Part shown: positions 1 to 21,106 of the stretch, piece by piece
Layout of the letters: each line of letters starts with the position of its first letter
Numbering within the stretch: position 1 is the stretch's first letter
Virus record (IMG/VR): IMGVR_UViG_3300000553_000326
Span: 3,455 to 24,560 of that record
Reading direction: 5' to 3' (one strand)
Source of the DNA: a virus
DNA length: 21,106 nucleotides
Notes under the pieces: generated by a model
Seen by the model: only the letters and a program-made list of their open reading frames with translations
Database searches by the model: none
What the model was told of the DNA's origin: nothing
Made by a program: the position numbers and the translations under genes

Positions 1-5
1 GGAAT

Positions 6-848
6 ATGTATGTCTACGCCCCGAATTGCTTCGTAGAATGTGAAGACGTCACCGACATGTCCGCTGTGACTGATGAAAGTTCTAACGGTGGATTCCGCAC
101 CCTGTCGCTGAACTCGGTCGCAGACGTAGCCACCTGGAGCCGGAAAATTTCCTCACATTACGGCATCTTGACCGGTGAGATCTCACCCACCATCAACATA
201 ATCGTCGGGAATGTGAACCTACCATCTAAGTTCAAGTTCATCTCACTGGACGAGGCATTGGCGTGGTGTTCCACCACCAAGACCCCGGTGGTCATCACCG
301 CGCAGAAGAACGTAGCGATGTCCTCGCCTATCAATCTGCATGGCGCCGACATTACCATTCGTCTGGCGACCTTCAACTTAGACATCACAGCGATTGTCAC
401 TAACTACGGCAAGCTCACCATCGACGGGCAGACCAGTGGGAATATCACCTCCGTCAGTCGGAAACTCTATAATTATGGCACCCTTAAGATCATGAACCTC
501 ACCAGCATGACCGCCGTGGTCACAATGCTGGGTGGTATCGCCCACTTCACCAACGTGGTGTTCGCTGGGTCAGACGACAATATCGGCTTCAGTGACAACG
601 CCCAGGCGGTCATCTACCATGACACCTGCAGCTATACCAACACGGCCTACGTGGCTAATCGATCCAGCGGGTTCGGTGAGTTCATTCTGCGGTCAACCGG
701 CGGGGCCACACCCACCACCGGGAAATGGTATCAGGGGACGATCTTCCAGCGGACTAGCCCTGCCTCCGGTGCCCCTGCGGTCTTCTATGCCACCGCTTCC
801 GGTGTCGGTGTCGCTGCGGCTTGGAAGTCCAACGGGAACTTGGCCTAA
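6..848 (+). CDS. Tail-spike / tail-fibre-like structural protein, possibly partial at 5' end
   Basis: At least 280 residues. I do not recognise a named family, but residues ~90-215 are rich in short beta-strand repeats with Asn, Thr and Gly turns (for example NYGKLTIDG, NYGTLKIMN), the look of a right-handed parallel beta-helix as in phage tail spikes. The C-terminal ~60 residues are Gly/Ala/Ser/Thr-rich. The frame is open to the window edge, so the ATG at 6 may be internal and the protein longer. The stop overlaps the endolysin start (TAATG), which implies translational coupling and places the gene at the end of the late structural block. A receptor-binding or depolymerising role is inference from position and composition; no catalytic residues could be assigned. 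Confidence 0.6.
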   Translation: MYVYAPNCFVECEDVTDMSAVTDESSNGGFRTLSLNSVADVATWSRKISSHYGILTGEISPTINIIVGNVNLPSKFKFISLDEALAWCSTTKTPVVITAQKNVAMSSPINLHGADITIRLATFNLDITAIVTNYGKLTIDGQTSGNITSVSRKLYNYGTLKIMNLTSMTAVVTMLGGIAHFTNVVFAGSDDNIGFSDNAQAVIYHDTCSYTNTAYVANRSSGFGEFILRSTGGATPTTGKWYQGTIFQRTSPASGAPAVFYATASGVGVAAAWKSNGNLA

Positions 849-1366
849 TGGCCTCCTTCGTGGAAGCCCTCCCATGGGTCCTCAAGCATGAGGGCGGGTG
901 GAGCGATGACCCGGCGGACCCGGGCGGCGCCACCAACTTCGGCATCACCCTGGCCGTGGCCCAGCAGCACGGGATTCCCGATAAGGAAGCCCTGCGCACC
1001 ATCACCCAGGACCAGGTAGCCGCGATCTATCACAAGGACTATTGGCGCTTCGACGGGGTGGATGACCAGCAGGTTGCCACGAAGCTCTTTGACCTGGGGG
1101 TCAATATGGGTGTTCGCTCGGTGGTGCGCTTGCTTCAGGACGGGCTCAACACGCTTGGGGCGTCTTTGGAGATCGACGGCCGACTGGGCCCCCAGACCCT
1201 AATGGCGGTCAACTCTGTGGCTCCAGCCAAGATGCTCCAGGTCCTCGTCGATGAGGCCACCAAGTACTACCAGACCATTGTTGCTAACCGTCCCGCCTCA
1301 CAAAAGTTCCTGACCGGGTGGCTCAAGCGAGCCGCTGCCCTCCCACCTATTCCAGCCGCGGGTTGA
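848..1366 (+). CDS. Endolysin, GH108-type N-acetylmuramidase with C-terminal peptidoglycan-binding domain
   Basis: 172 residues, a usual length for the family. The N-terminus holds the GH108 signature HEGGWSDDPADPGG followed by TNFGIT; Glu15 is the expected catalytic acid, and the enzyme would cut the glycan backbone of peptidoglycan. Residues ~95-165 resemble the PG_binding_3 domain (LQDGLN...DGRLGPQT). There is no signal peptide or TM segment, so release would depend on a holin; two membrane-protein candidates follow within 1.4 kb. The ATG at 848 is chosen because it overlaps the upstream stop as TAATG and starts the family's usual N-terminus. An upstream in-frame start at 821 would lie inside the previous gene and add nine unrelated residues. 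Confidence 0.92.
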   Translation: MASFVEALPWVLKHEGGWSDDPADPGGATNFGITLAVAQQHGIPDKEALRTITQDQVAAIYHKDYWRFDGVDDQQVATKLFDLGVNMGVRSVVRLLQDGLNTLGASLEIDGRLGPQTLMAVNSVAPAKMLQVLVDEATKYYQTIVANRPASQKFLTGWLKRAAALPPIPAAG

Positions 1367-1368
1367 CC

Positions 1369-1725
1369 ATGCCTGACCACCGCCAACACCCACCACAGAA
1401 GCCATGTCCTGTTGAGGACGGGGAGGACTGCTGTATGCCAGAGCGCCGGAAATGGTCAGCTGAGTTCACCATCAACGTCCCGTCGGTCCTGGCCATTATT
1501 GGCCTGACGGTAACCCTCACAGGGGCCCTCATCCTGAATGACCGTCGCCAGACAGTCACGGAGGGTCAGGTAGAGGTTCTAAAGGCCGTAGACAAGGGCA
1601 TCATCGACCACGCCCAGGCTGTGGAGCAGGTAGCCGTGCGGGACCGTTCCGAGATGCGGGACGACATCAAGGAAATCAAGGCAACCGTCAACAAGATCGC
1701 TGATATTCAGCGCCAACGGAGGTAG
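1369..1725 (+). CDS. Single-TM coiled-coil lysis-cassette protein (i-spanin or holin-like candidate)
   Basis: 118 residues. A charged N-terminus is followed by one membrane segment at ~39-57 (VPSVLAIIGLTVTLTGALIL) and then a charged, heptad-rich helix to the end. This N-in/C-out layout fits an inner-membrane spanin, but small holins and antiholins can look similar. Two starts are plausible. ATG 1369 follows the endolysin stop by 2 bases and has no clear Shine-Dalgarno; ATG 1435 has GGAGG at 1422-1426 with 8-base spacing and gives a 96-residue form lacking a Cys-containing leader. I saw no separate outer-membrane lipoprotein in alternative frames. The location between the endolysin and the holin-type gene supports a lysis role. 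Confidence 0.6.
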   Translation: MPDHRQHPPQKPCPVEDGEDCCMPERRKWSAEFTINVPSVLAIIGLTVTLTGALILNDRRQTVTEGQVEVLKAVDKGIIDHAQAVEQVAVRDRSEMRDDIKEIKATVNKIADIQRQRR

Positions 1726-1727
1726 TC

Positions 1728-2039
1728 ATGTCAGTCCTTTACGTTACCGAATTTTCGCAGCGCGGTCAGGATGGTCGTAACTTCACAATCGACAGCATGA
1801 CCCTTGAGCCACCTCTGGCGGAGCAGACGGTGGCCATCGGAGCTGGGTCTGTCCAGTCCAACGCGCTCAACGCAGCCACCACCTACGTGCGGGTACACGC
1901 CGATGCCATCTGTAGCATCGCCTTCGGTACCAACCCCACGGCCACCGCTACCACCAGGCGGATGGCGGCCAACACCACCGAGTACTTCGGAGTCCCCAAG
2001 AACCAAGCATTCAAGGTCGCCGTTATCACTAACACCTAA
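1728..2039 (+). CDS. Small structural-type phage protein, function unknown
   Basis: 103 residues, preceded by GGAGG five bases before the ATG. The sequence alternates hydrophobic and small polar residues (AEQTVAIGAGSVQSNALNAA, TTYVRVHADAICSIAFG), suggesting an all-beta fold. From memory, proteins of this type occur in podovirus-like genomes near tail or capsid genes, but I cannot name a function. There is no signal peptide or TM segment. It begins 2 bases after the previous stop and is followed by a small basic protein 13 bases downstream, so it belongs to the same late transcript. A virion accessory or decoration role is possible but not shown. Confidence 0.65.
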   Translation: MSVLYVTEFSQRGQDGRNFTIDSMTLEPPLAEQTVAIGAGSVQSNALNAATTYVRVHADAICSIAFGTNPTATATTRRMAANTTEYFGVPKNQAFKVAVITNT

Positions 2040-2052
2040 AAGGAGGTTCTCC

Positions 2053-2235
2053 ATGCCTACCGTCAAGAAGTCTGGGTCCTTCAAGGGTAAGAGCAACAAG
2101 CTCGGGTACGGCGGACGGTCCGCTCAGCTCAAGGCGGCAGGGGTCCCCGGTGGGGTCATCGGGAACCTCGCCCGTAAGGCCCAAGCAGCCCCCGGCCAGA
2201 AGAACTACCACGGCAAGAAGAAGGGCGGTAAGTGA
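2053..2235 (+). CDS. Small basic Lys/Gly-rich protein, function unknown
   Basis: 60 residues, strongly basic, opening MPTVKKSGSFKGKSNKLGYG and ending in KKKGGK. A perfect AGGAGG at 2041-2046, six bases before the ATG, fixes the start and predicts strong expression. The stop overlaps the holin start (TGATG). The composition suggests nucleic-acid or acidic-protein binding, for example a minor DNA-associated virion protein, but there is no motif to prove it. It lies in the late rightward block between the beta-rich small protein and the holin. Confidence 0.7.
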   Translation: MPTVKKSGSFKGKSNKLGYGGRSAQLKAAGVPGGVIGNLARKAQAAPGQKNYHGKKKGGK

Positions 2236-2774
2236 TGGCCGCCTTCGATTGGAAAGGCACCATTGGAAAGGTGGCACCGTGGATCGCGACAGCACTTGGA
2301 GGACCAGCGGCCGGGCTTGCGATCGATGCCGTGTGCAAAGCTGCAGGCCTCGCTCCATCGCTGGAAAATGCGCAGAAGGCGGCGGAGCTGGCAGCAGCTG
2401 GGTCCCTTACTGGCGAGCAGTTCCTTGCGCTGCGCCAATCGGAGGATACCTTCAAGCTCAAGATGATGGAAATGGGCTACAAGCAGATCGCGGACCTGGA
2501 GGAGATAGCTTACAAGGACCGTGACTCAGCCAGGAACCGTGAGATCCAGACCAAGGACATGACCCCACGGATCTTGGCCTATGGGGTAACGATCGGATTC
2601 TTTGGGCTGATGATTTTCATGATGAAATGGAATGTACCTGCGGCAAACAAAGACATGTTGAACATCATGTTGGGCGCCCTTGGTGGTGCCTGGGTCAGCA
2701 TTGTCAGTTATTACTTTGGAAGCAGCGCTGGTTCCGCCAAGAAAGACGACACCATCAACGCCGCTGTAAAGTAA
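2235..2774 (+). CDS. Holin, three-TM GTA-type family
   Basis: 179 residues. The central part matches the GTA_holin_3TM family pattern as I know it: GSLTGEQFLALRQSED, then KDRDSARNREIQTKDMTPRI, then two hydrophobic helices and the tail YYFGSSAGS. Membrane segments lie at ~14-30 (weak), ~112-131 and ~142-162. The protein would form inner-membrane lesions that free the endolysin encoded 870 bases upstream. The start at 2235 overlaps the previous stop (TGATG); a GTG at 2232 would add only one Met. It is the last rightward gene of this block and ends 3 bases from the stop of the converging leftward operon, with no terminator hairpin visible between them. Confidence 0.88.
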   Translation: MAAFDWKGTIGKVAPWIATALGGPAAGLAIDAVCKAAGLAPSLENAQKAAELAAAGSLTGEQFLALRQSEDTFKLKMMEMGYKQIADLEEIAYKDRDSARNREIQTKDMTPRILAYGVTIGFFGLMIFMMKWNVPAANKDMLNIMLGALGGAWVSIVSYYFGSSAGSAKKDDTINAAVK

Positions 2775-2777
2775 TTA

Positions 2778-3560
2778 CTACCACCACCTGAGCTGCTCGT
2801 TGCCCTTCTCCCTGAGGTCTCGGAGGAGGGCCATGAGCTTCACTGGCTCCATATTGGCCGGGCCTTGATTCATGCAGCCTGACGGATAGTGGCCACCGTG
2901 CCAGATCTCATTAGCCAGCGGCAGGTGCTCGTCGTAAATGTGTGCTGATACTGCCGTGTGATAAAGGGCCCCGGCCTCGGCCTCCACTGAATATTCTCGC
3001 AGAAGACCTGCCACGAGGTGCCCCACCATGCTGAAGTTGAAGACATCGTAGGGGAACCCCAGCCAGAAATCGTTGGACCTCATGAAGGCGTGGACATCCA
3101 GGACCCCACCACGCAGCTGGAACCACAAGGCCACCGTGCAAGGGATATCCTTGCTCGGCTGCGGGTTGGGGGTCCAGATGGTGAGCCCCGCCTGGCGGCT
3201 CATCGGATCCTTGACGAGGGTCTCTACCACGTAGTCGAGCTGGGCGGCAATGCGTGGCCCGTAGGCCCCGGCGAAGCTCTCACCGTCGTCGCTGAATTTT
3301 AGTAGTTGACTGTTGTAGGGCACAACGCCTTCCACCGAGTCATCCCCCGACAGGATCCAGTAGGCCTCAGCGGCCATGAACCGATAGTTGAGCTTCCGCT
3401 CCTGAATGGTCAGGACTGGACGGTGCATGTCCACGATCGACGTCAGGTGGGGCAACTCCGTGGTGCCCATACCCCGCGGGGCCACCCGTTGGCCGCGGTA
3501 GAGAAGCATGCCCAGGGCCCGAAGCCAAGCATCATTGGCCGATTGTGCAGTGAGATTCAC
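2778..3560 (-). CDS. Thymidylate-synthase-family enzyme with dCMP-type active site (dCMP hydroxymethylase or methylase)
   Basis: 260 residues. TS landmarks are in order: Glu65 and Trp68 (AEAYWIL), GAYGPR (98-103), SRQAGLTIW, the catalytic Cys141 in DIPCT, RSNDFWLGFPYD (161-172) and HIY (207-209). The Asn that TS uses to recognise dUMP (E. coli N177) is Asp172 here. This is the change known from T4 gp42 dCMP hydroxymethylase and from engineered TS that accepts dCMP. The enzyme should therefore transfer a one-carbon unit from methylene-tetrahydrofolate to C5 of dCMP; whether the product is hydroxymethyl or methyl cannot be read from sequence. The GTG start overlaps the upstream stop (GTGA) and follows AAGGAG by five bases. 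It is the last gene of a four-gene nucleotide module. Confidence 0.85.
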   Translation of the reverse strand: MNLTAQSANDAWLRALGMLLYRGQRVAPRGMGTTELPHLTSIVDMHRPVLTIQERKLNYRFMAAEAYWILSGDDSVEGVVPYNSQLLKFSDDGESFAGAYGPRIAAQLDYVVETLVKDPMSRQAGLTIWTPNPQPSKDIPCTVALWFQLRGGVLDVHAFMRSNDFWLGFPYDVFNFSMVGHLVAGLLREYSVEAEAGALYHTAVSAHIYDEHLPLANEIWHGGHYPSGCMNQGPANMEPVKLMALLRDLREKGNEQLRWW

Positions 3561-4471
3561 AGGAGCTCCTTGATGACTTCAGTGAGGCGGTAGGGCTCAT
3601 TGGCGTGGAAGCGTTTCCAGAATTGAGGATGCTCGACCATGACATCGTCGAGACCCAACTGCTGGAGGGTCTGGTGGGCCTTCTGCCCCAGCGCAATGAC
3701 CCGCTGATGCGGCTGGAAGGTAGAATGCTTATTGAGTTGGTCGGCGTTGACCCACATCAGCTCCTGCTCGCTGATGTCGGCCTCCAAAAGCTGCTGCGTA
3801 ACCCACTGGCTGCATCCGCCGTTGCTGAAGCTAGCGAAAGGCCACTGATAGTAGGCATCATTTGGTTTGTGCTGGGCGAATGATTCACCCACCAACACGA
3901 CCTTGGCCTCGAGGTTACCAGCGGACCTCACCAGGGCGGGGTGAAGTGGGGTCCTGAGCTGTGGCAGAAGGGTGGAGTGCTCCAATCGGACGTCCTGGTA
4001 GGTGTAGTTGTGGAGATAGACCGGCAGGTCCGTTAGCCCGTGCGCCGCGTAGCGTCGGTAGACAGCTCGTAGTTGGGCCTCGTCAGTGAGCATCTCAGCC
4101 GCCCGCCGCTTGTTGAAGTTAGCCACAGCCACCTCTTCACCAGGCAGACACATCACAACCACGGCCCCGCAGCGCATGGCGAGACGGTCTAGCATCCGGG
4201 CCGTGGGTCTCCCGAACCTGAGACTGCCCCCACGGAAGACCTCACCGTACGGTTGCTCAGACAGCCAGCAGCGGTCAAGAACAACGTCCTGGTAACCCAG
4301 GAGCGCGGGTAGCAGGGCCTCCACGTAGCAGCGGGCAAGACCTGGCCCGATGGCTGGCAAATTGCTGAAGTGGATGTAGGCCGCCCTTGTGTGGTGGGCA
4401 AACTCTCGAGCAGCAGTTGTTTTACCCCCGCCGTCCGGGCCCTCAAAGATTGTGACTGTCCTAGACGTCAT
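3557..4471 (-). CDS. P-loop nucleotide kinase fused to a uracil-DNA-glycosylase-like domain
   Basis: 304 residues. The N-terminal half is a thymidylate-kinase-type P-loop domain: Walker A GPDGGGKT at 11-18, DRCWLSE at 66-72 (the DR-x-W/Y-x-S/A signature) and an Arg-rich lid near 121-140. It probably phosphorylates a deoxynucleoside monophosphate, perhaps the modified dCMP made by the next gene. Residues ~189-304 resemble the UDG superfamily: VVLVGES near 191-197, a PF-S-x-G-x-S-x-W stretch, VIALGQKA at 258-265 and HPQFW at 281-285. The acidic residue of classical UDG motif 1 is not evident, so base excision is doubtful. ATG 4471 is preferred because Walker A then falls at the usual distance; it overlaps the MazG-like gene by 11 bases. 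Confidence 0.75.
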   Translation of the reverse strand: MTSRTVTIFEGPDGGGKTTAAREFAHHTRAAYIHFSNLPAIGPGLARCYVEALLPALLGYQDVVLDRCWLSEQPYGEVFRGGSLRFGRPTARMLDRLAMRCGAVVVMCLPGEEVAVANFNKRRAAEMLTDEAQLRAVYRRYAAHGLTDLPVYLHNYTYQDVRLEHSTLLPQLRTPLHPALVRSAGNLEAKVVLVGESFAQHKPNDAYYQWPFASFSNGGCSQWVTQQLLEADISEQELMWVNADQLNKHSTFQPHQRVIALGQKAHQTLQQLGLDDVMVEHPQFWKRFHANEPYRLTEVIKELL

Positions 4472-4967
4472 CACGGCACAGCCCCTCAAGTACTTGGTCG
4501 TGGGCATTGGTAAACAGGAGGCGGTTATACTGGTGCTCATACAAAATCATGAGGGTCATAGGTGGCACCCACCCCATGGGCTTGATCAGGTCGACCCTGT
4601 GTCCGCGCTTGCCGACCCCGGGGATCTTGTCCATGTTGGCTCCATGGACGTCGGACCAGAGCTCCTCCCAGGGCAGGCCCAGCATGATGGCGGTCCCCTT
4701 GGCAAAGTAGACGAGGTCAATCAGGGCATCGGCCTGGGCAGCGAGGTCTTGGAGCTCAACCCCCTCCCTGAACTCATCGAGCTCTTCCTGCATGCACTCC
4801 AACCGCTCGAATAGCTTCCGACGGGTGAGGTGGGCGGGAAAGGGTGGTCGAGTGAGGTGACCAAATCGCGCCAAGAACTGCTCGACGTCGAGGGTCTCCT
4901 GGTCGACGTAGGTGGGGCCACCTGGGTCCCTGAAGAACACGCTCTTAAACCACGACTTGAGACTCAT
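4461..4967 (-). CDS. MazG/PRA-PH-like all-alpha NTP pyrophosphohydrolase
   Basis: 168 residues. The metal-binding pattern of the all-alpha NTP pyrophosphatases is present: EELDEF at 61-66 and QADALIDLVYF at 78-88, then a helix ending VHGANMDKI. The family cleaves (d)NTPs to NMP and pyrophosphate. Next to a dCMP-type TS homologue the likely substrate is dCTP, which would remove unmodified dCTP and feed dCMP to the modifying enzyme, as T4 gp56 dCTPase does; the substrate is inference. The C-terminal ~45 residues (PMGWVPPMTLMILYEHQYNR) extend beyond the core. ATG 4967 overlaps the methyltransferase stop (ATGA) and has GGAGGG four bases upstream, better than a start at 4988. Confidence 0.82.
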   Translation of the reverse strand: MSLKSWFKSVFFRDPGGPTYVDQETLDVEQFLARFGHLTRPPFPAHLTRRKLFERLECMQEELDEFREGVELQDLAAQADALIDLVYFAKGTAIMLGLPWEELWSDVHGANMDKIPGVGKRGHRVDLIKPMGWVPPMTLMILYEHQYNRLLFTNAHDQVLEGLCRDDV

Positions 4968-5707
4968 TTGACCCTCCGGCAAACCCACAGGTTGTTGCGG
5001 GCCTGGTCAGGGAATAGTGGGCCGAAGATGTTCGAGATGGCGTCACTGTCGAAATACTCCTCGAGCATTGCCGCCACCTGGCCCACCGCCTTGTCCGGGT
5101 GCTTCTTGATGTGCTTGATGTCCATGAAGGTGCCGAACCGCCGCTCCACCACGAAGCCAGCCTTTTCAGCCGCCTTCTGAAGCTCGGGGACGGTGTACTC
5201 GTGGATGTGGTTGGCAGCGTGGCGCTTCCCGTCGTAGCAGGGGGTCGACATCAGCATGACACCGCCGACCTTCAGGCTGTCGAAACAGGCCTTGAGCAGC
5301 TTGGCTCCGAGCTCCACACGCATGTGCTCGATGACCTCGTAGTGGACCACGACGTCGAACCTTTCAGGCTTGGCCTTGAGCAGCTCCTTGTAGCGCTCCA
5401 CGAAGTTGAACTCGCCATGGAAGGTGAGTCGCTGGGACGCCGAGGGCTTCAGCTTGTTCAGGTCCACACCCACGTAGGTGTTGACGTGGGCCGCAGCCCC
5501 ACCAGTCAGGATCTTGCTGAGGGGCCGGTCCTCACCGCAACCAATCTCGAGCACGTCGTGGTTGGGCTTGACGAAGCGACGGGCGAAGGACCAGCGAAAA
5601 AAGTGGGCGGAGTAGTCCCTGGCAAGGGTTCTACCATGTCCAGCCTCCCTGAGCTGTGTCTGATCATAGTCACGGTCATCACGGTGTTTCTCTTTACGCT
5701 GGACCAT
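4964..5707 (-). CDS. Class I SAM-dependent methyltransferase
   Basis: 247 residues. SAM-binding motif I is DVLEIGCGED (51-60), followed by an acidic loop (YVGVDLN, 78-84), an aspartate-bearing strand FDVVVHYEVIEHM and a post-strand loop GGVMLMSTPC. The last two look like small-molecule or methyltransferase_11/23-type enzymes. There is no NPPY/DPPY or PC catalytic motif of DNA N6-adenine or C5-cytosine methyltransferases, so direct DNA base methylation is not indicated. Its stop overlaps the MazG-like start, so it is co-translated with the nucleotide module and could act on a modified nucleotide or on a modified base in DNA; this is inference. The ATG follows AGGAGG by five bases and directly abuts the upstream stop. 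Confidence 0.82.
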   Translation of the reverse strand: MVQRKEKHRDDRDYDQTQLREAGHGRTLARDYSAHFFRWSFARRFVKPNHDVLEIGCGEDRPLSKILTGGAAAHVNTYVGVDLNKLKPSASQRLTFHGEFNFVERYKELLKAKPERFDVVVHYEVIEHMRVELGAKLLKACFDSLKVGGVMLMSTPCYDGKRHAANHIHEYTVPELQKAAEKAGFVVERRFGTFMDIKHIKKHPDKAVGQVAAMLEEYFDSDAISNIFGPLFPDQARNNLWVCRRVK

Positions 5708-6169
5708 CTAGTCCTCCTGGGTGGGGTGTGTTCTGAGCGGTGTGAACAGAGCCCGGTCGATGGGCCAGTCACATTTGATTCGTTGTTGGAACTGATTGCT
5801 AGGCACTACGCACCTGGGATCTGCACCCCATTCTGCAGAGCACTTAGTCTCATCTTGAAAAGTCAGAAGAAGATTGTTGGATTTGTTCCAGCAGTTTACC
5901 TGTCGCGAAACAAACCGACAATTCGTCGGGCTGTAACCCTTGGTGTTGTCGATGCGATCGATGTCAAGGCCATACTTATAGCCATTGATAATTGCCCACT
6001 TCACAAAGTTAACACTACCGGAGCGCCCTGACCACTCTGAGCAGAGTGTGATGCCCTTCGCCCCGTAGTCCTTCCAAGATCTGTGCTTGGGCGAATTACA
6101 ACGGCCGTGGATCCCAGCCCAAACTGCTTGGAGCTTGAAGATGAGGTCCACGACCGCGTCGGAGGTCAT
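5708..6169 (-). CDS. HNH homing endonuclease-like protein
   Basis: 153 residues. The N-terminal part has the free-standing phage HNH pattern: a W-x-G-I-H-x-R-C opening, YGAKGITLCSEW, GLDIDRIDN (67-75) and GYSPTNCRFVS (78-88). The C-terminal ~45 residues (ETKCSAEWGAD...R-x-x-x-DWPIDRAL) look like the helix-turn-helix DNA-binding module often found after such nucleases. It would nick or cut DNA and spread itself between phages. The gene is visibly richer in A+T than its neighbours and fits without spare sequence between them: its ATG lies one base after the upstream stop and its stop abuts the methyltransferase ATG. It looks like a recent insertion into the operon. GGAGG lies nine bases before the ATG. 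Confidence 0.82.
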   Translation of the reverse strand: MTSDAVVDLIFKLQAVWAGIHGRCNSPKHRSWKDYGAKGITLCSEWSGRSGSVNFVKWAIINGYKYGLDIDRIDNTKGYSPTNCRFVSRQVNCWNKSNNLLLTFQDETKCSAEWGADPRCVVPSNQFQQRIKCDWPIDRALFTPLRTHPTQED

Positions 6170-6170
6170 G

Positions 6171-6908
6171 TTACTTTGCCTCCGGGGGATTCATCCCCTT
6201 CTTCTGAAGATCCTTCCTGTACCAGCGCACGTAGCCACGCTTCGACTCGTCGAGGCCGAACTTGGCCTGGACCTTCTCGAAGATCTTGTCGTCGGAGAGC
6301 TTCCCCTCCATGATGAGGTCACAGAACATCTTGCTGGCCGTGAGCTTCTTCTCGCCCGACGGCTTGTGGGTCTCGGTCACCTTGGTGGGGGTAGCTGTCG
6401 GCTTCCCACCCTTGAAGGGGGCCTTCTCAGCCTTGGGCTCAGGCTGCTTCTTGGCGGTGGCCTTAGCCACGACCTTCTTCGTGGTGGCCGCATCTTCGTT
6501 GGCCTTCTTGCGGTTCGTCGCCATGGCGACCTCCTGTGAAGTGATCTTGGTGAAGTTGCCTAGGAAGGTCATCACCTCGGTGGTAGCCCCTATCTCAACT
6601 GCGTACCGGGCATAAACCGCGGCTCCCCGAGAGAGGCTGTGGTTGGGGACGGTCCTGAAGCGTTCAGTGAACTGAGCGGTGCTGGTGGAGCAAATACAGA
6701 GCCCAGACTCAGTCTCAAGTGGGATGAACTTGGTGATGCTTTCATCCTGGCTCACCACAAGACACGTGCGCTGCTCGTGGTCGAAGCAGAAGCGGGTCTG
6801 ATGCTTGACGTCGTCGGCCAGGATCTCCTTGGGCTTCCCAGGTGGGACCCCCGCAGGCAGCTTCTTGGCCACCACGGTGGTGGGTTTCTTTGAGGCAGGT
6901 TTCGCCAT
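6171..6908 (-). CDS. Unknown two-part protein with C-terminal domain shared with the 18152-18577 gene; internal start likely
   Basis: 245 residues, function not recognised. An N-terminal beta-rich part (~28-120) is followed by a Lys/Ala/Pro/Thr-rich linker (~130-190) and a ~45-residue C-terminal helical domain (192-237; KLSDDKIFEKV then YVRWYRKDLQKKG). That domain is clearly similar to the end of the protein at 18152-18577. Met129 (base 6524) is preceded by a perfect AGGAGG five bases upstream inside the coding sequence, so a 117-residue product (linker plus domain) is probably made as well. The main start at 6908 follows GAGGAG and a good promoter at 6931-6958. It heads the transcript that continues through the HNH gene into the nucleotide module. 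Confidence 0.75.
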   Translation of the reverse strand: MAKPASKKPTTVVAKKLPAGVPPGKPKEILADDVKHQTRFCFDHEQRTCLVVSQDESITKFIPLETESGLCICSTSTAQFTERFRTVPNHSLSRGAAVYARYAVEIGATTEVMTFLGNFTKITSQEVAMATNRKKANEDAATTKKVVAKATAKKQPEPKAEKAPFKGGKPTATPTKVTETHKPSGEKKLTASKMFCDLIMEGKLSDDKIFEKVQAKFGLDESKRGYVRWYRKDLQKKGMNPPEAK

Positions 6909-6930
6909 GGTTGCTCCTCGGTATATCTAA

Positions 6931-6958
6931 ATTATAGGCCCACAGCTGACTCTGTAAA
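6931..6958 (-). promoter_or_regulatory. Sigma-70-type promoter for the 6908-to-2778 operon
   Basis: On the minus strand, TTTACA (6953-6958), a 16-base spacer and TATAAT (6931-6936, preceded by GGCC) precede the ATG at 6908. This has the same geometry and -10 context as the promoters at 13331, 18829 and 18992. Confidence 0.8.
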
Positions 6959-6961
6959 CTG

Positions 6962-8452
6962 TTATTTTTGGACCTTTTTTCGTGACGAGGCCAGATCAAT
7001 AAGTGCTTTGAACAACGACTGCTGCCCCGTGCTCTTCTGCTCGATGGCCATGTAGATGACCTCCTCGATGCTGTCCGAGACAATAAGACGATGGTTAAAG
7101 ACCCGCTTGTGCTTGTTTCCCTGGCGGTAGACCCGACGAATGAATTGGTCGTAGAGATCGTAGTCCCAGGTGGGTGAGTGCCACGCGACGTGGTGCCCGG
7201 CCCCCTGCAGGTTCAGGCCGTGGCCGATGGAGGCTGGGTGCCCAAACAGCAGCGGGATCTTGCCGGCATTCCACTTGTCCTCGATCTGGCTGAACTTCTT
7301 GGCAGGGAAGTCACTGGCAAAGACCCCCTTGGGGAACGCCTTCCGCAATCGGTCCTGGTCGTGCTGGAAGTCGTAGGCCACAAGCAAAGGCTCGCCCTGC
7401 AGCTCATCCACGAGGTCCAGCAGGGCATCGGTCTTCGCCTCATGGAGGTTCACCCACTCCCGCTCAGACTTGGGGGCTTGAAGGCCGTTGTCCAGGGTCT
7501 TGGGGTCGAGGTAGATGCCCCCGCAGCAGACCTGTCGACATTTCATGCTGACGATCCCAGCGTTGGCAGCCGTCACCAGCCGGTCGTCAAGTGCCACGAT
7601 GAGCTCCTTCTCCAGCTCGTCGTAAATCTTTCGCACCTTGTCAGGCAGCTGGACCATGATGTCGTGGGGCACCAGGTCGGGCATGTCGATGAGGTCGTCC
7701 CCCATCCGAATGACGATGGGCTCAATCTTCTCGTAGATCCGCTCCTCCCCACCGGGCTGTAGCTCGTAGGCGAAGCCGTTCCGGTCTGGTACGAAGAACT
7801 GGCTGCGGAAGTGGGTGATGAACCGCCCCAGGCTGTTCCCCAGGTCCAGCATGTAGATCTGCCCGAACAGGTCCATGAGGCCATTGGCGGCTGGTGACCC
7901 CGTCAGGCCCCACCGGCGGCCGAAGGTGTGGAGCACCAACTTGAATCCCTTGAACCTGTTGCTGTTGTAATGCTTGAACTTATTGAGCTCGTCGATCACC
8001 AGGACGTCGTAGCCCAGCTTCTTGAACCTTGCCACGTCGACGTCGACCTTGACCTTGTTGGTCCTGACGGAGCGGGTCTTCTCGAACCCCAGGAGCCAGT
8101 CCAGACCCTCAGGGTTGATGAGGTGGATGTCGGTGTCCTGCTTCAGCAGTTGTTCCTTGTGGGGCCCGTGGAGGACGGTACAGGTGAGGTGCTTAAAGTC
8201 CGACCACCTGAGGATCTCCTTGGGCCATACATTGTGGCAGACCCGGACGGGGGCCACGATGAGCACCTTCCCGATCAGCTTTCGCTTCTTCAGGAAGGTG
8301 ATGGCCGCCAGGGTAATGCTAGTCTTGCCGAGGCCCGGGTCCGCAAAGATCCCGGCGCAGGCGTGCTCCAGGAGGAACTTAACCCCGGTTTTTTGGTACT
8401 TGTGCGGCTTCCAGGGCTCGCTGCACCGCGCGAAAAGCTGACTCAACGTCAT
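6962..8452 (-). CDS. SNF2/SF2-type DNA helicase-translocase
   Basis: 496 residues. Helicase motifs: QKTGVKFLLE (Q-like region), Walker A DPGLGKT (~38-44), a motif Ia-like VLIVAPVRV, Walker B VIDELNKFK (~152-160; DELN in place of DEAH), motif III GLTGSPAANG (~182-191), and in the second RecA domain IPLLFGHPASIGHGLNLQ and DQFIRRVYRQG (motifs V and VI). This is the layout of compact phage SNF2-like helicases that accompany replication. ATG 8452 is preferred: GAGG lies six bases upstream, whereas ATG 8455 would leave only three. The gene overlaps the end of the VRR-nuclease gene by 74 bases, so the two are translated from the same message. A promoter for the next operon lies just past its stop. 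Confidence 0.9.
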   Translation of the reverse strand: MTLSQLFARCSEPWKPHKYQKTGVKFLLEHACAGIFADPGLGKTSITLAAITFLKKRKLIGKVLIVAPVRVCHNVWPKEILRWSDFKHLTCTVLHGPHKEQLLKQDTDIHLINPEGLDWLLGFEKTRSVRTNKVKVDVDVARFKKLGYDVLVIDELNKFKHYNSNRFKGFKLVLHTFGRRWGLTGSPAANGLMDLFGQIYMLDLGNSLGRFITHFRSQFFVPDRNGFAYELQPGGEERIYEKIEPIVIRMGDDLIDMPDLVPHDIMVQLPDKVRKIYDELEKELIVALDDRLVTAANAGIVSMKCRQVCCGGIYLDPKTLDNGLQAPKSEREWVNLHEAKTDALLDLVDELQGEPLLVAYDFQHDQDRLRKAFPKGVFASDFPAKKFSQIEDKWNAGKIPLLFGHPASIGHGLNLQGAGHHVAWHSPTWDYDLYDQFIRRVYRQGNKHKRVFNHRLIVSDSIEEVIYMAIEQKSTGQQSLFKALIDLASSRKKVQK

Positions 8453-8687
8453 CATGCACCTCAATCTGATACCCGAGCTTCTTCAACTTCTTATGGATGT
8501 GAGTCTGGATCTTCCGTGGCTCTTCACCCACCCGCTTGAACTCGATGAGAAAAGGGCGACCTCCTGGAAGCCAGAAGAGACGATCGGGGAAACCAATCTT
8601 ACCCTTCACGTTAAGTTTCAGGTTCTCAACCCCCAGCTCATCAAGGATCCGCTGACAGGCGTCAGTCTCGATAATGCTCTCTAACAC
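8379..8687 (-). CDS. VRR-NUC domain nuclease
   Basis: 102 residues, essentially only the VRR-NUC domain: FPDRLFWLPGGRP (33-45), IEFKR (48-52, the catalytic E-x-K) and PRKIQTHIHKKLKKLGY followed by VEVHD-like IEVHD. Such stand-alone domains act as structure-specific or junction-resolving nucleases in phages. The start is taken as GTG 8687, with a perfect GGAGG five bases upstream; longer readings from GTG 8717 or TTG 8747 lack a ribosome site. The first 26 coding bases overlap the zinc-ribbon gene and the last 74 overlap the helicase gene, so all three are tightly coupled. Confidence 0.85.
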   Translation of the reverse strand: MLESIIETDACQRILDELGVENLKLNVKGKIGFPDRLFWLPGGRPFLIEFKRVGEEPRKIQTHIHKKLKKLGYQIEVHDDVESAFRAVQRALEAAQVPKNRG

Positions 8688-8859
8688 GGTCGCCTCCGGG
8701 CGGCGGGCATTGGTCACACAAAAACTGTGTCGGTGCCGAACCGCCAAGAAAGGTCACCATAAAAAACAAGTCACCAGGGGTTATGGCTGTTCGGCACGTC
8801 CTACAAATTCTAGTCACGTGCTTTGATCTTAGATACCTAACCATTCGATATGGCGACAT
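8662..8859 (-). CDS. Small zinc-ribbon protein
   Basis: 65 residues with paired cysteines C19-x2-C22 and C48-x2-C51 (ICRTC and LCDQC) framing a beta-hairpin-like segment, typical of a zinc ribbon. Function is unknown. The ATG at 8859 lies one base after the stop of the PD-(D/E)XK gene; its ribosome site is weak, so coupling to the upstream gene is likely. A start at 8844 is also possible. The gene lies between two nuclease genes, consistent with an accessory role in DNA metabolism (inference). Confidence 0.6.
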   Translation of the reverse strand: MSPYRMVRYLRSKHVTRICRTCRTAITPGDLFFMVTFLGGSAPTQFLCDQCPPPGGDRVREHYRD

Positions 8860-8860
8860 C

Positions 8861-9574
8861 TTAGAACTTGCACCTTCCGCCCTTGCTCTTAGCGTGCGGG
8901 CACCAGCGACAGTAATCTCCAGGCCGTGGAGCAAAGAAGCGGTCCCCCATCATGGGCATCACCTTGGCGGCCCACTCCTTCTTCAGGGCCTCCACATCCT
9001 TGCGGAAGTAGACGAGCTTGACGAGTTCACCCTGGTCAAGGTACCAGAACTCCGCCTCGACCTCGTCGATTAGGGGGTACTTGCTGAAGGCCGCCAGGGC
9101 GTAGAGGCTCAACTGCTCCCTGGACTCCTCGCGCACCTTCCCGGTCTTGTAGTCCACGATCTTCAGCATGCTGCAGGACCCCGGCCCGATGTCCTTCCGC
9201 GTCTTGGTGTGAGGCGCCTTGTCAGTGATGTAATAGGCGTCGACGACGACCCGGACCCAGCAGTCCTTGCTGAACCATTCCACGGGTCTCCACTGACTAT
9301 CAAAGGCCCACTGTGCCTCGGTTTTCACCTCCTGCTTGAGCAGATGGGTGAACTCCTTTTTGAAGAGCTTCAGCCGGTCAGGCAGCACCTTCAACTTCTT
9401 GGTGACAAACTCCTCAGCCTGGGTGTGAGCCTCATGGCCACCCACTAGAGCAGGACCTTCCGGCTCAGCCACCTTGTCGAGGTAGACGAGCTTGGCACGG
9501 AAGGGGCACTTACGGTAGTTGTTGAGGCGGGAGAAGCTCCAGGCCACAAACTTCTTGATGGGCTTAGTCGGCAC
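8861..9574 (-). CDS. PD-(D/E)XK nuclease, Cas4/RecB-like, with probable Fe-S cysteines
   Basis: 237 residues. It opens AWSFSRLNNYRKCPF, the usual start of PDDEXK_1/AddB-Cas4 nucleases. The core has Asp112 (VVVDAYY) and IVDYKTGK (139-146; D141-x-K143), then Gln154 of the QxxxY-type motif (EQLSLY). Cys23 together with Cys222, Cys225 and Cys235 (YCRWC...GGRC) would hold a 4Fe-4S cluster, as in Cas4 and AddB. No CRISPR genes are present, so this is the phage replication/recombination exonuclease type. The GTG start follows AAAGGAGG by five bases and overlaps the polymerase gene by 11 bases. Confidence 0.88.
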   Translation of the reverse strand: MPTKPIKKFVAWSFSRLNNYRKCPFRAKLVYLDKVAEPEGPALVGGHEAHTQAEEFVTKKLKVLPDRLKLFKKEFTHLLKQEVKTEAQWAFDSQWRPVEWFSKDCWVRVVVDAYYITDKAPHTKTRKDIGPGSCSMLKIVDYKTGKVREESREQLSLYALAAFSKYPLIDEVEAEFWYLDQGELVKLVYFRKDVEALKKEWAAKVMPMMGDRFFAPRPGDYCRWCPHAKSKGGRCKF

Positions 9575-11513
9575 GCCGACCTCCTTTGTCGTAGGTCTTC
9601 AGGGTCGACCAGTTGGTCGGGGTGGTCTTGCCCTCAGAGAGCATAGGGACACCAAACTTGATGCCGTCCATCGCCTCCTGGAGGAGCCGCATGCCGAAGT
9701 CAACCTCGTCCTTGGGGCACATGACCAGGAGCTCATCATGGACCGTGAGGAGCAGCTGGTGGCTGGCAGGCTTAGCGGCCCAGTAGCGGATGACGGCCTC
9801 CTTGGTGCAGTCAGCGGCTGACCCCTGGATGAGGACGTTCAGCATCTTGTAGTCGAAGTGGCGGAGCTGGCCGTCGATGACCTTGGGTGGCTCGCAGTAA
9901 TAGACCCGTCCACCCCACGTCCGGATGGGCTCGTCGGCCTTGGCCCGCCGTTTCATCTCGCCGTACATGTCCCGAAGCCCGGGGAAGATGGCCAAATAGG
10001 CGTCCTTTACCCGCTTCGCCTCATCCACCGTGATGTCGGACTTCAGGGCGAGTTTCCCAATCCCCATGCCGTAGATCAGACCGAAACCTGTGTTCTTGAC
10101 CGGCTTTCTGGCCTCGTCGTGGGTCTGGCCGGGGAAGAGGCCATAGTCGGCCTGCAGCATGGTGGTGGCGAAATCATGCACGTCCAACCAGGGATTCTCC
10201 TCGTAGGCTTCCCTGAGAACCCCATCCTCAAAGTGGCCGAGGATCCGTAGCTCCTGCTGGCTGTAGTCGCGGTCAAGCAGCACCATACCTGGGCGTGCGG
10301 CCACGTAGGACCTGACCTGAGGGAGCGGCTGGAGGTCGAGGGGTGCCACCGGGAGCAGCTTGGCCTTCGTTGGGTTGAGCTCCTCGTGACGGAAGATCGG
10401 CTTGAACTCCTTGGGGATGTTCTGGAAGTTGGGGGTCGACGACAGCCGACCTGTCCGGGTCCCCACCGAGCCACCAGAGTCAGTGGCACGGGTCTGGTTC
10501 CACTGGGTGTAGATGACCCCGCCGGATTGCTGAGCGGTCTTCAACCAGGGCATCATGAAGGTCTTGAGGCAGGTGCCGAGTTGGGTCCGGTGCTTCAGCA
10601 TGCCCAACAACACCCGGTCGGTGACGGCGATGTCCAAGCTATCCTTGTCCGTTTTCCACTGGCCCTTGGGGGTCTTGCCCAGCATGACTGGGTCGACCTT
10701 CTTGCTGTTGACCAGGGCCTCCACGAGCTGGTCCCCGCTGTCCAGGTTGAACCCAGGGTCCTTGATCTTGAGCCGCCTGAGGATCCACTCAGTCAGAACG
10801 TCGCGTTGGCGGTTGTAATTCTCCACGTCCTGCGCCAGGCGCTCAAGGTCGACCGGTACCCCGTCCCGTTCCATCTGCAGGAGGATGGGGAGCATCTGAC
10901 GCTCGCGATCATAGGCCTCTGCCATACCAGCGTCGAGCACCCGCTTGTGGAGCAGCTTGAAGAGCTTCTCGGTCCGCTCGGTGTCGCCATTCGCATAGGT
11001 GCCGACGAGATCACCTGGGGCGTAGGCGATGTAGGCGCCTGATGGGTGCTCGGATTTGTAGGATCTGCTGATCTTGATACCAGTCACCGGTTGATTCGCT
11101 ACGAGCCAGTCGGCCACGGCGTCCTGCTCGTCAGGCGGGAGGTTGAGGAGCCGCTCGGCCGCTGGTTTCAGGGCCTGGGCCTCGTGAGGCTCATTCAAAA
11201 ACAGCAGGAAGAGGGTGTCATGAATCCGGTCCCACGGCAGCATGGGCAGGCCCAGGTGGGTCTCAGCAACATCGAGGTCGAACTTGGCGTTGTGGAACAG
11301 GACCCCATCGGGGTGTTCCCACACCTCACGTAGGGCGGCGATGGCGTCGTCGACCCCGCAGTTGTTCTTGGTGGGATGGCCCCAGGCGTAGTAGCGGGCC
11401 TTCTGGCCGAAGGTCTTGATGCTCACCCCGACCGGCACTGGCGGGTAGACCGGGCGACCCTCGATCTTGAACGACTCGAAGTCCACCGTGGGTGGCTTGG
11501 GCACCTTAGCCAT
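9564..11513 (-). CDS. Family A DNA polymerase with 3'-5' exonuclease domain
   Basis: 649 residues from ATG 11513. The exonuclease domain has VDFESF (D11/E13), FHNAKFDLD (~73-81) and YANGDTE (~173-179). The polymerase domain has motif A LLDRDYSQQELR (~412-423, catalytic Asp416), motif B RKPVKNTGFGLIYG (~469-482, keeping Lys, Phe and Tyr) and motif C LTVHDELL (~589-596, Asp593). There is no 5'-3' exonuclease domain, as usual for phage replicases of the T7 gp5 class. The start overlaps the upstream gene's stop by 8 bases; a GTG at 11531 would add six residues but has no better ribosome site. It is followed immediately by the nuclease genes, forming the replication core. Confidence 0.95.
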   Translation of the reverse strand: MAKVPKPPTVDFESFKIEGRPVYPPVPVGVSIKTFGQKARYYAWGHPTKNNCGVDDAIAALREVWEHPDGVLFHNAKFDLDVAETHLGLPMLPWDRIHDTLFLLFLNEPHEAQALKPAAERLLNLPPDEQDAVADWLVANQPVTGIKISRSYKSEHPSGAYIAYAPGDLVGTYANGDTERTEKLFKLLHKRVLDAGMAEAYDRERQMLPILLQMERDGVPVDLERLAQDVENYNRQRDVLTEWILRRLKIKDPGFNLDSGDQLVEALVNSKKVDPVMLGKTPKGQWKTDKDSLDIAVTDRVLLGMLKHRTQLGTCLKTFMMPWLKTAQQSGGVIYTQWNQTRATDSGGSVGTRTGRLSSTPNFQNIPKEFKPIFRHEELNPTKAKLLPVAPLDLQPLPQVRSYVAARPGMVLLDRDYSQQELRILGHFEDGVLREAYEENPWLDVHDFATTMLQADYGLFPGQTHDEARKPVKNTGFGLIYGMGIGKLALKSDITVDEAKRVKDAYLAIFPGLRDMYGEMKRRAKADEPIRTWGGRVYYCEPPKVIDGQLRHFDYKMLNVLIQGSAADCTKEAVIRYWAAKPASHQLLLTVHDELLVMCPKDEVDFGMRLLQEAMDGIKFGVPMLSEGKTTPTNWSTLKTYDKGGRRAD

Positions 11514-11703
11514 TGAGGGCCCCACGCTCACGATCCGCCCGGAGCTTGTTGATACGGCTGTAGATCCGGTTGAGGAATGTCACCCGCTTCTCACCGGCTT
11601 GCTCCATGGCGAGCAGCAGCCGGGCGAGCTTCTCGTCCCCATTCATCAGGGCGTCATTCAAACTGGCCCAGTTCCTCAGCATGTTTTGGGTTGCTACTTT
11701 CAT
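11506..11703 (-). CDS. Small phage protein of unknown function
   Basis: 65 residues, largely helical and charged (NGDEKLARLLLAMEQAGEKR, then FLNRIYSRINKLRADRER). ATG 11703 follows AAGGAGG by four bases, which decides it over an in-frame ATG at 11721. It sits between a stable hairpin and the DNA polymerase gene, with which it overlaps by 8 bases. The C-terminal helix is basic and could contact DNA or the polymerase, but I do not recognise the family with certainty. Confidence 0.68.
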   Translation of the reverse strand: MKVATQNMLRNWASLNDALMNGDEKLARLLLAMEQAGEKRVTFLNRIYSRINKLRADRERGALNG

Positions 11704-11727
11704 CCTACCTCCTTGGTTCACTCAATC

Positions 11728-11749
11728 GAGGGGACCCGAAGGTCCCCTC
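11728..11749 (-). terminator. UUCG-capped hairpin between the SSB-like and polymerase-side genes
   Basis: A perfect 9-bp stem (GAGGGGACC with GGTCCCCTC) whose minus-strand loop is the exceptionally stable TTCG tetraloop. No T-run follows in the leftward direction, so it may be an RNA-processing or mRNA-stability element, or a weak attenuator, rather than a classical terminator. Confidence 0.55.
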
Positions 11750-11761
11750 TGTTCAATGAAC

Positions 11762-12568
11762 TTAGAACCGGCTCTTGCCAGCAGGCTTCTTGGGCAGCGG
11801 CTTCTTGCCCTTGGCTTGGGGCTTGGGCTCCGCCGACGCCTCGAATGGCACGTAGGGGAACATGATGCTGTCAGCCGCTTCCTTGTGGCGGGCGATGATG
11901 GTGGCCCCCAGCTTGTCCGGGATCTTGCTTAGGACCTCGAAGCTGACGGTGAACTGGTTGTCATCGTCGGGGTTGAGCTTGATCTTGGTGAAGATGCCGT
12001 AGGGGGGACGACACAGGGCGGACGCCACCTGCTTGACGAAGGCTGCATACGCCTTAGTCGACGTGACGGGGATCTTCAGGTAGGCGATCTGGTTCTTCTC
12101 GAACTGCTCGGGGTCATGCATCTCGAACCGGCCGTCCTTGTCCAAGGTGCCAGCGCTGATGACGGCGAGCCGACGGATGTTACGGCAGGCCTTCCCACGG
12201 CCACGCTCAGCGGAGCCCCACTCGTTCTGGGGGCAGCCGTGGCAGGTGGCACACTGCTTGTCGACAACGATGTCGTGAGGCGCCAGCTCCTTCTCATCTC
12301 GGCCGAAGGCGAAGCACGTGGGCCCCTGCGGGTTGTCGGCGTCAAAGGCGGACTCGAAGAAGATGTTCTCGAGCACGTGATCGAGAATGACGACGGCCAT
12401 CTCGTCGTTGGGGAGGCGGTTGTCGTTGAAGGACAGGCGCCCACCCTTGGTGCTGAAGAAGTTGCCACTGGCCGTGGACTCCTCCATCTTGGCGGCAACT
12501 TGGGCATCCTTGGCGAGCTGCTCGTCCCAGGTGTTGAGTTGTGTGGTTTCAGCGGGCTTGCGGGCCAT
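11762..12568 (-). CDS. Putative single-stranded DNA-binding protein with Cys cluster
   Basis: 268 residues. A beta-rich central region carries a cysteine cluster: Cys106-x2-Cys109-x2-Cys112 (CATCHGC), NEWGSAERGRGKAC (Cys128), plus Cys85. Phage proteins with this WGSA...GKAC pattern are often found beside DNA polymerase genes and annotated as replication or ssDNA-binding candidates. The C-terminus is a low-complexity Pro/Lys tail rather than the acidic tail of classical SSB. AAGGAG lies five bases before the ATG. Position next to the polymerase supports the role; the assignment is by context and memory of the family, not by a diagnostic OB-fold motif. Confidence 0.55.
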   Translation of the reverse strand: MARKPAETTQLNTWDEQLAKDAQVAAKMEESTASGNFFSTKGGRLSFNDNRLPNDEMAVVILDHVLENIFFESAFDADNPQGPTCFAFGRDEKELAPHDIVVDKQCATCHGCPQNEWGSAERGRGKACRNIRRLAVISAGTLDKDGRFEMHDPEQFEKNQIAYLKIPVTSTKAYAAFVKQVASALCRPPYGIFTKIKLNPDDDNQFTVSFEVLSKIPDKLGATIIARHKEAADSIMFPYVPFEASAEPKPQAKGKKPLPKKPAGKSRF

Positions 12569-12599
12569 AAGGGCTCCTTGGTGTGAGGTGTCAGACGTC

Positions 12600-12677
12600 C
12601 TAGAAACCGCTAGGCCGGTGGTGCCACCGACCCAGGCGGGCGCGGTGGGTGAGGAAGCAGGGGACGAAGGTGAACAT
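12600..12677 (-). CDS. Possible 25-residue basic peptide
   Basis: A short frame with ATG two bases after the upstream stop and AAGGTG five bases before it. It encodes a basic, aromatic peptide (MFTFVPCFLTHRARLGRW...). It is the only candidate gene in the 111-base gap between 12568 and 12680. The ribosome site is part of the end of the upstream gene, so chance is possible. Confidence 0.3.
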   Translation of the reverse strand: MFTFVPCFLTHRARLGRWHHRPSGF

Positions 12678-12679
12678 GG

Positions 12680-13078
12680 TCACACCTTGTTCAGGCTGAT
12701 GGACTTGTACTTGAACTCCTCGATGCCAGGGACGACCTTGCCGGCCTCCCACAGCTCGTAGATGCCCTCGGGGCTGCATGATTTGGTAAGTAGGTCGAGG
12801 CGCTTGTTCTTGATGCAGTATTTCACGAAGGCCTCGAAGTCCTTGACCTCCGGTCGGCTTTTCTGCACGATGGTGACCCGGGCGAGCTTGCCAGTGGCCC
12901 CAGTGGCCTCGGACTTGGGTAGGGTGTCGATGATGTAGGTCTTGAGGGCCGTCTCCTCCGCCTTGATCTCGAGAACAGTCTTGTTCTCGACCAGGCGCTT
13001 AGCCTTGAGGGTGTAGAGGAGGTCGGCGCAGAGACCGATCTGCTTGGGAAACTTGTAGGTCTTCTTGACGGTGGCCAT
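12680..13078 (-). CDS. Conserved-type phage protein near replication genes, function unknown
   Basis: 132 residues. A helical N-terminal half (CADLLYTLKAKRLVENKTVL then EETALKTYIIDTLPKSEATG) is followed by a strand-rich stretch and an end with GKVVPGIEEFKYKSISLNKV. From memory, proteins with this LPKS-x-A-TG and K-x-VPG pattern recur next to the ssDNA-binding and polymerase genes of podovirus-like phages, without known function. AAGGAG lies six bases before the ATG. The upstream gene ends 3 bases before it, so it is in the same transcript driven from the 13331 promoter. Confidence 0.72.
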   Translation of the reverse strand: MATVKKTYKFPKQIGLCADLLYTLKAKRLVENKTVLEIKAEETALKTYIIDTLPKSEATGATGKLARVTIVQKSRPEVKDFEAFVKYCIKNKRLDLLTKSCSPEGIYELWEAGKVVPGIEEFKYKSISLNKV

Positions 13079-13080
13079 GG

Positions 13081-13287
13081 TCAGCTCCTTCCTTCATCTT
13101 CGAGGGCACACTCGAGGTAGTAAGTCATGTCCTCGGTGCGGAGCATGCCGCTGTCACCGTGGCACACCGTGCAATCGGCTGAGTACGAGTCGACGAACTC
13201 ACCGCAGTCACGGCAGAAGTTGGGGTGTTCCATCGTGTCGATGGCTTCTTGGATCTCAGCGGATGGCCGCTTGGTGAGGTTGGACAT
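13081..13287 (-). CDS. Small acidic zinc-ribbon protein
   Basis: 68 residues with Cys25-x2-Cys28 (CRDC) and Cys39-x2-Cys42 (CTVC), a minimal zinc-binding pair, followed by an acidic tail (YYLECALEDEG). Function is unknown. It is the first gene after the promoter at 13331-13358; AGGAG lies five bases before the ATG. A single-domain adaptor or inhibitor of a host protein is one possibility for such an operon-leading small protein, but nothing in the sequence proves it. Confidence 0.65.
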   Translation of the reverse strand: MSNLTKRPSAEIQEAIDTMEHPNFCRDCGEFVDSYSADCTVCHGDSGMLRTEDMTYYLECALEDEGRS

Positions 13288-13330
13288 ATAGGCTCCTGTG
13301 AGGTGAAAGGTGTGAGTGGCTACAAGATCA

Positions 13331-13358
13331 ATTATAGGCCTGGCTGGTCAATTGTAAA
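13331..13358 (-). promoter_or_regulatory. Sigma-70-type promoter for the 13287-leftward operon
   Basis: Minus-strand TTTACA (13353-13358), a 16-base spacer and TATAAT (13331-13336, preceded by GGCC). The bases upstream of -35 (GAAAATAGGGG) are identical to those of the rightward promoter at 18992. It overlaps almost the end of the J-domain gene and is followed by a leader containing CACTCACACCT. Confidence 0.82.
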
Positions 13359-13372
13359 CCCCTATTTTCGAT

Positions 13373-13642
13373 CTATTTTTTCTTGCAACCTCGCGGGCAG
13401 AGCACCTTGAGGGCAAAGAATCCATGGACATGGTCCACGTAGCCCTTGCCGCCACAGACTGGGCAAGCCTTGGTCGAGACGTAGTCGAGGGCCCTCAGGT
13501 AGGCCTCATGGGTCTGCTGGAAGACCACAGGATCCCCACCCAGGTCGGGGTGGAGCTCCTGCGCCCTTCCCCGCCACCAAGCCTTGACCTCGTACTCGGA
13601 GGCTGTGTTAGGGAGCCCAACGGCATCAAGTGGGGTCGGCAT
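13373..13642 (-). CDS. J-domain (DnaJ-like) protein with zinc-binding tail
   Basis: 89 residues. The first ~55 form a compact J-domain: AWWRGRAQELHPDLGGD with the HPD tripeptide at 31-33, then a helix with FQQTHEAYLRAL. A single CxxCxGxG-type zinc motif (CPVCGGKG, 60-67) pairs with CPRGC (82-86). J-domains stimulate DnaK ATPase, so the protein probably recruits the host chaperone, for example to remodel replication or virion proteins. ATG 13642 overlaps the upstream zinc-ribbon gene by 17 bases and gives a normal J-domain N-terminus; no strong ribosome site is seen. The stop lies beside the -35 region of the next promoter. Confidence 0.82.
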   Translation of the reverse strand: MPTPLDAVGLPNTASEYEVKAWWRGRAQELHPDLGGDPVVFQQTHEAYLRALDYVSTKACPVCGGKGYVDHVHGFFALKVLCPRGCKKK

Positions 13643-13850
13643 GTTCGCAGAACTGCGTCTGGTCCTTGGGCTCACCCAGGACCTCACCATTGGGGTCCAC
13701 CCACGCCATGAACTTCGCGACGCAGATGGTGCAGAGCTGCTGGCTGCTGTACTCGGTGGGGAGCCCCTTGATGTCGAACCAGCCGATGGGGAGGCTCAGC
13801 TTGCTGATGGGTTGGGTGGAGCCGCAGCGGTCACACTTAGCGATGAGCAT
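13626..13850 (-). CDS. Small zinc-ribbon protein
   Basis: 74 residues with Cys6-x2-Cys9 (CDRCG) and Cys40-x2-Cys43 (CTIC), plus Cys68 and His70 near the end. The fold is likely a zinc ribbon or rubredoxin-like knuckle; function is unknown. The ATG lies one base after the stop of the preceding gene (TGAcATG) and the stop overlaps the J-domain gene, so translation of the three is probably coupled. The ribosome site is weak, in keeping with coupling. Confidence 0.65.
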   Translation of the reverse strand: MLIAKCDRCGSTQPISKLSLPIGWFDIKGLPTEYSSQQLCTICVAKFMAWVDPNGEVLGEPKDQTQFCEHADPT

Positions 13851-13851
13851 G

Positions 13852-14076
13852 TCAAACCGCCACGTCCTGCTTGACCAGCAGTTGGTTGACGAACTCGAGT
13901 AGGTCGGCCTTGGCGGTGGGGATCTCGGTGGCATCGATGGAGACGTCCTTCTTCTTGAGGCCGAAGGTAGCCATGAGGACCTCCCTCGTCTCACGGGCGT
14001 CAGCGTTGGTTCCGGCGAAGCGGTGACCCTTGCTACGGCCGTCCTTGCCAATGGCCTTCACGATGTAGCACTTCAT
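13852..14076 (-). CDS. Small phage protein of unknown function
   Basis: 74 residues. It opens with a strand (MKCYIVKAIGKDG) and RFAGTNADARETREVLMATF, then KKKDVSIDATEIPTAKADLL and a terminal helix, an alpha/beta arrangement. I recall similar short proteins in other phages without function. GGAG lies within CAGGAG, five bases before the ATG. A perfect 13-bp inverted repeat precedes it at 14095-14147. Confidence 0.65.
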   Translation of the reverse strand: MKCYIVKAIGKDGRSKGHRFAGTNADARETREVLMATFGLKKKDVSIDATEIPTAKADLLEFVNQLLVKQDVAV

Positions 14077-14094
14077 GTCTGCTCCTGAATGAAA

Positions 14095-14147
14095 CCACTG
14101 GGGTGCTGAGCCGAGAAGGATGCCCAGGTCGATTAGCACCCCAGTGG
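14095..14147. repeat. Perfect 13-bp inverted repeat, 27-base loop
   Basis: CCACTGGGGTGCT (14095-14107) and AGCACCCCAGTGG (14135-14147) are exact reverse complements. The element lies between two leftward genes and ends about 18 bases before the next start codon region. There is no T-run, so it is more likely an mRNA-stability, processing or protein-binding element than a terminator. Confidence 0.75.
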
Positions 14148-14175
14148 GTGGCAGCCGTTGCCGCCTGGTGAAGGG

Positions 14176-14349
14176 CTACTCGACGGCCTTGACAGGGGTC
14201 GCAGCGGTGAGCTTAGCGGTCAGCTTCTCGAGCTTCACGCGGAGTTTGTCAGCGGCCTTGAGGTGGGTGCTGGCGAGCTTGTCAGCGGCCTTCAGCTCAG
14301 CGGCCAAGGCCTTCACTTCGGTTTTGAGGGCTTTCACATCGACGGCCAT
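14176..14349 (-). CDS. Small Ala/Lys/Leu coiled-coil protein
   Basis: 57 residues made almost only of Ala, Lys, Leu, Glu, Val and Thr. Internal repeats (LAAELKAADKLAS, HLKAADKLRVK, KLEKLTAKL) predict a single long helix or coiled coil; the net charge is slightly positive. Function is unknown; DNA or protein scaffolding is possible. AAGGAGG lies four bases before the ATG, indicating strong expression. A TATAAT box lies 46 bases upstream of the start. Confidence 0.7.
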   Translation of the reverse strand: MAVDVKALKTEVKALAAELKAADKLASTHLKAADKLRVKLEKLTAKLTAATPVKAVE

Positions 14350-14394
14350 GAGGCCTCCTTGTTGACTACGGGCACGGCCCGCGGGGTTAAGAGA

Positions 14395-14404
14395 ATTATA
14401 GACC
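14395..14404 (-). promoter_or_regulatory. Possible weak or activator-dependent promoter (-10 only)
   Basis: Minus-strand GGTCTATAAT matches the extended -10 of the four good promoters in this window, but at 16 bases upstream only AAATAA is found in place of TTTACA. It lies just before the coiled-coil gene, at the end of the primase-helicase gene. Confidence 0.45.
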
Positions 14405-14416
14405 AATTGAAACTGA

Positions 14417-16525
14417 TTATTTATGAATTGTCTTCAAGTATTTTTGGGCTCGGTCCTGACGGGCCGCTGCCCAGATCTCCTGATTGGCGATGGCGAAGTA
14501 ACGTGACCTCGACCCGCTGGAATCCGCAATCACCATGTCCCTGCAGGCCTTCACAGCCCCCACCTCCTTGAGGGTGTTGTTGATGGCCGCCAGGGAAGGG
14601 GCCTTACCGCTCAGGTTGTTGTAGGCGAGGTAATGGGCCAGCACCTGCTTGGTCGTCATGAGGTCACACTGGGTCCAGCCCCGCATGCAGGCCGCCGTAG
14701 GGTCCTCGAGCAACAGGCGGCACCAGGCACCCAGGTCGGACTCGGTGGCGGTGATCATGTGCACCTTGGCCTGGGTCCTTGGTGGGTCTGCGTAGGGGTT
14801 GAAGCCACGGACATCGACCTCGAGCAGGTGGTGGAAGAGGGCCGGCCCTGACTGCTCGTCAGCGAGCCAGTCCGCTAGGGTGTCGTAGAACTCCCGGCTG
14901 GCGGGGGTCCTAGGTCCTTCCACCACGAAGAACCGGCGGTCGTCCGCGTCTAGCTTGAAGGCGTCTGCCTCGTTCGAGGCAAACATGAGGTTCGCCTTGG
15001 CGGGGATTTCGTACTCTGGCACATACTTCTCATTGACGGTCGTCACATTCCGGGTCACGATGTCCTTGAGGGCCGCCGCGTACTGCCGTTGGTCAGCGTG
15101 GTCGGTCCCCGTGGCCTCGTCCCCGAAGATGAACTGCTTACGCACCTCCCAGCCGTTGAAGTTGCTCTTGAGCTGCTGCTGGGTGATCTTGCCGTAGTTC
15201 TTCCCGTAGATGAGGCTCATGGCCTTCGCCAACTGGCCCTTGCCGATGCCCTGCCGGCCGTGGAGGATGACCGCTGAGTTCATCTTGGTCCCTGGCACCT
15301 GGACGGGGTAGGCGAGCCACTGCATGAACCACTTGGCCTCGTCGGGCTCGATGTGTTGGGTCATGAACTTGAAAAGCTCCAGGAACGGCTTGACGTCCCC
15401 TGCCACCGGGTGGCATCCCCAGCCGGGCCAGACGTTCCACTCGCCGTAGTCGTCCCCGACCCGCTGGATGAGCTTGCCCTCGCCTGGCTCATAGGTCAGG
15501 CGGCTCACCTCGTGCCTGAGCGGCCAGTCCAGCCAGTGCTTGGCAGCCTTGATCTGCTTCCTGACCAGCTCCCCATTCTTATCGAGCTCGACGGCATAGC
15601 AGTAGCGATTCGACTCAAGGGCACCGGTGAACTTATCCCGGTCCACGAGCTTCACCACGTCAGGCGAATGCAGCACCAGGACGGTCGAGGTGTCACGCAC
15701 GAAGGCATAGCGCTGGTTCAGCTCCCATAGGGACGTGGTGTAGCCGAAGAAGTTGGCTGTGACCAGCAGGTCCTCGAGGGTCTGCTTCCCATCAGGCAGG
15801 AGGAGCAGGTCATCGAGCCCCACCTTGGCGCCGTCTGAGGGGATGAAGGCGGTCTTCACGATGGCCCCACGCTGGGCAAGGAGGTCGGCCAGGTCGTTGA
15901 CAGCGGCCGCCACCGAGGTGTTGGTTTTCAGGTCAGAGTCGAAGATGATCGTCACGACCCGCCGGGCCCACTCGACCAGCTGGAGGCTGGGGAGGAACGG
16001 GCACCCGAACCGCTGGCTCTTGGTCGACCACACGCCACCGAGGCCGATCGTGAGGAACCCCTCCTTGCAGGCCTTCGCCGCCTTAAGTTCCCCTTCAGTG
16101 ATAATGAGCGGCACCGTGTGGTCGTGGAGGATCGTGGCCCAATCGACGTTGGCGGGGAAGTAAGCGGCGGGCGGTAGGTCGGTAGGACCCAGGTAGCTGC
16201 ACGGGTCCTTGCCGGGGCTGCCGTCGAAGCCCTTGGGTGGTGGCCCGAGGTGGCGGACGCGGCTGGCTGGTGGAAGCCCAGGGGCGTGGCGGAGGGGTTC
16301 ACCGGTGGCCGGGTGCAGGTAGTTGAAGAGCAGGACGGGGCGGGGGTCCTTGTGGGCGCCGTACTCCTCAGGCAGACGATTGTGCTCACGGACCTCGACA
16401 GCGAGGCTGGCTGCGTCCCCCAGGGTGAGGCCCGACGACCTGAGCTTGGCCTCCGCCAGGTCGACGAGCTCGGGGCGGGCATTAGCAAAAGGCTTGGATG
16501 AAGCGGGCTTGTTACTCACCGCCAT
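14417..16525 (-). CDS. Primase-helicase: TOPRIM-like domain plus SF3/D5-type helicase
   Basis: 702 residues. The N-terminal third includes a TOPRIM-like fold (DUF3854 type): PLIITEGELKAAKAC with Glu145 and VTIIFDSDLKTN with Asp196 and Asp198. A linker leads to a helicase domain with Walker A GRQGIGKG (423-430), Walker B FIFGDEA (465-471) and an SF3-like sensor region (NLMFASNEADAF, DDRRFFVV). The C-terminal ~100 residues resemble a small winged-helix region. Together this is a common phage replicative primase-helicase. Zinc-binding primase cysteines are not evident, so primer synthesis is inferred rather than certain. The ATG overlaps the HTH gene by 14 bases. Confidence 0.85.
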   Translation of the reverse strand: MAVSNKPASSKPFANARPELVDLAEAKLRSSGLTLGDAASLAVEVREHNRLPEEYGAHKDPRPVLLFNYLHPATGEPLRHAPGLPPASRVRHLGPPPKGFDGSPGKDPCSYLGPTDLPPAAYFPANVDWATILHDHTVPLIITEGELKAAKACKEGFLTIGLGGVWSTKSQRFGCPFLPSLQLVEWARRVVTIIFDSDLKTNTSVAAAVNDLADLLAQRGAIVKTAFIPSDGAKVGLDDLLLLPDGKQTLEDLLVTANFFGYTTSLWELNQRYAFVRDTSTVLVLHSPDVVKLVDRDKFTGALESNRYCYAVELDKNGELVRKQIKAAKHWLDWPLRHEVSRLTYEPGEGKLIQRVGDDYGEWNVWPGWGCHPVAGDVKPFLELFKFMTQHIEPDEAKWFMQWLAYPVQVPGTKMNSAVILHGRQGIGKGQLAKAMSLIYGKNYGKITQQQLKSNFNGWEVRKQFIFGDEATGTDHADQRQYAAALKDIVTRNVTTVNEKYVPEYEIPAKANLMFASNEADAFKLDADDRRFFVVEGPRTPASREFYDTLADWLADEQSGPALFHHLLEVDVRGFNPYADPPRTQAKVHMITATESDLGAWCRLLLEDPTAACMRGWTQCDLMTTKQVLAHYLAYNNLSGKAPSLAAINNTLKEVGAVKACRDMVIADSSGSRSRYFAIANQEIWAAARQDRAQKYLKTIHK

Positions 16526-16871
16526 GGACCACCCGCCCGCGGGTCACCTCAACCTGGACCCCGTCGACAACGTGCTTGAACTTGCCACCACCCATGGCGA
16601 AGTACTGCCGGACCGTCGAGAGGCTGAGGCCCAGGGCCCTTGCCAGCTGCTCGTAGGTCTCGATGAACTGAGGCTCCCCGGTAGGGTCCCCGAAGCCATC
16701 GAGCCTGAAGACCCGGAAGATCTGACCACGTCGATAGTGGTCCCACCGGGCCTTGACGGCGGGGTTGTCCTTCCCCCGCTTGGGGTGGGGAGTGCTGATC
16801 CGCGCGCGGGGCGGGTCCTCGGTGAAGTCCTCAGCGGTGATGATTACCACCTGGGTCGGTTCGTCGGGCAT
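16512..16871 (-). CDS. Helix-turn-helix protein, probable DNA-binding
   Basis: 119 residues. Residues ~70-92 (IETYEQLARALGLSLSTVRQYF) form a clear helix-turn-helix, followed by a small wing-like strand pair (KHVVDGVQVEVTRG). The N-terminal half is basic (HPKRGKDNPAVKARWDHYRR). It may be a regulator or a replication initiator/loader, since its stop overlaps the primase-helicase start. GAGG lies six bases before the ATG. A poor promoter-like pair (TTGCCG, TACGAT) upstream was not called. Confidence 0.65.
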   Translation of the reverse strand: MPDEPTQVVIITAEDFTEDPPRARISTPHPKRGKDNPAVKARWDHYRRGQIFRVFRLDGFGDPTGEPQFIETYEQLARALGLSLSTVRQYFAMGGGKFKHVVDGVQVEVTRGRVVHGGE

Positions 16872-16921
16872 AGGTTACCTCGGGGTCTTGATCGTACTGT
16901 AGAAGGGTTGGCACCGGCAAA

Positions 16922-17140
16922 TCATTTTTTAGGAAGGAGGCCACAGTCGCAGATCCACCCGGTGTGGGGCCTTACCCAGGACTTATGAAGGTTGCAATCG
17001 GGCTTGTGGACCCGACCTGCTCGGGCACACTCGTAGCACGTGGCGAGGTAGTTGTTGTCTCCGGGCTTGACGACCTGGCAGTAGCGGCAGAAGGTGGTCA
17101 TGGTGATCTTACCACGACGGTCTGGGTTCATGAAAGTCAT
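16922..17140 (-). CDS. Small Cys-rich (zinc-binding) protein, start uncertain
   Basis: 72 residues from ATG 17140, or 59 from ATG 17101. There are four cysteine groups: FCRYC, TCYEC, DCNLH and ICDCG, enough for two zinc knuckles. The longer start has AAGG six bases upstream and is preferred; an ATG at 17214 is also in frame. Function is unknown. It lies between the HTH gene and a zinc-ribbon gene among short early genes. Confidence 0.55.
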   Translation of the reverse strand: MTFMNPDRRGKITMTTFCRYCQVVKPGDNNYLATCYECARAGRVHKPDCNLHKSWVRPHTGWICDCGLLPKK

Positions 17141-17255
17141 CAATGACCTTAGGTAAGGTGGCTGATTATGGACATTGGTGGTTTGAGTGGCTGGGCGGCG
17201 GCTTCCCGTCATCGTGCCCACTTGCGCCGGTTGGTCGGACCACTCTTGGACAGCC

Positions 17256-17432
17256 TCACTCGGCTGCTTTGACTTCGACGGTGTGAGAAAAATCGTAGAT
17301 GTTGGTCCAGGTCGCCCCGCAGTTCTCGCACTCGGCTTCCTGGTAGACGTTCCGGTCCTCATCCAAAGCAGGACGATGGAGGTCCAGGTCAGTCCCGCCA
17401 CAGAGGGGGCATTGTTTGATGCCTTGGGTCAT
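17256..17432 (-). CDS. Small zinc-ribbon protein
   Basis: 58 residues with CPLCGG (Cys8/Cys11) and CENCGATW (Cys35/Cys38), the classic zinc ribbon of transcription-related and phage accessory proteins (as in Lar/restriction-alleviation-like small proteins, though I cannot assign that). ATG 17432 has GGAGG upstream with a short spacer. It is followed by a 115-base stretch with no better gene than the upstream extension of the next Cys-rich frame. Confidence 0.65.
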   Translation of the reverse strand: MTQGIKQCPLCGGTDLDLHRPALDEDRNVYQEAECENCGATWTNIYDFSHTVEVKAAE

Positions 17433-17453
17433 GGTTCCTCCAGTGGACAAAAG

Positions 17454-17567
17454 CTAGGTGCGGGACTTCCGTTCAACCACGCGACCTAGCAGGAAAATAT
17501 TGAGGACGAGGGATGCAATCGTGATGCAGGCCCAGACGAGTCGATCTTCGGCGCTGATCGGTGGCAA
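17454..17567 (-). CDS. 37-residue single-TM membrane peptide
   Basis: A short frame starting with TTG, with AGGAG five bases upstream. It encodes a polar N-terminus, one hydrophobic helix (LVWACITIASLVLNIFLLG) and a basic end (RVVERKSRT). The positive-inside pattern suggests N-out/C-in insertion in the inner membrane. It fills the gap between the genes ending at 17589 and starting at 17432. The role is unknown; small early membrane peptides of phages often act on host physiology or superinfection. Confidence 0.5.
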   Translation of the reverse strand: MPPISAEDRLVWACITIASLVLNIFLLGRVVERKSRT

Positions 17568-17588
17568 GGTATCTCCTGGACAAGAGAT

Positions 17589-17846
17589 TCAGGATTTGAT
17601 TCGGCGGAGGAAATCCCCGTCGAATCGAAAGCGGTCCTCATCGCCAAGGGTCACGCAAGCCCTGTTCACTTCCTCTGCAAGCCCTTCCATCCATTCCGGC
17701 GTATTGACCCTGCGGACGGTGATGAGATATTGCGCGAGGTTGATTAGGGCAGCGCGAAGGTGCTCCGAGCAGGAATGGCTCCCATCGTGCCCGTGCTTCC
17801 AGGTGTATCCACAGGTGCAGCATGAATGGGTTTCGGGATTGGGCAT
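17589..17846 (-). CDS. Small protein with Cys/His cluster and helical C-terminus
   Basis: 85 residues. The N-terminus CCTCGYTWKHGHDGSHSC offers cysteines at 9, 10, 12 and 26 and histidines at 18, 20 and 25 for metal binding; the rest is helical (LRAALINLAQYLITVRRV...WMEGLAEEVN). ATG 17846 has AGGTG five bases upstream; an in-frame ATG at 17879 has AAGG at nine bases and would add 11 residues. Function is unknown. Confidence 0.55.
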   Translation of the reverse strand: MPNPETHSCCTCGYTWKHGHDGSHSCSEHLRAALINLAQYLITVRRVNTPEWMEGLAEEVNRACVTLGDEDRFRFDGDFLRRIKS

Positions 17847-17946
17847 TGGATCACCTAGTAAGATTCGGGAATTGGACATAATCGGTGGCCTTGCGAGTCA
17901 ACCAGGCGCCCACCGAATGCGTCGGTTGCTTGACGTTATCGGACGC

Positions 17947-18069
17947 TTACCACGCGTGGGTCTCAACTGCAGGTTGGTGCCGACTGAGCCGCCTGGCGAT
18001 GAGCCTAACGACCAGCGGATGAAGCCAGCGTCTGAAGAGGCGGCGTGGAGTGAAGCGCCAGAGGTTCAT
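17947..18069 (-). CDS. 40-residue Arg/Trp-rich cationic peptide
   Basis: A short frame whose ATG overlaps the stop of the preceding micropeptide (ATGA). It encodes MNLWRFTPRRLFRRWLHPLV followed by an amphipathic, Arg-rich helix. About ten arginines and several aromatics give it the look of a membrane-active or nucleic-acid-binding peptide. Its strict stop-start coupling with the 29-residue membrane peptide argues that it is translated; no independent ribosome site is strong. Confidence 0.42.
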   Translation of the reverse strand: MNLWRFTPRRLFRRWLHPLVVRLIARRLSRHQPAVETHAW

Positions 18070-18155
18070 GAGGTCACCAAGTCGTGAAGGTGGTAGGCAA
18101 GCAGGGCCAGGAGGCTCCCCAGCCCTGCGGTGAGAATCAGACGGGTCCTGGTCAC
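18066..18155 (-). CDS. 29-residue hydrophobic membrane peptide
   Basis: The GTG start overlaps the stop of the 141-residue gene (GTGA). The peptide is MTRTRLILTAGLGSLLALLA followed by a short polar end, a single hydrophobic helix with a basic N-terminus. Its own stop overlaps the next start. Two consecutive 4-base overlaps are unlikely by chance in a non-coding gap, but the peptide is very short and its ribosome site is weak. Confidence 0.42.
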   Translation of the reverse strand: MTRTRLILTAGLGSLLALLAYHLHDLVTS

Positions 18156-18577
18156 TTGGCCGCCGCAGCCTTCCGGGCCAGCTGGCCGCGGTACCAACCG
18201 GGGTAGGTCTTCTTGTCGGCATCGAGGTTGAGGTGGCGGAAGATCTCATCGTTGGTCATCTTGGTGGTGAGGATCAGCTCCCGGATCTGGGCGGCGAGAC
18301 CTGAGCCGTAGGTCTTGACGGGGTGGACCTTGGGCTTGGCGACCGGGTCAGCGGTGGGTGTTAGGCTGCGGAGGCTCTTCTCGGCAACCGGCTTGAGGCG
18401 CGTGGGCTCCTCGACGGCCGGGGCCTTAGGGTTGAGGTGCAGGTCGAGCTTGAGGAGGTCGATGGTCAACTGGCCACGGACGTTGCTGATGAAGTTGTTG
18501 TAGAGGCTCTTGTCGATGCCCTGCTTCCGGAGGAAGGCAGTGGCGGCGTCGCGGGTGTTGAAGGTTTTGGTGGCCAT
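18152..18577 (-). CDS. Unknown protein; C-terminal domain shared with the 6171-6908 gene
   Basis: 141 residues. An N-terminal helical part (RDAATAFLRKQGIDKSLYNN) is followed by a Pro/Lys/Ala linker (~50-90) and a helical C-terminal domain (93-136: AAQIRELILTTKMTNDEIF then YPGWYRGQLARKA). This domain resembles the end of the 245-residue protein at 6171-6908 (shared I-x-x-x-[IL]-[KT]-[DN]-[DN]-x-IF and WYR-x-x-L). A small winged-helix or protein-interaction role is plausible. GGAG within CAGGAG lies six bases before the ATG. It is the second gene of the leftward early transcript. Confidence 0.7.
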   Translation of the reverse strand: MATKTFNTRDAATAFLRKQGIDKSLYNNFISNVRGQLTIDLLKLDLHLNPKAPAVEEPTRLKPVAEKSLRSLTPTADPVAKPKVHPVKTYGSGLAAQIRELILTTKMTNDEIFRHLNLDADKKTYPGWYRGQLARKAAAAK

Positions 18578-18622
18578 GGGAGGCTCCTGGGTGAGAGGTG
18601 TGGGATGGAAGGTGCCTGGGGC

Positions 18623-18769
18623 TCAGGCGTAGATGGGGCGGACGACATGGATGATTGAACCGTGCTGGAGGTCCAGTCGGTCACGGAGGTTCCGGGCAGG
18701 CTGGGCGGCGGTGAACTGCCGGACAACCTGCTTGGTGCGAATGTTGATGACCTGATAGCTGACGGGCAT
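18623..18769 (-). CDS. 48-residue protein, first gene of the leftward early transcript
   Basis: A short frame with CAGGAG five bases before its ATG. It is beta-strand-like: MPVSYQVINIRTKQVVRQF, then an Arg-rich helix (ARNLRDRLDLQHG) and a hydrophobic strand (IIHVVRPIYA). It follows the promoter at 18829-18856 after a CA-rich leader, with no other gene between. Function is unknown; the small size and lead position are typical of host-takeover genes. Confidence 0.6.
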   Translation of the reverse strand: MPVSYQVINIRTKQVVRQFTAAQPARNLRDRLDLQHGSIIHVVRPIYA

Positions 18770-18828
18770 GGGGGCTCCTGCAAGGTGTGAGGTGGAAGGT
18801 GTGAGTGGTGTTGCTTGCTACATCTACT

Positions 18829-18856
18829 ATTATAGGTCTGTCGTGGTCCTTGTAAA
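18829..18856 (-). promoter_or_regulatory. Leftward early promoter
   Basis: Minus-strand TTTACA (18851-18856), a 16-base spacer and TATAAT (18829-18834, preceded by GACC). The transcript begins with a leader containing GATGTAGCAAG (18814-18824) and CACTCACACCT, shared with the divergent promoter. Confidence 0.85.
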
Positions 18857-18991
18857 CCTTTATTTTCAATCTTTTTTAAAGAATTTGAGTGATTAGAAAG
18901 TGGGCACATTGATACTTGGCCGGGTGACAATGTGGTCTATATCTCTTCCTCGGGGTCCTTCAAACTTTTTGAATTATTTTGAAAATAGGGG

Positions 18992-19019
18992 TTTACAAAT
19001 GGTGTTGGAGGTCTATAAT
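18992..19019 (+). promoter_or_regulatory. Rightward early promoter
   Basis: TTTACA (18992-18997), a 16-base spacer and TATAAT (19014-19019, preceded by GGTC). An A-rich stretch, GAAAATAGGGG, precedes the -35. The leader repeats GATGTAGCAAG (19024-19034) and CACTCACACCT before AAGGAG and the ATG at 19064. Confidence 0.88.
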
Positions 19020-19063
19020 AGAAGATGTAGCAAGTCACTCACACCTCACATCAAGGAGCAAAC

Positions 19064-19357
19064 ATGACCCGCACAAACCTCAACCCCATGGGACCTTGGG
19101 AAGTTGCTGAAGACTTCCACGTACCCGAAGGTTTCTCTGATGGTTCTTGGGAAAATGATTCTTGCCCGTCAGTCTACCACCTCACGACGGAACACTCCAT
19201 CTACTGGGACACTGAGACCCACGCGAACGCGATTCGTGAGGGTTATTATGACGGTTTCTTGTGTGGTCGATTCTGTGTGGTCTCCAATGACACTTACGAG
19301 ACCATCTACAATGGCAACGACCTTCAAGAGGCGATTCGAGTCGCGTCAGTGAAGTAA
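19064..19357 (+). CDS. Small acidic early protein, function unknown
   Basis: 97 residues, acidic, with many aromatics (GPWEVAEDFHVP, IYWDTETHANAIREGYYDGF). There is no TM segment or known motif; it reads as a compact alpha/beta protein. AAGGAG lies five bases before the ATG, about 44 bases after the -10 box of a strong promoter, and a terminator-like hairpin follows at 19376. It is thus a one-gene rightward early transcript, the usual setting for a host-interaction protein or a regulator; no function can be assigned from sequence. Confidence 0.72.
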   Translation: MTRTNLNPMGPWEVAEDFHVPEGFSDGSWENDSCPSVYHLTTEHSIYWDTETHANAIREGYYDGFLCGRFCVVSNDTYETIYNGNDLQEAIRVASVK

Positions 19358-19375
19358 ACCAATGTGTGGTTGCTG

Positions 19376-19410
19376 AGGACCGAGGTCGTTTGATCTTGGT
19401 CCTTTGCTTT
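19376..19410 (+). terminator. Rho-independent-type terminator after the rightward early gene
   Basis: AGGACCGAG (19376-19384) pairs with CTTGGTCCT (19395-19403) in a 9-bp stem with one G-T pair and a 10-base loop, followed by TTGCTTT. It lies 19 bases after the stop at 19357. Confidence 0.65.
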
Positions 19411-19438
19411 ATGGTGAGATGGTTCGCTGATGGAAGGA

Positions 19439-19560
19439 AGTTCTATTTAGAACTGAGTTCTGTTTATGGGATGAATGAGGTTCATTGATCTTTGAACTGG
19501 GAACTATGAACTTTGCACCACGCAAAAAGCCAGCAGTTGAGGCAGATAGAACTCAGTTCT
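19439..19560. repeat. AGAACT/AGTTCT palindrome cluster and GAACT heptad repeat
   Basis: AGTTCT (19439-19444), AGAACT (19449-19454) and AGTTCT (19456-19461) form overlapping inverted repeats. The 13-base AGAACTGAGTTCT (19449-19461) recurs in reverse complement as AGAACTCAGTTCT (19548-19560). Between them GAACT occurs at 19494, 19501 and 19508, exactly 7 bases apart. This has the look of operator or iteron sites. Confidence 0.6.
19483..19508 (+). repeat. Degenerate copy of the 26-bp inverted repeat
   Basis: CATTGATC, then 10 bases, then GAACTATG. The left arm is perfect and the right arm has 6 of 8 consensus bases. It overlaps the GAACT heptad repeat, so it may be fortuitous. Confidence 0.4.
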
Positions 19561-19623
19561 AAAAGGCAAGGTTACGTAATGTAACATTCCTGTGAAGTCA
19601 TAACTCAGCACAAAACCTCGTCC

Positions 19624-19649
19624 CATTGACCCTCGCCATTGCTTCAATG
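19624..19649 (+). repeat. 26-bp inverted repeat, copy A
   Basis: CATTGACC, then 10 bases, then CTTCAATG: the same arm and spacer geometry as copy D, with six of eight bases pairing. Confidence 0.65.
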
Positions 19650-19654
19650 CAGCA

Positions 19655-19680
19655 CATAGATCCTAGTGCCAAGATTAATG
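19655..19680 (+). repeat. 26-bp inverted repeat, copy B
   Basis: CATAGATC, then CTAGTGCCAA, then GATTAATG. It begins 31 bases after copy A begins, about three helical turns, and its spacer is nearly that of copy C. Confidence 0.65.
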
Positions 19681-19711
19681 TGATGCATTTGTGATGATTA
19701 TCGCTTCTACT

Positions 19712-19720
19712 TTATACACA
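19712..19720 (+). other. DnaA-box-like sequence beside A+T-rich tract
   Basis: TTATACACA fits the TTATNCACA consensus exactly and lies next to a stretch of mostly A and T up to about 19915, including a pyrimidine run at ~19811-19847. One box alone is weak evidence of an origin. Confidence 0.35.
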
Positions 19721-20041
19721 ACGCACAGTATTCCTGTGCAAGAATAACCTATACGGCGAAAGGCATTTGATTACAATTTACAATTTTGCACAGCCGTTTT
19801 GCTATTCTTACCCCTTTTTCTATCTCTATCTCTCTTTTTCTTTTTTTACTAGAACTTTTTAAAAGAGATGTGTAAAAGGTAATACCTTCAGTTAAGCCTA
19901 TATATTTAATCAATATGATCCGCACAGACCTTGCACAGCGCATAGAAATCCGCCAGCGTTTCGCCCCGCAAAGTCACACGGAACGTGGCCACCATTGCAT
20001 CTCACCCCATCCTTGGTGCTGTGTGCAATGTAAGAGTAACA

Positions 20042-20093
20042 GGCAGCACTGCCCCAGAGGGTCAGCTCACTGCCCTAATGGGGCAGTGCTGCC
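20042..20093. repeat. 14-bp perfect inverted repeat with a competing internal hairpin
   Basis: GGCAGCACTGCCCC (20042-20055) pairs perfectly with GGGGCAGTGCTGCC (20080-20093) across a 24-base loop. The loop contains a second CACTGCCC (20068-20075) that can pair with GGGCAGTG (20081-20088) in a tight 8-bp hairpin, so the two structures exclude each other. Confidence 0.75.
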
Positions 20094-20126
20094 GTGGGTC
20101 AAGGTGCTGGGTGCCTCGGGCCGCGT

Positions 20127-20136
20127 GGCCTATAAT
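20127..20136 (+). promoter_or_regulatory. Possible -10 element upstream of the terminase gene
   Basis: GGCCTATAAT matches the extended -10 of the strong promoters in this window, but no TTTACA-like -35 lies 16-18 bases upstream. It may need an activator and would drive the terminase transcript. Confidence 0.4.
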
Positions 20137-20170
20137 GAGGGGCGGAGGTCCATGTGCCACGAGCAACGAT

Positions 20171-20196
20171 CATTGATCCTAGTGCTGAGATCAATA
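20171..20196 (+). repeat. 26-bp inverted repeat, copy C
   Basis: CATTGATC, then CTAGTGCTGA, then GATCAATA. Seven bases of each arm pair perfectly. Confidence 0.7.
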
Positions 20197-20355
20197 ATGC
20201 TGTGGCATGGATGGATGAAGCTGAGACTCAGCACCAAGATCATCGTGATAGAACCTCGAGCGAGGCACAATGGTCCTGGGCCCAGCGCGCATTATTGACG
20301 TCTCCGCGTCGTCGAGCCTTTGCCACCGAAAAATGCTGGAGTGCTAAAATCATAC

Positions 20356-20381
20356 CATTGACCCTACCGCCAAGGTCAATG
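20356..20381 (+). repeat. 26-bp inverted repeat, copy D
   Basis: CATTGACC, then CTACCGCCAA, then GGTCAATG. The 8-bp arms pair perfectly; it lies 77 bases before the terminase-like start. Confidence 0.75.
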
Positions 20382-20457
20382 AGCAAGGTGCCAAGAGCAA
20401 AGTTCCACGCGCTCTCCACCAACCCACACCCACCGGCGAGTAAGGAGTAGCCCACTT

Positions 20458-20937
20458 ATGGCCAAGCAACTTCCACCCAAGCCCGAGGTCCTCACCGCTG
20501 AGGTCGTTGAGGTCAACCGTCGGGACCCAGTGACCAACCTCACCGGCCCTGAGGAGGTCTACTGCCTGCAGGTCGTCCGCACCGGCAACTGCTCAGCAGC
20601 TTTCCGCCTGGCCTTTCCCGACCACGTGTGCCTCGAGACCCGCGAGAAGGAAAAGGCAAAGCTCGGCGCCTACCTGCAGCGCCTGAACAAGGACCCCCGG
20701 ATCAAGGCCCGGCTGGAGCAGCTCCGTGAGGTCGTGAGGACCTACACCGGCATCAGCCTCTTCGACCACGTCGCCACCCTGCAGGAGCTGCGTGAGGGTG
20801 CCGTCGGGGCCCAGCAGTTCGGGCCCGCCGTGGCGGCTGAGGTGAGCCGGGGGAAGGTGTCCGGGCTGTACGTCGAGAAGGTCGAGCACTCCGGGGTGGT
20901 CAACATCGTCGCCTCCACCTTCGATGAGGGGCTGTGA
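20458..20937 (+). CDS. Small terminase subunit-like protein
   Basis: 159 residues. The region ~38-60 (EVYCLQVVRTGNCSAAFRLAFPD) matches the N-terminal DNA-binding helix-turn-helix of small terminases, where a TGN-x-x-x-A-[YF]-R-x-A-[YF]-P pattern is usual. It is followed by a long helix (LGAYLQRLNKDPRIKARLEQLREV), consistent with the oligomerisation region. The protein would bind the packaging site and load the large subunit, not seen in this window. AAGGAG lies 10 bases before the ATG. The stop overlaps the next start (TGATG). Position after a repeat-rich region fits, since packaging sites often lie next to this gene. A different HTH protein cannot be excluded. Confidence 0.65.
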   Translation: MAKQLPPKPEVLTAEVVEVNRRDPVTNLTGPEEVYCLQVVRTGNCSAAFRLAFPDHVCLETREKEKAKLGAYLQRLNKDPRIKARLEQLREVVRTYTGISLFDHVATLQELREGAVGAQQFGPAVAAEVSRGKVSGLYVEKVEHSGVVNIVASTFDEGL

Positions 20938-21106
20938 TGGGGGCCCAACGGTCCGCACCGCCCAAGCAGCCAGGCCCGATCCTCAAGGTCGTCAGGGCCA
21001 AGAAGCCCAAGAAGGAGCCGTCGCTCGAGGAGCGGATCGCTGAGCTCAAGCGCCAGGCCCTGCTGAACGCACCACCGCCTCCCCCACCTCCCCCACCTCC
21101 CCCACC
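20937..21106 (+). CDS. 5' part of an unidentified gene, cut by the window end in a proline repeat
   Basis: 56 residues are visible. The N-terminus is basic (ILKVVRAKKPKKEPSLEERI), followed by a helix (AELKRQALLNA) and then at least 11 prolines encoded by tandem CCACCTCCC units. The start overlaps the terminase stop (TGATG). The gene continues past the window. It is not recognisable as a large terminase subunit so far, although a long low-complexity N-terminus before an ATPase domain is possible. Confidence 0.55.
   Translation, partial: MGAQRSAPPKQPGPILKVVRAKKPKKEPSLEERIAELKRQALLNAPPPPPPPPPPP

Follow-up and report, generated by a model that had tools for sequence, protein, structure and literature searches.

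The window analysed here, a stretch of 21,106 nucleotides that comprises bases 3455-24560 of a 24,560-base IMG/VR record, carries on its minus strand a coupled unit of four genes encoding a methyltransferase (MTase), a MazG-like pyrophosphohydrolase (PPase), a nucleotide kinase and a homologue of thymidylate synthase (TS), and the very probable task of this set is to produce hydroxymethyl-cytosine precursors that let the phage DNA escape host restriction enzymes. Neighbouring genes of the unit overlap by 4 to 11 bases as read from the sequence, with a GTGA shared by the TS homologue and the kinase (3557-3560), an 11-base overlap of the kinase and the PPase (4461-4471) and an ATGA shared by the PPase and the MTase (4964-4967). 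An earlier note on this DNA had described a trio of TS homologue, kinase and pyrophosphatase joined by overlapping starts and stops; the three genes and both of their junctions are real, but the unit is not complete as a trio, as the MTase gene upstream is joined to it by the third overlap. The features are collected in Table 1. An alternative in-frame ATG of the kinase at 4540 would overlap the PPase gene by 80 bases. An HNH endonuclease gene, probably of the homing type (5708-6169, minus strand; phrog_3377, E 4.1e-37), directly abuts the start of the MTase gene.

Table 1 Features of the four-gene unit, in window coordinates
Feature	Position	Strand	Basis
TS-family protein, predicted dCMP 5-hydroxymethylase, 260 aa, GTG start	2778..3560	-	PF00303, E 1.3e-20
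Codons Asp138 to Cys141, predicted water-activating Asp 3 residues before the catalytic Cys	3138..3149	-	Alignment and PMC6400193
Codon Asp172 (E. coli N177, T4 D179), cytosine-selecting residue	3045..3047	-	Alignment; role from PMC8670742, PMC5175136
Two-domain nucleotide kinase, 304 aa from ATG 4471	3557..4471	-	AlphaFold2, Foldseek, phrog_761
Kinase C-terminal domain, uracil-DNA glycosylase family 4/UdgX-like fold	3557..3946	-	Separate AlphaFold2 model, Foldseek
MazG/PRA-PH-like all-alpha NTP pyrophosphohydrolase, predicted to lower dCTP, 168 aa	4461..4967	-	PF01503, E 1.8e-11
Class I SAM methyltransferase, UbiG-like, 247 aa; proposed hmC-decorating enzyme	4964..5707	-	PF13489, E 4.8e-13

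For whole-genome searches, a near-identical record of 38,287 bases (L010, also G001), which covers window bases 1-21085 at 99.99% identity, stood in for the 24.6-kb record. The other half of this record holds a P22-like structural module of terminase, portal (P22 type, E 7.1e-155), scaffold, P22 coat protein and tail accessory factor, and since its left end carries the large terminase gene, the record is probably a near-complete podovirus genome. Lysis and P22-like structural genes (window 1-2774 and G001:1-18050) are encoded on the plus strand and run toward the replication and modification genes, which are on the minus strand. Searches of the 38-kb record found no dCMP deaminase, ThyX or DHFR, and no T4-type beta-glucosyltransferase (beta-GT) with a model built from T4 and its relatives; these absences are among the points that weigh against the hydroxymethyl reading.

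The TS homologue was expected from the earlier note to retain Cys141 and to carry Asp172 in place of the Asn that selects dUMP, and alignment to E. coli ThyA and T4 gp42 bore this out. Cys141 occupies the position of the nucleophile (E. coli C146, T4 C148), Thr142 lies at E. coli H147 and Asp172 lies at E. coli N177 and T4 D179. This Cys-Thr-Asp set is invariant in 107 unique relatives (one partial reading frame was set aside from the alignment), so Asp172 is not a chance substitution; E58, Y94, R126, R166, S167 and D169 are invariant in the same relatives. Positions 147 and 177 are those that best separate the TS of C-modified DNA from the TS of unmodified DNA (MetaGPA, PMC8670742). The residues at these two positions are Thr and Asp in T4 gp42, and Pro and Asp in AXL1, a relative of the 5-methylcytosine (5mC) phage Xp12. 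The window protein thus departs from canonical TS in having Asp at 177; in addition, the best NCBIfam TS equivalogs score no more than 59 bits, where the cut-offs are 108-576. The C terminus reads EQLRWW, without the PHPGIKAPVAI end of ThyA and so without the TS-type folate-closing tail, as expected of a T4-type dCMP hydroxymethylase. A further candidate marker to separate methylases from hydroxymethylases, E. coli W80, was dropped: it is kept in T4 and falls in an alignment gap in both AXL1 and the window family.

The earlier note had proposed either hydroxymethyl-dC or methyl-dC in the phage DNA. Comparative evidence lends good support to the replacement of cytosine through a dCMP-type TS homologue aided by a kinase and a pyrophosphohydrolase, and the choice narrows to hydroxymethyl because of Asp138, the nearest solved structure, the beta-GT genes beside the same TS in relatives and the lack of a phage DHFR. 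In T4 dCMP hydroxymethylase, solved with both substrate and folate bound, the added water is activated by Asp145, which lies three residues ahead of the Cys; the D145N protein is inactive, and TS has Leu at that place (PMC6400193). Asp138 takes the T4 D145 position, and Asp is found there in 143 of 143 relatives (L105 reads KDCPCT), in T4 gp42 and in MilA, while the residue is Asn in AXL1 and Leu in E. coli ThyA. The hydroxymethylation signature proposed from the T4 work joins Asp or Glu at this position to Ser or Thr two residues before the catalytic Tyr (PMC6400193), and in this second half the window protein differs, reading Gly98-Ala-Tyr100 at T4 S94/Y96 with Gly98 invariant in alignment A2. 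This difference counts against the hydroxymethylase reading, as does Gln123 at the place of E. coli R127, which binds phosphate. The nearest PDB structure by profile is MilA, a CMP 5-hydroxymethylase of mildiomycin biosynthesis (5b6d, 5jnh; 7.6e-34, compared to 8.8e-23 for the best TS), which shares with the window protein the Cys-Thr pair, the Asp three residues before the Cys and the Asp at the base position. The ribose preference of MilA is due to Lys133 and Ala176 (PMC5175136); since the window protein has Arg122 and Ser162 at these positions, it is of the deoxy type and its predicted substrate is dCMP rather than CMP. Given the invariance of Asp138 and MilA as the closest solved structure, these residues point to hm-dCMP, and not methyl-dCMP, as the most likely product of the TS homologue.

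Neighbouring genes in related loci are consistent with this. From IMG/VR, 91 unique TS loci were recovered, and the 66 with enough flank for neighbour counts held a MazG-like gene in 61, a kinase in 50 and a dCMP deaminase in 61; MTase family 1 was present in 38, MTase family 2 in 16, a T4-type beta-GT in 4 and neither an MTase nor a beta-GT in 8. The beta-GT, which accompanies the TS module in some marine phages, directly follows the same TS in L034, L037, L039-L041 and L170-L175 (several of these are the same contigs), scores 3.8e-16 against PF09198 in L034, and overlaps the TS gene by an ATGA-type junction in 4 of 4 loci. Glucosylation requires a hydroxymethyl group, and a beta-GT after the TS therefore supports 5-hydroxymethylcytosine (hmC) as the product of this TS subfamily. 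Hydroxymethylation also yields THF and requires no DHFR, and DHFR was absent from 18 of 18 related records; this argument is a weak one because of the host DHFR.

A different product would follow if the TS homologue were an Xp12-type dCMP methylase, making 5-methyl-dCMP by hydride transfer and leaving plain 5mC in the DNA. A single N177D change, according to work cited in PMC8670742, is enough to convert TS to a dCMP methylase, and Mesyanzhinovviridae phages related to Xp12 also hold TS, MazG and dCMP deaminase together. The AXL1 cluster (ENDO3c protein, MazG, TS, dCMP deaminase and DHFR) resembles the window in the Asp at 177 and in its adjoining MazG and TS genes. However, with AXL1 as the model, the residues around the Cys are not of the Xp12 type, since AXL1 has Asn three residues before it and Pro after it where the window protein has Asp138 and Thr142; moreover, AXL1 carries its DHFR in the same cluster as its TS, unlike the relatives of the window phage, and the AXL1 region that was read has no such MTase or kinase.

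A restriction phenotype is available for Stenotrophomonas phage AXL3, whose cluster, like that of the Pseudoxanthomonas phage PW916, has the same gene order and domain make-up as the window (MTase-PPase-kinase-TS, ending in AXL3 and PW916 in a dCMP deaminase that the window lacks at that place). Identity of the two clusters to the window is 45-46% for TS, 45-49% for the kinase and 72-73% for the MTase. AXL3 is a siphophage with a ThyX elsewhere in its genome, whereas the window phage has P22-like structural genes and its 38-kb record is without ThyX. The AXL3 TS is 45% identical to the window TS, so its phenotype bears on the window phage only indirectly. In PW916 the kinase gene (L002:2346-3272) is unannotated in GenBank, and tblastn recovers it in one piece at 49% identity over 98% of the query. 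AhdI and Eam1105I recognise the same site. AXL3 DNA resists 35 of 37 restriction enzymes, the two that cut both having A/T-only sites, and KpnI and Eam1105I are among those that fail (PMC7504290), while Xp12 DNA, in which C is 100% 5mC, is digested to completion by KpnI and AhdI (PMC7653180). The AXL3 base is thus probably not plain 5mC, which together with the residues around the Cys makes an Xp12-type methylase improbable for the window phage.

The authors of the AXL3 work assigned these genes to thymidylate synthesis and did not identify the DNA modification (PMC7504290). Under that annotation the TS homologue would convert dUMP to dTMP and the kinase would be a dTMP kinase, in line with the database names thymidylate synthase and thymidylate kinase and with the thymidylate-kinase fold of the kinase. 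We regard an ordinary thymidylate supply as very improbable, given that Asp replaces the dUMP-selecting Asn in all relatives, that ThyX gives AXL3 another source of dTMP (PMC7504290), that AXL3 DNA resists enzymes with G or C in their sites and that beta-GT genes neighbour the TS in relatives. Judging from these comparisons, hydroxymethyl-based substitution of cytosine in the DNA of the window phage is likely. The "thymidylate synthase/kinase" genes of AXL3-like phages thereby become a testable prediction of 5hmC-based cytosine replacement, which would explain the resistance of AXL3 DNA to nearly every enzyme with G or C in its site.

The kinase was described in the earlier note as a P-loop enzyme of an architecture different from that of T4. 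Its Walker A motif reads GPDGGGKT, and its AlphaFold2 model (pLDDT 88.8) resolves into two confident domains, of which the N-terminal one matches thymidylate kinases in Foldseek (E 8e-6). By sequence it reaches 20.6 bits against TIGR00041 (cut-off 83.25), and a search of the PDB with the whole kinase sequence returned proteasome P-loops only, none better than E 0.26. A separate model of the C-terminal 130 residues (pLDDT 84) gave uracil-DNA glycosylases (UDGs), mostly of family 4 and UdgX, as all of the best 39 Foldseek matches (top E 2.6e-4, probability 1.00); by sequence, PF03167 matches this domain at E 0.11 and profile UDG matches lie at E 0.8. Because in alignment A4 its Asn and HP motif are invariant but the acidic position of the GE motif is occupied variously (D, Q, L), a role in binding a base rather than cutting it is plausible. 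On the structural models, the fusion of a kinase to a UDG-like domain is a new element. Glycosylase folds recur beside cytosine-modifying TS genes: AXL1 gp65 (L009:4327-4809), an ENDO3c protein that is HhH glycosylase-like, adjoins MazG and TS, and the window kinase bears the UDG-like domain. The all-alpha NTP pyrophosphohydrolase of the earlier note was also confirmed, with the acidic residues E61, E62, E65, D80 and D84 invariant and with 3nl9, a putative NTP pyrophosphohydrolase, as the nearest PDB entry by profile (1e-15), followed by DR2231.

Compared to the T4 hmdCTP pathway (gp42, the dCTPase gp56, gp1 and beta-GT), the window unit has the same predicted sequence of reactions. The window TS shares with gp42 the Cys-Thr pair, the equivalent of Asp179 and the Asp three residues before the Cys, the window pyrophosphohydrolase matches gp56 in role, and the T4 beta-GT is matched in sister loci. 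The likeness to T4 that the earlier note had drawn therefore stands for the roles and fails for the descent of the parts, as the kinase combines a thymidylate-kinase fold and a UDG-like domain, and the pyrophosphohydrolase belongs to the MazG/PRA-PH-like kind. The window unit differs further from T4 in having an MTase instead of a glucosyltransferase and in forming one coupled operon, in a phage with P22-like head genes.

The MTase, whose best profile match is the O-methyltransferase UbiG (PDB 1.6e-7, NCBIfam 2.2e-8), belongs to one of two families that are about 30% identical to each other and occur on over a hundred phage contigs. Among unique loci long enough to show it, TS was present in 51 of 51 for family 1 and in 48 of 49 for family 2, so that pooled it lies alongside the MTase in 99 of 100 loci where it would be visible. 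When prokaryotes were scanned at one genome per species, family 1 turned up on three MAG contigs only, each with the same cassette. These contigs (L165, L166 and L167; 34-54 kb, in MAGs of Lentisphaera, Chromatiales and Betaproteobacteria) are probably phage contigs binned with bacteria. The MTase is also the most conserved protein of the set, with a median identity to the window protein of 72%, compared to 51% for the kinase, 50% for TS and 45% for the PPase. No MTase locus held a beta-GT and no beta-GT locus (L170-L177) held an MTase among the matches listed, in which beta-GT loci are only a handful. The MTase and beta-GT labels track the TS phylogeny (the four states need 13 changes, compared to 57 in shuffles), so the loci are not independent.

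From its linkage, the MTase has about an even chance of acting on hmC, either on the hydroxymethyl group or on something built on it. In the more specific form, which is possible though on the doubtful side, the MTases would O-methylate hm-dCMP, hm-dCTP or hmC in DNA to give 5-methoxymethylcytosine or a similar methylated hmC derivative; a literature search for methoxymethyl with cytosine or hydroxymethylcytosine found none, which is weak evidence of novelty. It is also quite possible, if somewhat short of even, that hm-dC substitution holds and the MTase modifies a host RNA, protein or metabolite, with its linkage to the cassette due to shared descent. This would fit labels that follow the TS tree, the many substrates on which UbiG-kind class I MTases act and the 8 of 66 TS loci with neither MTase nor beta-GT. 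Against it, the MTase is kept where the TS has diverged to about 40% identity and where the gene order has changed (MazG-MT-KIN-TS in L103, L104, L143 and L167), two families as distant as these occupy the same place, and the MTase is conserved well above the TS and never found with a beta-GT.

Built on the observed gene content, coupling, diagnostic residues and gene linkage, the pathway that we infer, in which the enzyme activities, the complete substitution of C and, most of all, the MTase step are predicted from sequence, would lead from the cassette to a cytosine-substituted phage genome by a T4-like route. The MazG-like enzyme would convert host dCTP to dCMP, supplying substrate and removing a competitor; the TS homologue would produce hm-dCMP, which the kinase would phosphorylate toward hm-dCTP, its UDG-like domain perhaps binding the modified pyrimidine; and the phage family-A polymerase would insert the modified nucleotide in place of dC. 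The coupled MTase would then most likely methylate the hydroxymethyl group or a derivative, taking the slot of beta-GT in relatives. Cytosine replacement based on a TS homologue is a known kind of system, and the new part is a near-obligate MTase in place of a glucosyltransferase. In the MetaGPA modules, TS (Asp177), PRA-PH and dCMP deaminase co-occur on modified contigs, the decorating enzyme is a 5hmC carbamoyltransferase, and the main text is without the words methyltransferase and kinase (PMC8670742). The conserved MTase is the likely source of a cytosine hypermodification not described before. Should the methyl ether prove true, it would be a new DNA base and a small uncharged shield replacing glucose, against both restriction enzymes and hmC-specific defences, and its enzyme a possible tool to protect or label 5hmC.

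Other genes lie beside the cassette in related loci. L144, with an Asp-type TS and with neither MTase nor beta-GT, has a PLP-dependent enzyme (PF00291; 6063-6995), and L149, of the same description, has a C5 DNA methylase (PF00145; 6457-7992); both are possibly other hmC decorations. A conserved phrog_13881 protein (E about 1e-50) occurs near the cassette in the MTase-less loci L127:3063-4067, L140:3736-4740, L141:9145-10029 and L146:3864-4964.

Follow-up and report, generated by a model that had tools for sequence, protein, structure and literature searches.

What might a uracil-DNA glycosylase (UDG)-like domain do when it is joined to a nucleotide kinase? The question is raised by a gene in the window analyzed here, a stretch of 21,106 nucleotides from an IMG/VR virus contig of 24,560 bases (IMGVR_UViG_3300000553_000326), in which a thymidylate kinase-like domain continues into a UDG-like domain. 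To our knowledge, it has not been worked out how phages keep their modified-nucleotide pool clear of deaminated by-products, and the occurrence of this joined gene, conserved in dozens of phages that apparently make modified cytosine, suggests an undescribed checking step.

One frame, two domains

The gene is a single open frame on the minus strand, running from 4471 to 3557 (304 codons plus stop), and the plus strand of the same interval is interrupted by stops. Upstream, it overlaps with the NTP pyrophosphohydrolase gene (4461-4988), and downstream it shares 4 nucleotides with the thymidylate synthase (TS)-like gene (2778-3560); the features are collected in Table 1. An in-frame ATG upstream, at 4540, would give an alternative protein of 327 residues, and relatives begin near the ATG chosen in the initial annotation. 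The landmarks listed there for a kinase/UDG-like fusion (Walker A GPDGGGKT, DRCWLSE, VVLVGES, ALGQKA, and HPQFW) are all present in the translation, and the fusion is real, being one frame with both halves identified by profile and by fold. The full-length AlphaFold model, with the kinase and the C-terminal domain together, reaches pLDDT 94.6 and pTM 0.93, and the identical protein occurs on two other IMG/VR contigs.

In the kinase half, the phrog_761 "thymidylate kinase" profile matches residues 5-162 (E 1.4e-13), and YorR of SPbeta (2axp/3kb2) is matched both with the family profile (E 1.1e-9) and at the top of the fold search. Within the Walker A region, Gly11, Gly16, Lys17, and Thr19 are invariant in 39 of 39 aligned rows. 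The score against the dTMP kinase equivalog TIGR00041 is 20.6 bits, below the cut-off of 83.25, and that against the Pfam thymidylate kinase family PF02223 is 15.6 bits, below the cut-off of 27. Judged by these profiles, the kinase half is a predicted kinase-like fold and not a canonical dTMP kinase. It resembles phrog_761/YorR kinases, whereas the stand-alone members of that group that were seen end after the kinase.

Table 1. Features of the fused gene and its operon neighbors (positions in the window)
Feature	Position	Strand	Basis
TS-superfamily gene, predicted dCMP 5-hydroxymethylase	2778..3560	minus	MilA match; Asp at cytosine/uracil-deciding site
Whole fused gene, kinase + UDG-like domain	3557..4471	minus	304 aa + stop
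C-terminal UDG-like domain, residues 176-304	3557..3946	minus	fold matches; hhalign to UDG family 4
R287, equivalent of motif-2 Arg (UdgX R184)	3611..3613	minus	hhalign alignment
H281, equivalent of motif-2 catalytic His (UdgX H178)	3629..3631	minus	hhalign alignment
N242, equivalent of uracil-binding motif-3 Asn (UdgX N91)	3746..3748	minus	PDB-profile + hhalign alignments
F212, equivalent of base-stacking Phe (UdgX F65)	3836..3838	minus	PDB-profile + hhalign alignments
E196, equivalent of family-4/UdgX motif-1 Glu (UdgX E52)	3884..3886	minus	PDB-profile + hhalign alignments
Thymidylate kinase-like P-loop kinase domain, residues 1-172	3956..4471	minus	phrog_761 + YorR/TMPK fold matches
Walker A GPDGGGKT, residues 11-18	4418..4441	minus	sequence
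NTP pyrophosphohydrolase (PRA-PH/MazG-like), putative dCTPase	4461..4988	minus	PF01503 E 1.8e-11; phrog_671
Class I SAM methyltransferase, same operon	4964..5707	minus	PF13489 E 4.8e-13
HNH endonuclease-like gene	5708-6169	minus	phrog_3377, E 4e-37; directly upstream of methyltransferase

Conservation of the fusion and its exceptions

Two genes joined here by chance had been named at the outset as one circumstance that would undo the initial reading. This is ruled out for the family, in which the fusion is conserved across 42 distinct sequences from the viral scan, the AXL3, PW916, and ctUtU524 records, and three genome-collection contigs. Scanning viral contigs for the family yielded 46 loci, and 38 of the 45 parsed are full-length fusions; L002, which duplicates L001, was excluded, and the 38 full-length members together with AXL3 make up the 39 aligned rows. 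A scan of viral contigs with a C-terminal pattern gave 29 loci, in 27 of which a single frame spans kinase and C-terminal domain. Of the other two, L071 retains just the tail of a kinase in front of the domain and L073 has the domain by itself; both frames run off a contig end. In the scan of genome contigs, all three matches are fused. No free-standing C-terminal gene was found in the viral- and genome-contig scans, the possible exception being a 152-residue BFVD model (A0A8D4KHD5), which ranks first among the viral structures matched to the C-terminal domain (E 9e-9, 29% identity) and could be a stand-alone copy of the domain or a fragment. Two Ghunavirus matches antisense to annotated genes were taken as chance, as was the match at L146. 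The kinase sequence on the Lentisphaera MAG contig DYMC01000001.1 (L087) is identical to that on viral contig L018, and the former is therefore probably a phage contig.

The C-terminal domain is under purifying selection, with dN/dS of 0.03-0.16 in all seven chosen close pairs (some with common members) and similar values for the kinase part (0.03-0.14). Across 595 pairs, sequence identity in one half correlates with that in the other (r 0.70), as expected if the kinase and the C-terminal domain travel together. In actinophage DSL-LC01, a very different kinase (8.5 bits with the kinase profile) carries the C-terminal domain (28.6 bits with the C-terminal profile), which retains GD, PF, VN, HP, and R; this gene adjoins an Asp-type hydroxymethylase and a dCMP deaminase.

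The domain is missing from 10 of 55 related kinases, several of which lie beside the same type of hydroxymethylase. The kinase tree has long branches and is poorly resolved on the question of whether kinase-only members represent losses or outgroups. L047, L048, and L049 encode kinases (44-49% identical) that end at ~206 residues without a UDG-like domain, and they have the NTP pyrophosphohydrolase, Asp-type hydroxymethylase, and deaminase in the same order as the fused loci. When kinase-only operons were searched under relaxed settings for a UDG-like gene of their own, the DNA polymerase of PMBT14 (L106:2816-5320; NC_048687.1 30815-33319) was the sole credible case. This phage has a hydroxymethylase operon with a kinase without the C-terminal domain, and its polymerase bears an N-terminal UDG domain (residues 22-156, Pfam E 3.7e-24) in which the stacking Phe and the motif-3 Asn are replaced. 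PMBT14 fits a rule by which the UDG module sits on one of two enzymes, kinase or polymerase, but the rule breaks down elsewhere: no Pfam UDG match was obtained in the remaining kinase-only records, although several have a polymerase, and the Gordonia Vine polymerase gave a marginal UDG match only.

The glycosylase fold and its pocket

Residues 176-304 modeled alone (alignment n = 34) gave an AlphaFold model with pLDDT 89.9 and pTM 0.84, and the first 37 PDB matches of this model in Foldseek are all UDG-superfamily entries (E from 7.4e-5). Against Thermus thermophilus UDG (1ui0), VIA-align superposes 121 of 129 residues (Z 10.3, rmsd 2.9). A profile-profile comparison by hhalign with 14 cellular family-4 UDGs, taken from 17 loci (L089-L105) chosen by a motif pattern that itself contains motif 1 and PF, gave E 2.2e-6 and P 89%. 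Pfam UDG matches 10 of 34 C-terminal domains (best E 2.1e-4); with the C-terminal domain as a single sequence, the match is weak (E 0.1), and a PDB profile search ranks family-4 UDG and UdgX first, each match individually weak (E 0.19 and above). The structure prediction and fold search proposed in the initial annotation thus give a predicted UDG fold, rather than the unrelated fold that would have refuted its reading, and chance similarity to UDG is ruled out by the fold search together with the profile-profile match; according to the model, the C-terminal half has the alpha/beta fold of the UDG superfamily.

The initial annotation had seen no evident catalytic acid in this domain. The family-4 acid position is, however, occupied by Glu196, and among 35 aligned members (the window sequence standing for its copies L001/L002, plus 34 loci, with the near-copies L015, L023, and L050 dropped), this position holds Glu in 17, Asp in 14, Gln in 2, Leu in 1, and Arg in 1. 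An acid is therefore found in 31 of 35, and the statement was wrong for a family-4 enzyme, even if this is the least constant of the five pocket positions. The other four are nearly invariant in the same alignment, with Phe212 and Arg287 each kept in 34 of 35 and Asn242 and His281 each in 33 of 35; mean conservation is 0.96 at these four against 0.55 at the remaining C-terminal positions. His281 is followed by Pro282, so that the HP of motif 2 is present. In UdgX, Phe65, Asn91, and His178 are essential, and E52A reduces activity (available text of PMC10776899), and the motif-2 Arg follows the His by six residues (H178/R184; available text of PMC10359453). With an acid in place and the three UDG motifs retaining their Phe, Asn, His, and Arg, the residues permit a catalytic role.

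The domain shares with family-4 UDG (UDGa; T. thermophilus 1ui0 and Thermotoga maritima TM0511) and UdgX the fold, the motif-1 acid, PF, the motif-3 Asn, HP, and the Arg, but it is ~60 residues shorter, fused to a kinase, and stripped of several family features. After the acid of the family-4 GE(A/G)PG motif, the subsequent A/G-P-G is lost; HPQ stands in place of HPS, whose Ser is absent. The set of four 4Fe-4S cysteines of UDG family 4 is absent from the 34 domains examined (the 35-sequence alignment with L051 additionally dropped), 15 of which have a single Cys, and in the hhalign alignment, the segment bearing two of the UDG4 cysteines is missing. The Lys three residues after the motif-3 Asn, which supports the Asn (available text of PMC10776899), is absent as well, with Gln245 in the window protein and Gln in most rows. 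Finally, the domain is acidic (median pI 5.93, -2.2 charges per 100 residues, n = 34), whereas most of the 14 cellular family-4 UDGs are basic (median pI 8.81, +2.0 charges per 100 residues).

This mixture of kept and lost features can be read in more than one way. It is possible, if somewhat doubtful, that the domain is a non-catalytic sensor of the modified base (hm-dCMP, hm-dCTP, or 5-hydroxymethylcytosine (hmC) in DNA) that gates or positions the kinase. The base-recognition module suggested in the initial annotation survives in this form as a live option. The drift of the acid position among Glu, Asp, Gln, Leu, and Arg while Phe, Asn, His, and Arg stay would suit such a sensor, as would the loss of the Fe-S cluster and the motif-3 Lys, and the pTM of the full model suggests two domains packed in a fixed manner. 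However, the kept motif-2 His and Arg, together with the acid in most members, exceed the needs of plain base stacking, and Asn at the site equivalent to Asn242 reads uracil in known UDGs, not cytosine.

A second and less probable reading, which we regard as unlikely, has the domain acting on DNA as a kinase-linked glycosylase that would remove U or hmU from phage DNA, or unmodified C (for example from host DNA) while sparing hmC. The complete family-4 pocket would allow this, and there are precedents nearby. UDG domains occur on phage DNA polymerases, as in PMBT14 and, in the available text of PMC7412058, in PaBG relatives; this group (with phiLo 9qhs by fold) resembles the present protein in having a UDG module on a DNA- or nucleotide-handling enzyme, there a polymerase I with the module at its N terminus, here a kinase. 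Brig1, likewise a UDG4-like fold connected with modified cytosine, excises glucosyl-hmC, for which it has a pocket of the Y121/E147 type, from DNA but is a bacterial defense enzyme that acts on phage DNA (available text of PMC11078745). Against a DNA-acting glycosylase stand the acidic character of the domain, its short length relative to UDG4, and the loss of the Fe-S part. The Asn in place of Asp also speaks against a cytosine target, by comparison with UNG N204D.

Predicted cytosine hydroxymethylation and a possible role for the second site

The operon company of the gene supports the proposal in the initial annotation of a base-modification operon. The best PDB match of the TS-like neighbor is the CMP 5-hydroxymethylase MilA (E 1.4e-21). 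Its catalytic Cys and an Asp (not Asn) at the deciding site are both present in 56 of 56 aligned rows, a count taken from the MAFFT column with repeats of the same contigs removed; it calls for caution in the most divergent rows and is least certain for L011 and L012. In a first pass by regular expression, several rows (including L010, L011, L012, L022, L025, L036, L039, L040, and L055) were without the motif or mismatched. A Ser stands where ribose-preferring MilA has Ala. Asp versus Asn is the rule for cytosine versus uracil and Ala/Ser that for ribose preference (available text of PMC5175136). The Asp-type hydroxymethylase points to an operon chemistry of cytosine hydroxymethylation rather than thymine chemistry, as far as sequence can tell. 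The hydroxymethylase gene lies next to the fused gene in 41 of the 42 distinct sequences, and the locus includes the NTP pyrophosphohydrolase in 38, a dCMP deaminase in 38, and the methyltransferase in 35, some of the missing neighbors falling at contig ends. Of 37 restriction enzymes tried on the DNA of the relative AXL3, two cut it, both at sites made up of A and T only, whereas enzymes with G/C in their sites did not; the authors of that study do not settle on a modification (available text of PMC7504290). Together with the operon, this restriction resistance points to 5-hydroxymethylcytosine or a derivative of it. A carbamoyl elaboration of hmC finds no counterpart by PF02543, which matches 0 of 36 records (kinase-only records included). 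We know of no role for a SAM methyltransferase in hmC metabolism; the one encoded here possibly adds a further modification of the base. The HNH gene may have entered the operon as a mobile element, and none is annotated at the equivalent place in AXL3.

Constant operon company is also what might be expected of a docking module that links the kinase to the enzymes of a dNTP-making complex, such as T4 has, or to the replisome, its pocket being a relic. We consider this quite improbable, since a relic would not be expected to show pocket residues that, the acid apart, rank among the best conserved in the domain, as they do even in the highly divergent DSL-LC01 protein.

The predicted steps and the Asp-type hydroxymethylase resemble the T4-type hmC pathway, in which gp56 is the dCTPase, gp42 the hydroxymethylase, and gp1 the kinase, with a dCMP deaminase alongside; here, on the other hand, a TMPK/YorR-like kinase bears a UDG-like domain, and the operon includes a methyltransferase. 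By analogy, the NTP pyrophosphohydrolase would convert dCTP to dCMP, the TS-like enzyme would convert dCMP to 5-hydroxymethyl-dCMP, and the kinase half would phosphorylate hm-dCMP to hm-dCDP. Our leading explanation, held tentatively and short of an even chance, is that the gene encodes the hm-dCMP kinase of a phage hmC pathway with a built-in module for checking pyrimidines at the nucleotide level. The C-terminal half would be a minimal UDG domain that has kept the family-4 base pocket and lost the Fe-S cluster and positive charge, and it would most likely act on mononucleotides, not on DNA. Deaminated counterparts of the uracil type, hm-dUMP and dUMP, would be bound by its conserved Phe, Asn, and His and either hydrolyzed at the base-sugar bond or sequestered, and so kept from phosphorylation and entry into DNA. 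With a uracil-type pocket, the DNA-acting features lost, and attachment to a kinase that commits monophosphates, quality control of the nucleotide pool is the simplest reading. The data are compatible with hydrolysis and with binding at the C-terminal pocket alike; the more specific proposal, in which the kinase commits hm-dCMP while the UDG-derived site of the same protein destroys hm-dUMP (or dUMP) by glycosidic hydrolysis, is doubtful on present evidence. A Pfam UDG search of 45 records, kinase-only ones included, turned up no further gene of the UDG family in those of the fused phages.

Several observations weigh against such a checking module. Its acid is Asp in 14 of 35 members and lost in 4 of 35, which is unusual for an active family-4 enzyme, and the Lys that would support the Asn is replaced by Gln245. 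Acidic net charge, moreover, is no proof that DNA binding is absent. Because kinases without the domain occur beside the hydroxymethylase, the pathway can run without it. ThyX is found in 13 of 36 records (again including kinase-only ones), and since AXL3 and others make thymidylate from dUMP, destruction of dUMP would be costly and hm-dUMP is the safer guess for the ligand. Likewise, no dCMP deaminase was found in a 38-kb record carrying the identical protein (among 38 records checked, kinase-only ones included), and the deaminase is thus not a universal source of the proposed substrate.

If the second site acts on nucleotides, the UDG superfamily would extend from DNA repair to nucleotide metabolism, with a member working on free monophosphates and guarding a modified-base pool. 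The accessible open-access literature, including the AXL3, PW916, and MetaGPA papers, gave no description of a kinase-UDG pairing, most subscription journals lying outside this scope. The cultured phages AXL3 and PW916 offer a protein that is compact, well conserved, and expressible, and whose two active sites can be tested. The kinase-UDG gene is unannotated in two public records (L004:2319-3299, OL960029.1; L005:7977-8912, MW202621.1), and the hydroxymethylase is annotated as thymidylate synthase in the AXL3 record. For AXL3, our analyses suggest corrected names, dCMP hydroxymethylase for the "thymidylate synthase" and hm-dCMP kinase for the "thymidylate kinase", in keeping with the unexplained restriction resistance of this phage.

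Follow-up and report, generated by a model that had tools for sequence, protein, structure and literature searches.

An array of mostly imperfect 26-bp dyads, in seven to eight copies, occupies the stretch separating the early genes from the packaging genes in an environmental phage, and one diverged relative has the same array. The copies are situated between the divergent early promoters as well as in the terminase leader, and this double placement is the new point. The array is a real, conserved, multi-copy set of putative protein-binding sites and as such ordinary in kind, palindromic sites in phage control regions being already familiar as a type of system. Since a distant relative keeps the copies, a protein that coordinates the phage programme probably binds at them. 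We tentatively read them as operators at which one dimeric regulator, probably encoded by the phage itself, would bind the DNA and control the early promoters and the origin-like/terminase leader, and put the chance of this at somewhat less than even.

Results

The phage and its gene content

The window, i.e. the whole stretch of DNA that was analysed, comprises bases 3455-24560 (21,106 nt) of the 24,560-base virus record IMGVR_UViG_3300000553_000326. Over the shared stretches tested, this record is more than 99.9% identical to G001 (IMGVR_UViG_3300025779_000009; 38,287 bases). Since G001 starts at the large terminase (TerL) and ends within a CCCCCACCT repeat beyond the small terminase (TerS), it is probably a near-complete genome opened at the repeat. 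The CCCCCACCT tandem repeat occupies 21072-21106 of the window, at the end of the record, where G000 and G001 both break; the large terminase is where the G001 assembly picks up again.

Gene families for portal, scaffold, coat, head closure and DNA ejection were recognised, as were genes for a primase, a polymerase A, an SNF2-type helicase, a PD-(D/E)XK nuclease and a thymidylate synthase. The scanned proteins, which included a part of the small open reading frames, gave no match to an integrase or a repressor. The phage is known from environmental sequence only and its lineage is otherwise unstudied; no DNA match to 18900-21106 was obtained among phage records. The closest TerL relatives in bacterial genomes are those of Polaromonas, Dyella and Rhodanobacter (identity 69-73%), which hints at a proteobacterial host. 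The region is ordered as follows: the early left genes, the divergent promoters and their sites, a single small early gene, the left site cluster (19388-19680), the origin-like element, the right site cluster (20171-20381) and the terminase operon. The features are collected in Table 1.

Table 1. Coordinates of the 26-bp sites and of the elements and genes around them (window numbering)
Feature	Position	Strand	Remarks
Candidate binder, 119-aa protein	16512..16871	-	predicted helix-turn-helix; upstream of primase
Early leftward promoter	18829..18856	-	TTTACA-N16-TATAAT, exact hexamers
Site 1	18907..18932	+	between divergent early promoters; pattern match; L006-trained matrix 19.9 bits
Early rightward promoter	18992..19019	+	TTTACA-N16-TATAAT, exact hexamers
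Terminator-like hairpin	19375..19404	+	follows gene 19064-19357; overlaps weak site 2 partly; -24.1 kcal/mol, z -5.8
Weak site 2	19388..19413	+	L006 1481 counterpart; 13.6 bits, 15.9 with L006-trained matrix
Site 3	19483..19508	+	L006 1659 counterpart; conserved block 19482-19515
Site 4	19624..19649	+	pattern match and L006-trained matrix
Site 5	19655..19680	+	31 bp from site 4; pattern match and L006-trained matrix
Iteron-like heptamers TGTGCAA/TTGCACA (four)	19735..20028	.	at 19735, 19786, 19931, 20022
12-mer TACGGCGAAAGG	19752..19763	+	also L006 2143
Pyrimidine/AT-rich tract	19803..19870	+	best conserved leader block, 56.7 bits; origin-like
Site 6	20171..20196	+	pattern match and L006-trained matrix
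Site 7	20247..20272	+	L006 2368 counterpart; 21.1 bits, 20.5 with L006-trained matrix
GGGCCCAG...CATTAYTG block	20273..20297	+	conserved; fixed distance from site 7 in both phages
Site 8	20356..20381	+	perfect dyad; pattern match and L006-trained matrix
Small terminase (TerS), 159 aa	20458..20937	+	homologues match phrog_51, PF03592; annotated small terminases among tblastn matches

Sequence and copy number of the site

A sequence-only reading of this DNA had described a family of 26-bp inverted repeats before the terminase gene. The family proved to be real and its number to have been understated. The pattern CATTGAYC-N10-GRTCAATG was found six times in the window with at most three mismatches (sites 1, 3, 4, 5, 6 and 8), as compared with a mean of 0.35 and a maximum of 2 in 100 shuffles, and a symmetrised weight matrix built from 11 sites of both phages added site 7 and the weak site 2. 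The next best non-overlapping score in the window was 8.2 and the best in G001 1-17300 was 7.3; a score of 10.6 at 20377 overlaps site 8. Of the 16 specified bases, none is mismatched in site 8, one in site 6, two in each of sites 3, 4 and 5 and three in site 1. Site 3, earlier called degenerate, is thus equal to sites 4 and 5, and sites 1 and 7 had been overlooked. The spacer of exactly 10 bases, earlier attributed to four copies, was confirmed in all of them; the arms are imperfect in most copies. When spacers of 6-15 bases were scanned at the same mismatch limit, the window gave six matches at spacer 10 and one at spacer 13 (20171 again), and the relative L006 gave five at spacer 10 and zero at the others.

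The consensus dyad consists of 10-bp arms around a 6-bp centre, CATTGATCCT-N6-AGGnTCAATG, its left half-site being the stronger. Since the outer half-sites CATTG/CAATG are 21 bp, i.e. two helical turns, apart, one dimer could contact the two on the same side of the helix. The distance of about three helical turns ascribed to sites 4 and 5 agrees with their spacing, and no helical phasing among the sites was found by hand arithmetic. A strict orientation of the sites was not supported: the forward score exceeded the reverse in 7 of 8 window sites and 7 of 9 L006 sites, which is a bias only. Chance origin was rejected on the basis of the shuffles, the spacer scan and the cross-trained matrices described below.

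All six pattern matches of the 38,287-base G001 lie in 36109-37583, with no further strong copy. Copies were thus not scattered in the genome-wide scan, and in L006 they are kept while most of the flanking DNA is not, the reverse of what the sequence-only reading had named as evidence against its claim.

Two further symmetrical elements were noticed in the leader. A second palindrome family, AGAACTNAGTTCT (19449, 19548) and AGTTCTATTTAGAACT (19439), lies at 19439-19461 and 19547-19561; no other copy was found in the 38.3-kb phage record, and AGAACT is absent from the L006 leader. A long imperfect inverted repeat, GGCAGCACTGCCCC...GGGGCAGTGCTGCC, spans 20042-20093 with 24-nt arms that are 83% complementary, and nothing like it was seen by eye in the L006 sequence.

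Conservation in the relative L006

L006 (IMGVR_UViG_3300020157_000035) is an 11.2-kb record whose small terminase is about 45% and large terminase 78% identical to those of the phage. The array, the divergent early promoters, the pyrimidine tract and the terminase order all recur in it, with differences in the number and exact positions of the sites and with an extra 61-aa winged-helix-like gene in its early operon. Since L006 is a fragment, most of the early genes fall outside the record.

A matrix built from either phage found the sites of the other. With the matrix from six window sites, the nine best matches in L006 (9,092 bases) all fell in 1002-2393, scoring from 23.7 down to 11.2 bits, with a chance expectation per site in 1.65 kb of <0.001 to 0.064. 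With the matrix from five L006 sites, the nine best window matches all fell in 18907-20402 (24.7 to 12.9 bits), the ninth being the 20377 match on site 8. A 15.2-bit match at L193 1972, among the structural genes of the L006 record, runs contrary to this confinement and was taken as chance.

Local alignment of the 1.1-kb leaders gave only four strong blocks common to both phages, and three of the four contain a site. Behind the pyrimidine tract came 19377-19422 (39.4 bits), 19482-19515 (36.3) and 20248-20297 (33.1), the cut-off being the shuffle maximum of 23.7 bits and site-to-site cross matches being set aside; the other alignments were two such cross matches of non-corresponding sites (28.4 bits each) and a shifted match of the pyrimidine tract (26.9). 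Since the block 19377-19422 also holds the terminator-like hairpin, similar to one at 1467-1499 in L006, its conservation is not creditable to the site alone. In L006 400-510, between two early genes, tandem repeats with GATCCTAGA were observed, and GATCCTAG is common to them and some of the 26-bp sites.

DNA sites, RNA hairpins or coding repeats

The possibility that the copies are hairpins in the leader RNA, acting as regulatory or processing elements, can draw on site 8, which folds well (-8.6 kcal/mol, z -4.5), and on the good terminator-like hairpin. In the alignment A5 (14 sites; the weak copies 19388, L006 1446 and L006 1537 excluded), however, the position 4-23 pair is broken in half of the copies, paired cells amount to 76.8% as against 73.4% in shuffles, and the covariation score was reached by 74 of 500 shuffles. 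Sites 5 and 3 and L006 2332 fold no better than shuffles, most copies fold weakly, and Rfam returned sub-threshold eukaryotic matches only. With no compensatory base changes and weak folding, this reading is largely refuted and was rejected as extremely improbable. The half-sites vary independently, with covariation not above that in shuffles, as would be the case for a protein dimer. Since the arm pairing is not kept by paired changes and the RNA folding is weak, a DNA site read by a protein is favoured.

A coding repeat was likewise rejected. The IDPSAKIN/IDPTAKVN-like translations of three copies were suggestive, but the codon-position GC is that of non-coding DNA: open reading frames through the site region are without the codon-position signature of the phage genes (GC at position 3 is 0.53 in ORF 20154-20450 vs 0.88 in terS). 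By reading, these translations are not kept at the L006 sites. The earlier argument had been that the copies lie in different frames. By arithmetic this is partly right: sites 5 and 6 share one frame and sites 3, 4 and 8 another. Its conclusion, DNA sites and not coding repeats, is supported on other grounds, namely the non-coding codon statistics, the paired changes not exceeding those in shuffles and the concentration of leader conservation at the sites.

Sites at the divergent early promoters

L006, too, has divergent TTTACA-N16-TATAAT promoters (951-924, minus; 1138-1165, plus), and between the promoters there is one site in the window and there are two in L006 (1002-1027 and 1062-1087). 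By arithmetic, three of the four promoter-site pairs have 50 bp between site and -35 box and one has 59 bp: from site 1 it is 50 bp to the left box and 59 bp to the right box, and the L006 pair is symmetric. The promoter sites lie 1.4 kb upstream, at about 1.5 kb from TerS. Exact early-type promoters with no adjoining site occur at 13358 and 6958 (minus) in the window and at 139 (minus) in L006. A consensus scan of the plus strand of the leader gave no late promoter.

The promoter region itself, 18813-19037, is an imperfect inverted duplication some 225 bp long. Its axis lies near the 26-bp site, and it was noticed through a sub-threshold Rfam match to a eukaryotic microRNA family. Since the region has this structure, promoter and site were possibly duplicated together, and the early-promoter sites may be partly passengers of the duplication.

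Distribution among other phages

Among 30 TerL-anchored loci with upstream DNA, several of them with less than 2.2 kb of it and some near-copies of each other, sites of at least 14 bits were found in L006 alone (seven in 2.2 kb) and 29 had none. Seven of 32 TerL loci (L015, L020, L021, L022, L026, L035 and L037), with little or no upstream DNA or being duplicates, fell outside the 30-locus set. Apart from a weak set of unlike repeats in L023, no analogous array with at least three like copies was seen before TerL in 25 relatives. When loci were collected through the phage polymerase, each had, the phage's own record excepted, at most one match with up to three mismatches, and no leader match was found in plasmids.

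A widespread mobile element or host motif was rejected on the exact-pattern scan of viral_contigs, where, over 114 stretches, the cluster appeared in the phage's own record only; with at most three mismatches, 79 stretches had one copy, 30 two and 4 three, and the own record alone had six. The TerL, TerS, polymerase and viral_contigs scans thus assign the array, within the DNA searched, to two related phages, and two lineages carrying it were found.

Three named phages whose primase is related (L206, L207, L208) had no sites above 14 bits at their loci. Pseudoxanthomonas phage PW916 (L206 8006-8143) and Stenotrophomonas phage AXL_3 (L208 2-134) have in common a long inverted repeat upstream of the primase, with arms of 34-37 nt about 65 nt apart, which is a different candidate control element.

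Discussion

The sequence-only reading had offered three roles for the copies: recognition by the small terminase in packaging, replication initiation, or a repressor operator. A regulator operator fits best of the three, since there are further sites in the interval of the divergent early promoters. Repeated imperfect dyads with a fixed half-site spacing are found both at the early promoters and before the late genes, in the terminase leader, and a dimeric regulator is favoured because it would account for the sites at the early promoters, where none would be expected from packaging or from a compact origin. With rising amounts, the protein would occupy the early and leader sites, possibly joined by looping; this occupancy would lower early transcription and open the terminase and late side, as in an early-to-late switch. 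The position around -99 is far upstream for simple repression and counts against the operator reading.

For the binder, the 119-aa protein is a candidate. Its matches to helix-turn-helix families are weak and sub-threshold only, and a low-confidence single-sequence model places a helix-turn-helix and a beta hairpin in residues 69-110, with pLDDT of about 60-78 in the core blocks. The 61-aa candidate of L006, itself resting on weak matches, has no counterpart seen among the window's first early genes.

Replication initiation stays a candidate, since the two site clusters have the origin-like element between them. An initiator would bind the flanking clusters and melt the pyrimidine/AT-rich, iteron-like region, which holds the best conserved leader block and is placed in the same order in L006. 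The gap between the clusters also contains TACGGCGAAAGG and the TGTGCAA repeats, with TGCGCA hexamers at the matching place in L006, so that iteron-like repeats stand beside an AT-rich element in non-coding DNA, and SPP1 origins have direct repeats and an AT-rich unwinding element (PMC6316719). The heptamers differ in sequence from the 26-bp sites, no initiator gene was recognised, and the sites between the early promoters lie beyond the origin-like element; we regard the origin as rather unlikely to be what the array serves. Packaging, in which TerS would bind the sites and cut nearby in a pac or cosB-like manner, is weakened and appears unlikely. Most sites are directly upstream of the TerS gene in both phages (among them sites 6, 7 and 8 in the window), the spacing from site 7 to GGGCCCAG is identical in both, this block being a possible cleavage site or else promoter element, and in SPP1 both the late promoters and the beginning of gene 1 overlap with pac (PMC6316719). 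By its homologues, TerS is of the Terminase_2/phrog_51 kind; the nearest structure by profile is the solved Pam5 small terminase (E 1e-6), and its model (N-terminal helices and a C-terminal hairpin, mean pLDDT 65) gave no useful match in a fold search. Against packaging, the sites, present with the TerS of L006, are absent (no upstream site of at least 14 bits) at all 10 other TerS-homologue loci, the nearest about equally diverged (L198, approx. 44-46% identical), as well as at the 29 other TerL-anchored loci. The DNA-binding domain of the related SF6 TerS is reported to bind pac DNA non-specifically (PMC4737164), binding domains of pac phages are described as monomeric (PMC4856287), and the early-promoter sites would be left unexplained.

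Operator, origin and packaging roles need not be mutually exclusive, as the overlap of pac with late promoters in SPP1 (PMC6316719) suggests. That one phage protein reads the same dyad in three settings, namely the divergent early promoters, the surroundings of the replication origin and the leader of the packaging gene, seems very unlikely to us; if true, a single locus would tie early shut-off, replication and the start of packaging into one nucleoprotein complex. The region is a compact, conserved and testable control region, it offers a defined DNA site usable for fishing out the binding protein, and two diverged genomes sufficed to separate DNA sites from protein-coding signal.

No description of the array was recognised in the literature on pac sites with inverted repeats, SPP1, phi29 p4 and terminase-upstream repeats or under the half-site sequence, mostly represented by less than the full text, and divergent phage promoters yielded no paper. 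As in the lambda cosB R sites and the SPP1 pac, the repeats adjoin the small terminase gene (PMC4856287, PMC6316719); those known sites are close to a mapped cut, whereas here there is a strict dyad, with more copies and a spread to the early promoters. The SPP1 oriR and oriL also have repeats adjoining an AT-rich element (PMC6316719), but the gp38 sites are direct repeats and no gp38 homologue was recognised here. The nearest printed mechanism found is that of phi29 p4, and the putative regulator may act in a comparable mode, with no membership of that system claimed. PMC3100819 gives CTTTTT-15 bp-AAAATG as the form of the four imperfect inverted repeats that p4 uses between the early and late promoters; by our arithmetic, the distance of their half-sites is likewise 21 bp, centre to centre. 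The sequence and the phage type are different, the span here is 1.5 kb and encloses a gene and the origin-like element, and no p4-like protein was found in the phage. The p4 sites, found between the early promoters A2c/A2b and the late promoter A3 (PMC3100819), resemble the present array: both comprise several inverted repeats that are imperfect and keep this half-site distance, and in both some of the sites lie between the early promoters and the start of the late genes.
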